Below, one piece after another: positions 1 through 64,000 of a stretch of 64,000 nt of DNA. Below the pieces are notes generated by a model, which searched no databases, was not told the DNA's origin, and saw only the letters and a program-made list of their open reading frames with translations. Origin of the DNA: an uncultured Paracoccaceae bacterium (GTDB lineage Bacteria; Pseudomonadota; Alphaproteobacteria; Rhodobacterales; Rhodobacteraceae); the NCBI GenBank assembly GCA_947500135.1, contig CANMQX010000003.1, positions 1-64,000 on the forward strand. The letters run 5' to 3'. The translations under genes and the position numbers were made by a program. Within the stretch, counting starts at the first letter, position 1, and each line of letters starts with the position of its first letter.

Positions 1-204
1 ATTACAGCCGACAGCGCTGGCGTGCTGGAAATCTATGACTTCCACACTGGCGAGCAGGGCAAACTGGTCGGCTCCGAGCGTCTGACAGCTGGTGCCAACA
101 CCAATGTCCGCGTCGACACAGGCCTGCCGCAGAACCGCGACGTGATCGCGCTGGTCAAAGTTGACGGTCAGGTCGTGGCATCCAAGCAGTTCGACGTGAA
201 CTGA
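1..204 (+). CDS. Small exported protein, upstream tandem copy (5' truncated by window edge)
   Basis: Only the last 67 codons are inside the window; the reading frame is open from base 1 and stops with TGA. The encoded segment is residue-for-residue identical to the C-terminal 67 residues of the next gene. The two copies differ only by eight third-position changes and by the stop codon (TGA against TAA). It is therefore the 3' part of a tandem duplicate, and the missing part most likely holds a signal peptide as in the second copy. Starting it at the internal GTG at 22 would be wrong. I recognise no family and assign no function. Confidence 0.85.
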   Translation: MTADSAGVLEIYDFHTGEQGKLVGSERLTAGANTNVRVDTGLPQNRDVIALVKVDGQVVASKQFDVN

Positions 205-255
205 TCCCCCTGATCCCAACACAACATCACTAATCAAACGTAAAGGAATAAACTC

Positions 256-585
256 ATGTCTATCAAAACAATAATCTTCGCCGCTGCCGCCGCTGCTGTA
301 ACCGCCACTGCCGGTGCTGCCGACACGTATTTTGAGCAAGGCCGCACCTTGGACGGTGGCGACGTGCTGGAACTCGGCCTGATCACAGCCGACAGCGCTG
401 GCGTGCTGGAAATCTACGACTTCCACACTGGTGAGCAGGGCAAACTGGTCGGCTCCGAACGTCTGACAGCCGGTGCCAACACCAATGTCCGCGTCGACAC
501 CGGCCTGCCGCAAAACCGCGACGTGATCGCGCTGGTTAAAGTTGACGGTCAGGTCGTGGCATCCAAGCAGTTCGACGTGAACTAA
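256..585 (+). CDS. Small exported protein of unknown function, downstream tandem copy
   Basis: A 109-residue protein with a clean Sec signal peptide: Lys4, a long Ala-rich hydrophobic core (about residues 5-20) and a probable cleavage site after an Ala-x-Ala motif near residue 21. The mature protein is about 88 residues, acidic, free of Cys, and probably beta-rich (many alternating Val/Leu and Gly/Asp turns). The AAAGGA ribosome site at 243-248 supports the ATG at 256. The gene follows its near-identical twin after 51 bp and ends 28 bp before a strong terminator, so the pair is probably one transcript. I cannot name a family; a periplasmic or surface role is inference from the signal peptide only. 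Confidence 0.85.
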   Translation: MSIKTIIFAAAAAAVTATAGAADTYFEQGRTLDGGDVLELGLITADSAGVLEIYDFHTGEQGKLVGSERLTAGANTNVRVDTGLPQNRDVIALVKVDGQVVASKQFDVN

Positions 586-613
586 ACCACCACGCCCCCA
601 CCCCTCCCGCAAA

Positions 614-650
614 GGGCCGGTGCCAATATTGGCACCGGCCCTTTTTCTTT
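614..650 (+). terminator. Rho-independent terminator of the duplicated small-gene unit
   Basis: A perfect 14-bp palindrome (arms 614-627 and 628-641, GC-rich outer stem) is followed by TTTTTCTTT at 642-650. It lies 28 bp after the stop of the second small-protein gene and before recQ. Confidence 0.9.
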
Positions 651-712
651 GGATAACGCGTCACCGATACTTGTGAACAGATTCTTGGCGTGGGATTGTC
701 CCGCGCAGAAGC

Positions 713-2782
713 ATGCACAAAAACAGGTTCCCGGGATTGATGCGCACGGCCACGCTACTCTCTGATGTTTTTGGGTTTGACGCTTTTCGCCCCGGTCAGC
801 AGGAAATTGTGGATGCCGTCGCCCAGGGCCAGAATACCCTTGCCATCATGCCAACCGGCGGTGGCAAATCGCTGTGTTTTCAACTGCCCGCCTTGGTTCG
901 TGAGGGGGTGACAGTTGTTATATCGCCGCTGATCGCGCTGATGCGGGATCAGGTGCGCGGCCTGCGCGAGGCTGGTGTCGAGGCGGGCGCGCTGACATCG
1001 GGAAACACCGCCGAAGAAACCGAAGCCGTCTGGCAGGCGATGGAAGCGGGCAAGCTCAAGCTGCTTTACATGGCGCCTGAGCGGTTGGCCTCTGGCGGCA
1101 CGATGCAGATGTTAAATCGTGCCGGTGTCAGTCTGATCGCTGTGGACGAGGCGCATTGTGTCAGCCAATGGGGCCATGATTTTCGCCCGGACTATCTGCG
1201 CATCGGTGAATTACGTCAAATGCTGGATGTGCCGCTGGCTGCGTTCACCGCGACCGCAGATGCAGAAACCCGCGACGAGATTGTTCAAAAGCTGTTCGCC
1301 GGACAACAACCCGCCACCTTCCTGCGTGGCTTTGACCGACCCAATATCCACCTTGCCTTTGCCGTCAAGGACGGGCCGCGCAATCAGATCCTTAACTTTA
1401 CCGCCGCCCGCAAAGGGCAGTCCGGCATCGTCTATTGCGGCACCCGCGCCAAGACTGAAACCTTGGCGAAGGCGCTGAATGACGCAAACCATAGCGCCTG
1501 CCATTACCATGGCGGGATGGAGGCCGAGGACAGGCGCATCGTCGAACGCCGGTTCCAACAGGAAGACGGGCTGATCGTATGCGCGACCGTGGCCTTCGGT
1601 ATGGGTATCGACAAACCTGATATTCGCTGGGTGGCCCATGCCGATCTGCCCAAATCAATCGAAGCTTACTATCAGGAAATTGGGCGGGCGGGCCGTGATG
1701 GTGCCCCCGCTGAGACGCTGACATTGTTTGGCCCCGATGATATCCGCTATCGCCGCCAACAAATCGACGAGGGCCTGGCCCCAACCGAACGGCGTGCAGC
1801 CGATCATGGCCGTTTGAATGCGCTTCTGGGATTGGCAGAGGCATTGCGCTGTCGTCGTCAGAACCTGCTGGGCTATTTCGGGGAAAACTCTGAACCCTGT
1901 GGCAATTGCGATCTGTGCGACAAGCCAGCAGAGGTCTTTGACGGCACGACGGCAGTGCGCATGGCCTTGTCTGCCGCATTGCGTACCGAAGAATGGTTTG
2001 GCGCAGGCCATCTGATTGACATCGTGATGGGTAACCGCACCGAAAAGGTTGCGCAACGGGGCCACGACGCCCTGCCAACATTTGGGGTCGGCAAGGAATA
2101 TGACAAACGCCAGTGGCAGGCGATTTTTCGGCAGATGATGGGCCATGACCTGCTGCGCCCGGACAGGGATCGGCATGGCGCATTGCGCATGACGCAACAC
2201 GCCCGGCCTATCCTGCGGGGCGAGGCCAGCATCGAACTGCGCCGCGACACGATCAAGGCTGCCAAATCCGGTCCCAAGGTGCGTATGCTGGTCAGCGATG
2301 AAGATGCGCCGCTCCTCTCCGCGCTCAAGGCGAAACGGCGCTATCTGGCCGAACAGGCGAATGCGCCCGCCTATATCATCTTTAACGATCGCACGCTGAT
2401 CGAAATGGCTGAAACGAAACCAACGACGCTGGACGACATGGCCCAGATCGGCGGTGTCGGCGCCAAAAAGCTGGAAAGCTATGGGCAGGCATTCCTTGAA
2501 GTGATTGCTGGTGCAGTCGAAGAGATGCACCCCGCGCGTCGCAAACTGGCGGGGCAGGATGAAGGGGCGATCTATGACCGGCTGCTTGATGCGCAGGCCC
2601 GGTTGGCGCGCGGCCCACAGGGCCAAGACAAACCGATGAGCTGCTCTGCCTCCCAAATTGCCAAAGTGGCCCAATTGCGGAACCCGGATATGGGTCATTT
2701 GACCCGGGTTCTGGGCGAAAAATACGCGGCACGCTTTGGCGACGCATTTTTGGAAGTGCTGGAAAAGGATAATGCCACCTGA
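713..2782 (+). CDS. recQ: ATP-dependent DNA helicase RecQ
   Basis: A 3'-5' superfamily 2 DNA helicase acting in recombination and replication-fork repair. Visible motifs are Walker A GGGKS near residue 50, the DEAHC box, the motif VI sequence GRAGRDG, and the RecQ zinc module (CRRQNLLGYFGE followed by CGNCDLC, about residues 383-402). An HRDC domain follows (about 530-605), then a helical tail of about 80 residues. At 689 residues the protein is slightly longer than Escherichia coli RecQ (about 610) because of the tail. An in-frame ATG at 740 gives a start much closer to the helicase core and may be the true one; neither has a strong ribosome site. The gene is followed by truB after 58 bp. 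Confidence 0.95.
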   Translation: MHKNRFPGLMRTATLLSDVFGFDAFRPGQQEIVDAVAQGQNTLAIMPTGGGKSLCFQLPALVREGVTVVISPLIALMRDQVRGLREAGVEAGALTSGNTAEETEAVWQAMEAGKLKLLYMAPERLASGGTMQMLNRAGVSLIAVDEAHCVSQWGHDFRPDYLRIGELRQMLDVPLAAFTATADAETRDEIVQKLFAGQQPATFLRGFDRPNIHLAFAVKDGPRNQILNFTAARKGQSGIVYCGTRAKTETLAKALNDANHSACHYHGGMEAEDRRIVERRFQQEDGLIVCATVAFGMGIDKPDIRWVAHADLPKSIEAYYQEIGRAGRDGAPAETLTLFGPDDIRYRRQQIDEGLAPTERRAADHGRLNALLGLAEALRCRRQNLLGYFGENSEPCGNCDLCDKPAEVFDGTTAVRMALSAALRTEEWFGAGHLIDIVMGNRTEKVAQRGHDALPTFGVGKEYDKRQWQAIFRQMMGHDLLRPDRDRHGALRMTQHARPILRGEASIELRRDTIKAAKSGPKVRMLVSDEDAPLLSALKAKRRYLAEQANAPAYIIFNDRTLIEMAETKPTTLDDMAQIGGVGAKKLESYGQAFLEVIAGAVEEMHPARRKLAGQDEGAIYDRLLDAQARLARGPQGQDKPMSCSASQIAKVAQLRNPDMGHLTRVLGEKYAARFGDAFLEVLEKDNAT

Positions 2783-2840
2783 TCTTGACCGTGTCGCTAC
2801 ATCGCAATAGCAGGACAAAATTCTGGCAAAGGGCAACGAC

Positions 2841-3746
2841 ATGGCACGCAAACGCAAGGGGCGCGATATTTCCGGCTGGCTGGTCGTGGATAAACCCGCG
2901 GGCATTACATCGACCTCTGTCGTGAACAAAGTCCGCTGGGCACTGGACGCCAAGAAGGCGGGCCATGCAGGTACGCTGGACCCCGAAGCGACCGGTGTGC
3001 TGGCCGTGGCACTGGGCGAGGCCACCAAAACAGTGCCGTTTGTGACCGATGCGATGAAGGCCTACAGCTTTACCATCCGGCTGGGTCAGGCCACCAATAC
3101 CGATGACGCCGAGGGCGAAGTGATTGGCCAAAGCGATCTGCGCCCGGATGACGACGCCATCAAATCTGCCCTTGGCCAGTTCGTGGGCGATATCATGCAA
3201 GTACCGCCGCAGTTTTCGGCTGTGAAAGTGGATGGTCAACGCGCCTATAAAAAGGCCCGCGAAGGCACCGAAATGGAACTGGCGGCCCGGCCTTTGTGGG
3301 TGGAGGAACTGGTGTTGGTCGATCGTCCCGATCCCGACCATGCCGTGCTTGACATGACATGCGGCAAAGGTGGGTATGTCAGGGCCATCGCCCGGGATCT
3401 GGGCGACGCGTTGGGCTGCAAGGCCCATGTGAAATCACTGCGTCGGATCTGGTCCGGCCCGTTTCATGCAGAAGATGGCGTGACGCTGGAGCAGGTTGAT
3501 GAGATGGCCAAAACGCCCGATCTGGATGCGTTCCTCAAACCGTTGGAAATTGGGTTGGATAGCCTGCCAGAGGTCCGCTGCCTTACCGAAAGCGTTGCAC
3601 GCTTGCGTAATGGCAACCCAGCCTCGGTGATCGCAACGGATGTGGAATTCGGCGAGGAAGTATGGGCGTCTTATGACGGGAAGGCGATTGCGGTTGGGAC
3701 TTATCGCGGCGGAGACTTGCAGCCAAGCCGCGTTTTCAATCCCTAA
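2841..3746 (+). CDS. truB: tRNA pseudouridine(55) synthase TruB
   Basis: Converts U55 to pseudouridine in the T-loop of tRNAs. The TruB signature [12 protein letters not shown] (about residues 40-51) contains the catalytic Asp, preceded by the N-terminal [12 protein letters not shown] segment. The usual PUA-like C-terminal domain is present and the length (301 aa) is typical. In many proteobacteria truB sits directly before rpsO; here rpsO lies about 1.6 kb downstream with two unrelated genes between, so that linkage appears to have been broken by insertion. Confidence 0.95.
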
Positions 3747-3757
3747 GGCAGTAGCCC

Positions 3758-4267
3758 ATGATCACGCGCATCCATACCAAGGACTCGACCGTCTCAACCG
3801 CGCTCTATTCCGATTGCGAACGCTATCGCTACGCCCTGACCCGGGTCTGGGATGACAAGGGGAAGCGGGTGTTGTTCATCATGCTGAACCCATCCAAGGC
3901 GACAGAGCTTCAGAATGATCCGACCGTCGAACGCTGTGAACGACGGGCCCGGGCGCTTGGCTTCGGAGCCTTTCAGGTGACCAATATCTTTGCGTGGCGT
4001 GAAACAGATCCACGCAAGATGCGGCAAGCTGTTGATCCTGTTGGGCCGGACAATGACGCCGTCATTTTGGACGGGGTCGGCTGGGCGGACGTCATCGTGG
4101 CGGCGTGGGGCACACATGGGGCGCATATGGACCGCGGACCGGCAATGGCGGCCGTTCTGCGCCGCTCTGGCCGGGAACTGCATATGTTGGGTCTGACCAA
4201 GGACGGCCATCCTCGCCACCCGCTTTACATCAGCTATGCGCAACAACCCATGCTTTGGTCGCATTAA
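3758..4267 (+). CDS. DUF1643 domain-containing protein
   Basis: A 169-residue soluble protein starting 11 bp after truB and probably co-transcribed. The N-terminal half carries the family hallmark FIMLNPSKA (about residues 40-48) followed by DPTVERCERRA and a conserved NIFAWRETDP stretch. A WAAWGTHG-like segment and the closing LGLTKDGHPRHPLY motif also match the family. These conserved Asn, Arg and His residues suggest an enzyme, but I know of no established activity. No signal peptide or membrane segment. Confidence 0.85.
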   Translation: MITRIHTKDSTVSTALYSDCERYRYALTRVWDDKGKRVLFIMLNPSKATELQNDPTVERCERRARALGFGAFQVTNIFAWRETDPRKMRQAVDPVGPDNDAVILDGVGWADVIVAAWGTHGAHMDRGPAMAAVLRRSGRELHMLGLTKDGHPRHPLYISYAQQPMLWSH

Positions 4268-4359
4268 CCTTGTCCCCAGTTTCAGTGCGGGATCATCACC
4301 AATTCATGCTATGAACATCGCCTGACGGGTCGGGGGCGACCATAACGAATAGGTTTACC

Positions 4360-5208
4360 ATGCTTGCCATACTTGGCCTGATGGGCATTGCTGCGTCTGC
4401 GCTATTGATTAACTTTGATGACGCGCCAGAAGAAGCGCAATCCACACCATCGGAGCCGGATGATAATGACGATCCAAGTGTTGAGGTTGCGACGCTTGAC
4501 GTGATGATCGAACCTGAAAAGGACGATACCATTGCCGTGAGCGGTGCTGCCGATGACTATGTCAAAACCGGCGCTGGCGATGACTACATCCATGGCGGTG
4601 ATGGCGATGATCATCTTGCGGGCGGTATGGGCGATGATGAAATCCATGGTGGTCGTGGCGATGATATCCTTGATGGTGAACAGGGCGACGACGCCCTTTA
4701 CGGTCATGTCGGCGATGACATCATCGCCGGACGGGCGGGTGACGACACCCTGAATGGTGGCGACGGTGACGACATCCTGATGGGCGGCGATGGCGACGAC
4801 GCATTGCTTGGGTCGCTTGGTGATGACGTATTGGTCGGCGGTGACGGTGCCGATACGCTCCATGGTGGGTCAGGCGATGATGTGCTTTATGATCGCGGCG
4901 ATAACATCCGCGATTTCCTGAATGGCGGTGCGGGTGATGACATGCTGATGGGCGGCACCGGTGACAACCTGCACGGTGGTGCAGGGACCGATACCTTTGC
5001 CATGTCAGGCGCGATCAATGCCGTGGTCGAGGATTTTGATCCAAAGGAGGACGTTATCGAAATCGACTACATTGATGCACCACCCAAGCTTAGCACTGCC
5101 TTATCCGATGATGGGCTGATGCTGCTGGCCGATGGGGAAGTTGTGGCGACGTTCACCAACCTGACTGAGCTGAACCTGAACGGCGTGCAGCTGACGAAAA
5201 CTGTTTGA
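4360..5208 (+). CDS. RTX (hemolysin-type Ca2+-binding repeat) protein with N-terminal membrane segment
   Basis: A 282-residue very acidic protein. Residues 1-19 form a hydrophobic segment; a linker rich in Asp, Glu and Pro follows. About residues 60-210 are tandem GGxGxDxxx nonapeptides (GGDGDD, GGMGDD, GGRGDD and so on) that form a Ca2+-binding parallel beta-roll. The C-terminal 60 residues resemble the beta-sheet cap seen at the end of many RTX proteins. Such proteins are often exported by type I secretion, but here the N-terminal hydrophobic segment could act as a signal or anchor, and no HlyB/HlyD/TolC gene is adjacent. Role unknown. Confidence 0.8.
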   Translation: MLAILGLMGIAASALLINFDDAPEEAQSTPSEPDDNDDPSVEVATLDVMIEPEKDDTIAVSGAADDYVKTGAGDDYIHGGDGDDHLAGGMGDDEIHGGRGDDILDGEQGDDALYGHVGDDIIAGRAGDDTLNGGDGDDILMGGDGDDALLGSLGDDVLVGGDGADTLHGGSGDDVLYDRGDNIRDFLNGGAGDDMLMGGTGDNLHGGAGTDTFAMSGAINAVVEDFDPKEDVIEIDYIDAPPKLSTALSDDGLMLLADGEVVATFTNLTELNLNGVQLTKTV

Positions 5209-5217
5209 CGCAATACA

Positions 5218-5243
5218 GCATGTAAAAAACATGCCTCTTTCTT
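5218..5243 (+). terminator. Possible terminator of the RTX-repeat gene
   Basis: A 6-bp stem (5218-5223 with 5229-5234, A5 loop) is followed by the pyrimidine run CTCTTTCTTT, ten bases after the RTX gene stop. The stem is short, so efficiency is doubtful. Confidence 0.5.
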
Positions 5244-5368
5244 TCTGCGGCAATTCAAACTAAATGCACCTATCTGCGCGCAGAATCACTGTGAACAGAC
5301 CCTCCACGGGCCTTTCTGGACGACATCCCGGATTGTGCCATCCACATATCAACCTAAAGGAGACCCCG

Positions 5369-5638
5369 ATGTCGATTACCGCTGAAGAAAAAGCAAAAGT
5401 CATGAAGGATTTTGCAACCAAGGACGGCGACACAGGTTCGCCCGAAGTCCAGGTTGCCATTCTGTCCAGCCGCATCGCGACCCTGACAGAGCATTTCAAG
5501 ACCCACAAGAAAGACAATCATGGCCGCCGTGGTCTGTTGAAGATGGTGGCCCAGCGCCGCAAGCTTCTGGACTACACACGCGCCAAGGATGAGGCCCGCT
5601 ATCAGGACCTGATCAAGCGTTTGGGTCTGCGCCGCTAA
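5369..5638 (+). CDS. rpsO: 30S ribosomal protein S15
   Basis: An 89-residue protein with the S15 core: [13 protein letters not shown] near residues 22-34, the [15 protein letters not shown] segment and the C-terminal RLGLRR. It binds 16S rRNA at the central domain early in 30S assembly. The start at 5369 is fixed by the ribosome site AAAGGAG at 5356-5362 and by family length; an in-frame ATG at 5264 would add 35 unrelated residues. The 160-bp leader could carry the S15 autoregulatory RNA structure known in other bacteria, but I did not identify one. Confidence 0.97.
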
Positions 5639-5670
5639 GCAAAAACCTTTTTGGCTAAGACAAAGCAAAG

Positions 5671-5700
5671 CGCCTGCCCTTTGGCAGGCGTTTTTTCTTT
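5671..5700 (+). terminator. Rho-independent terminator of rpsO
   Basis: An 8-bp GC-rich stem (5671-5678 with 5683-5690, loop CTTT) is followed by TTTTTTCTTT. On the other strand the stem is followed by a looser T-rich run, so it could also serve uvrC coming from the right. Confidence 0.92.
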
Positions 5701-5712
5701 ATGCTGCGCCAA

Positions 5713-5784
5713 TCAGACTTTCTTAGAAAGTCTGACTGCAAATCCTCAACGAGGATTTGTGTGCAATTTCTATAATAGAAATTG
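5713..5784. repeat. Cluster of three short perfect palindromes
   Basis: Three back-to-back inverted repeats occupy the gap between rpsO and uvrC: arms 5713-5723/5725-5735 (11 bp, 1-nt centre), 5739-5747/5751-5759 (9 bp, AAC centre) and 5764-5772/5776-5784 (9 bp, TAA centre). Each is an independent sequence, so this is not one repeat expanded in tandem. They may act as terminators for uvrC or be mobile palindromic units. Confidence 0.85.
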
Positions 5785-5786
5785 CC

Positions 5787-7643
5787 CTACCCGTTTTCGT
5801 GAAAGAAATCGTAGATCACCTGCGCCATATTGGCTGACACCCCATCCACGGCTTTCAGGTCTGTCAGGTTGGCCCGTGCGACTGCCTTTGCTGACCCGAA
5901 ATGCGCCAGCAACGCACGTTTGCGTGTCGCACCGACACCTGGCACATCATCAAGGGGCGTCGCGCCGATGGCTTTGGATCGTTTCGCCCGGTGGGTACCA
6001 ATGGCGAAACGGTGTACCTCGTCTCGCATACGTTGAATAAAATACAACACGGGGTCGTTGTGGCGCAGCGCCATAACAGGCTTACCAGTGCGGTAAAACT
6101 CTTCCTTGCCTGCGTCCCGGTCTTCGCCTTTGGCCACACCCACCATGGGGATATCAGCCACGCCCAGATCATCCATGATTTCCTGCACAGCACTGACCTG
6201 GCCGGCACCGCCGTCGATCAGCAACAGATCAGGCCATGTACCCTGGCTGCGCGCAGGATCCTCCCTCAGCAGACGTTGAAAGCGGCGGGTCAGCACCTCT
6301 TTCATCATGCCGAAATCATCCCCAGGTGTCAGTGCGGTATCTTTGATATTGAACTTGCGATACTGGTTTTTGTCGAACCCTTCGGGGCCAGCGACGACCA
6401 TGGCACCGACTGCGTGGGCACCCTGAATATGGGAGTTGTCATAGACCTCGATACGCTGCGGAACCTTCTCCATATCAAACGCCTCGGCCACGCCTTTCAG
6501 CAGTTTCGCTTGCGTCGCGGTCTCTGACATTTTGCGCGCGAGGCTTTCACGGGCGTTGCGGAGGGCGTTCTGGACCAGGTCGGCTTTCTCACCCCTTTGG
6601 GGGATGATGATCTCGACCTTGCGGCCTGCTTTTTCAGCAAGTGCAGCGGTCATCAGATCGTCATTATCCAACCCATGTGAGAGGATCAGCATGCGGGGTG
6701 GTTCGCGGTTCGAATAGAACTGGCCGACAAAGGCCTCCATCACTTCTGACGGATCTTCATCGCCGCTGATCCGCGGGTAATAGTCGTGATTGCCCCAGTT
6801 CTGGTTTGCACGAATAAAGAACACCTGCACGCAGGCCTGTCCCCCGTCGCGGTGTAGGGCGATCACATCCGCTTCTGCCGTCGATTGCGGGTTGATGCCC
6901 TGGGCAGACTGAACTTGCGTCAACGCCTTGATCCGGTCGCGCAGGGCGGCGGCGCGTTCGAATTCCATGTCAGCCGATGCCGCTTGCATTTGCGCCGCCA
7001 GCGCCTCTTGTATCCCTTTGGTGCGGCCTTGCAGGAACTGTTCGGCGTCACGGACCGAGCCCGCGTAATCGTCTTCGCTGATCAACCCGCAGCAGGGGCC
7101 AGAGCAGCGCTTGATCTGATATTGTAGACAAGGGCGTGTGCGGGTTTCGAAATCACTGTCGGAACAGTTCCGCAGCAGGAACACGCGTTGCAGTTGGTTG
7201 AGCGTTCGGTTAACAGCACCCACCCCGGCAAAGGGACCATAATAGTTACCCCTTTGCTTCTTCGCACCGCGATGTTTCTTGATCATCGGAAAGGCGTGAT
7301 CCTTGGCCACCAGAATATTGGGGAAGGACTTATCGTCGCGCAGCAGGACGTTATAGCGCGGTTTGAGCTGCTTGATCAGGTTCTGTTCGAGCAAAAGCGC
7401 CTCGGTCTCTGTCCTTGTTGTCAGGAACATCATCGAGGCGGTTTCACGGATCATCCGGGCGATGCGGGGGGAATGCTGGCCGGGGCGGGCATAGCTGCTG
7501 ACCCGTGCCTTTAGGTTGCGCGCCTTGCCCACATATAAAACGCGGCTGTCGGCATCCAGCATCCGGTAAACCCCGGGCGAGCTATCAAGCGTTCGCAGAT
7601 AGCTTTGGATGATGTCATGTCCTGTCTTTGTCTGCGCGCTCAT
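5787..7643 (-). CDS. uvrC: Excinuclease ABC subunit UvrC
   Basis: Makes both incisions beside bulky DNA lesions in nucleotide excision repair. In order: an N-terminal GIY-YIG nuclease (GVYRML, then YVGKARNLKAR), a Cys-rich strip (CLQYQIKRCSGPC), the UVR motif that binds UvrB (MEFERAAALRDRI), the RNase-H-like 5' nuclease (IEVYDNSHIQG and LLLIDGGAGQ), and tandem helix-hairpin-helix motifs at the C-terminus (VPGVGATRKRALL). The ATG at 7643 gives 618 aa, normal for the family. A GTG at 7712 would add 23 residues of non-conserved sequence. Confidence 0.95.
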   Translation of the reverse strand: MSAQTKTGHDIIQSYLRTLDSSPGVYRMLDADSRVLYVGKARNLKARVSSYARPGQHSPRIARMIRETASMMFLTTRTETEALLLEQNLIKQLKPRYNVLLRDDKSFPNILVAKDHAFPMIKKHRGAKKQRGNYYGPFAGVGAVNRTLNQLQRVFLLRNCSDSDFETRTRPCLQYQIKRCSGPCCGLISEDDYAGSVRDAEQFLQGRTKGIQEALAAQMQAASADMEFERAAALRDRIKALTQVQSAQGINPQSTAEADVIALHRDGGQACVQVFFIRANQNWGNHDYYPRISGDEDPSEVMEAFVGQFYSNREPPRMLILSHGLDNDDLMTAALAEKAGRKVEIIIPQRGEKADLVQNALRNARESLARKMSETATQAKLLKGVAEAFDMEKVPQRIEVYDNSHIQGAHAVGAMVVAGPEGFDKNQYRKFNIKDTALTPGDDFGMMKEVLTRRFQRLLREDPARSQGTWPDLLLIDGGAGQVSAVQEIMDDLGVADIPMVGVAKGEDRDAGKEEFYRTGKPVMALRHNDPVLYFIQRMRDEVHRFAIGTHRAKRSKAIGATPLDDVPGVGATRKRALLAHFGSAKAVARANLTDLKAVDGVSANMAQVIYDFFHENG

Positions 7644-7718
7644 GTTCACGGGTCCGTGATTCTCGTTTGGCTGCAATGGTAGCGGGTCGGGGGCAAGAGA
7701 AAAGGCATCCACTTATTC

Positions 7719-7727
7719 TGTGGATAA
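7719..7727 (-). other. Single DnaA-box-like 9-mer
   Basis: TGTGGATAA is the exact complement of the consensus DnaA box TTATCCACA. It stands alone upstream of uvrC, next to an AT-rich stretch (7740-7880) that contains TTGATATC twice. One box does not make an origin; it may be chance or a regulatory DnaA site. Confidence 0.3.
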
Positions 7728-7929
7728 CTCCGTGGGTTAATCCCTGAGAATAGGAAATTTTCGTTGTTTTCGGCTGACTTCAACGGTTTGCACAAAAAAT
7801 AGGCACTTTTTCAAACCATTGATATCATTGTGTATTTTAATTGATATCTGGTTAACTCATTGAAAAATAGGTTAATTGTGACAGTTTCGTGAATGGCTGA
7901 GGGTTCCGGTGCGTAACTTTCTTTCACGG

Positions 7930-8706
7930 CTATTCAACCCCAAGAACATCCGGCGTTTCCCAAGCCAGATGTTGCCCGCCATCGACCGCCAGCATCTGGC
8001 CCGTCACCGCCGGTGCATCAAGGAAATATCCAAGGGCAGCGGTGATATCAGCGGGGTTGGAGCCGCGTTTCAGGACGGTCGCCGCGCGTTGCCTGTCGAA
8101 ATGTTTCTGACTTTGATTATGCCCCTTCAAGGTCGGACCCGGGCCGATCCCATTCACCCGGACCCGGGGTGCCAATGACTGGGCGGTCGTTCGGGTCATC
8201 GCCCAAAGACCCATTTTGGCGATTGTATAGCTCATAAATTCCGGCGTCAGCTTGTGAACGCGTTGATCAAGCATATTAATGATCAACGCCCCGGCCACCG
8301 GTTCCCCCATTTCATCCAGTTCAGGATCAGGCACTTGGGCTGCGAAATGCTGCGTCAGGACGAAGGGCGCGCGCAGGTTGGATTCCATATGCCGATCCCA
8401 ACTTTCGCGGTTGGCCGTTTGCATGTTGTCATATTCAAAGACAGAAGCATTGTTGATCAGACAAGTAAGCGGCCCACCCAGCGCTGCAATCGCCCGCCCG
8501 ACAAGGGCTGCGCTGTCAGCTTCGTTCAGCAGGTCCGCCTGCAAGGCTATTGCGCGCCGTCCCATGGCTTCGATCTGAGCGACCGTTTCGCGCGCGCCAC
8601 TTTCTGATCCGGCGTAATGTACGGCGACGTCATAACCGCGTTGGGCAAGATGCAGCGCCATCGCCTGCCCCAATCGTGCGCCCGCACCCGTGACAAGCGC
8701 CTTCAT
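7930..8706 (-). CDS. SDR family oxidoreductase
   Basis: A classical short-chain dehydrogenase of 258 residues. It has the Rossmann TGAGARLG glycine motif at residues 6-13, a LINNAS segment (the NNAG equivalent), and the active-site YTIAK (Tyr and Lys) about two thirds along. The C-terminal VDGGQHL motif closes the fold. Its resemblance is to the pteridine-reductase/FabG-like group, but the substrate cannot be read from sequence. The ATG at 8706 sits in an ATGA overlap with the stop of the small upstream gene, so it is probably translated by coupling. Longer frames reaching 8922 run through that small gene and are artefacts. Confidence 0.9.
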   Translation of the reverse strand: MKALVTGAGARLGQAMALHLAQRGYDVAVHYAGSESGARETVAQIEAMGRRAIALQADLLNEADSAALVGRAIAALGGPLTCLINNASVFEYDNMQTANRESWDRHMESNLRAPFVLTQHFAAQVPDPELDEMGEPVAGALIINMLDQRVHKLTPEFMSYTIAKMGLWAMTRTTAQSLAPRVRVNGIGPGPTLKGHNQSQKHFDRQRAATVLKRGSNPADITAALGYFLDAPAVTGQMLAVDGGQHLAWETPDVLGVE

Positions 8707-8870
8707 GACCGTGTCTTTTCGCAAGTGCAGGGACCTTTCCCAATCTTGAAGCGCAGGCATTTCGGGCATTTTGCGCTGGCGAGCTTTTTCTGCCCGGGAA
8801 ACCGGAATTTTCCAAAGATCGACAACACCACCATGAAGATGAGGAAGAAGACAATGATCTTGGTGATCAT
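8703..8870 (-). CDS. Small membrane protein with CxxC zinc-ribbon-like tail (55 aa)
   Basis: A gene too short for routine calling. It encodes 55 residues: a hydrophobic segment at about residues 5-20 (IIVFFLIFMVVLSIFG), a basic stretch, then CPKC at residues 35-38 and CTC at 48-50, a pattern able to bind a metal. Its ATG overlaps the stop of the sppA-like gene upstream (ATGA) and its TGA overlaps the start of the SDR gene (ATGA), which strongly supports it as real and coupled. Topology predicts one membrane helix with the Cys-rich tail probably in the cytoplasm. No function is known to me. Confidence 0.85.
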   Translation of the reverse strand: MITKIIVFFLIFMVVLSIFGKFRFPGQKKLASAKCPKCLRFKIGKGPCTCEKTRS

Positions 8871-9658
8871 AGGCCGAACCGTGCAAATGCTGCACGCTCT
8901 TCGATCTGACCGACAGCATCACCCATCAATTGTGCGCCAAACCGTGACAGAAGCGACTTCTTTTGCCCGTAGCGCCGGAATGTCACCTTGTCGCCAAACC
9001 GTTCTTTCATGATGGGCGCAAGATGCCCGATCCCGTCCGCCAGACCCGCATCAATGCCTTTCTGCCCGATAAAAACCTCGCCCGTGAACAGGTCAGGGTT
9101 TTCGGCCAGTTTGGTCCCTCGCCGCGATTTGACATAGGCGATAAAGGTTTCGTGGATATCTTCCAGCCAGCCTTTGAGCCGTTTCACGTCGGCTGGTTTT
9201 TCCGGTTTGAACGGGTCCATCATGGATTTAGATTTTCCCGCAGTGTGAACCCGCCGTTCAATCCCGTAATTGTTGATAAGTTCATGCGCGCCGAAATTGG
9301 CGCTGATCACACCAATCGACCCGGTGATCGAACAATCATCGACGAAAATCTCGTCCGCAGCACAGGCCAGCCAATATCCACCGGATGCGGCCACGTCTTC
9401 GACAAAGGCGAAAACAGGAATTTTCTTTTCTGCGGCCAGTCGCCGGATGCGGGCGGCGATTAGGGATGACTGCACGGGCGATCCGCCGGGGCAGTTGATT
9501 TCCAACGCGACGGCAGCTGGTTTGCCCTTGCTGAACGCTTTTTCGATGACAGGTGCGAGGCTGGGGTTATCAAGGCCCCGCCCGCTGTTGACGATGGCCC
9601 CTTGCAATCGGATGACGGCGACGAAGGGTTCATTTTTTGTGAACGGAATATATTTCAT
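8867..9658 (-). CDS. S49-family signal peptide peptidase-like protease (SppA/SohB type)
   Basis: A 263-residue Clp-fold serine protease with Ser/Lys dyad. The nucleophile Ser92 lies in AASGGYW and the general base is probably Lys144 (or Lys142) in the GKSKSM segment, as in short SppA proteins that work as membrane-bound oligomers. A strong hydrophobic signal segment is missing; the N-terminus has only a short apolar strand (FVAVIRL), so it is likely cytoplasmic or peripheral. First gene of a three-gene coupled unit; the membrane anchor might be supplied by the small membrane protein encoded next, which is inference. Confidence 0.85.
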   Translation of the reverse strand: MKYIPFTKNEPFVAVIRLQGAIVNSGRGLDNPSLAPVIEKAFSKGKPAAVALEINCPGGSPVQSSLIAARIRRLAAEKKIPVFAFVEDVAASGGYWLACAADEIFVDDCSITGSIGVISANFGAHELINNYGIERRVHTAGKSKSMMDPFKPEKPADVKRLKGWLEDIHETFIAYVKSRRGTKLAENPDLFTGEVFIGQKGIDAGLADGIGHLAPIMKERFGDKVTFRRYGQKKSLLSRFGAQLMGDAVGQIEERAAFARFGL

Positions 9659-9695
9659 AACCGCCTACTTAAACCTTAATGGTTCGCCCGCAAGG

Positions 9696-10457
9696 TCACT
9701 GTCTGATCCGCCACCCGGTCTTGAAGATCCACCAGATGAAGGCAAGGCACGCCCCGGTGAAAAGCGCGATGGCAAAAAGTGACAGACCGATGGAAACATC
9801 TGCTGTGCCGAAGAACGACCAGCGGAAGCCGCTGATTAGATAAACCACCGGGTTGAACAGGGTGATCGATTGCCAGATCGGAGGCAGCATGCTGATGGAA
9901 TAGAAGGACCCACCGAGGAATACCAAGGGTGTGATCACCAGCAATGGGATCAGTTGCAACTGTTCGAAATTCCCTGCCCAGATCCCGATGATAAAGCCCA
10001 GCAGGGCAAAACTGATGCAGGTCAGCGTTAGAAAGGCCACCATCGCAAGCGGGTGCGCGATAGTGATATCGACGAAAAAGAACGATGTGATCAGGATGAT
10101 GACCCCGATGAACATCGCCTTTGTTGCGGCTGCGCCGACATAGCCTGCGACGATCTCAAGAAAACTGACGGGCGCGGACAGCAGTTCATAAATCGTGCCG
10201 ATGAATTTGGGGAAGTAGATTCCGAAGCTCGCGTTAGAGGTCGCTTGTGTCATCACCGTCAGCATGATCAGCCCCGGCACGATGAACGCGCCATAGCTTG
10301 TGCCCTCCACCTCTTGGATCCGGCTGCCGATGGCCGTGCCGAAGACTACGAAATAAAGCGATGTTGAAAGAACCGGTGAGACGATGGATTGCGTCATAGT
10401 GCGGAAAAAACGCCGCATTTCAAAGATGTAAATGGTCCAGACCGCGTTGAAGTTCAT
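9696..10457 (-). CDS. ABC-2 type transporter permease
   Basis: A 253-residue integral membrane protein with six predicted helices and the ABC-2 signature region near [12 protein letters not shown]. It matches the YadH/NodJ-like permeases that work with a separate ATPase to export a small molecule or glycan. Its ATG overlaps the stop of the ATPase gene (ATGA, 10454-10457), so the two form one transporter. Substrate unknown. Confidence 0.92.
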
Positions 10458-11380
10458 GCTGTTTCCTTCACGAGATCAACAAAGATATCTTCCAGACTGC
10501 TTTGCCGTGTTTGCAGGTCTTTCATCTGCAACCCGGCCTTTTGCAAGTCGTTCAGCAACGTCGTGATCCCTGTTCTTTCGCCCGTCGTGTCATAGCTGTA
10601 GATCAGACTGAGCCCGTCATCCGCCCGTTCCAACGCATAGGATTTCAAAGCGCTGGGGATGTCATCCACGGCTTGTGCCAGTTCGATCTGGATTTGCTTG
10701 CGCCCCATCTGCGCCATCAGGTCCGCCTTGTCCTGCACCAGCAAAATCTCACCTTTACTGATCACCCCGATCCGGTCGGCGATGGCTTCGGCTTCTTCGA
10801 TGTAATGGGTGGTCAGGATGATGGTGACGCCGGATGCCTTGAGCCCGGCGACCACGTCCCACATATCCTTGCGCAATTCCACATCGACCCCGGCGGTTGG
10901 TTCGTCCAGAAACAGGACTTGCGGTTCGTGGGCCAACGCTTTGGCGATCAGCACTCGCCGTTTCATCCCCCCGGACAACATCATGATTTTGTTGTCTTTC
11001 TTATCATGCAGTGATAGCTGCTTCAGGATCGCCTCGACCTTGGCGTCATCGCGGGGTTTGCCGAAAAGCCCGCGTGAGAAGCTGACCGTGCTGAAAACCG
11101 TCTCAAACGGTTCCAGGTTGATTTCTTGCGGGACCAGACCGATCAGTTTGCGTGCGGCCCGGAAATCGGTCTGTGTGTCGTGCCCGCCGACGGTGATGCT
11201 GCCGGATGTGGGCACGGTGATCCCGCAGATCGTTGAAATCAAAGTAGTTTTGCCCGCGCCATTGGGTCCAAGCAGGGCAAGAATCTCACCATCTTCGATA
11301 TCAAGGTTGACGGATTTGAGGGCCTCAAACCCGCCCGCATAGGCCTTGCGCAGGTTCTGGACAGAGACGATGGCGGGCAT
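10454..11380 (-). CDS. ABC transporter ATP-binding protein (ABC-2 exporter)
   Basis: A 308-residue nucleotide-binding subunit similar to YadG. Walker [10 protein letters not shown], signature LSGGMKRR, Walker [13 protein letters not shown] and the switch His (TTHYIEEAE) are all present, followed by a C-terminal regulatory extension of about 80 residues. The ATG at 11380 is preceded by an AAAGGTG ribosome site at good spacing; the longer frame from 11548 adds 56 residues with no family support. Co-transcribed with the permease that follows. Confidence 0.93.
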
Positions 11381-11550
11381 GATGGTCACCTTTTGGCATG
11401 TCTGATCGAACCTAATGCGGGACACGGATGAGGGAAAGCGCTTAACGATGCGCGCGCTGCGGGTGGGGTGTGCAGCACTGCACAAGTCCACGGTGATTGC
11501 GAATCGACTGTTAACGAAGGGGATTGGCCCGAAAAGCCCGGTCTGCAAAG

Positions 11551-11580
11551 CGTCGGCTAGACGTCGGCAAAACGTCGGAC
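11551..11580. promoter_or_regulatory. Three CGTCGG direct repeats at exact 11-bp spacing
   Basis: CGTCGG occurs at 11551, 11562 and 11573, that is once per helical turn, in the 248-bp gap upstream of the ABC exporter operon. The fuller unit is close to CGTCGGCAAAA. A second triplet with the same 11-bp spacing is found between bchL and bchM (62832-62858). This looks like a protein-binding array; the binding factor is unknown. Confidence 0.55.
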
Positions 11581-11628
11581 CCTTTTGACGCCCCCACCCC
11601 CATTAAACATGCGTACGGTGGTGGTTCG

Positions 11629-12621
11629 TTAACCTTTGGCCGCGGCCCCTGTGCCGATCATGCCCGCCACATCCAGCATCCGGCAGGAGAACCCCCATTC
11701 ATTGTCATACCAGCCAAAGACCCGCACCAGCCCGCCTGATGTGACCCGCGTTTCAGGTAGCGAGATGATCAGGCTTTCGGCACGCGCGCGCAGATCAGAG
11801 GACACCAGCGGCTTGTCTGTCCAGCCGATGATCCCCGATTGCTGCCGGATCGTGTCATGCACATCAGCAAGGCTGGCGGCCTGATCCAATGTCACCGTCA
11901 AATCAACTGCCGAAACACTGGCGGTTGGCACGCGGACCGCCGCCGCCTCGATCCGGCCGGCGATATCGGGCAGCACCTGATTGAGCAGCCGCTGCGCAGA
12001 GGTGGTCGTCGGCACCATCGACAGCCCGGCAGCCCGACTGCGCAGCATGTCGCCGCGCGGTGCATCAATCGTGGGTTGGCTGCCGGTGTAGCAGTGGATC
12101 GTTGTCATCCATCCAGTTTTGATCCCCCATGTGTCATCCAGCAGTTTGACAATCGGGGCCAGCGCGTTGGTGGTGCACGAGGCGTTGGAGACGATCAGCT
12201 GATCATCCAACAGATCGTCATTGGCCCCCATTACCATGGTCAGGTCGGCGGCATCAGATGGCCCGGAGATCAGAACACGCCGCGCCCCGGCCTTTAACCC
12301 GCGTGCGGCGACATCGCGGGAATTGGCCTTGCCGGTGCATTCCAGCAGGATATCCACCTGATCCAGCTCCAGCGTGCTGATATCCGGGGTACGGTGCAGC
12401 GGGATGGGTTTTTCATCGACAACCAATGCGTCGCCGATCAGTTCGGCCTGTCCGGGGTAGGGCCCAAACACGCTGTCATAGGCAAACAGATGCGCGCAAA
12501 GATCGGGCGCCGCGATATCGTTGATACCTACGATTTGGAGGTCAGGTGCCCGCCCCGTCGCCCATGCACGCAACACCGTCCGACCGATCCGCCCGAAACC
12601 GTTGATAAATATCCGTGTCAT
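11629..12621 (-). CDS. gap: Glyceraldehyde-3-phosphate dehydrogenase (NAD-type)
   Basis: A 330-residue phosphorylating GAPDH. Features: N-terminal NGFGRIGR Rossmann motif, Asp35 in GIND (favours NAD over NADP), catalytic Cys149 in SNASCTTN, His176 in TIHCYTG, and the C-terminal WYDNEWGFSCR. It differs from the textbook consensus at several places (for example SGPSDAADLTMVMG instead of SAPAKDDTPTFVMG), so it is probably a divergent paralogue, and an erythrose-4-phosphate dehydrogenase-like role is possible. It stands alone, with a 465-bp divergent gap to the kinase gene. Confidence 0.88.
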   Translation of the reverse strand: MTRIFINGFGRIGRTVLRAWATGRAPDLQIVGINDIAAPDLCAHLFAYDSVFGPYPGQAELIGDALVVDEKPIPLHRTPDISTLELDQVDILLECTGKANSRDVAARGLKAGARRVLISGPSDAADLTMVMGANDDLLDDQLIVSNASCTTNALAPIVKLLDDTWGIKTGWMTTIHCYTGSQPTIDAPRGDMLRSRAAGLSMVPTTTSAQRLLNQVLPDIAGRIEAAAVRVPTASVSAVDLTVTLDQAASLADVHDTIRQQSGIIGWTDKPLVSSDLRARAESLIISLPETRVTSGGLVRVFGWYDNEWGFSCRMLDVAGMIGTGAAAKG

Positions 12622-13086
12622 CGCCTGTTACCCTCCGTTGCGCGGATGCTGCAACTTTGGCGCAATACCTACAAGGAGGGTTTCCTGCTTTGCGGCGATG
12701 CCGCTATACCGAAAAATGTAAAGGAATCATGAAGGATGCCTGAGTTAGGGAGCGAGGCAGAATCACAGCCGATTCTCATGGGACGGGAGGGCTTGGTTCA
12801 GAGAAGCTGGCAGAATGCCGGGTTTTTCCACATTTGTGACCAAACGTTCATCTTTGAGATGATGAATGTCGTTGCTATCCCGAGAATCGAGTATTTTTAA
12901 GGGCGAATAGGCGGAAAATTGCCAAAGACTGTTTCTTGATCGTGTGATAATCATACCGAAACCCTTTGATTAAGGGCCATGAAACAACAAGTTGGCGTCA
13001 CTTTTTAGCCCAATTTGAATGAGACTAGACACTATAGGTTTGTGGTAGAACCACTTAGCCGCCGAAGTTTGAAAGCTGGATGTGAG
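12622..13086. other. Intergenic gap between gap and the kinase locus
   Basis: A 465-bp divergent region, less GC-rich than its neighbours, that should hold the promoters of gap (minus) and of the kinase operon (plus). I see no strong hairpin terminator, no convincing small gene, and no box I can assign. A pair of distant 8-bp inverted sequences (CGATTCTC near 12770, GAGAATCG near 12882) is the only symmetry noticed. A 63-codon frame at 12763-12954 (minus) has no family features. Confidence 0.6.
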
Positions 13087-15468
13087 ATGGGTAAGGCGCA
13101 GGTACAAGATAGTAGTGACGACAAGGACAATTTCGTTGATGAACTGAAGCCAGGCACAAAGTTGATGCATGGCCAGTACACCATCGAACGGTTCCTGAAC
13201 GCGGGCGGCTTTGGCATCACTTATCTTGCCAATGACAGCCTTGAGCGTAAGGTCGTCATTAAAGAGTGTTTCCCCGGGGCGTTCTGCCGCCGGAGCCGGT
13301 ACGTTGTGCAAGCCCGTTCGCGTGCCCACCAGAACGAACTGAAATCAATCGTGCGCCTGTTTGTTCAGGAAGCCCGCAGCCTTGCCAAGCTGGACCACCC
13401 TAATATCGTTGGTGTCCACCAGGTCTTTGAAGACAACGAAACCGCCTATATGGCGCTGGATTTCGTTGAGGGTCGCGATCTGCTTGATATCATTGAGGAC
13501 CCGAATGAGGGTCTGACCCCGCCGCAGATCAAGAACATCCTGAAGGAAGTGCTGGGCGCTGTTGGGTTCATTCACGACCAGAACATTCTGCACCGTGACA
13601 TTTCCCCCGATAACATCCTGATCAATTCGCAGTTCCATCCGGTTTTGATCGATTTTGGTGCTGCCCGTGAAGAGGCCACCAAGCAAAGCCGCGTTCTGTC
13701 GGCGTTGCGTGTGGTCAAGGACGGCTATTCCCCGCAGGAATTCTATATCGCCGGTTCTGATCAGAGCCCAAGTTCTGACCTTTATGCGTTGGCGGCATCC
13801 TTCCACCATCTGATTGCGGATGATGTGCCCCCCAATTCGCAAGCCCGTTTGGCGGCTATCGCGTCGGGTGAGCCCGATCCCTACGTGCCGCTGCTTGGCC
13901 GGTTTGACGAATACGACACCGATTTCCTTGCCGCGATCGACAAGGCGCTTGCCGTTCTGCCGAAAGACCGTCTGCAGTCTGCGCAGGACTGGATCAACAT
14001 GATGGACGGTGTTGAGGGCAATGTAACCGCCCTGAACGTGGTCAATCCTGCTGCTGGTACTGAAGGCGCTGCTGCCGCTGGCGGTGAATCCAAGTCAAAG
14101 ATGCCTCTTCTTTTGGGCTCTGCCGCTGTGGTTGCCTTGCTGATTGGTGCCGGTGCTTATGTCATGACATCAGGTGGTGACACCGATCCGGCCCCGGTCG
14201 AGGTTGCGTCTGCTACTGTTGTTGAAACGCCCGCCGTTGAGCAGACCCCTGCCGTTGCAGAAACACCTGCGGTCACGCCAGAAGTGGCTGAGCCTGAAAC
14301 GGTCGCCGCAGCACCAGCGGAAGAAGAGCAACCTGCCCCGGCCGAAGAGGTGGCTGCGGTTGAAGAACCCGCCCCTGTCGTCGAAGAACCCGTTGCGCCT
14401 GTTGTTGAAGAGCCGGTTGCACCGGTGATCGAAGAAGCTGTCGCCCCGGTTGTTGAAGAACCCGCCCCTGTTGTGGAAGAGCCTGCACCGGTTGTTGAAG
14501 AGGCGACCCCGCCGACTGCACCTGTCATTGTTGACGCAGCCGAACCAGCGCCAAGCGAAAACCCCGCGCCGCGTTCCGATGTTGTGTCCGGCCCTGAAGT
14601 CGTTGAGCAGCCAACCCCGGTTGTCAGACCGACCCCCCGCCCTGAAAGCGTGGAAATTGCGGCTGTCCCGCAGGTCGAGGCACCAGCGCCCTTGCCCGAA
14701 CCGCTTGCGACCCCGCGTCCAACGGTCAACGAGCCTGACGCCGCAGCAGAGCTGCCAAGTCAGCTTGCCAGCAGCGCATTGCCCGAAAGCACAACACCGT
14801 CTGTTGTGTTGCCCAGCACGCCAGAGGTTGTCGCCTCTGTCGGGACCGGCCCATCGGTTGATGCGATTGCGGCCATCGTTCCCGGCAATGAAGTGATCAT
14901 TTCAGCCGTTGAAAGAAACTGGTCAGTGGAGCTGCCGTTTAAGCCCGCTGCCCCGGATTCGAACCTGATCGGCGAAATCGGCTTCATCTCGCCCGTTTGG
15001 GTGAAGCCTGGTTTGGCCATCACCTCGGTCAATGGTATTGAGGTTGACGCGATTGAGGACGTGGCCAGCATTGTATCGTTTACAAGTTCGCCGAGCGAGT
15101 CAGGTCAGATTGAGCTGCTTTTCGGCACACTTGATGAGACAACCGGCCTGTCAGAAGAGCATAGCTGGGCTGTCCCCATTGTACAGGAGACTGCGCTGGA
15201 GAATGGCTTGCGGTTCGAGACAGTGTTTATCGGGTCTGCCTGGCGGACAACCGTCAAAGACGTCCCGGCAGAGCTTGAAGGTGTGTTTGAGGTTGGCGAT
15301 GTTGTCATGACCGACATTACGACAGCAGAGCCTGTGAATGGCCGCGAAAGTCTTGCGGAAATTCTTGATCGTGAATTGAGTGATGGCCAAGGCCAGTTCG
15401 CTTTTGAAGTGCAGCGCGGGGAGACCCGTTGGGTCGCGCCGTTCAGCTACACAGTGAGCGAAGGTTAA
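13087..15468 (+). CDS. Transmembrane serine/threonine protein kinase with periplasmic PDZ-like region
   Basis: A 793-residue Hanks-type kinase. Catalytic parts: glycine loop NAGGFGITY (38-46), ATP Lys59 in VVIKE, helix-C Glu95, HRD at 169-171 and DFG at 189-191. The catalytic loop reads HRDISPDN, with Ser where most kinases have Lys. A membrane helix spans about 339-360. It is followed by about 190 residues of Pro/Glu/Val/Ala-rich repeats (many PVVEEP units) and a periplasmic C-terminal part of about 190 residues with PDZ-like segments (GLAITSVNGIEV; GVFEVGDVV). The ATG at 13087 is preferred to a TTG at 13015 because the extra 24 residues carry no conserved sequence; neither has a strong ribosome site. 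First gene of the kinase/FHA/phosphatase/GTPase locus. Confidence 0.9.
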   Translation: MGKAQVQDSSDDKDNFVDELKPGTKLMHGQYTIERFLNAGGFGITYLANDSLERKVVIKECFPGAFCRRSRYVVQARSRAHQNELKSIVRLFVQEARSLAKLDHPNIVGVHQVFEDNETAYMALDFVEGRDLLDIIEDPNEGLTPPQIKNILKEVLGAVGFIHDQNILHRDISPDNILINSQFHPVLIDFGAAREEATKQSRVLSALRVVKDGYSPQEFYIAGSDQSPSSDLYALAASFHHLIADDVPPNSQARLAAIASGEPDPYVPLLGRFDEYDTDFLAAIDKALAVLPKDRLQSAQDWINMMDGVEGNVTALNVVNPAAGTEGAAAAGGESKSKMPLLLGSAAVVALLIGAGAYVMTSGGDTDPAPVEVASATVVETPAVEQTPAVAETPAVTPEVAEPETVAAAPAEEEQPAPAEEVAAVEEPAPVVEEPVAPVVEEPVAPVIEEAVAPVVEEPAPVVEEPAPVVEEATPPTAPVIVDAAEPAPSENPAPRSDVVSGPEVVEQPTPVVRPTPRPESVEIAAVPQVEAPAPLPEPLATPRPTVNEPDAAAELPSQLASSALPESTTPSVVLPSTPEVVASVGTGPSVDAIAAIVPGNEVIISAVERNWSVELPFKPAAPDSNLIGEIGFISPVWVKPGLAITSVNGIEVDAIEDVASIVSFTSSPSESGQIELLFGTLDETTGLSEEHSWAVPIVQETALENGLRFETVFIGSAWRTTVKDVPAELEGVFEVGDVVMTDITTAEPVNGRESLAEILDRELSDGQGQFAFEVQRGETRWVAPFSYTVSEG

Positions 15469-15508
15469 ACCGAGCTGCGTCTGTGACGTAAATTGGAAGG
15501 TAGGTAAA

Positions 15509-16327
15509 ATGAAATTTCTCCGTGCACTCTTCGGCAAGAAAGGCGGCAGTTCCGCAGCCGATAGCGCTGATTCGTTGGAACAATCATACCGCGACACCAT
15601 CGGATCCATCGTTGATGAAAATGAACCGCTTCAGTCCCAGCAATCTGGTTCGGACGTTGCCGTTACTGATATCCTGACCAATATCAACACCAAGGTGAAT
15701 ACTGGCGAAGCCGCGCAACAAGCGCCTGCCGTCAATATCTGGGATATGGATGATGGTGGTTCAACGGAATTGCCAAGTGCCGCGCCGCAGCTGCCATCGG
15801 CCGCTGCATCGGCAGCAGCTGCTCGGTCACCCGCCCGGTCCCGCCGGACCAAGACCCGGTTGATCGGTTTTGACAAATCTGATGGTGATGTTGTCGACAT
15901 CTTCAACGATGCCCCGAAGGCTGCCCCGCCTGCTGTACGCAGCAAGTTCCCGGTTGGCTGGATCGTCGTTGTTGAAGGCCCCGGTCGTGGTGAAAGCTTT
16001 TCACTGTTTGCTGGGATGTCCCAGATCGGTCGCGGTGATGATCAGGCTGTGCAGCTTGATTTCGGCGACAACTCTATTTCCCGCACGAACCATGCGGCGA
16101 TTGTCTATGACCCAGAGACATATGAATTCACGCTGGGTCATGGTGGTAAATCAAATATTGTGCGTTTGAATGATAAGCCTTTGATCAGCAACGAGTTGCT
16201 GAAAACAGGTGATGTGATGCGTATTGGTGAGACGGTTTTGCGTTTTGTCGCCCTATGTGACCAGAACTTCAACTGGGATGACAATGATGCAGACGGGGAG
16301 GATGACGAAGATGTGGCGATCGCCTGA
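15509..16327 (+). CDS. FHA domain-containing protein
   Basis: A 272-residue cytoplasmic protein: a basic N-terminal tip (MKFLRALFGKK), a long low-complexity Ala/Ser/Asp-rich part, then one FHA domain at about residues 147-252. The phosphothreonine-pocket residues are visible (SQIGRGDD, SISRTNHA, and the GDVMRIG strand). FHA domains read phosphothreonine, so this is the likely acceptor or adaptor of the kinase upstream. A GGAAGGTAGGT ribosome site precedes the ATG. Its last 17 bases overlap the phosphatase gene. The low-complexity part contains several Thr residues that could be kinase targets. Confidence 0.9.
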   Translation: MKFLRALFGKKGGSSAADSADSLEQSYRDTIGSIVDENEPLQSQQSGSDVAVTDILTNINTKVNTGEAAQQAPAVNIWDMDDGGSTELPSAAPQLPSAAASAAAARSPARSRRTKTRLIGFDKSDGDVVDIFNDAPKAAPPAVRSKFPVGWIVVVEGPGRGESFSLFAGMSQIGRGDDQAVQLDFGDNSISRTNHAAIVYDPETYEFTLGHGGKSNIVRLNDKPLISNELLKTGDVMRIGETVLRFVALCDQNFNWDDNDADGEDDEDVAIA

Positions 16328-17402
16328 ACCACGTTTTGACGTCGCTTCGGCGATTTGTCAGGGCGGTAGAGACTATCAAGAAGACGCGATTGTTACCGAC
16401 TTTCCGTTCGGCATGGACAGTGGTGTTGTGGTTCTTGCTGACGGCATGGGCGGCCATGCTGCCGGTGACGTGGCAAGCAAGATCGTCGTGACCGAAGTCT
16501 ATAGCGAGCTGAAGTTCCAATCGGCAAATTTCACCGATTTCGAACATGAAATTCCGCAATACCTGACATCGGCTGCCGTGAACGCAAATAACTGCGTCCG
16601 TGAACATGTCATGGAACACCCTGACACGCGGGGCATGGGTGCCACACTGGTATCCCTGGTTCTGATCGAGAACCGCATGTTCTGGATGTCCATCGGTGAC
16701 AGCCCCTTGTACCATTATCGTGCGGGCAAGATGCAGCAGTTGAATGAAGACCATTCGATGGCCCCTCAGATCGACTTTATGGTCAAGCAAGGCTTGCTTG
16801 ACCCTGCGGCTGGCAAGAACCACCCGGACCGTAACTGTCTGACCTCTGTGATCCTGGGCGACCGTGTTGCAAAGTCTGACTGTCCCAAGACTCCGTTTGA
16901 ATTGCAGGTCGGCGATATTGTCGTCGTGTCCAGCGATGGTCTGCAATATCTGGAAGACGAACGTATCCAGAAGATTTTGCACCGTTATCGCCGCCGCAAG
17001 AGTGCCGAGATTTGTGGTCATCTTCTTGAGGCGATTGAAGCCCTTGCTGACCCTGATCAGGACAACTGTTCGTTTTCGGTCATCAAACTGAACCACAACA
17101 AGCCGGTAATCCGTGCCATCCGCGCCAAGCCTGCCGGCTATATCGAGGAGAGCACAAACATGACCCGCGTCGTCAAGATGGACGATGCAGCAGAAGGTCG
17201 TGTTGCAGCCCGTGGCGATGAGAAGATCAGCAGTAACCTGCAGCTTCCCCCTGTCGTCAAAGAGGTCAAGCCGGTGAAGCCTGTCGACAAGAAGTCAGGT
17301 GCCAACCCCGCCGCCGGTCAATCGGCAAAAAATGCAGATCCCAAGATACAGGAGGTTGATGAGGCTGCGCCTCCGGCTAAACTCGCCGCCGGAGGAAAGT
17401 AA
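16311..17402 (+). CDS. PP2C-family protein serine/threonine phosphatase
   Basis: A 363-residue protein with a PP2C catalytic domain at about 8-260: metal-binding Glu24/Asp25 in YQEDA, Asp44 in LADGMGGH, then GMGATLVSL, IGDSPLY, SSDGLQYL and the final DPDQDN. It would remove phosphate put on by the kinase. The ATG at 16311 is chosen because GGGGAGG at 16295-16301 stands 9 bp before it; upstream in-frame starts lie inside the FHA gene. The C-terminal 100 residues are a basic, disordered Lys/Pro/Ala-rich tail. The stop overlaps the next start (TAATG). Confidence 0.92.
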   Translation: MWRSPEPRFDVASAICQGGRDYQEDAIVTDFPFGMDSGVVVLADGMGGHAAGDVASKIVVTEVYSELKFQSANFTDFEHEIPQYLTSAAVNANNCVREHVMEHPDTRGMGATLVSLVLIENRMFWMSIGDSPLYHYRAGKMQQLNEDHSMAPQIDFMVKQGLLDPAAGKNHPDRNCLTSVILGDRVAKSDCPKTPFELQVGDIVVVSSDGLQYLEDERIQKILHRYRRRKSAEICGHLLEAIEALADPDQDNCSFSVIKLNHNKPVIRAIRAKPAGYIEESTNMTRVVKMDDAAEGRVAARGDEKISSNLQLPPVVKEVKPVKPVDKKSGANPAAGQSAKNADPKIQEVDEAAPPAKLAAGGK

Positions 17403-18724
17403 TGTCGAATCGATCTTTGGGCGCACGCGTCCAGCAAAAACTGACGCAGGCAGTGGCTTCTGGCCGCTTGCCTGCGACTGCACAAGAGCGTGCTGAAAAG
17501 CTGCTTGAACGGATCAGCAAGCCCGTTCGCGTTGGATTGATGGGCCTGCCCGGTTCAGGGAAATCCACCATTCTGAACCTGCTTCTTGGGGCTATTGCTG
17601 TCCCTCACAACACGAAGTTCCCGACCCTTCTGCTGACCTATGGTGAAACCGCCCAGACCATTTGCACCCTTGCTGATGGGTCCCGCACCACATTGCCCCA
17701 TGCCAATGGCCGCGAAGTTGCCGCCCTTTCCCCCGCATTTGTCGAGATGCAGATGCCGTTGCCCGCATTAGGCAAGATCAGCCTGTTGGAAGTTGTCACC
17801 CCGGATGATCCCACCGCACTACAGCGTGCCAGCCAGTGGGCCGCTGGCCGCATTGATGTGGCCCTTTGGTGTACCCAGAGTTTTGACAAGACAGAGCAGT
17901 CGTTGTGGGCGCAGATGCCCGATATCTTGAAGGACCATGCGTTTTTGATGGTCACCAAGTCGGATTTTTTGATCGCCAATGACATGCTGGATCAAACCAT
18001 GGACAAGATCCGCCATGTCGCCGGAGAGGAGTTCAGTCAGATCCTGCCAATTGCGACAAAACAGGCGATTGCATCGCGCCGCCCCAACGGCACGGTTGAT
18101 AAGGCGCTGATGCGGAGCAGTGGCGGCTCTGCCCTGATTTCGGCCGTGTTGAAACAGGTTGATATGGGTCGCCAAACCGCCGTTGATATGGCCGACATTC
18201 TGTTGCACCAGCATGCCGAGCTGCTGGACGCCCCCGAAGAAGAGGTTGCACCGCCACCTGTGCTCGCGCCAGAGCCGGAACCGGTTGTTGAAGAGCCTGA
18301 ACCACAGGAGGCCGCTGCCGCTGAACCCGAGCCTGCCGCCGCCGCGTCAGAGGAGGTTGAGGAAGCCGCAGAAGACGCAGATGTCGTTACACTGCAACCC
18401 GCCACCCGTACCGCCTATGAAAGTGCAATTGCCTATCTGACCGAACAAGGTCAGGCATTGACCGGTGTTATCGATCAGATGGGCGACGATGCCCCGTCTG
18501 AAATCATGGCGCAGGCTGTCGAACATGTGCAGTGGTTGAGCGATCATTTGAACGAGAATGGCGATGACGCAGATGCCGCGTTGCAGCTTGCCCGCGATAC
18601 CGCCATGGATGCCGCTGATCTGGTCCAATTGATGCAGATGGAGAAGCGTGATAGCGCTGCCATTGAAGCGATCAGTTTGCTTGTTCAGCTAAAGCACGAG
18701 CTGCAGGCAGACCTTGCCGCTTAA
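17402..18724 (+). CDS. P-loop GTPase with acidic linker and helical C-terminus
   Basis: A 440-residue protein. Walker A GLPGSGKST at residues 48-56, preceded by an N-terminal helix; a TKSD motif near residue 184 serves as the guanine-specificity G4 box; the G3 region is degenerate (VVTPDD rather than DxxG). After the G domain (to about 270) comes an Ala/Pro/Glu-rich acidic linker (about 275-335) and a helical acidic tail. It resembles the dynamin/YfjP-like GTPases and may be a partner of the two GTPases downstream. Joined to the phosphatase by a TAATG overlap, so it belongs to the same transcript as the kinase. Confidence 0.85.
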   Translation: MSNRSLGARVQQKLTQAVASGRLPATAQERAEKLLERISKPVRVGLMGLPGSGKSTILNLLLGAIAVPHNTKFPTLLLTYGETAQTICTLADGSRTTLPHANGREVAALSPAFVEMQMPLPALGKISLLEVVTPDDPTALQRASQWAAGRIDVALWCTQSFDKTEQSLWAQMPDILKDHAFLMVTKSDFLIANDMLDQTMDKIRHVAGEEFSQILPIATKQAIASRRPNGTVDKALMRSSGGSALISAVLKQVDMGRQTAVDMADILLHQHAELLDAPEEEVAPPPVLAPEPEPVVEEPEPQEAAAAEPEPAAAASEEVEEAAEDADVVTLQPATRTAYESAIAYLTEQGQALTGVIDQMGDDAPSEIMAQAVEHVQWLSDHLNENGDDADAALQLARDTAMDAADLVQLMQMEKRDSAAIEAISLLVQLKHELQADLAA

Positions 18725-18886
18725 GTTGTTGCGAGAGCTTAAAATTTTATGAAAACTATGCCACACTTTTGCCCTGCTGGTCTGTTTCCATTATGGCAAT
18801 AAAACTGGTTTATAGTTCATGATTTGGCGTGGGGGCGATCAACTGATAAAGGTGATCCCGACCAAAGTGTTTGAGGACGGAAAAGA

Positions 18887-20971
18887 ATGAAGATGGAAGA
18901 GCTGACAAAGGGAGACGGGTACAAAGTCCCTGCAGCGCACCACCCATTCATGCGGCTTGGCCTTGAAAAGCTGGACGCATTCCACGACGAGGTCACCGAC
19001 CTTGAGGCGACCCTTGGGGACGTCGTAAAGCTTGGCGGCCAGGACGCAGAAAAGAAATCATCAAAACTTATCAAGCAGTTACGCACGTTTGAGCCAAGCA
19101 TCACGATGATTGGTCAGATCAAGTCGGGCAAGACATCGCTGGTCAATGCGATGATCGGTCGTCCTGAATTGCTGCCTGCCGATGTGAACCCCTGGACCTC
19201 TGTTGTGACGTCTCTGCATTTGAATGCCCCGCTGCCTGCCGATGCCCCAACCGCGTCCTTTCAGTTTTTCAGCCAGGGTGAATGGGACCATCTGGTTGAA
19301 AACGGTGGCCGAATCGGTGAGCTGTCATCCCGTGCCGGCGCCGATGAAGAGCTAGAGAAAGTCCGCGAACAGATCGCTGAGATGCGCGAAAAGACCAAAG
19401 CCCGCCTTGGTCGCAAGTTTGAATTGTTGCTGGGCCAGAAACATAACTATGCCGAGCTGAATGATGAGCTGGTGCAGCGTTATGTCTGCATGGGTGATGA
19501 TTTTGAGGATATGGACGAAGAGGATCAGCAGGGTCAGTTTGCTGATATCACCAAGTCAGCCGATCTGTATCTGACTGCCGAAGCCATTCCGATGCCCTTG
19601 TGTCTACGTGATACGCCGGGTGTGAACGACACGTTCATGATGCGCGAGCAGATTACCATCAATGCCTTGCGCGATAGCCGCATTTGCGTGGTTGTCCTGT
19701 CTGCCCATCAGGCGCTGAGTTCGATGGATATGGGCCTGATCCGCCTGATCGCCAACGTGAAATCCCGCGAGGTCATCATCTTTGTGAACCGGATCGATGA
19801 ATTATCCGATCCCGCCGCACAGGTCCCGGAAATTCGCGAAAGCATCCTGCAGACCCTTGCCGACAATAATGGCCCCGAGAACCCGGAAGTGATCTTTGGC
19901 AGTGCCTATTGGGCCAATATCGCCCTGTCTGAGGATCTGAATGATATCGTTGCCGATAGTGCCGCAGCCCTGTTCAACTGGGCCGAAGTCGCGTTGGATT
20001 CCGGCACGGCCGGGATGGAAACCAATGAATTGGTTTGGCAGCTATCGGGTGTGCCTGCCCTTTATAAAGCTTTGTCGGAACGTATCGCCGAAGGGCCGGG
20101 CGCCGAAGTCCTGACCGCATCGCGCAAACGTGCGCTGAACCTTGTCGGCGGTGTGCGTGCGTCAAGCGACATGATTTCCATGCGGATGGATGGTGACAGT
20201 GTGGATGTCATGCCGCCTGATCAGTTGGTGGCCCATCTGGACAAGCTGGAAGCTGACAGCCTGAAGTTCCTGAATGATCGTCTTGATATCGTGTTCCAGC
20301 AGTTCGGTTCGCGGGTGGACCAGTCGCATAAGCGTTTTCTGGACCGCGCGCTTGAATCGCTTTTGCAGCATCTGGAAACCAATGGCGAAGACGAGGTTTG
20401 GCAATATAGCCCGGATGGCCTGCGCATGTTGCTGCGCACCAGCTATCAGGTGATGCGGCGCAACGTGTCATCGACCTGTGAACAGGTTTATGCGGCGGCG
20501 TCGAACGATCTGGCCGAAACATATCGCACCGCTTTTGGTGTTTCTGTTGAGAATTTTTCGATCACCCCGCCAGCCGCCCCTGAAATTCCGGCCCCAGTGT
20601 CGCTTGGCCAGACTATCGCGTTGGATCTGCAGACATCATGGTGGAAAGGCTGGTGGAAGCGCCGCAAAGGGTATCGTGCCTTTGCCAGCGGGTTCTATGA
20701 CCTGATCGAGGCTGAAACCGCCCCGATCGTGGATGAGTTGAAAGTACGTCAAGCCACCGGCATCCGTCAGATGGCAGAACGCGAGCTGAGCGAGTTTTTG
20801 TCCGAACAGCGGGGGCTGCTGACGGATATCAGCAATAAATCCCAGGTCGGCGTAGACGATTTGGAAAACATTTTCGGTATTACTGCCCAACAAGAACGCG
20901 AAGAACTATTCGATTACATCTTCGAGGAATTGAATGATGGGCCACAGGCTGAAACAGAAGGAACAGCGTAA
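18887..20971 (+). CDS. Bacterial dynamin-like GTPase
   Basis: A 694-residue large GTPase. N-terminal helices (1-65) lead to a G domain with G1 GQIKSGKTS at 76-84, a G2 Thr in WTSVVT (103-108), G3 DTPG at 242-245 and G4 NRID at 301-304. The rest is mostly helical. Near residue 583 is a Trp/Lys/Arg-rich patch (WWKGWWKRRKGYRAF) that could insert in membrane like the paddle of bacterial dynamins. An inserted helical hairpin (about 150-200) lies between G2 and G3. A GAGGACGGAAAAG ribosome site precedes the ATG. The 162-bp gap before it may hold its own promoter. The stop overlaps the next start (TAATG). Confidence 0.88.
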   Translation: MKMEELTKGDGYKVPAAHHPFMRLGLEKLDAFHDEVTDLEATLGDVVKLGGQDAEKKSSKLIKQLRTFEPSITMIGQIKSGKTSLVNAMIGRPELLPADVNPWTSVVTSLHLNAPLPADAPTASFQFFSQGEWDHLVENGGRIGELSSRAGADEELEKVREQIAEMREKTKARLGRKFELLLGQKHNYAELNDELVQRYVCMGDDFEDMDEEDQQGQFADITKSADLYLTAEAIPMPLCLRDTPGVNDTFMMREQITINALRDSRICVVVLSAHQALSSMDMGLIRLIANVKSREVIIFVNRIDELSDPAAQVPEIRESILQTLADNNGPENPEVIFGSAYWANIALSEDLNDIVADSAAALFNWAEVALDSGTAGMETNELVWQLSGVPALYKALSERIAEGPGAEVLTASRKRALNLVGGVRASSDMISMRMDGDSVDVMPPDQLVAHLDKLEADSLKFLNDRLDIVFQQFGSRVDQSHKRFLDRALESLLQHLETNGEDEVWQYSPDGLRMLLRTSYQVMRRNVSSTCEQVYAAASNDLAETYRTAFGVSVENFSITPPAAPEIPAPVSLGQTIALDLQTSWWKGWWKRRKGYRAFASGFYDLIEAETAPIVDELKVRQATGIRQMAERELSEFLSEQRGLLTDISNKSQVGVDDLENIFGITAQQEREELFDYIFEELNDGPQAETEGTA

Positions 20972-21858
20972 TGAGTAACCAGGCCGCCGGATCAGGTGGG
21001 CCGCGCAAACCGCGCATCGCGTTGATGGGCGAGTTCAGCGCCGGCAAGAGTACCTTGTCGAACCTGTTATTGGGTGCACGCCCCTTGCCTGAGAAAGTGA
21101 CTGCCACCCGTCTGTCACCGGTCTGGATGTCTTATGGCAGTGAACAGCCCTACCGCATTGATGTCGACGGAACGACCGAACCGGTGTCAATTGATATGCT
21201 GGAAACAGTACCGGTCGACGAAACCCACGTAATCCGTTTGTTCATGGAAGCCGATATTCTGGATGTGATCGACCTGGTCGACTTTCCTGGGATTTCCGAC
21301 CCCAACATGAGTTCCGACGTATGGGAACGGGTTTTGCCAGAAATTGACGCCGTGATCTGGTGTACCCATGCCACACAGGCCTGGCGCCAGTCAGAGGCTG
21401 CTGTGTGGGACATGATGCCGGATGTCGTGCGCGAAAATTCGATTTTGCTGATCACACGCTATGACAAGCTGACAACAGATAATGATCGCCGTCGGGTATT
21501 GCGGCGTGTCATGCGTGAAACAGATGGTCTGTTTGGCGGCACATTCCCGATTTCACTGCTGCAGGCACTGGAAGCCGGGGATGACTACGACCGTTGGGAT
21601 GGTAGCGGCGCTGGCCCCTTTGTTGACCATTTTCTCAATACGATTGCCACGCTTTGTGAACTAACCGCAAAATCCAAAAAGCCATTGTTTAATAGTGGAA
21701 GGCGCGCACAAGGCGCCGATGGGGCAGAGCTGGAAGAAGAGCAAGAGCCAGAAGAACCAGCAACGCCCGTCACACCGCGCCGTGTGCAACGCCCATTGGA
21801 TGCGGATCAGCCCAAACGCGCCCGCCCACCTGCATCACCCGAAAGTGGTGTTGGCTAG
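20971..21858 (+). CDS. Small dynamin-superfamily GTPase
   Basis: A 295-residue protein with G1 GEFSAGKST (20-28), a probable G2 Thr in TATRLS, G3 DFPG (about 103-106) and G4 TRYD (about 160-163). It consists of little more than a G domain plus a Pro/Glu/Arg-rich disordered tail (about 245-295). The start overlaps the stop of the dynamin-like gene, suggesting a matched pair; many bacterial dynamins work as two-gene pairs. The short body lacks an obvious membrane-binding region, so it may need its larger partner. Confidence 0.87.
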   Translation: MSNQAAGSGGPRKPRIALMGEFSAGKSTLSNLLLGARPLPEKVTATRLSPVWMSYGSEQPYRIDVDGTTEPVSIDMLETVPVDETHVIRLFMEADILDVIDLVDFPGISDPNMSSDVWERVLPEIDAVIWCTHATQAWRQSEAAVWDMMPDVVRENSILLITRYDKLTTDNDRRRVLRRVMRETDGLFGGTFPISLLQALEAGDDYDRWDGSGAGPFVDHFLNTIATLCELTAKSKKPLFNSGRRAQGADGAELEEEQEPEEPATPVTPRRVQRPLDADQPKRARPPASPESGVG

Positions 21859-22198
21859 GGGTAGAACCCAAAGCGGTACTTGTTTCATTGCAGCCGCACG
21901 GTGACGTAGGGAAAATCTGCGGCGCAGATTTTTCAGCCCCACGAACGAAATATTGGCCACAGCCCTGTGAAAAAATCTGGGTCAGATTTTTTATGTTATG
22001 TCTGAACGATCAAAGGCGGGCGCCTACCTTTTTGTGATAGCGTTACCCCTTGATCATGTCGTGGTGGCCGCGTGATCCGATATTGGTGATCTGAAGGTTT
22101 TCCGCGGTTCCAGCAGTCACCGCTAACGCAACCATTGCGTCAAGTGCGGCCTACATCTTGGATGGGCTTCCACAAGTGACTATTTTGACGTAGTCACA
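21859..22198. other. Intergenic gap after the GTPase operon
   Basis: A 340-bp stretch without a convincing gene. It contains two short palindromes (21912-21932, 21970-21992) that probably end the GTPase transcript, and a third inverted repeat (22176-22182 with 22191-22197) directly before the next start codon. The remaining sequence, including several Thr/Gly-poor open frames, shows nothing I recognise. Confidence 0.6.
21912..21992. repeat. Two short palindromes with related arms, possible terminator
   Basis: Arms AAAATCTGC/GCAGATTTT (21912-21932, centre GGC) and AAAAAATCTG/CAGATTTTTT (21970-21992, centre GGT). Both share the AAATCTG half-arm and a 3-nt centre, the same build as the palindromes beside uvrC. 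The second ends in six T and would work as a terminator in both directions. Confidence 0.75.
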
Positions 22199-22594
22199 AT
22201 GATGTGGGACGAAATTGGGGCTTTGGACATGGTTGCGGACGTTTTGGACGCGTTACACGATAAGTTTGAGGAATGCGAAACTGTCGCATTCGCAGATTTA
22301 TCAACGCAGATGGTTTTGATTACAAATTCGGACGCGAGCCATCGTCGCGAGACGCTTGACCGCCTTTGCGCAGAGGCGGCAATGGCGCTTGGCACATCCA
22401 AAAAACCCGCCGCGTTTGGCGACACCCCCAGCAGTGCTGCATTTGTTGCTACGAATAGTCAGCTGCGTATCTTTCTGCGCGCCACGGACGAACCTGCTGA
22501 TGTGTTGTGCTGTGTCTGCAAACCCGGTGTTGATGTGGCAGCGTTTCTATTGGACGCCCGCCCATGTCTGGCAAAAATCAGCGGTGGTGCGTGA
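22199..22594 (+). CDS. Hypothetical protein, roadblock-like size and layout
   Basis: A 131-residue soluble acidic protein I do not recognise. An N-terminal helix (ALDMVADVLDALHDKF) is followed by a hydrophobic strand (VAFADLSTQMVLITNS), a second amphipathic helix and later apolar strands. That layout is compatible with a roadblock/LC7 or profilin-like fold, which often regulates GTPases; this is a weak inference. Two start codons (22199, 22202) lie next to each other without a ribosome site, just after a 7-bp inverted repeat. The following gene starts 33 bp downstream. Confidence 0.6.
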   Translation: MMWDEIGALDMVADVLDALHDKFEECETVAFADLSTQMVLITNSDASHRRETLDRLCAEAAMALGTSKKPAAFGDTPSSAAFVATNSQLRIFLRATDEPADVLCCVCKPGVDVAAFLLDARPCLAKISGGA

Positions 22595-22627
22595 TATTGA
22601 AACGAGCATTTATCGGGGATAATTTGC

Positions 22628-23410
22628 GTGACTGACCTGACCGCCCTTGCCAACAAACTAAGCGCGTTGACATCGGATGAAACCGTGTTTGCGGATGGCG
22701 GCGCGCGCGTGATCAGCCAAGGCGGCACCCCGCCGCCTTTGGTCGCGATTTTGGCCGAGGTGGACAACACCGTTCTGGAGCGCACTTTGGTCTTTGGCAT
22801 GGGTGCCGCCACCGTCAGTGCCGTTGTCGCCGGTCGCCGTATGCGGGGCATCGTTGGGATTGAAGGGGACGTTCCCGGCGCGAGCGATGTCATCGGGCAG
22901 GTTTTTTCCCGCGAGGATCCGCAACTGCTGGAAAATACCAGCGCATTACTGACGGCATTGGGGGAGGCAACGGGCGTCGTTACCGTGCGCAGCACCCCTG
23001 TTCAGCAGCTGGGCAGCAGTGGCGATGCGGGGATTTCGGCCAATGGGCTGGCCGATCTTTGGGATGTCGATATGGACGCCACCCCGCCCCCGCCGATGGA
23101 ACGGTTTCTGGAGGCGAATGCCGACAAGATGGTTGGCCTGGTCCATGTTAATGCAGGCAAAGTTATCGAAACAGGCGGCGAAAGCGATATCTTACAGGCG
23201 ATGTGGGATGATCAGGTCCCAGCGTTTCGCAAGCGTTTCAAAACGATGCACCCGCAGCACGAAGGTCCGATGTTGATCTGTCTGGATGATGTGATCGCGG
23301 GCAAGCTCGGCGCTGCACTGGCGTTGGTCGAAGATGAGGCCTGCATGTTTTCCTACAAGCCGGATGACCTGACGGCGATCATCGGATCATGGGGCGCGAT
23401 CACTGCGTAG
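22628..23410 (+). CDS. Hypothetical protein following the GTPase locus
   Basis: A 260-residue soluble acidic protein beginning with GTG; a GGGGATAAT purine stretch precedes it at suitable spacing. Alternating helices and strands are suggested by sequence (TLVFGMGAATVSAVVAG; MLICLDDVIAGKLGAALAL) with a Pro-rich break in the middle (ATPPPPMERF), so it may contain two similar small domains. No catalytic motif, signal peptide or membrane helix. It is probably co-transcribed with the 131-residue gene. No family recognised. Confidence 0.65.
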   Translation: MTDLTALANKLSALTSDETVFADGGARVISQGGTPPPLVAILAEVDNTVLERTLVFGMGAATVSAVVAGRRMRGIVGIEGDVPGASDVIGQVFSREDPQLLENTSALLTALGEATGVVTVRSTPVQQLGSSGDAGISANGLADLWDVDMDATPPPPMERFLEANADKMVGLVHVNAGKVIETGGESDILQAMWDDQVPAFRKRFKTMHPQHEGPMLICLDDVIAGKLGAALALVEDEACMFSYKPDDLTAIIGSWGAITA

Positions 23411-23415
23411 GCATT

Positions 23416-23441
23416 GCGCGGCGACATGATTGCCGCCGCGC
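23416..23441. terminator. GC-rich hairpin between convergent genes
   Basis: An 8-bp perfect stem GCGCGGCG/CGCCGCGC (10-nt loop) fills the gap between the hypothetical gene at 22628-23410 and the nuclease gene arriving from the right. It lacks a T run, so termination is uncertain. Confidence 0.4.
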
Positions 23442-23449
23442 CTGATGAT

Positions 23450-26400
23450 TTAGGCGATCCCGATGCCACCCCCAAAGTCCAGACCGATGATCAGCGGATC
23501 ATGGTCGGACGATGCAAAGACCCCATCATTGAAGAAATCAGGGTTCTTGAAGGATGTATCGTAATTCAGCAGATCAGGTTCGTCGGCATTGATGTGCCAT
23601 TCTGTGGCCCCGGTCACGAACCCGGCCAGCCCGTCATCTGCAAAGCCCTGATCGAGCGTGCCCCGCTGCCCGTCAAAGACAAAGCTATAGGCGTCATCCT
23701 GCCCGATGAACGTATCAATCAGATCAACCAGCCCGGCATCGTCATCCAGATGCTGCACCGGATCTTCCTTGGCATAGGCGTTCAGGTCGCCCAGCAGCAG
23801 GTAATTGTCCGTACCGCCGCCATTATAGCCGTTTTCGATCCAGTCGCTGAGTTCAATAGATGCGTCCAGTCGCACCTGATTCCAGAACCCTTGTCCGTTG
23901 CCCTGATCAAAGTTCGGGTCCGCCCGCAATGCATCGACATCCGCTTGGGTGAACCCAGTTGCCGTACCGTTGTCGATCGCGTCTTGCGCATCATCCGCCA
24001 AACGATCCAACCCACTCGGCCCCTTGGATTTGAAATGCGACGACACAACGGTGAATGTTTCGCCGGTTTCAAGATCCTCGAAGGTTGCGGCGACCGATGG
24101 CCGATTACGTTGGAAGTCCCCAACCCGGCTTGTCCCCAGCGCTGTGTCGAGCAGGTTCGCCAGCGCAAATGTGTCAGCCGCAGAAGATTCGTTGAACACC
24201 AGGAATTCGGAATGCACCAGCCGCACGGCGTTTTCATCATAGATGATGCCTGTGCTGATCGCGTCCGTCCCAATGAAACCTGCATCGGTGGTTGGGTCCG
24301 CGAAGGCGTATGACGCCCCAGAACCCGTTGCCGTCGCTTCCGTATTCAGTGCATCAACCAGCGTCTGGATCGCGCTGTCCGCTCCAAAGCCACCGTTTTC
24401 GATTTCCTGCAACGCAAACACTTCCGCCTCTGTCCCGGTGATGGCCGCGACCAGTTTTTCGGTCTGCCGCACCAGTTCTTCGGGGTTGTCAGCACCCCGT
24501 GGGTCGAGGTTATTGGGCCCTGATCCTGCGCCCGGTTCGTCGATGGTAGAGAAGTAGTTCAGCACATTGACGCTGGCCACTTGCAGGCTGCCGCCCACAT
24601 CATCAGGGCTGTCCTGTCGTGCGCCGCTATTTGTCGACTCGTCAATATCCAGCGTTTCGGTGACTACCAGTTGGTAATCCCCGAATGCGTAGGACAGCAC
24701 GCCGGTGACATCATCGGTCAGTTCCGTGCCAAGCCGCAGCGTTGATCCCCCATCGCTGAAATCATCGCCGGAATCGAGGAACCCGTTGCCGTTGTCCCCC
24801 GGTCCACCGGGCACGAATTCGAACTGGTCGGGGTTTTGTGACCCGACCCCGTCTTCTAGGATCAGCCTGTTGTTTTCATTCGCCTCTTGCTGTGCGGCAA
24901 CTTCAGCCGCTTCGGTTTGTGCGTCGAATAGCTGTGTCGCCTGGGTTTGCACCCCGGCGCTGATCACCAACTGCCCGAACCGGTCAAAGTTGAAGTTTTC
25001 GATCACTGTCAGCGGGTCAGGCGTGCCTGAAGTAACATTGATCAGCATGCCTTCGACGGCTTCGTAATCCGGGACAGCGTCGGGCGATAGCAGGATGCTG
25101 GCGGCGGTTGGCGTCGCAGTGACGGCCGCGATCACCGCTGTTGCGCTGACATTGGTGATCTGGGTCAGGCCAAAGAATTCGGCCACTTCGCCGGTGATCC
25201 CAACCAGATTGCCCACGCTGACGGTTGGCGCGCTCCCGGTGAAGACAAAGATCCCTTCGGATGTCGACGCGTCGCCATCTGCGTCGCTGTCTTCTTCCTG
25301 CAGGTAGTAGCCGTTGGAGACGATATGGGTCACTACGGCTTCGACATTGACGGTATCGCCAACCAGGGCGGATTCGTCCCCGCTCCCCTGAATTTCGCTG
25401 ATCAGCCGGTCCTCGCCCGGTTCGACCACCACTTCATTTGCCGCGCCACGGGTCTCTGCGGATGGTCCGAACCAGACCCCATCCGTGCCCAGTTGCAGTG
25501 ATTGCCCCACTTCCGTGCTGCCGGTTTCGGCGACACCGATATCGGTGGATGTCTGGCCGGCTGCGGGACCATCTGTTGCGGTGACTTCGCCCTCATAGCT
25601 GACGAATTCGACGACAGCGCCGTCATTGGACAGTGCAATCGCGTCCGGCCCGTTCTGGATGTTGGGCGTGTCGATCACGTAGTAATCATAAGTGCCGTCA
25701 CTTGTGACAGTGCCGCCACTAACGGCAAAGGTTCCGTAGCTGCCCCCGCCATTCCCGTTGTAGAGATCAAGGGTCAGGTTGCTGACATCTTCGCCCGCAT
25801 CGACCCGCACTTCGATGAATTCACCAACATCGCTGCTTGCATTGTCATAGTGAAATTCGTTGATCTGCGCCGTTGTCGGCCCCGCCGGAATGACGTTTGC
25901 AGCGCCGGAGGTGTTCACATCAGTCGCGGCCCAGCTGCCCGATTCATTCCGTTGCAGGGATGCGCCGATCACGGTGCCGCTGTTTTCGCTGACGCCGATA
26001 TCGGTGGATGTGACGCCATCGGCGCTGCCCCCAACTGCGGTCAATTCGCCTTCATAGCTGAGGAATTCAATTAGGGCGCCATCGTTGGACAGGGCGATCC
26101 CATCGGGTGACCCGTTTTGCAGCCCGTTTGTTGGCAGGTTAAGCACGTAGTAGTCGTAAGTGCCGTCGCTGCTGGCAGGGGCGGCGGGCAGAGAGAGAGT
26201 GTTGTAAGGCGCCCCGTTGCTGCCGTTATAGAGTTCGACCACAACCCCAGATGCGTCACCGCCCGCATTGACCCGGATTTCGATGAACTCGCCCACATCC
26301 GCTCCATCGTTGTCGTAATGCAGTTCATTGATCCGTGCGACAAGCGGTTCGGGCACGGGGATGTTGGCCGCACCGGACGTATTGGTTGCGGCTTCATCCC

Positions 26401-27580
26401 ATGTGCCATCATCATTGCGTTGCAGGCTGTCGCCAATATCGGTTCCGCTATTTTCGGCAACGCCGATATCAGTGGAGGTCACGCCATCGGCGGCACCACC
26501 AACGCCGGAAAGCGTGCCTTCGTAGCTAATAAATTCGATCAGGGCGCCATCGTTGGACAGGGCGATCCCATCGGGCGATCCGTTCTGCAACCCGTTCGCA
26601 GGCAGGTCGATCACGTAGTAATCATAGGTGCCATCGCTGCTGACAGGGGCGGCGGGTAGGGACAGCGTGTTGTAAACCGACCCGTTGCTGCCATTGTAAA
26701 GTTCGAGCGCGAGTGTGGAGGCATCACCGCCCGCATTGACCCGGATTTCGATGAATTCACCGACGTCGCCCCCTGCGTTGTCATAGTGGAATTCGTTGAT
26801 CCGCGCCTCAATCGGGGGCGTGTCATCATTGCCGGTGATTGTGACGGTGACGGTCGCTGTGTCGGTGCCGCCATTGCCGTCATCGACCGTGTAAGTGAAC
26901 GTATCAGTCGCGGTTTCACCTGCATTCAGATCGTTAAAGATCGCACCAGCATCATAGCTGATGGACCCATCGACAAGTGTAATGGTCGCCCCTGCGGTAC
27001 TGGTCGCGGCCACGGATGTCAGGGTGATGGTGTCGCCATCAAATTCCTGATCATTGGCCAAAAGATCGGCGGCTGCGATGGTCAATATGCTGTCTTCGTC
27101 GGTTGTGGCAGTGTCATCACCGGCCAAAACCGCATTGTTCGTCCCATCAAGGAACAGTGTGTAATCGTCAGCTGCGAAATAAAGCGCCTCAACCCCGAAC
27201 AGTTTGTCAGTGCCTGCATCGGCAACATCGGTCAGCGATTTGACTGTGGTCTTGCCCCAGAACCCATTGCCGACAGAGACGTCATAATCGGCGATCCCGC
27301 CTTCATAGGTGACTGTGTCCAGCCCAAATCCGCCGCGAATATAATCATCGCCTGCGCTACCGGCGATAATGTCATCGCCAAATCCACCAAATACCCGGTC
27401 ATTGCCAGCGCCCGCATCAATGATGTCATTGCCCCAGCCACCAAAGATGATGTCATGGCCGCCGCCGGTGTCGATTGTGTCGTCTCCCCAGAACCCAAAG
27501 ACGATGTCACGCCCTTCGCTGCCTGTCAGAACGTCATCATCGAATGTGCCGAAATGGAAATTTGCGCGGTGAAATGTCAT
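23450..27580 (-). CDS. Large secreted ExeM/NucH-type nuclease with RTX, cadherin-like and lamin-tail domains
   Basis: A 1376-residue acidic protein. In order: Ca2+-binding RTX nonapeptides (about 16-95), a cadherin-like domain (about 155-258, FTYTVDDGNGGTDTATVTV), three lamin-tail domains starting near 260, 411 and 568 (each with an INEFHYD or INELHYD start and a GEFIE motif), a region starting ISEIQG near 725 typical of ExeM proteins, then an endonuclease/exonuclease/phosphatase domain (about 998-1370) with ALQEIEN, SSHFKSKG, LLGDLNAYA and SSDHDP, the usual catalytic set. It should cut extracellular DNA, for example for phosphate or biofilm turnover. No N-terminal signal peptide; RTX repeats suggest type I secretion. 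ATG 27580 follows TGGGGGAAAAC; longer frames lack support. Confidence 0.88.
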   Translation of the reverse strand: MTFHRANFHFGTFDDDVLTGSEGRDIVFGFWGDDTIDTGGGHDIIFGGWGNDIIDAGAGNDRVFGGFGDDIIAGSAGDDYIRGGFGLDTVTYEGGIADYDVSVGNGFWGKTTVKSLTDVADAGTDKLFGVEALYFAADDYTLFLDGTNNAVLAGDDTATTDEDSILTIAAADLLANDQEFDGDTITLTSVAATSTAGATITLVDGSISYDAGAIFNDLNAGETATDTFTYTVDDGNGGTDTATVTVTITGNDDTPPIEARINEFHYDNAGGDVGEFIEIRVNAGGDASTLALELYNGSNGSVYNTLSLPAAPVSSDGTYDYYVIDLPANGLQNGSPDGIALSNDGALIEFISYEGTLSGVGGAADGVTSTDIGVAENSGTDIGDSLQRNDDGTWDEAATNTSGAANIPVPEPLVARINELHYDNDGADVGEFIEIRVNAGGDASGVVVELYNGSNGAPYNTLSLPAAPASSDGTYDYYVLNLPTNGLQNGSPDGIALSNDGALIEFLSYEGELTAVGGSADGVTSTDIGVSENSGTVIGASLQRNESGSWAATDVNTSGAANVIPAGPTTAQINEFHYDNASSDVGEFIEVRVDAGEDVSNLTLDLYNGNGGGSYGTFAVSGGTVTSDGTYDYYVIDTPNIQNGPDAIALSNDGAVVEFVSYEGEVTATDGPAAGQTSTDIGVAETGSTEVGQSLQLGTDGVWFGPSAETRGAANEVVVEPGEDRLISEIQGSGDESALVGDTVNVEAVVTHIVSNGYYLQEEDSDADGDASTSEGIFVFTGSAPTVSVGNLVGITGEVAEFFGLTQITNVSATAVIAAVTATPTAASILLSPDAVPDYEAVEGMLINVTSGTPDPLTVIENFNFDRFGQLVISAGVQTQATQLFDAQTEAAEVAAQQEANENNRLILEDGVGSQNPDQFEFVPGGPGDNGNGFLDSGDDFSDGGSTLRLGTELTDDVTGVLSYAFGDYQLVVTETLDIDESTNSGARQDSPDDVGGSLQVASVNVLNYFSTIDEPGAGSGPNNLDPRGADNPEELVRQTEKLVAAITGTEAEVFALQEIENGGFGADSAIQTLVDALNTEATATGSGASYAFADPTTDAGFIGTDAISTGIIYDENAVRLVHSEFLVFNESSAADTFALANLLDTALGTSRVGDFQRNRPSVAATFEDLETGETFTVVSSHFKSKGPSGLDRLADDAQDAIDNGTATGFTQADVDALRADPNFDQGNGQGFWNQVRLDASIELSDWIENGYNGGGTDNYLLLGDLNAYAKEDPVQHLDDDAGLVDLIDTFIGQDDAYSFVFDGQRGTLDQGFADDGLAGFVTGATEWHINADEPDLLNYDTSFKNPDFFNDGVFASSDHDPLIIGLDFGGGIGIA

Positions 27581-27764
27581 GGTTTTCCCCCAACCGTTGG
27601 ACTTCATATTTTTTGGTTTGTTCGAAAAGTGTAACAGTATTATTTTCTGGTACACTATCGAAATGTATGACCCTACGTCAGTTCGCCTATGGGTGGCATC
27701 TGCTTTGTGGTGGTCGTCAGGCTGCCCTTGTCCTAGGCTGAGATCCTGAAACAGAGGAGTTTTC

Positions 27765-28676
27765 ATGCATCCTGCCGCTATTGCTGCGCCCGTTGCGCTT
27801 GCGTTCTTTGACGGGTTCGAAGAGCGGTTTATCGACGGCCCCGATGGCCCGATGTTTTGCCGGATTGGTGGCGATGGCCCGCCTTTGCTTTTGTTGCATG
27901 GCTATCCGCAAACTTCGGCCATGTGGCATGTGGTGGCCGCTGATCTGGCCCGTGACTATCGCGTCATCTGCATGGATTTGCGCGGCTATGGCCGATCGGT
28001 AAAGCCACCAAGCGCGCCCGATCACGCCCCCCATTCAAAGCGCGCCATGGCCAGCGATGTGATCGCCGTCATGGATGCGTTGGGTTACGATAGGTTTCTG
28101 GTGGGCGCCCATGATCGTGGCGCTCGGGTGGCGCATCGGCTGGCCGCAGATCATCCTGATCGGGTGCGTGCGCTGGCGATTTTGGATATCGCGCCAACCC
28201 GCGAGATGTATCGCGAAGGTGACAGCGCCTTTGCCCATACATATTGGCATTGGTATTGGCTGACCTTGCCGCATCCGTTTCCCGAAACGCTGATCGCGGC
28301 TGATCCGGCATTTTTCTGGCTGACCAAATCAATAGGTCTGGCCAAGACCCCCGCCCCCTTTGTCCAACAGGCGTTGGATGAGTACTTGACCTGCTTTGAT
28401 GATCCGGTGTTGATCCATTGCGCTTGCGAGGATTATCGCGCTGCCGCCAGCATTGATATCGCCCATGATGATGCTGACCCAAGCTTGCTGCAAATGCCGC
28501 TATTGACGCTATGGGGTAAGGATGGGGCGATTGAGAAGCATTTCGACAGTCTGGCGCTGTGGCGCGAGCGTGCGGTCAATGTGCAGGGATGGGCATTGCC
28601 GGGCGGTCATTTTCTGGCCGAGGAATGCCCGGAATTGGTGATTGACGCTTGGCGCGAATTTTTTGCCGCTATATGA
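27765..28676 (+). CDS. Alpha/beta hydrolase, fluoroacetate/haloacetate dehalogenase-like
   Basis: A 303-residue alpha/beta hydrolase. The nucleophile elbow is GAHDRGARVAHR, giving Asp117 with Arg118 and Arg121 close by; LDIAPT places an Asp at 141; TYWHW gives His162 and Trp163; CEDYRA gives Tyr224; the final GGHF gives His282. These match in order and nearly in spacing the known fluoroacetate dehalogenase residues (Asp110, Arg111, Arg114, Asp134, His155, Trp156, Tyr219, His280 in the Rhodopseudomonas enzyme). It is therefore a candidate C-F or C-Cl bond hydrolase, though relatives with other ester or epoxide activity exist. GAGG ribosome site before ATG. Ends 7 bp from the convergent next gene. 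Confidence 0.85.
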   Translation: MHPAAIAAPVALAFFDGFEERFIDGPDGPMFCRIGGDGPPLLLLHGYPQTSAMWHVVAADLARDYRVICMDLRGYGRSVKPPSAPDHAPHSKRAMASDVIAVMDALGYDRFLVGAHDRGARVAHRLAADHPDRVRALAILDIAPTREMYREGDSAFAHTYWHWYWLTLPHPFPETLIAADPAFFWLTKSIGLAKTPAPFVQQALDEYLTCFDDPVLIHCACEDYRAAASIDIAHDDADPSLLQMPLLTLWGKDGAIEKHFDSLALWRERAVNVQGWALPGGHFLAEECPELVIDAWREFFAAI

Positions 28677-28683
28677 CCCGCCG

Positions 28684-29583
28684 CTATTCCAGTTTGGTCG
28701 GGAACCCATCGGCACGCAGATCGGTACTTAACAAATCCTCTAGCAGTTTCACGACCATGGGTGATTGCGCCTCACCGCCATAGGCAGCCCGTGCGGCCAC
28801 ATAGCTTTGCCTTGTCGCACTGGCCAGATCGAGCGGGACTTCGAATTCCTTGCCGAAATCCATTGCAAACCCAAGGTCCTTGAGCACAAGATCCATGTTG
28901 AACCCGATGTCATAGGACCCGTTCAGCACCAGCGCCCCTTCGGTTTCATGGACGAATGAATTGCCCGATGATGCCTTGATCGCCTGCCATGCCTGCCCAA
29001 GGTCCAGCCCGCCGCGTTTGGCCAGCATCAAGGCTTCGCCGCTGGCCTTGAGGTGGATGAAGGCCAGCATGTTGGTGATCACCTTGATGATCGCCGCCGA
29101 CCCAAGCGGCCCCATGTGAAAGACCTGATTGCCCATCGCTTGCAGGGCGGGCAGGTGCAGGTCGAACATATCCTTGTCGCCGCCTGCCAGCATCGTGATG
29201 TTGCCTTGGGCTGCCAGATGGACCCCGCCAGTGACGGGCAACTCCATCATTCGAACCCCATGCGCGCTGGCTTTTTGCGACATTTCCAGCACTTCGTCCC
29301 GCCCCAGTGTCGACATTTCGATCCAATGCGCGCCGGGGTTCATATGGGGCAGGATTTCATCCAGAACCTTGGCCGTCACGGCGGGTGAGGGCAGGCAGGT
29401 GATCACGTGATCGGCGGCTTTTGCCACGCCGACTGCATCGTCGGCCCAGTTACAATCCAGTTCTTTGATCCGGCTCGCGAGTGATGTATCAAGGTCAGTC
29501 GCTGTGACCTGCAACCCCGCCTTGCGCAGGCAGGCGGCGCAATTGATGCCCAGATTACCCAGCCCGATATACCCGTAATGCAT
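28684..29583 (-). CDS. NAD(P)-dependent beta-hydroxyacid dehydrogenase (3-hydroxyisobutyrate dehydrogenase family)
   Basis: A 299-residue two-domain dehydrogenase: GLGNLG cofactor motif at 7-12, the substrate-binding TGGVHLAAQG segment (about 120-129), and the catalytic Lys in the IIKVITNML helix (about residue 170). Members reduce or oxidise small beta-hydroxy acids such as 3-hydroxyisobutyrate, tartronate semialdehyde or sulfolactaldehyde. It lies 9 bp after the MttB-type gene and is probably co-transcribed, so its substrate may be an intermediate of the same catabolic route. Specificity is not readable. Confidence 0.88.
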   Translation of the reverse strand: MHYGYIGLGNLGINCAACLRKAGLQVTATDLDTSLASRIKELDCNWADDAVGVAKAADHVITCLPSPAVTAKVLDEILPHMNPGAHWIEMSTLGRDEVLEMSQKASAHGVRMMELPVTGGVHLAAQGNITMLAGGDKDMFDLHLPALQAMGNQVFHMGPLGSAAIIKVITNMLAFIHLKASGEALMLAKRGGLDLGQAWQAIKASSGNSFVHETEGALVLNGSYDIGFNMDLVLKDLGFAMDFGKEFEVPLDLASATRQSYVAARAAYGGEAQSPMVVKLLEDLLSTDLRADGFPTKLE

Positions 29584-29592
29584 GGCGTTTCC

Positions 29593-31128
29593 TTAGTTGA
29601 AATAGATGTTGTAGTCGGCCCGGATCGCCGCATCCAGCGTCGGATCAATCTGGATTTGCGCCTTGGCGAGGATATCGTTTTTGCGCTCAATCGCCTTGTC
29701 CAGCAGCATAGGCTTGTCAGCCTCACCCCACTCTTTGGGGCTCATCCGATTGCCAAGGGTCGGATAGATATATTCCGTCTGCATCAGTTGCAGCGTCTGT
29801 TCAGAGCCCAGATAATGGCCGGGTCCGTCAAGGCAGACCGCTTTCATCGCCTCGATTGAGGTGCTGTCTTCGGTCACGTCGATCCCGCGCACGCAGCGCA
29901 TGACCTGCCCCAGGATATCATCGCCCAGCACCAGTGATTCCAGACAGAAACCCAGCAATGATGCGTGCATCCCGACCGCTTCGTAAGCCATGTTCAGCCC
30001 CGAAAGCCCGGCCAGCACATTGGTGATCCCCTGTTCCCAGCCAGCCTGCATGTCGGGCAGTTTGCTGTCAGATATGCCAGCCGCCGCACCACCGGGAAGC
30101 CCATAGAATTTGTGCATCTGCGAACAGCCCGCTGTCAGCAATGCCTGTTCGGCGGATCCACCTGACATCGCCCCGGTCCGCAGGTCGGACACAAACGGCC
30201 ATGTGCCAAAGACAGCCGTATGACCCGGCGATATCGCATTGACATAGACCACCCCGGCCAGGCATTCCGCGACCGCCTGCACGATGGCAAGTGCGATAGG
30301 TGCCGGTGCCGTCGCCCCCGCCTGACCTGCCGACAAAAGCAGCACCGGCATGCCAGCGCGGATGCAATGTTCCATGGCGATGCAGCTTTCTTCGGCGAAT
30401 TTCATCGGTGGCACGACAAAGCAGTTCGAGTTCGAGATGAAAGGTCGGGCCCGATATGTCGCCTCGTCCCCCGCGATGCGGTGGATCAGTTCCATACATG
30501 GGGCCACATGATCCGGTTCGCTGAATGACGTACCGATGTGTTTTGTCGTGCCCGCGCAGCTGGCGTAGATCGTGTTCAGGTCCAGTTCGAGGTTGTCGGT
30601 CACATCCCGCGCAACCATCGCCCGCTGGAAGAAATGCACATTATCCAGCGCATTGGTGATTCTGGCCGCATCATGCAAATCCTGCGCGGTGCTGTCACGA
30701 TAGGTATTGGTCGCCAGATCAACGATATGCACAGCCGCCCCGGCAGTGCCGAAATGCACCCTGTTACCTGACAGGTCTAGATCGTGTTTTGGGTCACGAC
30801 CATGCAAGGTGATGTTGCGTGCCGCCTTGGCCAGCATGTCCTCGACCAATGCGCGGGGAAAGCGCAACCGACCATCATCGCCAAGGGTTGCACCGGCCTT
30901 GGTCATGGCCTCAACACCGGATGGCGGGGCCTGTGACAGCCCGATCTGTTCCAGCGCATCCAAGGCCGCGTTGTGAATGCGCAAGACATCGGCATCGGTC
31001 AGCGGTTTGTATTGTCCGCCCTCCAACCCGGCGCGGACAGGGCGCAAATCTTCGGCCAATGGCGCATTGCGCAGGGCCACCCGCGCCGCCCGCCCGCCAC
31101 TGCGTGGTTTTCTGCTTGGTGCTGTCAT
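29593..31128 (-). CDS. MttB-family (trimethylamine methyltransferase-like) protein, non-pyrrolysine
   Basis: A 511-residue protein of the COG5598 family (TIM-barrel corrinoid methyltransferases). Recognisable stretches include FGTAGAAVHIVD, the FISNSNCFVVPPMKF region, AGATAPAPIALA and the C-terminal HYLGSEQTL segment. There is no in-frame TAG, so it is of the non-pyrrolysine branch, which demethylates quaternary amines (glycine betaine, proline betaine, carnitine) in characterised cases. No corrinoid protein or reductive activase gene lies in the window. GGGGAGG directly before ATG 31128 fixes the start; a longer frame to 31194 runs through the promoter region. A LysR gene diverges from it. 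Confidence 0.85.
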   Translation of the reverse strand: MTAPSRKPRSGGRAARVALRNAPLAEDLRPVRAGLEGGQYKPLTDADVLRIHNAALDALEQIGLSQAPPSGVEAMTKAGATLGDDGRLRFPRALVEDMLAKAARNITLHGRDPKHDLDLSGNRVHFGTAGAAVHIVDLATNTYRDSTAQDLHDAARITNALDNVHFFQRAMVARDVTDNLELDLNTIYASCAGTTKHIGTSFSEPDHVAPCMELIHRIAGDEATYRARPFISNSNCFVVPPMKFAEESCIAMEHCIRAGMPVLLLSAGQAGATAPAPIALAIVQAVAECLAGVVYVNAISPGHTAVFGTWPFVSDLRTGAMSGGSAEQALLTAGCSQMHKFYGLPGGAAAGISDSKLPDMQAGWEQGITNVLAGLSGLNMAYEAVGMHASLLGFCLESLVLGDDILGQVMRCVRGIDVTEDSTSIEAMKAVCLDGPGHYLGSEQTLQLMQTEYIYPTLGNRMSPKEWGEADKPMLLDKAIERKNDILAKAQIQIDPTLDAAIRADYNIYFN

Positions 31129-31201
31129 CTGATCCTCCCCGATCGCGCAGCCAGTATCATAACTGAAATCATTTCGATCAATTCGCAAACACACATGGAA
31201 T

Positions 31202-31220
31202 TAATCGGAAAATCCGATTA
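31202..31220. promoter_or_regulatory. Inverted repeat, candidate LysR-type operator
   Basis: Perfect 8-bp arms TAATCGGA/TCCGATTA around AAA (19 bp, T-N17-A form with an internal T-N11-A). It lies in the 102-bp gap between the divergent mttB-like and lysR genes, 10 bp before the lysR start, as expected for an autoregulatory LysR site. Confidence 0.65.
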
Positions 31221-31230
31221 GAAATCATTC

Positions 31231-32115
31231 ATGCAGATTGAACTGATCGAAACATTTCTGGACCTGTGCGAAACCCAGAGCTTTAACCGAACAGCCGACA
31301 GGTTGGGCGTGACCCAATCCACCGTGTCCGGCCGCATCGGATCGTTGGAAAAGACGGTCGGTCGCCGGTTGTTTCGTCGATCCCGGTCAGGCACCGCATT
31401 GACGACGGAAGGTTTGCGATTTGAGCCGCATGCCCGCAGTCTGCGCCATGCCTGGGTGACCGCGCTGCATGCGGTGCGCGATACAGGCATGGCAGGCGTG
31501 ACCATGCGCATCGGTGTTCAGCACGACCTGATCGGGTTGGAGATTGACACCCTGATCGGTAATTTTCGCAGCGCCTTGCCTGATACTGTCATTTATGTTG
31601 AGGCTGATTATTCGACACAGATGTGTGCCGATCTGGCCTCTGGGGCGCAGGATGTGGCGGTGCTGTATTCGCCGCAAACCCACCCCGATATTCATTTCGA
31701 ACCTTTGGGTGATGTGACCTATGTCATGGTGTCGACGGATGTTGATACCTTGGCGGATGTCACGGCTGACAACTACATCCTTGCCAATTATTCGCCCGCA
31801 TTTTCCCACACCCATGCCGCCCTGCTGCCCGGGTTGACGCGCGTTTCATTGTCAATCGGACAGAATGCGGCGATGGAGGGGTTTCTGAAATCACTATCCG
31901 GGGCGGCTTATGTTTTACGCCATTCCGCGGCGGAACTGGTTGAGGCAGGCACCTGCAACTACGTCAAGAACGCCCCGGCCATTACGCAACCGGTCTTTGC
32001 CGGGGTCAATCTGCGGAACCGGCATCGTGCGCCTTATCGTAAGTTTTTGCGTATCTTGCAGGGCCATTATGCACCCGCACAATCGGATCGCCGCAGGCAT
32101 TCGACCCGCCGGTAG
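31231..32115 (+). CDS. LysR-family transcriptional regulator
   Basis: A 294-residue regulator with the N-terminal winged helix-turn-helix (FNRTADRLGVTQSTVSGRIGSLEKTVGRRLF, about 18-48) and a periplasmic-binding-like effector domain. Divergent transcription from the mttB-like gene and the inverted repeat between them suggest that it controls that gene and itself in response to a catabolic intermediate. Confidence 0.93.
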   Translation: MQIELIETFLDLCETQSFNRTADRLGVTQSTVSGRIGSLEKTVGRRLFRRSRSGTALTTEGLRFEPHARSLRHAWVTALHAVRDTGMAGVTMRIGVQHDLIGLEIDTLIGNFRSALPDTVIYVEADYSTQMCADLASGAQDVAVLYSPQTHPDIHFEPLGDVTYVMVSTDVDTLADVTADNYILANYSPAFSHTHAALLPGLTRVSLSIGQNAAMEGFLKSLSGAAYVLRHSAAELVEAGTCNYVKNAPAITQPVFAGVNLRNRHRAPYRKFLRILQGHYAPAQSDRRRHSTRR

Positions 32116-32262
32116 GCGCCGCCCGCCAAATTGTGCCGACGCAAAATTTTCTGGAATAATTGATTGGCTGATCTGGTATCGTCGCAACAGCACCCCTATG
32201 TATCGCCTGTTAACATTCGACTCACGGATTTTTGAAGTCACGGCTTTTCGAAGGACGCTGTT

Positions 32263-33405
32263 ATGGCAAAAGATACTGCCCCAGATCTTACCGGACAATT
32301 GAAGTTTGAAGGTGACAAGAAGGCAGGGCGGTCCAAGTGGATCGCAATGCTGCTTGCGCTTGCGCTCATCGGTTGGATGGGTAGCGGTTATATTATGCCA
32401 AGCGCGCCAGAGGATGATACCACAGAAGAGCCGCCAATTCGTGCCGTTGCCGTGGCTGTCATGCCGTCCATGGCGCAGGATGTTGGCCTTGTCCTGACCG
32501 CAGAGGGCCAATCGACCCCTGATCGCGCAACTGAAATTCGCACCAAGGCGACGGGCCAGATCATTTCGGTATCCGTCAAACGTGGTGATCTGGTGCAGGC
32601 GGGGCAAGAGATTGGCCGTTTAGATGCCGAGACGATCAATGCACAGCTTGCCCAGGCGCAGGCGCAGTTTGCGCAGGCCGACGCCGATCTGACCCGTGCA
32701 GAAACCTTGCAGGAACGCGGTATCGGTACTGAGGCGCAAGTCAGTCAGGCCCGCGCCGCCAAGGCAGCGGCAGAGGCATCCGTGACAGCCGCGCAAGAGC
32801 AATTGGACAATACCGTGATCACCGCCCCCTTTGCTGGTCGTTTGAATGAAATGACCCTTGATGAGGGTGAATTTGTGAATGATGGCGACATGGTTGCCGA
32901 GGTGCTGGACAACGATCCGCTCAGCGTTGTTGTGCAGGTCCCGCAACAGGCCCTGTCGCGCCTGTCCAAAGGGCAGATGGCCGAGGTTTCGTTTATCACG
33001 GGTGAAAAGCGCATGGGCGAAGTTGGTTTTATTGGCAGCAATGCGGATAGCCAGACCCGGACATTCCGCGTTGAGATTGCCGTTGATAACCCTGACAGCG
33101 AAATGCCTGCAGGCCTGAGCGCCCGTGTCGCAATTCCGACCGGTCAGGCGCGCGGGCATTTCATTTCGCCTGCGATCCTGTCGCTGGGCACCAATGGTGA
33201 TCTGGGGATAAAGACCGTTGAAGAGGATGATGTTGTTGCTTTCCGCCCGATCACGATTGTGCGCGCGCAAACCGATGGCATTTGGGTAACCGGCCTGGGC
33301 GAACAAGCGCAGATCATCACTGTCGGTCAAGGCTTTGTCAGTGCCGGTGATACCGTTGATCCACGCCCGGTTGAGGTGTCCGAAGCCGTGGCGGTGACCC
33401 AATGA
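32263..33405 (+). CDS. RND efflux periplasmic adaptor subunit
   Basis: A 380-residue membrane-fusion protein: a single N-terminal membrane helix (about 25-45), a split lipoyl/barrel-sandwich region (GQIISVSVKRGDLV and DEGEFVNDGDMVAEV), an alpha-helical hairpin rich in Gln/Ala (about 130-175) and a beta-barrel domain. GAAGGA ribosome site before the ATG. Its stop overlaps the pump gene (ATGA), so the two form one operon; no outer-membrane TolC-like gene is present here. Substrate unknown. Confidence 0.92.
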   Translation: MAKDTAPDLTGQLKFEGDKKAGRSKWIAMLLALALIGWMGSGYIMPSAPEDDTTEEPPIRAVAVAVMPSMAQDVGLVLTAEGQSTPDRATEIRTKATGQIISVSVKRGDLVQAGQEIGRLDAETINAQLAQAQAQFAQADADLTRAETLQERGIGTEAQVSQARAAKAAAEASVTAAQEQLDNTVITAPFAGRLNEMTLDEGEFVNDGDMVAEVLDNDPLSVVVQVPQQALSRLSKGQMAEVSFITGEKRMGEVGFIGSNADSQTRTFRVEIAVDNPDSEMPAGLSARVAIPTGQARGHFISPAILSLGTNGDLGIKTVEEDDVVAFRPITIVRAQTDGIWVTGLGEQAQIITVGQGFVSAGDTVDPRPVEVSEAVAVTQ

Positions 33406-36400
33406 TATCCCTGATTGATGCTGCATTCAGCCGCAGCAAGGTTGTTCAACTTGTTCTGGTTTTTCTGCTGGCGGTAGGGTCGCTATCCTATGCCGCGATC
33501 CCAAAGGAGAGTAATCCCGAAATTCCGATCCCGATTATCTATGTTTCAACCAGTCTGGACGGGATTTCACCGCAGGATGCCGAGGACGTGCTGGTCGGCC
33601 CGATGGAAACGGAGTTTGCGTCCCTGACCGGCCTGAAGACCATGACGGCCCGTGCCAGCGAAGGTCATGCATCGGTCGAACTGGAGTTTGAACCGGGTTT
33701 CGACGCTGATGCCGCACTGGACAAGGTCCGCGAAGCCGCCGACAAGGCCGAGAACGATCTGCCGCAGGATGCAAACCTGACGGTGACCGAGATCAACACG
33801 GCCCTGTTCCCGATCCTGAATGTCATCCTGTCCGGGCAGGTGCCCGAGCGGACATTGAATGCGCTCGCCGATGACCTCAAAGACGATATTGAGTCGATTT
33901 CCGGCGTGCTGGAGGTTGATGTCGGCGGCAAACGTACAGAGCTGATGGAAGTGCTGATCGACCCGACGGTGTTTGAAACCTACAATATCACATTTGACGA
34001 AATCATCGGTTCGATTACCCGCAACAACCAGTTGATTGCAGCGGGTGCGATTGAAAGCGAGGCGGGCCGGCTGGTGCTGAAGGTGCCTGGTCTGATCGAA
34101 AACCTGCAAGATGTGATGGAACTGCCGGTGCTGGTCCGTGGTCAGACGGTTGTGACCTTCGCCGATGTCGCCACGATCCGCCGCACATTTGAAGACCCGA
34201 CCGGGTTTGCCCGGATTGATGGCCAGCCTGCTTTGGCGCTTGAGATCAAGAAACGTGTTGGCGCCAACATTATTCAAACCGTGTCGCAGGTGCGCGAGGT
34301 CATTGAAACGGCCCGTGCCGATTGGCCGGACAGTGTGCAGGTCAGCTATACGTTGGATGAAAGCGAACAGGTCGAATCCATGTTATCGGATTTGGAGGCG
34401 AATGTGATCGCCGCCATTATTCTGGTGATGATCGTTGTGGTCTACGCGCTTGGCCTGCGGTCATCCTTGCTGGTGGGTCTGGCGATCCCGGGGGCGTTTT
34501 TGACAGGCGTGGCCGGGCTGTTTTTTCTTGGCTTTACGATGAATATTGTTGTGCTGTTTTCGCTGATCCTTGTGGTGGGGATGCTGGTGGATGGCGCGAT
34601 CGTGACCGTCGAACTGGCGGACCGTTACCTGCATGAAGGTCACGATTCAAAGACCGCTTATGCGATGGCGGCCAAGCGGATGGCTTGGCCGATCATCGCC
34701 TCAACCGCGACCACCCTTTGCGTGTTCTTTCCGCTGCTGTTCTGGGAGGGTGTTGTTGGCGAGTTCATGAAATTCCTGCCAATCACCGTCATCATCACGC
34801 TGGCCGCATCGCTGTTTATGGCGCTGGTCTTCATCCCTGTCATGGGTGGTTTGATCGGCAAGCGGCAGAAACAGACCGCCAAGGCAAAGGCGCAGCTTTA
34901 CGCCGCCGAACGTGGCGACCCCCGCCATATGACCGGATTTGTGGGCGGTTATGTCCGACTGCTTGAATGGTCTATTCTGCGCCCTTGGATCACGCTCAGC
35001 TTTGCGGTGATGGCTTTGGTTGCATCCTTCGTGGCCTATACCCATTTCGGCAACGGCCTAACGTTTTTCCCGGAGGTGGAGCCTGAATACGCGCAGGTCG
35101 AGGTGCGGGCAAAGGACAATTTTTCAGTCTACGAACAGGACGCGCTGGTCCGCGAGGTCGAAGCGAAACTGGCCGATTACACCGAAATCGCCAGCATTTA
35201 TGCCCGCTCTGGCGGCAGCAACGAAGGCGGCGATGTGATTGGTGCCTTACAGTTGGAACTGGCTGAATGGGACACCCGCAGGCCCGTTGCCTTGATTTCT
35301 GAGGATATCCGCGCCGATGTTGCGACGATCCCCGGCATTGATGTGCAGGTGCAGACGGATTCCGGTGGTCCGGGCGGCGGCAAGCCGATTAACCTTGATC
35401 TCTTGGCCAAAACCACAGCGGATCAAGAGGCAGGTGTCGCTATGATCATCGGCGCGATGGAGCGGTTGGGTGGCTTTATCGATATCGTCGAAACCCGGCC
35501 TTCGCCCGGTGTCGAATGGGCGATTACCGTTGATCGGTCCGAGGCGGCCCGCAGCGGTGCCGATGTCGCCCTGTTGGGACAGGCGGTGCAATTGTTGACC
35601 CGCGGCATTACGGTTGCCGATTACCGGCCAGAGGATGCGGATGGCGAAGTTGATATTGTTGTCCGCTTTCCCGCCGTTGACCGCACGCTGGCCGAATTGG
35701 AATCCCTGCGCGTGCCAACCAACGCCGGGCTGGTGCCAATTTCGAATTTCGTATCCTTTGAACCCGCTCCGCGCAGCGGCATCATTACCCGGATCGATCA
35801 GGCGCGTGTTGTGTCGATCACCGCTGATGTGACCGCAGATGTTCTGGTCAATGACCAGATTGTTGCGCTGCAGACCGCCATCGAAAAACTTGACCTGCCG
35901 CCATCCGCCCGTGTCGATTTCGGTGGTGAGGCAGAAGAGCAGCAAGAGGCGATGACATTCCTGATGGGCGCTTTTGCCTCGGCCATCGGCCTGATGTTCC
36001 TGATCCTGCTGACCCAGTTCAACAGTTTCTGGCAGGCCTTTGTGGTCATGTCGGCCATTGTGTTTTCCATCGCGGGCGTCTTGCTGGGCCTGATGATTAC
36101 GGGTCGTCCCTTTGGTGTCGTGATGGGTGGTATCGGTGTGATCGCGCTGGCGGGGATTGTTGTGAACAACAACATTGTTCTGATCGACACGTATAACAAC
36201 CTCAAGGCGGCGGGCCTGTCTCCGCTAGAGGCCGCGTTGCGCACCGGTGCCCAGCGTCTGCGCCCTGTCGTTCTGACCTCGGTGACAACGGCACTGGGGC
36301 TGATGCCGATGGTGATCGGGCTGAATATCAATTTCTTTACTCGCGAGATTGTCTACGGCGCCCCGTCGACCCAATGGTGGACCGAATTGTCGAGTGCCAT

Positions 36401-36521
36401 TGCGGGTGGTTTGGTCTTTGCGACCATCCTGACCTTGTTGGTCACCCCTGCCATGCTGATGTTGGGCGAAAAACGGGCCAAGCGGGCATTGCCGACCGGC
36501 GGGGCACTTGCCACCGCCTAG
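33402..36521 (+). CDS. RND efflux transporter permease subunit
   Basis: A 1039-residue proton-driven inner-membrane pump of the AcrB/MdtB superfamily. Twelve membrane helices with the large periplasmic loops after helices 1 and 7 are evident, as is the helix-4 region (VGMLVDGAIVTVE) whose acidic residue takes part in proton transfer. The start YAAIPKESNPEIPIPIIYV is typical for the family group acting with short adaptors. Stop codon overlaps by four bases with the stop of the convergent oxidoreductase gene. Confidence 0.94.
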   Translation: MISLIDAAFSRSKVVQLVLVFLLAVGSLSYAAIPKESNPEIPIPIIYVSTSLDGISPQDAEDVLVGPMETEFASLTGLKTMTARASEGHASVELEFEPGFDADAALDKVREAADKAENDLPQDANLTVTEINTALFPILNVILSGQVPERTLNALADDLKDDIESISGVLEVDVGGKRTELMEVLIDPTVFETYNITFDEIIGSITRNNQLIAAGAIESEAGRLVLKVPGLIENLQDVMELPVLVRGQTVVTFADVATIRRTFEDPTGFARIDGQPALALEIKKRVGANIIQTVSQVREVIETARADWPDSVQVSYTLDESEQVESMLSDLEANVIAAIILVMIVVVYALGLRSSLLVGLAIPGAFLTGVAGLFFLGFTMNIVVLFSLILVVGMLVDGAIVTVELADRYLHEGHDSKTAYAMAAKRMAWPIIASTATTLCVFFPLLFWEGVVGEFMKFLPITVIITLAASLFMALVFIPVMGGLIGKRQKQTAKAKAQLYAAERGDPRHMTGFVGGYVRLLEWSILRPWITLSFAVMALVASFVAYTHFGNGLTFFPEVEPEYAQVEVRAKDNFSVYEQDALVREVEAKLADYTEIASIYARSGGSNEGGDVIGALQLELAEWDTRRPVALISEDIRADVATIPGIDVQVQTDSGGPGGGKPINLDLLAKTTADQEAGVAMIIGAMERLGGFIDIVETRPSPGVEWAITVDRSEAARSGADVALLGQAVQLLTRGITVADYRPEDADGEVDIVVRFPAVDRTLAELESLRVPTNAGLVPISNFVSFEPAPRSGIITRIDQARVVSITADVTADVLVNDQIVALQTAIEKLDLPPSARVDFGGEAEEQQEAMTFLMGAFASAIGLMFLILLTQFNSFWQAFVVMSAIVFSIAGVLLGLMITGRPFGVVMGGIGVIALAGIVVNNNIVLIDTYNNLKAAGLSPLEAALRTGAQRLRPVVLTSVTTALGLMPMVIGLNINFFTREIVYGAPSTQWWTELSSAIAGGLVFATILTLLVTPAMLMLGEKRAKRALPTGGALATA

Positions 36522-38938
36522 CTGCGCAGGATGCACCCATCCGCGTCAAAGGGTGGTTCATGCAGGATCGTGGCCTTATGCGGTCGGCCCAGCACCATGA
36601 CATCGACCTGGTCGCCGGGTGCGGCATCTTTGACGTAGCCCAACGCAAGCGACATGCCGACGCTATAACCGTAAGCGCCGGATGTAACGCGCCCGATCCC
36701 CTGCCCATCCTTGAAAATCGGCTCGCCCCCGGTGGCGTCCGCGTTTGAGGTATCAGTATCGGTCGCATTAAGCTGCAACAGCACAAGCTGTTCGCGCGGG
36801 GTTTCGCCCAGAACCGCCTGTGCAGCGCCTTTGTTCAGGAAATCCTTATCCATCTTGCACAGCCGGTCCAGCCCGACCTCATGCGACCAGTATTCGGGGC
36901 TGTATTCGCGCGACCATGAGCCGTAACCCTTTTCAATACGCAGTGACATCAGCGCGCGGCTCCCCACCGGCCCCGCACCGAATTCTTGGCCTGCCGCGAT
37001 CAGTGCCGCATAAAGCCGCGCCTGATCTTCTGTTTTGCAGTGCAGTTCCCACCCCAGATCGCCGGTAAAAGACACCCGCAATGCCAGTACCTGCACGCCT
37101 GCCAGTTCGATCATTGCCGAACGCATGAACGGAAAATTGGCATTAGCCAGCGATGTGTTGGTTAGCCGCTGCAACAGGTCCCGCGACTTTGGTCCGGCCA
37201 CGTTGAAGCCGCAATATGCGTTGGTTTCGCTGTCGAGACTTGTGCCGTCGGGCAACGGGACCTGTTTGAAGAACCGTTTATGATACCGTTCAGCCATGCC
37301 TGACCCAATGATCCAGAATTCATCCTCAGCGGTGCGGGTCACGGTAAAATCCCCGGCAATCCCGCCGCGTTTGGAAATCAGCGGCGTCAGGCAGGACCGC
37401 CCCACCGTCTTGGGCATTGTATTGGCAAAAACGGCGTTCAGCCAATCCGCGGCCCCCGGTCCCTTGCACCGGTATTTGGCGAAGTTCGAGATATCGATGA
37501 TCCCCGCATGGTCACGCAGCATCCGGCATTCCGCGCCAACCGGCCCCCACCAGTTTTGCCGGGTAAATCCGTTGGTATCGGACGCGCCCGGCTGGTCCGC
37601 AAACCACAGCGGATGTTCCCACCCCGCGTTCAAGCCAAAGACGGCGCCCATCGCCTTTTGCACCTCATAAATCGGGCGGGTGAGGGCGGGGCGGCCCGCA
37701 CTGCGTTCTTCATTCGGGAAATGGATGGCAAAACGATGCGCATATTGGTCCTGCACTTTCGCCTTGGTGAAGGCGGGCGTCGCCCAATCTCCGAACCGCG
37801 CCATATCCCATGCGAACATGTCGTATTGCGTCTCGCCCTCGATAATCCACTGGGCGGTCATCAGGCCCATACCTCCTGATTGGGAAAAGCCGGGGATGAT
37901 CCCGTTACAGCAGAAATACCCATCCAGTTCCGGCACAGGCCCCATCAGCACATTGGCATCGGGCGACCAGATCATCGGGCCGTTGATCACCCGTTTGATC
38001 CCGGCGTCACTCACGGCGGGCACCCGCTCAATGGCGTTCATCATGTTGGCTTCGATCCGTTCCAGATCGTCGGGGAACAGATCATGGGCGAAGTCGAGCG
38101 GCGTGCCATCCTCTGCCCAGAATTTCATATCCTTTTCATAGGCACCGACCAGCAGGCCTTGCCCCTCTTGCCGCAGATAATATTCGCCGTCGCGGTCACT
38201 GACCGATGGTAACCGACGCCCGGCCTCTGCCACATCAGACATGGTTTCGGTGACAAAATACTGATGCTCTGTCGGTTGCAGGGGCAGGGTGATCCCAGCC
38301 AGTGCGGCGACCTCGCGCCCCCAAAGCCCGGCAGCGTTGATCACCCAAGGCGTCGCAATATCGCCGTTCGGGGTTTTCACAACCCAACTGCCATCGGGTT
38401 GCTGTTCGGTCGCGGTCACAGGCGTAAACCGATGAATTTCCGCCCCGCGTTGCCGGGCACCAACAGCATAGGCATTGGTCACGCCGGACGGGTCCACATT
38501 GCCCCCATCGGGTTCATACATGACGCAGCGAATACCGTCATAGTTGACCATCGGGTTCAGCGCCTGCGCCTCTGCGATGCTGACTTCATAGAAATTCATG
38601 CCATACAGCTTGGCCTTGGCGGCCTGCAAACGCAGCTGATGTTCGCGTTCCTCCGTCTGGGCCAGATACAGCGATCCGGGTTGAAAGACGCCGCAGCTTT
38701 GGCCGGTTTCGGCCTCCAGCTCTTTGTAAAGGGTCATGGTATAATGCTGGATGCGGCTGATGTTGGTGCTGTCATGCAGACCATGAATGTTGGCAGCAGC
38801 GTGCCAGGTCGAACCACTAGTCAACTCATCCCGTTCCAGCAGCACAACATCAGACCAGCCAAGCTTGGTCAGGTGATAAAGGATCGAACAGCCGATAACG
38901 CCACCGCCGATGACAACTGCCTGTGCTTGTTTGCGCAT
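36518..38938 (-). CDS. FAD-dependent oxidoreductase with GcvT-like C-terminal half (dimethylglycine/sarcosine dehydrogenase family)
   Basis: An 806-residue two-part enzyme. The N-terminal DAO-type FAD domain has the GGGVIGCS motif (residues 9-16), and SGSTWHAA places a His where dimethylglycine dehydrogenase attaches FAD covalently. The C-terminal half (about 430-806) is a GcvT-like folate domain that accepts the formaldehyde-level carbon as methylene-tetrahydrofolate. It oxidatively removes N-methyl groups; dimethylglycine or sarcosine are the usual substrates. Upstream, 35 bp away, is a small gene and then the Rieske oxygenase, giving a stepwise demethylation set. ATG 38938 is preferred because GGA precedes it and residues before it are not conserved. 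Confidence 0.9.
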   Translation of the reverse strand: MRKQAQAVVIGGGVIGCSILYHLTKLGWSDVVLLERDELTSGSTWHAAANIHGLHDSTNISRIQHYTMTLYKELEAETGQSCGVFQPGSLYLAQTEEREHQLRLQAAKAKLYGMNFYEVSIAEAQALNPMVNYDGIRCVMYEPDGGNVDPSGVTNAYAVGARQRGAEIHRFTPVTATEQQPDGSWVVKTPNGDIATPWVINAAGLWGREVAALAGITLPLQPTEHQYFVTETMSDVAEAGRRLPSVSDRDGEYYLRQEGQGLLVGAYEKDMKFWAEDGTPLDFAHDLFPDDLERIEANMMNAIERVPAVSDAGIKRVINGPMIWSPDANVLMGPVPELDGYFCCNGIIPGFSQSGGMGLMTAQWIIEGETQYDMFAWDMARFGDWATPAFTKAKVQDQYAHRFAIHFPNEERSAGRPALTRPIYEVQKAMGAVFGLNAGWEHPLWFADQPGASDTNGFTRQNWWGPVGAECRMLRDHAGIIDISNFAKYRCKGPGAADWLNAVFANTMPKTVGRSCLTPLISKRGGIAGDFTVTRTAEDEFWIIGSGMAERYHKRFFKQVPLPDGTSLDSETNAYCGFNVAGPKSRDLLQRLTNTSLANANFPFMRSAMIELAGVQVLALRVSFTGDLGWELHCKTEDQARLYAALIAAGQEFGAGPVGSRALMSLRIEKGYGSWSREYSPEYWSHEVGLDRLCKMDKDFLNKGAAQAVLGETPREQLVLLQLNATDTDTSNADATGGEPIFKDGQGIGRVTSGAYGYSVGMSLALGYVKDAAPGDQVDVMVLGRPHKATILHEPPFDADGCILRS

Positions 38939-38973
38939 GAATTGGTCCTGGTCTTGGACGGGCTGCCGCACCG

Positions 38974-39213
38974 TCAGAAATCAATAAGATGCGCCCGGCC
39001 CTGATCAGCCAGACGTTTGTTCAGGCCGGGGGCCTCTGGTGCGCCTGCCTCCAACGCAAATACAAAAGCATGGGTCAGATAAAAGCCAGCGGCGTCGTGA
39101 TCATCGCGTGACACCGCCGCATCTGCGGCCATGGTGTATAGGTTCACAAGCACCGCCAGATCCTGGCTTGCATGTGCCGCCAACAGCTGTTGTTCCAGCG
39201 TTTTCAGGTCCAT
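38974..39213 (-). CDS. Small protein of unknown function in the demethylation operon (79 aa)
   Basis: A 79-residue, mostly helical soluble protein (LEQQLLAAHASQDLAVLVNLYTMAADAA) placed between the Rieske gene (28 bp upstream) and the FAD/GcvT gene (35 bp downstream), on the same strand. The GGGGGTC before ATG 39213 and the absence of conserved sequence before it decide the start over the longer frame to 39306. The all-helical, TPR-like look suggests a protein-protein contact role; no motif supports more. Confidence 0.75.
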   Translation of the reverse strand: MDLKTLEQQLLAAHASQDLAVLVNLYTMAADAAVSRDDHDAAGFYLTHAFVFALEAGAPEAPGLNKRLADQGRAHLIDF

Positions 39214-39241
39214 GAGTGACCCCCGCGCTATGCCCGGATGT

Positions 39242-40396
39242 TCATTCTGCCCGGCCCTTTTCAACCTGACTGGCAACCCAGTGATGAAAATTATGGGTCG
39301 GCCCATCCATCACCGGCGAAAACCGTCCGCCGTCAAACAGCGCGCCATGACGGCCCTTTTGCATGCCCTCGACGACAAACACATCTTCTTCAAACACGGT
39401 TTTCCACAGCTGGCCATTGGTCAGACGCAGCGTGTCATGTTCTGGCGTATCTTCGACGCTGTTGGCATAATAAATTTCAATATGTTCAACGGTGTTGCCG
39501 CAATCGACGGGTTCCAGCAAAATAGCAAAGCTGTGGTCCCGCTGCACCCCAAACAGGACATTGGGATAAAACGCGACATATTCCGCGCCTTCATCCCATT
39601 GCGCACTTAGCCCTTCAAAATCGGGAAACGTCTCACCCTCAGGGCCTTTCAATTGGCGATAGACCAGCGTGCCCTGACCGGAATACTGACCGCGCAGTTC
39701 AATACTATAATGATCTTCCAGCCGGGAATAGCTGTTCAGCCCCGGATGAACCCAAGGCAGGTGGTAGCTCTCGCAGTAATTTTCGACTGCGAGTTTCCAG
39801 TTTGTTTTGACATCCAGCCGCAGCGAGGCGCTTTCGCCGCCATGATGAAGCGGTTGGTCGAACTCGGCCCATCGTTGCATCAATGATCCGTGCGCTTCTT
39901 CAAAAGCGGGCGCATTGCCATCCACATTCACAAAGATCACATCGCGCCAGACATAGGACCGCACCCGAAAAAGGCCCAGCTTGTCCATCTGGATGTTGTC
40001 ATGGGTGTTCTGCCCGGGGCCGCCCACATGCGGGGTCGCGCGCAGTTTGCCATCCCAGCCATAGCACCAGCTATGGTAGGGGCATCTGATCGCCCCGCGG
40101 ATTTTTTGCGGTTTGTCGATCAGGATCATACCGCGGTGACGGCAGGTATTCTGGAACACCCCGATAGACCCATCGCGGTCACGTACCACCAATAGCGGCA
40201 TGCCCAGGAAATCAATTGGTTTGGCATCGCCGGGTTCAGGCACATCCTTGCCAAACCCGATCCCAGACCAGTTCGCAAACAGCACCGATTGTTTTTCTTC
40301 GGCAAAGATGGCGGGATCGATGTAATGTTCGTTCGGCAACCCATTGGCCGTTTCGACATCTTGCAGGACAGTCGATAGCGCGCTGTGCTTGTTCAT
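39242..40396 (-). CDS. Rieske 2Fe-2S oxygenase alpha subunit (aromatic-ring-hydroxylating / betaine demethylase type)
   Basis: A 384-residue Rieske non-heme iron oxygenase. The Rieske centre is CRH (Cys85, His87) and CPYH (Cys105, His108); the mononuclear iron site is in the ENYCESYHLPWVHP segment (about 205-220). Although annotated generally as aromatic-ring-hydroxylating dioxygenase, members next to FAD/GcvT demethylases act on quaternary amines such as glycine betaine or proline betaine; the neighbourhood favours that. A separate reductase component is not in the window. Confidence 0.88.
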   Translation of the reverse strand: MNKHSALSTVLQDVETANGLPNEHYIDPAIFAEEKQSVLFANWSGIGFGKDVPEPGDAKPIDFLGMPLLVVRDRDGSIGVFQNTCRHRGMILIDKPQKIRGAIRCPYHSWCYGWDGKLRATPHVGGPGQNTHDNIQMDKLGLFRVRSYVWRDVIFVNVDGNAPAFEEAHGSLMQRWAEFDQPLHHGGESASLRLDVKTNWKLAVENYCESYHLPWVHPGLNSYSRLEDHYSIELRGQYSGQGTLVYRQLKGPEGETFPDFEGLSAQWDEGAEYVAFYPNVLFGVQRDHSFAILLEPVDCGNTVEHIEIYYANSVEDTPEHDTLRLTNGQLWKTVFEEDVFVVEGMQKGRHGALFDGGRFSPVMDGPTHNFHHWVASQVEKGRAE

Positions 40397-40491
40397 CTGA
40401 TTCCCCCTTTTTGATCACGTTGTTTCGGTGATTTTGGGGCATCATCTGGGTCGTCGCAATATCAGAAAGGCTCAATCAAGGATGAGCTGAA

Positions 40492-41397
40492 CTAAACCGA
40501 AGTTTCGCCTAGCTCTGCCAAGATCCAGTCTTTCAACCGGGTGGCATTGGCGGAAAGCCCGGTATCGGACAAGTCCACAAGGTAGAACTGATGTGGCGCG
40601 GGCAGAACATGTTGCCCAATCACGGCAAGTTTTCCCGACTGGATCAATGGGTCCACCAGCCGCCGCCACCCAAGCGCTAGACCCGCCCCTTTTTGGGCCA
40701 TTTGCAGGGCCACGGCATAGCTGGTGACGCGCGATCCGGCGGTCAGATCGCCTGCATGCCCCAGCTTTTGAAACCAATCCGGCCACGTTGTCCAAAGCTG
40801 GCGATCACTTTCCATATGGATCAACCGTTGCTGCGCCAGATCTTGCAGTGAAATCCCGGATAAGGCCTGCGCCGCCTCTGGCGTGCCGACGGGCACAAGC
40901 GTGTCGCGGTAAAGCGCGGTATGCGGCAGCGTCGTATTCCTGTCGCGCCCGTAGCGTATGATGAAATCAAGGTCGTCGCGCGCGGTAAACGGATCGTCCT
41001 GCGACATCTGATTGATGTTCAAATCCGGGTATTCGCGCCAGAACCGGATAATCGCGGGCGACAGCCAGAGCGCGGCGACGGCAGTGGTGGACCCGACAGT
41101 CACCTTTTCGATGGTCTGGCTTTGCCGGATGGTTTCAAGCCGCTTGGACATCCGCCCGAATGAGGATGACAGCGTTTCAAACAGTGCCTGCCCTTCCGAC
41201 GTCAGGGCGACGCCCCGGTGATGACGCTGGAACAAGAGCGTGCCAAGATCGCCCTCCAACGCCTTGATCTGATGGCTGACAGCACCGGGGGTGACCGATA
41301 GCTCTTGTGCCGCGCTCTTGAAACTCAGGTGGCGCGCCGCCGTCTCAAACGCAGCAAGGGTCGTCAGCGGGGGCAGGTTGTAGTGGCGTCTGGACAT
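40492..41397 (-). CDS. LysR-family transcriptional regulator (GcvA-like)
   Basis: A 301-residue regulator. The N-terminus (PPLTTLAAFETAARHLSFKSAAQELSVTPGAVSHQI) is that of the GcvA subgroup; a substrate-binding domain follows. It lies upstream on the same strand as the Rieske-FAD set and is probably its regulator. ATG 41397 is chosen over 41406 because GcvA-like proteins generally begin with MSRR; the ribosome site is weak for both. Confidence 0.92.
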   Translation of the reverse strand: MSRRHYNLPPLTTLAAFETAARHLSFKSAAQELSVTPGAVSHQIKALEGDLGTLLFQRHHRGVALTSEGQALFETLSSSFGRMSKRLETIRQSQTIEKVTVGSTTAVAALWLSPAIIRFWREYPDLNINQMSQDDPFTARDDLDFIIRYGRDRNTTLPHTALYRDTLVPVGTPEAAQALSGISLQDLAQQRLIHMESDRQLWTTWPDWFQKLGHAGDLTAGSRVTSYAVALQMAQKGAGLALGWRRLVDPLIQSGKLAVIGQHVLPAPHQFYLVDLSDTGLSANATRLKDWILAELGETSV

Positions 41398-41784
41398 GGG
41401 GTGCATCGCATGCTGGGTTGAATGGGTTTCATGCGACTATAGGGGAATATGGATGTGGCGCTAGTCGTGATGGGCGGTGACACGACTCACGAAATGATCG
41501 ATTCGACGCAGACTCGCGGAGAAGAAGGCGCGCGGGGCCGTGAAGACGTTACGGGGGTCCGTTGATCCTGACAAGGCGCCGGGCGAGGCTTGCCCCGCCG
41601 GGTGGTTGGATTGGTGATGGGTTGGTTTGGCGGGGTAGACCCCGCCCTACGGGTGTTTTGTCAGACCGTAGGGTCTGCGGTTTCTGCGCGTCATTGTGGG
41701 GAAGGACTATATGCTGTGATTGATATCAGACATCTGCCGCAAAAATATGCAGAGCGACGCAAGCAGATGCCGCTCTGCATTTAG
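41398..41784. other. Intergenic gap with two hairpins
   Basis: A 387-bp stretch without a supported gene. It contains two strong hairpins: GGCGGGG/CCCCGCC (41629-41646, loop TAGA) and CAGACC/GGTCTG (41662-41677, loop GTAG). A 64-codon frame at 41590-41784 runs through both hairpins and has no family features. The GC-rich hairpin resembles dispersed intergenic repeats of this group of bacteria, but only one copy is visible here. Confidence 0.55.
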
Positions 41785-41973
41785 TTACGATGGGTTGCAC
41801 GTCATACCATTGCGACGTGCGTTTGCCATGCAGTCAGACTTATTAACGTAGCCTTCGGTCGAAGCTCCGACAATGTTGCCGTTGGAAGCAGTGCGACGCC
41901 AGCGCCAGTGTGATGCGGCGTCCGTGTAAATCTCCCATTTGTCGCGGTTGGCAGCGATGCATGAAGTAGTCAT
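41785..41973 (-). CDS. DUF1508 (YegP-like) small protein
   Basis: A 62-residue single DUF1508 repeat: DKWEIYTDAASHWRWRR followed by SNGNIVGASTEGY and a Cys/Asn-rich end. YegP of Escherichia coli has two such repeats; single-repeat proteins are widespread and their function is unknown. AAAGGA stands before the ATG. It is transcribed away from an XRE/ImmA gene pair and shares their control region. Confidence 0.88.
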   Translation of the reverse strand: MTTSCIAANRDKWEIYTDAASHWRWRRTASNGNIVGASTEGYVNKSDCMANARRNGMTCNPS

Positions 41974-42004
41974 TTAGTGTTTCCTTTGAGTTTTGAGTTA
42001 GAGT

Positions 42005-42058
42005 AACAATTGCAGATTCGCAATAATCGTAATATTGCGAATGTGGGCAACAATTGCA
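42005..42058. promoter_or_regulatory. Symmetrical operator candidate between DUF1508 and XRE genes
   Basis: Perfect 10-bp arms ATTCGCAATA/TATTGCGAAT (42016-42025 and 42033-42042, 7-nt centre) are flanked on both sides by the same 10-mer AACAATTGCA (42005-42014 and 42049-42058). Placed between divergent starts at 41973 and 42072, it suits a dimeric XRE repressor controlling both directions. Confidence 0.7.
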
Positions 42059-42071
42059 AGAGTGAAATCAC

Positions 42072-42422
42072 ATGAAAACATCTTTTCAAAATGAAGCGTT
42101 CTTCGCTGCGCTTGATGGGCAACGGCAATCAAAGAAAATGACGTGGAAAAAAGTTGCTGAAAAGGCAGAGGTTAGTGCGTCTACCCTCACAAGAATTGCT
42201 CAGGGTAAACGCCCCGACGTCGATACATTGGCAGCCCTCTGCAACTGGTCTGGGTTGAATCCTAATGACTTCATTACCCGTGATAGTGTAGAAAAAGACC
42301 CTGAGCACTTGGCACAGATTCTTAGCCACTTACGCGCGGATAAAAAACTAAAACCTGAGGGCGCTTCTGCCATCGAAGCAATGATAAAGGCCGCATACGA
42401 GCAGTTTCGCACGGAGCACTAA
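42072..42422 (+). CDS. XRE-family transcriptional regulator
   Basis: A 116-residue protein with an N-terminal Cro/CI-type helix-turn-helix (MTWKKVAEKAEVSASTLTRIAQGKRPDVDTLAALCNW, about 23-59) and a short helical C-terminus likely for dimerisation. The ImmA/IrrE-type protease gene follows after one base, the classic repressor/anti-repressor pairing in which the protease cleaves the repressor on a signal. Local base composition is lower in GC than neighbours, consistent with acquired DNA. Confidence 0.9.
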   Translation: MKTSFQNEAFFAALDGQRQSKKMTWKKVAEKAEVSASTLTRIAQGKRPDVDTLAALCNWSGLNPNDFITRDSVEKDPEHLAQILSHLRADKKLKPEGASAIEAMIKAAYEQFRTEH

Positions 42423-42423
42423 C

Positions 42424-42999
42424 TTGACGAGTAAGAAGTATCGCCACGGTTTCAAAGCTGAGGCAAATCGCTGGGCGGATGATTTACGCGATGAGATGGA
42501 AAGCCCGAGAGACGCTCCGCTATGCCCGTGGAAGCTGGCCAAGTTTCTCAACATACCCATAATAAAACTCAGCGGTTTGCCAGATTGCGATCAGAAAACG
42601 TACTTAATGTCAGAAACTGGTAAGGCGCAATTCTCAGCAACGGTCTGCTTTGATGGACTGTCAGCCTTCATTCTTACCAATGATACACATGCTCCAAAGC
42701 GTCAATCATCGAATATTGCACATGAAATTGCTCACGTCTTGATGAGGCATCCACCAACCGCGCCTTTTGATATGACCGGAGCTCGCACGTACCTCAGAGA
42801 ATATGAAGACGAAGCCGAGTGGCTTGGCCCTGCACTATTACTTTCAGAGAAGGCTGCTATGAAGGCATATGCCGAAACAGGCGGAAAACCGGACCTAGTA
42901 GCTGTGCTATCGGAAAAATGGATCATTTCAGAGGAAGTCATACATATGCGGATGAATGTCGTAGGCGCAGCGAAACGCCATCGACTTAGACGCTCCTAA
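42424..42999 (+). CDS. ImmA/IrrE-family metallo-endopeptidase
   Basis: A 191-residue protein with the zinc motif HEIAHVLM (HExxH, about residues 101-105) and the downstream Glu-rich YEDEAEWLGPALLL segment that provides the third ligand in this family. The start is a TTG one base after the XRE stop, with GGAGC overlapping the XRE end as ribosome site, so translation is probably coupled. Expected target: the XRE repressor. Its stop overlaps by four bases with that of convergent pncB. Confidence 0.9.
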   Translation: MTSKKYRHGFKAEANRWADDLRDEMESPRDAPLCPWKLAKFLNIPIIKLSGLPDCDQKTYLMSETGKAQFSATVCFDGLSAFILTNDTHAPKRQSSNIAHEIAHVLMRHPPTAPFDMTGARTYLREYEDEAEWLGPALLLSEKAAMKAYAETGGKPDLVAVLSEKWIISEEVIHMRMNVVGAAKRHRLRRS

Positions 43000-44288
43000 A
43001 CCACAACCTCCATCTCCACCTGCTCCCCGACCCCGAACACCCGCTTGTACCGTGTGATCTCTTCCTCTGGCCCCATGGCCTTGTTGGGGTTGTCGCTTAG
43101 TTTGACGGTGGGCTTTCCGTTGGCGGCGACGGCTTTGCAGACGAGGGAGAATGGCGCGAGCCCGTCATCTGCCACAAGCCCTTTGAAGTCGTTGGTTAGC
43201 ATCGTGCCCCACCCAAACGACACCCGGCACCGCCCCGCAAATTGCTGTTGCAGGCTGATGATCTTGTCCACGTCCAGACCGTCCGAGAAGATCACCAGTT
43301 TCTGCTGGGGGTCTTCGCCCCGTGATGTCCACCAGTTGATTGCGGTTTCGCCCCCTGTCGCCGGGTCGCCGCTGTCGACCCTGATCCCGGTCCAGCCTGC
43401 CAGCCAGTCGGGTGCGCCTTCCAGGAACCCTTTGGTTCCGTAGGTGTCGGGCAGGATGATGCGCAGGTTGCCGTCGTGTTCCTCTTGCCAGTCGGCCAGC
43501 ACCTCATACGGAGATTGCCGCAGGGCGTCGTCGCTTTTGGCCAAGGCCGCGTAGACCATGGGGAGTTCGTGGGCGTTGGTGCCAATCGCCTCAATCTCGC
43601 GCATCATGGCGATCCGGCAGTTGGAGGTGCCGGTGAAGTTTTTTCCGAGGCCTTCCATCATCGCCTGCACGCACCAGTCCTGCCAGAGGTAGGAATGCCG
43701 CCGCCGTGTGCCGAAATCGGCGACGCGCAGGTTGTCGATGGGTTGCAACTGTTCGATCTTGCCCCAGAGTTTGGTCATGGCCCGGGCGTAGAGCACCTGG
43801 AGTTCGAATTTGCCCATGTCGCGCAGGACCGCTCGACTGCGCAGTTCCATGATCACGGCGAGGGCGGGGATTTCCCACAGCATGACCTCGGGCCATGTGC
43901 CCTCAAAGGTCAGTTCGTATTGGCCATCTTTTTTCTCAAGATGGTAGGGCGGCAGTTGCAGGTTTTCGAACCACGTCATGAAGGCAGAGGTGAACATCTG
44001 CCGTTTTCCGTAGAAGGTGTTGCCGCGCAGCCAAGTGGATTCCCCGCGCGTCAGCCGGAGGGAGCGGATATGGTCAAGTTGCTCGCGCAGTTCACCCTCA
44101 TCCACCAGTTCGGCCAGCCGGATCGTTTTGGTCCGGTTGATCAGGGAGAATGTGACCTGCGTGTCGGGGTGATTGCGGAACACGGACTGGCACATCAGCA
44201 GCTTGTAAAAATCCGTGTCGATCAGTGACCGGACGATCGGGTCGATCTTCCATTTGTGGTTCCAGACCCGCGTTGCGATGTCGACCAT
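42996..44288 (-). CDS. pncB: Nicotinate phosphoribosyltransferase
   Basis: A 430-residue NAD-salvage enzyme joining nicotinate to PRPP. The phosphorylated His lies in FGTRRRHS (about residue 200), followed by the conserved GTSNC segment, the VDSGDP motif and FSDGLD near the C-terminus. Length and order match the proteobacterial family. Monocistronic, facing the ImmA gene. Confidence 0.95.
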   Translation of the reverse strand: MVDIATRVWNHKWKIDPIVRSLIDTDFYKLLMCQSVFRNHPDTQVTFSLINRTKTIRLAELVDEGELREQLDHIRSLRLTRGESTWLRGNTFYGKRQMFTSAFMTWFENLQLPPYHLEKKDGQYELTFEGTWPEVMLWEIPALAVIMELRSRAVLRDMGKFELQVLYARAMTKLWGKIEQLQPIDNLRVADFGTRRRHSYLWQDWCVQAMMEGLGKNFTGTSNCRIAMMREIEAIGTNAHELPMVYAALAKSDDALRQSPYEVLADWQEEHDGNLRIILPDTYGTKGFLEGAPDWLAGWTGIRVDSGDPATGGETAINWWTSRGEDPQQKLVIFSDGLDVDKIISLQQQFAGRCRVSFGWGTMLTNDFKGLVADDGLAPFSLVCKAVAANGKPTVKLSDNPNKAMGPEEEITRYKRVFGVGEQVEMEVVV

Positions 44289-44436
44289 TGTGGTCCCCCC
44301 TCAGGTTTTAGGGTGTTAGAGCAAGCAGGCGGCAGGCATGCAAGCGGGTTATTGGGTGTCAAGGGGCGGATCACCGCCCTTGTCTGTCTGCCCCTGTCAT
44401 GCAAGCCTTTGTGCAAATTCAACGAAAGGTTTGGTC

Positions 44437-47400
44437 ATGACACGGTCTTGGATTTCCCTTGTCTCAGCGGTTTTTGTGATCTGTGGGGGTGTTGCGGTAG
44501 CGCAGGATGCCGTGCCACAGACCCGCACGGTTTATGAACGGGGGATTGATCTGGTTGGAACCGACCTGGCGCAGATTTTTGATACGACCCTGCCTGCCTG
44601 CGAGGCTGCATGTACCAATGATGCGCGTTGCGAGGCGTTCACATTCAACCAGCGGTCCAACGCCTGTTTTCCAAAGCGTGATATTACCGGAATTGTCCCT
44701 TTTGACGGCGCTGTGTCTGGCCGCGTGTACCAAACCGACCCGGCCGTGCTGGCAGGCGTAACAGACCGTATGGCCGAGCTATCATTTCTGTCAGAGGTTG
44801 ATTTCAATCGTGCCGCGACACTGACACGCGCCGAAAACCAGCCCTTGCCGAGGGCAACCCCGACCCAGCGGTCGGCCTGGATCAGGGCGGTAGAGACGGA
44901 CCTGCCCACGGATTGGATCGCGTTTGGCCGCACCACCAAGGTAAGTAACAGTCGTATCACGGGCATGGCTGTGCCTGCCCATATCAAGGCGTATCTGCGT
45001 ACCGTTGATCCCCAGACCCGCCGACTGGCCGCGATGGAGATTGCTGGTGCTTTGGAAACAGCTGGGCGTGGCCGGTTGATGATTAACGCGCTGCGCCTTG
45101 CGCAAGACCTGCGTTTTGACCGCGAGACAGAGATCGCGTTGGAAGAAGCAATCGGCAAATACGGTTTTCGTGTCGTCGATACGGTTGTTGAAAGCGACAG
45201 CGCGGCCCCCCGCATCTGTGCCGTATTCAGTGAGGATCTGATCAAGGCCGGCACTGATTATGCCCCCTTTGTCCAACTGCCCAGCCCGCAACTGGCTGTC
45301 ACCGTTGATGATCGCCAGCTATGCGTTGACGGGGTGACCCATGGTAACCGCTATCGTATTGTCCTGCGCCAAGGCCTGCCTGCGGCGAGTGGTGAAACAC
45401 TGATCCGCCCGGTCGAGTTGACCCATTATGTCCGTGACCGCGCCCCGACTATCCGGTTCACTGGCCGGTCCTATGTTCTGCCCCGCTTGGGCGATGTCGC
45501 TGTGCCGATTGAAACGGTGAACCTGGCCGAGGTGCAGTTGACCCTCAGCCGTGTGGATGATCGCAATCTGATGCGCACCATGCAGTCTGGTCTGATGAAT
45601 AGTGCAACGGCAAATTATCAGCCCGACGGGTTACCAGAGGAGATTGGCACAACCGTCTGGTCAGGGACTGCCGATGTCGCGCAAGAGTTGAACCGCGATA
45701 TGCTGACCCGTCTGCCCTTGGGGGATGCTTTGGGCGATGAACCGGCAGGGCTTTATGCCCTGACTGCAACTGGCATTGACCCAAGCCGCGATATCGGGGC
45801 TGCCACGCAATGGTTTGTCCTTTCTGATATCGGGATTGCCACCTATCTGGGCAACGATGGTCTGACTGTTGTCGCGCGTGGGCTTGGCGATGCCATGCCT
45901 TTGCCGGATGCGACAGTGACCCTTGTGTCGCAAAGCAATGCCGTTTTGTCTCAAATCCAAACGGATGCAGATGGCGCGGCCCAGTTCCCCGCCGGTCTGA
46001 CCCGTGGCACGGGCGGCAACCGGCCAGCGCTGGTCACTGTGACGCTGGGCGATGATATGACATTCCTGTCGCTGACCGACCCTGCATTTGATCTGTCAGA
46101 TCGCGGTGTCGAAGGGCGCGACCCCAGCCCGCCGATTGATGCGTTTTTGGCGACGGATCGTGGTGCATATCGCGCTGGCGATACAATCCATCTGACGGCC
46201 CTGATGCGCGATCAACTGGCGCTTGGTCATACCGGCATTCCGTTGACCGCTGTGCTGACCCGTCCCGATGGGGTCGGATATAGCCGCACCGTTTCAACGA
46301 CTGATCAGGCGGGCGGGCATGTTTTTGCATTGCCTGTTGCGGCCACCGCACCGCGGGGGACATGGCGGATTTCGGTATCAGTTGATGCTGATCAGCCCGC
46401 CCTTGCCCGCAAAACCGTCTTGGTCGAGGATTTCCTGCCAGAGCGTATTGATTTCGATCTGTCCCTGCCGGACCAGATCAGGTTGGCAGATATCCCTGAC
46501 CTGTCGGTCACGGCCCGTTACCTGTTTGGCGCTGTCGGTGCTGATCTGGATGTTGAAGGCGAGGCCCTATTGCGGGCGGCTGACAGTTTGGATGGATTTC
46601 CAGGCTATCGCTTTGGTCAATATGATGCGGATTTTGACGGACGGCTGACCTATCTGGATGGGGCAACGACGGCGGCGGATGGCACGGCGGTTCTGCCGAT
46701 TGATTTGCCACAGGCCGATGCATCCCAACCGCTGGAATTGCGGGTCACGGCACGGGTCAAGGAAGGGTCGGGGCGGCCGGTTGAACGTCAGATCACGGCC
46801 CCGGTCCTGCCGGATCAGCCCATGATAGGGATCAAGCCCTTTTTTGACGGGGTGATTGGTGAAGGCAGCGAGGCCCCTTTTGAACTGATCGCGCTGACCC
46901 CTGATCAGGCCAGTGCTGACCTGCCGGTGCGATGGACCGTCAACAAGGTCACAACCCGGTATCAATGGTATCGGCTGGATGGCCGTTGGAACTGGGAACC
47001 GACGACCACCCGCGAACGTGTAGCAACCGGGCAAGCCACGCTTGGCCAAACGCCGGTTCGCGTGGCGGCTGACGTGGATTGGGGCCAGCACGAGATTGTG
47101 GTTGAGGCGCTTGGCGCTGCGTATGCGGTTGCGTCGACTGATTTTTCAGCAGGCTGGTACGCGCCTGCATCAGCAGATGATACGCCTGATTTGCTAGAGG
47201 CATCGTTGGATGCAGACCGATACGCCATGGGCGATACTGCCGTATTCCGTATTGTCCCACGTCATGCGGGCGTGGCGGTTGTGACGGTAATGTCTGATCG
47301 CCTGATTGCGCTGCGCAATGTGCCGGTGACAGAGGGCGAGAACCTGATCGAACTGCCGGTTACCCAAGAATGGGGCGCAGGCGCCTATGTCAGCGCGTCG

Positions 47401-49782
47401 GTCATTCGCCCGATGGCTGTTGCGGAAAAACGCAATCCGGCACGGGCGCTGGGCTTGGGCTACGCGCAGGTTGATCCCGGTGCCAAGGCGCTATCGGTAT
47501 CATTGGATGCGCCTGACACCATGCAACCACGCGGGCCGATGCAGATTGGTGTGCAGGTTGATGGGGTGCAGCCCGGTGAACAGGCTTTTGTCACGCTGGC
47601 GGCGGTTGATCTGGGCATCCTTAATCTGACCGGATTTCAATCGCCCGATCCGCAAGAGCACTATTTTGGCCAGCGCAAGCTTGGGGTTGAACTGCGCGAT
47701 GTCTATGGACGGCTGATTGATGGGCTGAACGGGGCGATGGGCACTGTGCGGTCGGGCGGTGATGCCCCCGCACAGGCAGGTTTGCAAAGCCCGCCACCGA
47801 CCGAAGAGTTGGTGACCTATTTCACTGGGCCGGTCACAGTCGATCAGAACGGGCAGGCGCAGGTCAGCTTTGATCTGCCCGCATTCAACGGCACAATTCG
47901 TCTGATGGCGGTTGCGTGGTCACCCACAGGTGTCGGGCAGGCGGAGCGTGACGTGATTGTCCGTGATCCGGTTGTTGTGACCGCCAGCGTGCCGCGCTTT
48001 CTGGCCCCCGGCGACCAAAGCCGCCTGTTGTTGGAGGTGATCCATGCCGATGGGCCCGCAGGACAGATGGGGCTGAATGTCAGCGCCAATGGGTTGGGAA
48101 TGGTGTCGCAAGTCCCTGCAAGTTTCGATTTGCCCGACGGCGGCAAACATGTCGTCACGATCCCCTTTGCCGCCTTTGATGTGGGTAATCACAGCATCGA
48201 TGTCACGCTGACTACCCCGGATGGGCGTGATTTGGTGAAATCCCTGACGGTTCCGGTTCTGGTCAATGATCCAGAGGTCAGTCAGATCAGCCGTTTCACA
48301 CTTGATCCGGGTGATGTGTTTACCTTCGATGACAATGTCTTTGCAGGGTTTGCGAATGGGACCGGCAAGGCGACCTTATCAGCGGGGCCGCTGGCCCGTT
48401 TTGATGCGCCGGGCCTGCTGAACACCCTTGATCGGTATCCTTATGGCTGTACCGAACAAATCGCCTCACGCGCTTTGCCGCTACTTTATCTTGATGGTGT
48501 GGCCAGCGCGATGGGGCTGGCCACGCGCGATCAGATTGGCAAACGGATCGAACAGGCGATTGCAGAGGTGACTGCCAATCAATCCGCCAACGGGGCCTTT
48601 GGCCTGTGGCGGCCAAGTTCGGGGGATTTGTGGCTGGATGCCTATGTCACCGATTTCCTGACGCGCGCGCGCGCGGCGGGTCATGCCGTGCCGGATGTGG
48701 CTTATGACAATGCGGTTGCCAATCTGCGCAATGCGGTGAATTACTATCCCGATTTCGACGATGGCGGGAATGATCTGGCCTATGCGCTGTTTGTGCTGGC
48801 CCGCGAAGGCGAGGCGGCCATCGGTGATCTGCGCTATTATGCGGATCAAAAGGCCGAGGCCTTTAGTTCGCCCCTGGCGCAGGCGCAGCTGGGCGCGGCA
48901 CTGGCGCAATATGGTGATCAGCCGCGCGCCGATGCGCTATTTGGTCTGGCGGGTCGGACCATGCAGGTGCGCCTATCGGCGGAAGAACAGCGCACATGGC
49001 GTAGCGACTATGGCACCTATCGACGTGATGCGGCGGGGGTTCTGGCCTTGGCCGTGGAGGCTGGCAGTGACGCCATCGATCGGGCGCAGCTTGTCCGCTA
49101 TATCGGGCCGGACAGTAGCCGCGTTTCCACGCAAGAAGCGGCATGGACCTTGCTTGCCGCCAATGCACTGGTTGATGATCTGCGCAGCACCGGGCTGACC
49201 ATTGATGGGCTGGCTCCGGACGGGCCGGTTGTGCAATTGCGTGACGCGCTGTCCCCCGCGGCACCCGTTCTGATTGCCAATGACGGTGCCAACCCGACAG
49301 AACTGACGGTGACCACGTTTGGCGTGCCTGATACCCCTGAACCTGCGGGCGGCAACGGGTATGCGATCCGTCGGACCTATAGCACGATGGATGGTGAAGC
49401 GGTTGATCTGGGTAATGTGGCGATTGGCACCCGGTTGGTGACCATCCTTGAAATCCAGCCATTCGGACGGCAAGAGGCGCGATTGATGGTCAATGACCCG
49501 CTGCCTGCCGGATTTGAGATCGATAACCCCAACCTGATCGCGGGCGGGGATATTCGTGCGCTTGAATGGTTAAGGCCAGTTGATGCAGAAAACGCTGAAT
49601 TCCGCACTGACAGGTTCTTGGCCGCAGTCGATTGGCGATCTGACAAGCCCTTTCAGCTGGCCTATATCGTGCGGGCTGTTTCGCCTGGGCAATTCCATCA
49701 TCCGGCCGCCTCGATCGAGGATATGTATCGTCCACAGATGCGCGCGCATACCGATCCCGGGCGGATCACGATCAGCGAATGA
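44437..49782 (+). CDS. Bacterial alpha-2-macroglobulin family protein
   Basis: A 1781-residue periplasmic protease trap. A Sec signal peptide covers residues 1 to about 22 (no good lipobox). A PAN/apple-like Cys-rich domain follows (CEAACTNDARCEAFTFNQRSNACFPK), then repeated macroglobulin beta-domains, and the thioester motif YGCTEQ near residue 1338 inside the helical thioester domain. The thioester lets it trap attacking proteases covalently. ATG 44437 is preceded by GAAAGGT; the frame from 44338 lacks support. The stop overlaps the pbpC start (ATGA); this gene pair is common in proteobacteria and couples protease defence with wall repair. Confidence 0.93.
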   Translation: MTRSWISLVSAVFVICGGVAVAQDAVPQTRTVYERGIDLVGTDLAQIFDTTLPACEAACTNDARCEAFTFNQRSNACFPKRDITGIVPFDGAVSGRVYQTDPAVLAGVTDRMAELSFLSEVDFNRAATLTRAENQPLPRATPTQRSAWIRAVETDLPTDWIAFGRTTKVSNSRITGMAVPAHIKAYLRTVDPQTRRLAAMEIAGALETAGRGRLMINALRLAQDLRFDRETEIALEEAIGKYGFRVVDTVVESDSAAPRICAVFSEDLIKAGTDYAPFVQLPSPQLAVTVDDRQLCVDGVTHGNRYRIVLRQGLPAASGETLIRPVELTHYVRDRAPTIRFTGRSYVLPRLGDVAVPIETVNLAEVQLTLSRVDDRNLMRTMQSGLMNSATANYQPDGLPEEIGTTVWSGTADVAQELNRDMLTRLPLGDALGDEPAGLYALTATGIDPSRDIGAATQWFVLSDIGIATYLGNDGLTVVARGLGDAMPLPDATVTLVSQSNAVLSQIQTDADGAAQFPAGLTRGTGGNRPALVTVTLGDDMTFLSLTDPAFDLSDRGVEGRDPSPPIDAFLATDRGAYRAGDTIHLTALMRDQLALGHTGIPLTAVLTRPDGVGYSRTVSTTDQAGGHVFALPVAATAPRGTWRISVSVDADQPALARKTVLVEDFLPERIDFDLSLPDQIRLADIPDLSVTARYLFGAVGADLDVEGEALLRAADSLDGFPGYRFGQYDADFDGRLTYLDGATTAADGTAVLPIDLPQADASQPLELRVTARVKEGSGRPVERQITAPVLPDQPMIGIKPFFDGVIGEGSEAPFELIALTPDQASADLPVRWTVNKVTTRYQWYRLDGRWNWEPTTTRERVATGQATLGQTPVRVAADVDWGQHEIVVEALGAAYAVASTDFSAGWYAPASADDTPDLLEASLDADRYAMGDTAVFRIVPRHAGVAVVTVMSDRLIALRNVPVTEGENLIELPVTQEWGAGAYVSASVIRPMAVAEKRNPARALGLGYAQVDPGAKALSVSLDAPDTMQPRGPMQIGVQVDGVQPGEQAFVTLAAVDLGILNLTGFQSPDPQEHYFGQRKLGVELRDVYGRLIDGLNGAMGTVRSGGDAPAQAGLQSPPPTEELVTYFTGPVTVDQNGQAQVSFDLPAFNGTIRLMAVAWSPTGVGQAERDVIVRDPVVVTASVPRFLAPGDQSRLLLEVIHADGPAGQMGLNVSANGLGMVSQVPASFDLPDGGKHVVTIPFAAFDVGNHSIDVTLTTPDGRDLVKSLTVPVLVNDPEVSQISRFTLDPGDVFTFDDNVFAGFANGTGKATLSAGPLARFDAPGLLNTLDRYPYGCTEQIASRALPLLYLDGVASAMGLATRDQIGKRIEQAIAEVTANQSANGAFGLWRPSSGDLWLDAYVTDFLTRARAAGHAVPDVAYDNAVANLRNAVNYYPDFDDGGNDLAYALFVLAREGEAAIGDLRYYADQKAEAFSSPLAQAQLGAALAQYGDQPRADALFGLAGRTMQVRLSAEEQRTWRSDYGTYRRDAAGVLALAVEAGSDAIDRAQLVRYIGPDSSRVSTQEAAWTLLAANALVDDLRSTGLTIDGLAPDGPVVQLRDALSPAAPVLIANDGANPTELTVTTFGVPDTPEPAGGNGYAIRRTYSTMDGEAVDLGNVAIGTRLVTILEIQPFGRQEARLMVNDPLPAGFEIDNPNLIAGGDIRALEWLRPVDAENAEFRTDRFLAAVDWRSDKPFQLAYIVRAVSPGQFHHPAASIEDMYRPQMRAHTDPGRITISE

Positions 49783-51800
49783 CGCGGGCGCTCTTTACCA
49801 TAGCGATTTGTTTGTGGGCGGCGGGTGCTGCGCGCGATGCGGTTGATGACTGGGTTGATGCGACGCAACTGCCCAGCCTGACAGCAGATGTCAGCCGCGA
49901 AATACGCGACAGGGATCGCGTGCTTTTGCGTGCTTACACAACGCCCGATGGGCGCTGGCGGTTGCCGGTCACATTGGCAAAGGTTGACCCAACCTATCTG
50001 AAAATGCTGATCCGCTATGAAGACAAACGCTTTGCCAGCCATAGCGGTGTTGATCCGGTCGCGATGATCCGGGCGTCGGGTCAGGCGTTGTGGCATGGGC
50101 AGGTCGTGTCGGGTGGGTCCACGCTGACAATGCAGGTTGCGCGTTTGTTGGATGGTGGCAGTTCCAGCCACCTGGCGGGCAAGCTGCGGCAGATCCGGGT
50201 GGCACTGGCGCTGGAACGGCAGTTGAGCAAGGACCAGATCCTGACGCTGTATCTGAACCACGCGCCATTTGGCGGGAATATCGAAGGGGTGCGGGCCGCA
50301 TCCTACGCTTATTTTGACCGCCCGCCCCGGCGGCTGACGCCTGCGCAGGCCGCATTGCTGGTCGCATTGCCGCAATCGCCCGAGGCGCGTCGGCCTGACA
50401 GGGCATCAGATCAGGCAACGCGGGCCCGTGATCATGTGCTGAACCGTCTTGCGGCATTCGACGTGATTGATGACGCAACCCGTGCCGCAGCGACGGCAAA
50501 ACCCGTTCCATCAACCCGCCACCTGATCCCGGCCCTTGCCCCGCATTTGACAGATAGGGTGATTGCGGTGGATGACATCAGCCACCGCATCGACCTGACA
50601 CTGGATCGGCAATTGCAGACCCGGTTGGAACAGCTGGCGGCGGACGCGGTCCAAGGGCGCAGTGACGGGTTGCAGATTGCGATTATTGCCGCAGATCATC
50701 AGACAGGTCATGTGCTGGCCCATGTCGGATCAGCCGCCTACAGCGCGGATGGGCGGGGCGGTTTTCTGGATTTGACGCAGGCGGTGCGATCGCCCGGCTC
50801 AACGCTGAAACCGCTTGTTTATGGGCTGGGGTTTGATCGGGGCTTGATCCATCCCGAAACCTTGATCGCGGACAGGCCAACGGATTTTGGGGGCTATGCG
50901 CCGCAGAATTTCGATGGGTATTTCCGTGGTGAATTGAGGGTGCGGACGGCCTTGCAGCATTCGCTGAATATCCCTGCTGTTGCAGTGACAGAGGCGCTTG
51001 GCCCGGTTCATCTGCTGGCTGGTTTACGGCGGGCGGGGGCAAATCCCAGAATGCCAAATGGGCGTCCCGGACTGGCCATCGCGTTGGGCGGTGTGGGGCT
51101 GAACCTTGAAGATCTGGTGCGGCTTTATGCGGCCATTGGGAATGCCGGGCAGGCCGTGGATTTGCGTTGGCATGATGCGCCGAGCACAGGCTTTGCCCCG
51201 CATCAGGTATTGGACGCCGCTGCCGCCTGGCATGTGGCGGATATCCTGAACGACGTGCCGCGCCCGACCGGGGTAAAGGGGGCTGGGGTCGCGTTCAAAA
51301 CTGGCACGTCTTACGGGCATCGGGATGCGTGGGCGATTGGATTTGACGGGCGGCATGTTGTCGGGGTGTGGATGGGGCGCCCGGATGGCACGCCGGTGCC
51401 CGGCGCATTTGGTGGCGATCTGGCAGCACCTGTGCTGTTTGATGCCTTTGCCCGGATCAAGCCAGTCACAGCACCCATTGGCCCACCGCCGCATCACGCG
51501 CTTTTGCTGCCAACAGCACAACTGCCCCGGCATTTGCAGCATTTTGGCGACCCAAGGGACATCGCCACCCCCGCGCCCAGCATCGCGTTTCCCCCGGACG
51601 GTGCCGTGTTGGAAGGCACCTTGTTGACCGTCAAGGTGCGCGACGGGCGCGCGCCCTTCATCTGGATGGCGAATGGTGAACCGGTGGCACGCACACATCG
51701 GCAGCAGATCGATATTGCGGCCCCCGGCATCGGATTTTCATCGCTGACGGTGATTGATGCCAATGGCCAATCGGATCAGGCGCAGATTGCAATCGAATGA
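49779..51800 (+). CDS. pbpC: Penicillin-binding protein 1C
   Basis: A 673-residue bifunctional class A PBP. An N-terminal membrane segment leads to a glycosyltransferase domain (EDKRFASHSGVD, GGSTLTMQ, about 75-110) and a transpeptidase domain with SxxK (STLK near residue 346), SLN (QHSLN) and KTGTS. A beta-rich PBP1C C-terminal domain (about 595-673) ends it. It is translated by ATGA coupling from the macroglobulin gene. Confidence 0.93.
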   Translation: MTRALFTIAICLWAAGAARDAVDDWVDATQLPSLTADVSREIRDRDRVLLRAYTTPDGRWRLPVTLAKVDPTYLKMLIRYEDKRFASHSGVDPVAMIRASGQALWHGQVVSGGSTLTMQVARLLDGGSSSHLAGKLRQIRVALALERQLSKDQILTLYLNHAPFGGNIEGVRAASYAYFDRPPRRLTPAQAALLVALPQSPEARRPDRASDQATRARDHVLNRLAAFDVIDDATRAAATAKPVPSTRHLIPALAPHLTDRVIAVDDISHRIDLTLDRQLQTRLEQLAADAVQGRSDGLQIAIIAADHQTGHVLAHVGSAAYSADGRGGFLDLTQAVRSPGSTLKPLVYGLGFDRGLIHPETLIADRPTDFGGYAPQNFDGYFRGELRVRTALQHSLNIPAVAVTEALGPVHLLAGLRRAGANPRMPNGRPGLAIALGGVGLNLEDLVRLYAAIGNAGQAVDLRWHDAPSTGFAPHQVLDAAAAWHVADILNDVPRPTGVKGAGVAFKTGTSYGHRDAWAIGFDGRHVVGVWMGRPDGTPVPGAFGGDLAAPVLFDAFARIKPVTAPIGPPPHHALLLPTAQLPRHLQHFGDPRDIATPAPSIAFPPDGAVLEGTLLTVKVRDGRAPFIWMANGEPVARTHRQQIDIAAPGIGFSSLTVIDANGQSDQAQIAIE

Positions 51801-51948
51801 TGTCTGGAACGTCACGCACGTCCTGATCACATTGCCACGATGACCCTTGATCAAGCCTTGTGATTCACACCAATTCGCGGCAATTGGGCACAGTGCCATC
51901 CGGTGAAAAAATCGCCACAACCAAGACAAAGAAAAGGTCTGTGTCAGC

Positions 51949-52419
51949 ATGAAAAGACTTCTCGCCCTTGCCGTTCTTGCCTGCCCATCCCTTGCGATGG
52001 CACATGACTACACAATCGGTGACCTGATGATCATGCATCCGGTGGCCTATGAGACGACGGCGACCGCGATGTCAGGTGCGGGTTATATGACCGTAACCAA
52101 TAACGGCGAGACGGCTGATCGGATTATCCGGGCCGAGGCCGATTTTCCGCGCGTTATGCTGCACGAAACCAAGATCGAGGACGGTGTCGCAACGATGACC
52201 CATCTGGAAGGGGTCGAGATTCCGGCAGGCGCGACCATTGCATTTGAACCCGGCGGCAAACATGTGATGTTCATGGGGCTGGACGGCGACCCATTTGAAA
52301 TCGGTGAAGAGATCAACGTCAAACTGGTGTTTGAGAATGCCGGCGAAATAGACGTCGTATTCAAGGTGGAAGCGCGCGATCATGCCAACGACAAGGCCGA
52401 GGATCACAGCGGTCACTAG
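51949..52419 (+). CDS. Periplasmic copper chaperone PCu(A)C
   Basis: A 156-residue periplasmic protein with a signal peptide cleaved after LAMA (about residue 18). The Cu(I) motif H-M-x10-M-x21-H-x-M is complete (His in MLHETK, Met in ATMTH, then KHVMFM), with a His-rich tail. It delivers copper to cytochrome oxidase. An AAAGG precedes the ATG. It borders the photosynthesis cluster. Confidence 0.93.
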   Translation: MKRLLALAVLACPSLAMAHDYTIGDLMIMHPVAYETTATAMSGAGYMTVTNNGETADRIIRAEADFPRVMLHETKIEDGVATMTHLEGVEIPAGATIAFEPGGKHVMFMGLDGDPFEIGEEINVKLVFENAGEIDVVFKVEARDHANDKAEDHSGH

Positions 52420-52430
52420 AGCCTGTTGAT

Positions 52431-53858
52431 TTAGGCTGAGTCGTCGTTTTCGCGGCTCAGCAGATCGAACTTGCGCAGCTTGACATAAAGCGACTGCCGG
52501 GAAAGCCCAAGCATCTCTGCTGCAGCAACCCGGTTATTCATCGTCAGCTCAACCGCGGTTTCGATGCACATCTTTTCAACAACATTTGTTGTTTCGGCCA
52601 CGATGTCTTTGAGCGTCGCACTGCCAACCAGTTCAACAATGGAACGCATGCTTTCGTCGCTTGTGGGATTGGCGGTGTTGCGGCTGGGCTCTGCGTGGAT
52701 TGCATCGCGGAACACAAACGCAAACACCGATTCAGACCCCGCCTTTAGCCGGGTGACAGACACCTCAACCGGGCGGGGGTTGCCGTAATCACCAGCGACT
52801 TTCGTGGTGTAGATCCGCATTTTGCCGGACCGGTTGGCATTTTCCATCATCACCTTCAGATCAACGCTGCCGCGCAGCAGGTAATCGGAAAGGTTGCGTT
52901 CGCGGATACGGACGTCATGCGCGGTATCGATCAAGCTGAGGAAGGCGTCATTCACCGACAGGACTTGCCCAGTGTCTTTGACAAATACGATGGCTTCGGG
53001 GCCGTCAGCATAAAGGTCATGCAAATTGCGGCTTAGGTCATTGACGTCCGGGGCGGTTTCATCGGCAGGCTTGATCCGGCACAGCAAGACCCGGTCGCCT
53101 GCCGTGCGAAACAGTGTCGGGGTGATGATCACGCCGGTGGCTTTGCCGCGCAGTTCCAGTGTTTCCTTTGGGTCACCCTCGGCGATGGCGTGACTCGTCA
53201 GGTTATCAATCAGATCGCCACGCTTGCGCTGTTCAAAACACCCCGCAAATGCAGCGCCGATCAGTTTCTCTCTGGGTCGGCCAAGCAGGGTCGCGGCTGC
53301 GGCGTTTGCCTCTGAAACTTCACCGGTTTGAACGGATACGAACACGACGGCCTCAGACGCGCTATCCATCAGGACGCGAAAACGCGTGTCGTATTCGCGC
53401 TGCGCCTCATAATCGCGTTCAAGGGCCAGTTGTGCCTTGACCAACTGCTGCTGCATCTCTGCAATCGGGCGCAGATCGCGGCCAAGCAGCAAGATCGCAC
53501 CATCAGGGCCGATGCGGTGAAAGCTGTACCTGACCGGAAATTCCCACTGACCCAGATCATCGGTATGGTTCAGTTCCACCGGTCGCACGGTTTCTGCGCC
53601 ATCCAAGAAAGTGGCCAACCTGCCGTCGAATTTTGAGACACTTTCGATCGTCAATGCGCCACGAATATCTTTGCCTTCCCAATGTTCAAGCTTGTGAAAG
53701 GCTTCGTTCGTGGGGCTGACAAGGACGGACAGCACCTTACCTGCATCTGAAATGACAATCCCAAGATCGGCAACTTCGGCGATGATATCACCCAATATCT
53801 CGGGGGCGATCAGGGGAATTGCACCGCTGCTCCAGTATTTTGCACCCCGGGACGTCAT
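52431..53858 (-). CDS. ppsR: Photosynthesis repressor PpsR/CrtJ
   Basis: A 475-residue aerobic repressor of photosynthesis genes. Three PAS-like regions (about 15-135, 155-275 and 285-390), separated by a Q-linker-like coiled coil, precede a C-terminal Fis-type helix-turn-helix (NRVAAAEMLGLSRQSLYVKLRKF). Cys near 207 (GCFEQRK) and Cys431 (MCIETAV) lie where the redox Cys pair of PpsR is placed. ATG 53858 (MTSRGAKYWSSGAIPLIAPE) matches the usual family start; a GTG at 53948 would overlap ppaA. It binds TGT-N12-ACA boxes, two of which lie just upstream. Confidence 0.93.
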   Translation of the reverse strand: MTSRGAKYWSSGAIPLIAPEILGDIIAEVADLGIVISDAGKVLSVLVSPTNEAFHKLEHWEGKDIRGALTIESVSKFDGRLATFLDGAETVRPVELNHTDDLGQWEFPVRYSFHRIGPDGAILLLGRDLRPIAEMQQQLVKAQLALERDYEAQREYDTRFRVLMDSASEAVVFVSVQTGEVSEANAAAATLLGRPREKLIGAAFAGCFEQRKRGDLIDNLTSHAIAEGDPKETLELRGKATGVIITPTLFRTAGDRVLLCRIKPADETAPDVNDLSRNLHDLYADGPEAIVFVKDTGQVLSVNDAFLSLIDTAHDVRIRERNLSDYLLRGSVDLKVMMENANRSGKMRIYTTKVAGDYGNPRPVEVSVTRLKAGSESVFAFVFRDAIHAEPSRNTANPTSDESMRSIVELVGSATLKDIVAETTNVVEKMCIETAVELTMNNRVAAAEMLGLSRQSLYVKLRKFDLLSRENDDSA

Positions 53859-53893
53859 CCCAGCCGCACCGAAGTTTGCAGCACCACCATCAG

Positions 53894-54691
53894 TCACGTC
53901 CTGCGCATCGTAGGGGGGTGATTGGTCGTTGCCACTTTCAGGTTGCACAACGCAATAGCCTGATCTGGTTGTGCTGTCGCATGGTCCGCACCTGTCAACG
54001 CCTTAACATCTTCTACTGTTTCGACCTTCAGAATAGAGCCACCAATGACAATGGGCAAATGCTGATCAGTCGCGTTCTTTACTACATCGACGATCCGGCG
54101 CAGTGATTCAAGCCTTTCACCGCGCGACGAAGAAATGAACACGGCATCAAAACCTGTGCGCTGAATACGCGCGGCGATTTCTTCGGGGCGCACGCCAAGC
54201 GTTAATCTGACCGACAGGCCCTTGCGGCGCAACTGCCCGGCCAGAACCATCGCGCCAAGCGTATGATAGATTTCTTGCGCAACGATCAGCATGACAGCCG
54301 GCGCCGTCGGATCGGCGGAGTTGTCACCCGACCAGTCCGGGCCAAGGTCCCGCAACATCGATTGCAGGCGCGACACCCCGATTGTCACCCCGGCAAAGCC
54401 CAGTTCGTCAGAACACCACAAATCGCCCATCTGGCGCGCCAGTTCCGGGATGTAGCTGTCGGCAATATCTTCGCGGCTGATCCCCGATGCCAGCGCGTGT
54501 TCCAGTGCCTCACCACAAGAATCGCGATCAGCGCTCATCGCGGCGGTATGCAGGCTTTTTAGTATGTCAGCATCTAGGTCTGGTGGCGGATTGCTTGCCA
54601 CGATCTGCACGTGCAGTGCCGACATTGCATTTGCGGGCAATGGTGTCGCATCAACTCGCGATTTGGCGTCTATGTTCCGATGTTCGGGCAT
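53894..54691 (-). CDS. ppaA: Cobalamin-dependent light/redox regulator PpaA/AerR
   Basis: A 265-residue protein with a helical cap domain (about 50-125; DLWCSDELGFAGVTIGVSRLQ) and a B12-binding Rossmann domain (about 140-245; LIVAQEIYHTLGAMVLAGQLRRKG). It is an antirepressor partner of PpsR. The ATG at 54691 is fixed by AAAGGA eight bases upstream. The gene precedes ppsR on the same strand, 35 bp from its start. A SCHIC-type variant of the B12 domain is typical for PpaA; I see no classical DxHxxG motif, as expected. Confidence 0.92.
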   Translation of the reverse strand: MPEHRNIDAKSRVDATPLPANAMSALHVQIVASNPPPDLDADILKSLHTAAMSADRDSCGEALEHALASGISREDIADSYIPELARQMGDLWCSDELGFAGVTIGVSRLQSMLRDLGPDWSGDNSADPTAPAVMLIVAQEIYHTLGAMVLAGQLRRKGLSVRLTLGVRPEEIAARIQRTGFDAVFISSSRGERLESLRRIVDVVKNATDQHLPIVIGGSILKVETVEDVKALTGADHATAQPDQAIALCNLKVATTNHPPTMRRT

Positions 54692-54748
54692 GCACGCAAT
54701 CCTTTTGCTGAATTCGCGCTTTTGGCAACCTCTACAGCATTCCTTGGT

Positions 54749-54789
54749 ATTGTCCTGCGCAGTGCCCAGAATGTCAAAGAAAATTGACA
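54749..54789 (-). promoter_or_regulatory. PpsR box and promoter of ppaA-ppsR
   Basis: TGT-N12-ACA at 54772-54789 is the PpsR/CrtJ consensus. On the minus strand its second half forms TTGACA (54772-54777), followed after exactly 17 bp by GACAAT (54749-54754): a strong sigma-70-like promoter covered by the repressor site. Confidence 0.8.
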
Positions 54790-54895
54790 TATTGTAAGTC
54801 GCATGCGCTGAAATATTATTCAATACGTTGAAAAATATGATAAATGTGGATATCGTATGGCCCATGCAGTCATAGCTGAATGACAGAAGTCGAAC

Positions 54896-54937
54896 TGTAA
54901 GTTAAAGTTGACACATAGCCCAAATGACACCTAATCT
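54896..54937 (+). promoter_or_regulatory. PpsR box and promoter of bchF operon
   Basis: TGT-N12-ACA at 54896-54913; its second half contains TTGACA (54908-54913), and TAATCT follows at 54932-54937 (18-bp spacing) as a candidate -10. Located 55 bp before bchF. Same build as the ppaA box. Confidence 0.78.
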
Positions 54938-54967
54938 AGACATATGGGACTGTCAGGGGCCGTTTAC

Positions 54968-62821
<7,854 letters not shown>

Positions 62822-62831
62822 TGAAAACCCT

Positions 62832-62858
62832 GTCGGCAAAGCGTCGGACAAACGTCGG
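62832..62858. promoter_or_regulatory. GTCGG triplet at 11-bp spacing upstream of bchM
   Basis: GTCGG at 62832, 62843 and 62854, in the same spacing and with the same following CAAA/ACAAA bases as the array at 11551-11580. It lies in the 79-bp gap between the bchL stop and the bchM start. Confidence 0.55.
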
Positions 62859-62900
62859 ACTTGCGTATGGCAAGGTTTCCGCCGCCTGTGGGGTGCCTGC

Positions 62901-63593
62901 ATGACGCAATATGCCGCAACACGCGACCGGGTCGAAGATTACTTTGACCGTTCCGCCACCAAAGTCTGGGAGCGGCTGACATCGGATGCGCCAGTGTCTG
63001 GTATTCGCGCCACAGTCCGTGCGGGCCGTGATCAGATGCGTGATCTGCTGTTGGATCAGTTTCCTGTTGATCTGCGCGGTGCCCGTCTTCTGGATGCGGG
63101 CTGCGGCACCGGGGCGATGGCGGTAGAATTGGCTAAGCGTGGCGCACAGGTTGTCGCCGTTGATATTTCACCCGCGCTGATCGATATCGCTAAACAGCGT
63201 GTCCCTGCAGGGTTGCCCGGCGATATCGATTGGGTGGCTGGCGATATGCTGGATGCGACCAAGGGCGGGTTTGACCATGCGGTCGCGATGGATTCACTGA
63301 TCTATTACGGCCCCGATGACGTGGCCGCCGTGTTGGGCCGTGCCGCCGCCCGCGTGCGTGGCAAGTTCGCCTTTACCCTGCCACCACGTACCCCAATGCT
63401 GATGGCGATGTGGCGTGTGGGCAAACTGTTCCCCCGCGCGGATCGCAGCCCGACCATGGTGCCGCAGACAACCGCTGGCGTTGCCAATGCGCTGCGGGCG
63501 GCAGGTATTGCGGGACAGCTGCGCGAGGTTTCCCGCGTCAAATCGGGCTTCTACATCTCAAACGCCCTTGTGTTTGATGGGGGTGCGTCATGA
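62901..63593 (+). CDS. bchM: Magnesium protoporphyrin IX methyltransferase
   Basis: A 230-residue SAM-dependent methyltransferase: motif I LLDAGCGTGAM and the following VVAVDIS acid. It methylates the 13-propionate of Mg-protoporphyrin. The ATG at 62901 begins MTQYAATRDRVEDYFD as in other BchM; the longer frame from 62790 overlaps bchL and is not supported. The stop overlaps the next gene by ATGA. Confidence 0.95.
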   Translation: MTQYAATRDRVEDYFDRSATKVWERLTSDAPVSGIRATVRAGRDQMRDLLLDQFPVDLRGARLLDAGCGTGAMAVELAKRGAQVVAVDISPALIDIAKQRVPAGLPGDIDWVAGDMLDATKGGFDHAVAMDSLIYYGPDDVAAVLGRAAARVRGKFAFTLPPRTPMLMAMWRVGKLFPRADRSPTMVPQTTAGVANALRAAGIAGQLREVSRVKSGFYISNALVFDGGAS

Positions 63594-64000
63594 TTTTCCG
63601 CGCCGCTGCCCTGAAGAAAGTATCCATCGGTCTGCTGCCCTTTGGTGATGCGGTGAGTGAAGACCTGCCACTGGGCCAGCTTTTACGCCTGTCACTGTTT
63701 CAGGTTTCGGTAGGTATGGCGGCGGTGATGCTGCTGGGCACGTTGAACCGGGTGATGATCGTTGAACTGAATATCGGTGCCATGCTGGTGGCGGCGATGA
63801 TTGCCATTCCGGTGCTGGTCGCCCCGTTCCGGGCGCTGGTTGGGTTCAAATCAGACAATTACAAATCAGCCATCGGCTGGAAGCGCATCCCTTACCTGTG
63901 GTTTGGGACGATGTGGCAGTTTGGTGGCCTTGCCATCATGCCCATGGCGCTGCTGGTGCTGTCGGGTGATCGCACCCTTGATATGCCATGGGCCGGGTAT
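63590..64000 (+). CDS. lhaA: PucC/LhaA-family light-harvesting assembly factor (3' end outside window)
   Basis: The first 137 residues of a membrane protein of the BCD/PucC branch of the major facilitator superfamily; helices and the GFKSDNYKSAIGWKRIPYLWFGT segment are characteristic. The ATG overlaps the bchM stop (ATGA). In Rhodobacteraceae lhaA follows bchM and precedes puhA. It assists assembly of the LH1 antenna. Truncated by the window edge. Confidence 0.9.
   Translation, partial: MIFRAAALKKVSIGLLPFGDAVSEDLPLGQLLRLSLFQVSVGMAAVMLLGTLNRVMIVELNIGAMLVAAMIAIPVLVAPFRALVGFKSDNYKSAIGWKRIPYLWFGTMWQFGGLAIMPMALLVLSGDRTLDMPWAGY

Follow-up and report, generated by a model that had tools for sequence, protein, structure and literature searches.

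A conserved eight-gene cluster of Rhodobacteraceae in which phosphorylation may control membrane remodelling by dynamin-like GTPases

The on-off control of bacterial dynamin-like proteins is, to our knowledge, largely an open question, and we know of no phospho-module that accompanies Nostoc BDLP or mycobacterial IniA. No kinase input to bacterial dynamin-like proteins is described in the literature surveyed. The Campylobacter jejuni pair Cj-DLP1/Cj-DLP2 (5owv and 5oxf) is encoded by two adjacent, overlapping genes in an operon that putatively includes an HcpA-like gene, and the accessible portion of its description mentions no kinase, FHA or Roadblock protein (PMC6104087). On the signalling side, the type VI secretion regulators PpkA, Fha and PppA combine a transmembrane kinase, an FHA protein and a PP2C phosphatase.

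The window studied here, a 64,000-nucleotide stretch of DNA from an uncultured Paracoccaceae bacterium, encodes a Hanks-type Ser/Thr kinase (KIN), an FHA protein (FHA), a PP2C phosphatase (PPM) and three dynamin-related proteins (GT1, GT2 and GT3), all on the + strand. These six reading frames lie where a preliminary description had placed them. Its proposal that they form a conserved unit holds with regard to synteny; the unit, however, comprises eight genes, and two further + strand genes downstream, RB1 and RB2, had been missed. The order KIN-FHA-PPM-GT1-GT2-GT3-RB1-RB2, with genes in relatives assigned by profile search, is intact on one strand in 48 of the 59 named loci with enough flanking sequence, and in 50 of 80 loci in all, the additional two having short flanks. 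Of the 42 loci that the family search tabulated, which include loci of the window's own genome and loci cut by contig ends, 21 also keep it. Conservation of gene order in relatives, on which the preliminary description had staked its reading, is thus found. The close junctions it had reported are likewise present in the sequence, namely TAATG overlaps at PPM/GT1 and GT2/GT3 and a 17-nt overlap of FHA and PPM. Among the 50 complete loci, FHA and PPM are spaced by at most 30 nt in all 50, the PPM/GT1 stop-start overlap is kept in 38, and GT2/GT3 overlap in 31 of the 36 that could be measured. The cluster is therefore conserved in many Rhodobacteraceae, and its composition suggests that phosphorylation may control membrane remodelling.

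GT2 and GT3 are predicted to form an intact pair of dynamin-like proteins, comparable to DLP1/DLP2. GT2 (18887–20971) appears to be a full-length bacterial dynamin-like protein with a Dynamin_N match (2.1e-12) and G1, G3 and G4 motifs that are invariant across 83 alignment rows. Its profile retrieves 5owv_A (4.4e-12) and BDLP (2.2e-8) from the PDB, and its AlphaFold2 model (pLDDT 79) retrieves BDLP (4.5e-15) and IniA (1.4e-14) in Foldseek. The TM-scores to the full targets reach just ~0.4–0.55, indicating that the domain arrangement of GT2 differs or that the model represents another state. The model shows long helices and a hydrophobic segment, with pLDDT values of 51–64 around the tip, and an invariant WWxxWW segment is a possible membrane-binding tip. 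GT3 (20971–21858), with a Dynamin_N match of 4.6e-11, retains G3 and G4 in 83/83 rows and G1 in 82/83, and its best PDB profile match is 5owv_C, C. jejuni DLP2 (3.9e-17, residues 14–233). The two profiles thus fall on chain A (DLP1) and chain C (DLP2) of the C. jejuni pair, respectively; unlike its Campylobacter counterpart, GT3 consists of a G domain alone (295 aa, no stalk) with a disordered-looking tail. The earlier designation of all three proteins as dynamin-type GTPases therefore stands for GT2 and for GT3 as its G-domain-only partner, but not for GT1 (17402–18724), a dynamin-related G-domain protein with a long acidic, helical C-terminus. GT1 is homologous to GT3 (hhalign 99.8%) and matches MMR_HSR1 (5.6e-6); the P-loop lysine is present in 79/80 rows, and the T and D of TxxD in 77/80 each. 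The G3 motif DxxG occurs in 0/80 rows, and none of the 80 has a glycine at the G3 position, a loss that marks GT1 as a putative pseudo-GTPase. Elsewhere in the same genome, a sister dynamin pair adjoins a LOV blue-light protein.

KIN (13087–15468), which besides its kinase domain has a long Pro/Glu-rich region and a C-terminal domain, is predicted to be a catalytically intact transmembrane Hanks kinase. It matches Pkinase (6.5e-30), and the catalytic lysine and the HRD and DFG motifs are present in 67/67 rows. A single hydrophobic transmembrane segment is seen in relatives and in the near-identical record L088, and was predicted in 60 of 64 kinase frames; the C-terminal domain is presumed to be periplasmic. 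PPM (16311–17402) matches PP2C_2 (2.5e-10) and the Stp1-type PP2C model (8.5e-43, yet under the equivalog cut-off of that model), and its DGMGGH and DN residues are kept in 73/73 rows, as expected of an intact PP2C. These matches and conserved residues bear out the kinase and phosphatase assignments made earlier. For FHA (15509–16327), whose only Pfam match was Yop-YscD_cpl (2.4e-6, under the curated cut-off), the proposed role as a phosphothreonine reader gains support from the PDB match of its family profile to GarA/Rv1827 (E about 5e-5 to 1e-4). The FHA-domain residues GR, SR and H are invariant in 72/72 rows, and so is T116, located N-terminal to the domain in a K-T-R-L-[IL]-G-F motif. FHA is accordingly best described as a probable phosphothreonine reader of the GarA type that carries one invariant threonine outside its domain. 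In GarA, a phosphothreonine is bound by the protein's own FHA domain. The GarA/OdhI switch resembles FHA in the domain profile (GarA) and in a threonine preceding the domain; in FHA, however, the motif reads K-T-R-L-[IL]-G-F and the N-terminal region that holds it is longer.

The two downstream proteins introduce a further possibility. The AlphaFold2 model of RB1 (22199–22594; pLDDT 80.4) has the alpha-beta-beta-alpha-beta-beta-beta-alpha order of the Roadblock/LC7 fold, and the 50 best Foldseek matches listed for it all belong to Roadblock, MglB, Ragulator or Rag chains, the top one at E 1.4e-6. By sequence, Robl_LC7 was matched by 0/28 RB1 members and by no protein of the window's own genome, and the RB1 profile reached only E 0.26–0.97 against PDB sequences. 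RB1 is thus, as far as the model goes, a Roadblock/MglB-fold protein and not a Robl_LC7 member. RB2 (22628–23410), a conserved protein directly after RB1, shows no kinship to RB1 by hhalign, shares no Pfam family among more than one of its 26 members, and gave nothing usable against the PDB, where its two matches, at E 0.004 and 0.09, were to a designed protein and to a TPR-like entry. A relationship of RB2 to the C16 protein c16A, suggested by eye, was not supported on comparison; c16D, likewise taken by eye for a Roadblock protein, had no PDB match. In Myxococcus, MglA and its Roadblock GAP MglB form a polarity switch, and the proximity of the RB1 gene to GTPase genes is reminiscent of that system. 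The GTPases could accordingly act mainly through their nucleotide state as a phosphorylation-steered signal for polarity or localisation, with membrane remodelling secondary or absent. The nearness of the RB1 model to Roadblock and MglB chains, the bare G domain of GT3 and the presence of GT2 in every RB1-positive genome among 149 of the family (31/31, 7.3 expected) are consistent with this. On the other hand, the dynamin-like helical region and invariant WWxxWW of GT2 are unexpected in a Ras-like switch, the GTPases here are dynamin-type, and none encoded in the cluster was identified as MglA-type. A mainly spatial role therefore appears unlikely.

The distribution of the cluster is patchy, with GT2-type matches in 35 of the 149 family genomes. 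Among 337 genomes of the class, the GT2 profile at E 1e-30 found the window's own genome alone, in a search limited to three scored candidates for each listed genome and covering few family members. Such patchiness would fit an anti-phage or membrane-integrity defence system, in which KIN would detect infection and the dynamins would postpone lysis or seal membranes; B. subtilis DynA is reported to protect against phages (PMC8844932). Among PADLOC models, KIN is matched by mad6 (2.3e-42) and PD-T4-6 (6.1e-41), and GT2 by LeoA (9.2e-8). The kinase matches, however, reflect a kinase domain of generic type, no PADLOC model matches FHA, PPM, RB1 or RB2, and the gene set as a whole yields just the kinase and weak LeoA/MADS matches. 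Moreover, a GAPDH-type gene is a stable upstream flank in 29 loci of the window's genus, and one scan of viral_contigs with GT2 found no relative. A defence function is thus quite improbable. In other genera, a PBP-OmpA-type gene lies nearby in 16/80 loci and a PilJ-type gene in 13/80, as assigned by clustering and Pfam-checked on 2 and 3 members, respectively.

The two halves might also be independent neighbours, a KIN-FHA-PPM-GT1 module with other targets lying beside a dynamin-Roadblock module. The GT1-GT2 gap measures 162 nt in the window and 52–236 nt in relatives, and overlap occurs in 0/50 loci. It contains a conserved non-coding block, CTGTTTCCNTTATNGCAATAAA (18782–18803, + strand), a candidate second promoter or operator; of 33 genus-level gaps, 26 agree with it in at least 18 of its 22 positions. 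Its pattern has one site in the window's own genome at three or fewer mismatches, against none for a reversed-pattern control, and was not found in other genera. The never-closed gap and the block make a single operon doubtful, and a fresh transcription start probably lies between GT1 and GT2. Scans for sigma-70 promoters and terminators gave no promoter excess over shuffled sequences. A terminator-like inverted repeat without strand assignment (21912–21932) occupies the GT3-RB1 gap (-15.4 kcal/mol folded with its flanks, z -3.13; 0.02 pattern matches expected by chance). The halves are also separable, as seen in the single-contig genome G003, in Leisingera and in L121. Yet G003 retains all parts, in three separate places (GT2-GT3 at ~0.3 Mb, RB1-RB2 at 3.38 Mb and KIN-FHA-PPM-GT1 at 3.39 Mb), so that the halves are kept together even when unlinked. 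In the Leisingera loci, the GT2-GT3-RB1-RB2 block faces the KIN-FHA-PPM-GT1 block, indicating that GT1 travels with the phospho-module, and this kinase-side GT1 is itself homologous to GT3. Co-occurrence is far above chance: 27 of the 29 FHA-positive genomes carry GT2 (6.8 expected), the exceptions being genome 11, with a weak match, and genome 146. RB1 without an FHA match is seen in genomes 19, 22, 54 and 98, of which 22 and 98 are incomplete assemblies, and GTPases without a kinase in the visible stretch in L121, L140, L158, L161 and L162. Mirror-tree correlations of 0.84–0.94 are raw values, uncorrected for the species tree. Independence of the two halves is very unlikely. A displaced type VI secretion regulator, for which the identical trio of activities, a T6SS in the same genome (TssC on contig C7) and a slight excess of co-occurrence with TssC (GT2, 13 observed and 8.2 expected, Fisher p 0.040; FHA, 11 and 6.8, p 0.052) might speak, is extremely improbable, because the C7 locus has its own TagH (TIGR03354, 280.7 bits, 3.5e-83), Hanks kinase and PP2C, the window FHA is GarA-like and does not match TIGR03354, no T6SS genes adjoin the cluster, as the preliminary description had noted, and TssC is absent from 18/29 FHA-positive genomes.

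A phospho-switched bacterial dynamin remains the best explanation, at a likelihood that comes close to even but stays below it. Synteny and co-occurrence are best read, in line with the earlier proposal, as linking phospho-signalling to the dynamin-type GTPases. In the proposed mechanism, KIN would read an envelope signal and phosphorylate T116 of FHA; the phosphothreonine would then bind the protein's own domain or a partner and alter its contact with GT1. For GT1, normal switching is unlikely, and it could act as a nucleotide-binding adaptor, a role that is a guess, its G domain pairing with GT3 or GT2 so as to hold or release the GT2-GT3 pair. RB1 might act on the GTPases as a GAP or offer them a docking platform, and PPM would reset the switch. 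As output, the inner membrane would be tethered, remodelled or repaired when the envelope is stressed. Support comes from the eight-gene synteny, the co-occurrence, the G003 and Leisingera loci, the conserved catalytic residues, the GT2 and RB1 folds, the GT3-DLP2 and FHA-GarA matches and the envelope-type neighbour genes in other genera. Evidence against it comes from the GT1-GT2 gap and its block, which may mean that the halves are separately transcribed, from the GTPase loci with no kinase in the visible stretch, from the RB1 genomes without an FHA match and from the two FHA-positive genomes without GT2.

In a compact set of eight genes, the locus thus joins a predicted intact kinase, reader and phosphatase to a pair of dynamins and a protein modelled with a Roadblock fold. 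More ambitiously, it could encode a dedicated membrane-shape signalling machine, in which receptor kinase, phosphothreonine switch and phosphatase drive the dynamin pair via a dead-GTPase adaptor and a Roadblock regulator; this fuller version is doubtful. If true, it would be a bacterial parallel to control of the regulated dynamin or Rag-Ragulator type, and the sister pair beside the LOV protein would make dynamins gated by a sensor a general class whose inputs can be exchanged. The cluster is carried by cultured and plasmid-bearing marine bacteria, Yoonia and Leisingera among them, with plasmid-borne copies in Leisingera, and if the link holds, the question of dynamin control becomes directly testable. 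A gene set of this composition was not described in the literature searched, with partial coverage. The GAP1-N2 GTPase-centric systems, as far as the accessible part of their description extends, are a theme confined to actinobacteria, with tubulin, vWA and FNIII parts and zinc-ribbon GTPases, and dynamin and Roadblock go unmentioned there; what they share with the present cluster is the coupling of membrane GTPases to a kinase and a PP2C phosphatase (PMC7159879).

The six genes claimed at 13087-21858 in the preliminary description are all real in the sequence; they encode a transmembrane Hanks kinase (KIN), a GarA-like FHA protein (FHA), a PP2C phosphatase (PPM), a G3-less pseudo-GTPase (GT1), a bacterial dynamin-like protein (GT2) and its G-domain-only partner (GT3). 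The unit continues in the same direction with a seventh and an eighth gene, encoding the Roadblock-fold protein RB1 (22199-22594, +) and the conserved protein RB2 (22628-23410, +), which are easily overlooked because a single sequence of either one gets no Pfam or NCBIfam family assignment. Downstream of RB2 (23450-27766, - strand) lies the gene for a 1438-aa protein with repeated Ca-binding-like regions (RTX-type, by eye) and nuclease-like regions.

Conservation of the six-gene order across Rhodobacteraceae, the check proposed initially, holds for eight genes. A GT2 search of this family gave matches in 35 of 149 genomes, and 42 loci were tabulated with family profiles: 40 fetched stretches around GT2 matches, the window, and a locus on contig C16 of its own genome. 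The order KIN-FHA-PPM-GT1-GT2-GT3-RB1-RB2 is found in 21 of them; the remaining loci are truncated at a contig end or contain a sister type of dynamin pair. A second, independent scan, of named genomes, yielded 504 relatives, the best 80 of which were taken for counts; 50 of the 80 loci carry the eight genes ordered on a single strand. Among the 59 of these with enough flank, 53 contain all eight genes regardless of arrangement and 48 keep them in order on one strand, a tally in which the window's lineage is counted twice, L088 being nearly identical to the window. The 50 intact loci comprise 33 of Yoonia/Loktanella-like type (L088-L126) and 17 others, e.g. Litoreibacter, Defluviimonas, Jannaschia, Marivita and Actibacterium. 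The 11 exceptions among the 59 show a GT3 split over two frames (L116), swapped RB1 and RB2 (L144), two halves facing each other (L147 and L150, Leisingera), a relocated and inverted kinase (L136), an undetected RB2 (L157), a kinase absent from the stretch covered (L140, L158, L161, L162) or a locus without KIN, FHA and PPM (L121).

Rearranged loci show that the cluster consists of three blocks, KIN-FHA-PPM-GT1, GT2-GT3 and RB1-RB2, which are retained jointly without requiring adjacency. This follows from the single-contig genome G003, where KIN-FHA-PPM-GT1 (3.39 Mb) is separated by about 12 kb from RB1-RB2 (3.38 Mb) and GT2-GT3 is located near 0.3 Mb; from Leisingera plasmids and genomes, where KIN-FHA-PPM-GT1 is faced by GT2-GT3-RB1-RB2; and from Ruegeria, where a second dynamin pair sits between RB2 and KIN. 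Of the 149 genomes, 31 match RB1 and 29 match FHA; GT2 is present in all 31 of the former (7.3 expected) and in 27 of the latter (6.8 expected). GT2 occurs without RB1 in genomes 4, 15, 51 and 74, RB1 without FHA in genomes 19, 22, 54 and 98, and FHA without GT2 in genomes 11 (weak match) and 146. GT2 distances correlate with those of the eight families (r 0.84-0.94, 58 loci), values uncorrected for the species tree. Judged from sequence, the eight genes very probably form one functional system.

GT2-type genes are also found on 18 plasmid records, including NZ_CP083558.1, NZ_CP041163.1 and NZ_CP031947.1. Of these 18, 12 are from Leisingera, five from Ruegeria and one from Rhodobacter, and every one is typed as non-mobilizable. 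A second FHA relative adjoins the cluster on the opposite strand in L048 (14875-15528), with further second matches in genomes 79, 126 and 147. In genome 11, distant KIN, PPM and FHA relatives are grouped without GT2 (L186, 3358-11270), an arrangement that may represent an earlier version of the phospho-module.

The own genome encodes a type VI secretion system on another contig, where TssA, TssF, TssG, TssH and TagH are accompanied by a Hanks kinase and a PP2C phosphatase. TssC is found in 35 of the 149 genomes and is missing from 18 of the 29 FHA genomes. Its co-occurrence with GT2 (13 genomes, 8.2 expected, p 0.040) and FHA (11 genomes, 6.8 expected, p 0.052) is in slight excess, which larger genome size could explain.

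In relatives, FHA, PPM and GT1 are closely coupled, as are GT2 and GT3, and the GT1-GT2 (52-236 nt) and GT3-RB1 (33-371 nt) gaps are never tightly joined in the 50 loci. The GT1-GT2 gap contains a genus-specific, conserved non-coding block of 22 nt, CTGTTTCCNTTATNGCAATAAA (18782-18803), matched at 18 or more positions in 26 of 33 genus gaps, with one site only in the own genome and absent outside the genus. The GT3-RB1 gap contains a hairpin with a perfect 9-bp stem (21912-21932), possibly a terminator. The cluster could plausibly be read as three transcripts.

The catalytic Lys, HRD and DFG of KIN are kept in all 67 alignment rows and PP2C residues in all 73 PPM rows. A TM segment is predicted in 60 of 64 kinase frames, lacking in three short ones (L154, L156, L160) and at threshold in L149. 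PBP-OmpA, PilJ, rhodanese and LysM proteins adjoin the cluster in other genera (L145 14268-18239, L133 14634-18778, L083 21535-23876) and are likely envelope sensors or anchors. By clustering, secreted genes of PBP-OmpA type lie next to it in 16 and of PilJ type in 13 of the 80 loci, Pfam confirming two and three members, respectively; in one Leisingera cluster, a LysM protein lies between kinase and FHA. These secreted neighbours and the presumed periplasmic part of KIN point to an envelope signal as input.

FHA T116 is invariant (72 of 72 rows) within the motif K-T-R-L-[IL]-G-F ahead of the FHA domain. We consider it fairly probable that the dynamin pair, and not something else, is under phosphorylation control. 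The full chain, in which T116 would be a phospho-switch, GT1 an adaptor and RB1 a regulator, with output at the membrane, is jointly a tentative proposal.

The sister pair on C16 (L008, 8000-27000; genes 9017-11110 and 11091-12287) is followed by a small protein (12263-12724), Roadblock-like by eye only and without a PDB match, and by a short LOV photoreceptor (12739-13338; best PDB match 7ob0, E 2.6e-29). LOV genes also adjoin sister pairs in L045 and L076, a putative blue-light input.

No description of the eight-gene composition was found in the open-access papers searched (subscription journals mostly not covered), including the accessible parts of PMC6104087, PMC7016017, PMC7159879, PMC8195603, PMC6213207 and PMC8844932. 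RB2 obtained no family identity from Pfam and PDB comparison. The RB1 sequence matches no Roadblock family; its model (pLDDT 80.4) has the Roadblock helix/strand order, and all 50 among the Foldseek matches listed are Roadblock, MglB, Ragulator-type or Rag chains. The FHA family profile matches solely GarA/Rv1827 entries in the PDB. GT1 aligns with GT3 (216 columns, 99.8%), with E130 and T133 replacing D and G of DxxG; among rows from the best 80 of 504 relatives, DxxG occurs in none, the P-loop Lys in 79, and T and D of TxxD in 77 each. For GT3, the best match is to the DLP2 G domain of C. jejuni. Profile comparison links GT2 to DLP1 of C. jejuni and to Nostoc BDLP, and the structures closest to its AlphaFold2 model (pLDDT 79.2), at modest TM-scores, are BDLP, IniA, SynDLP and the DLP1/DLP2 pair.
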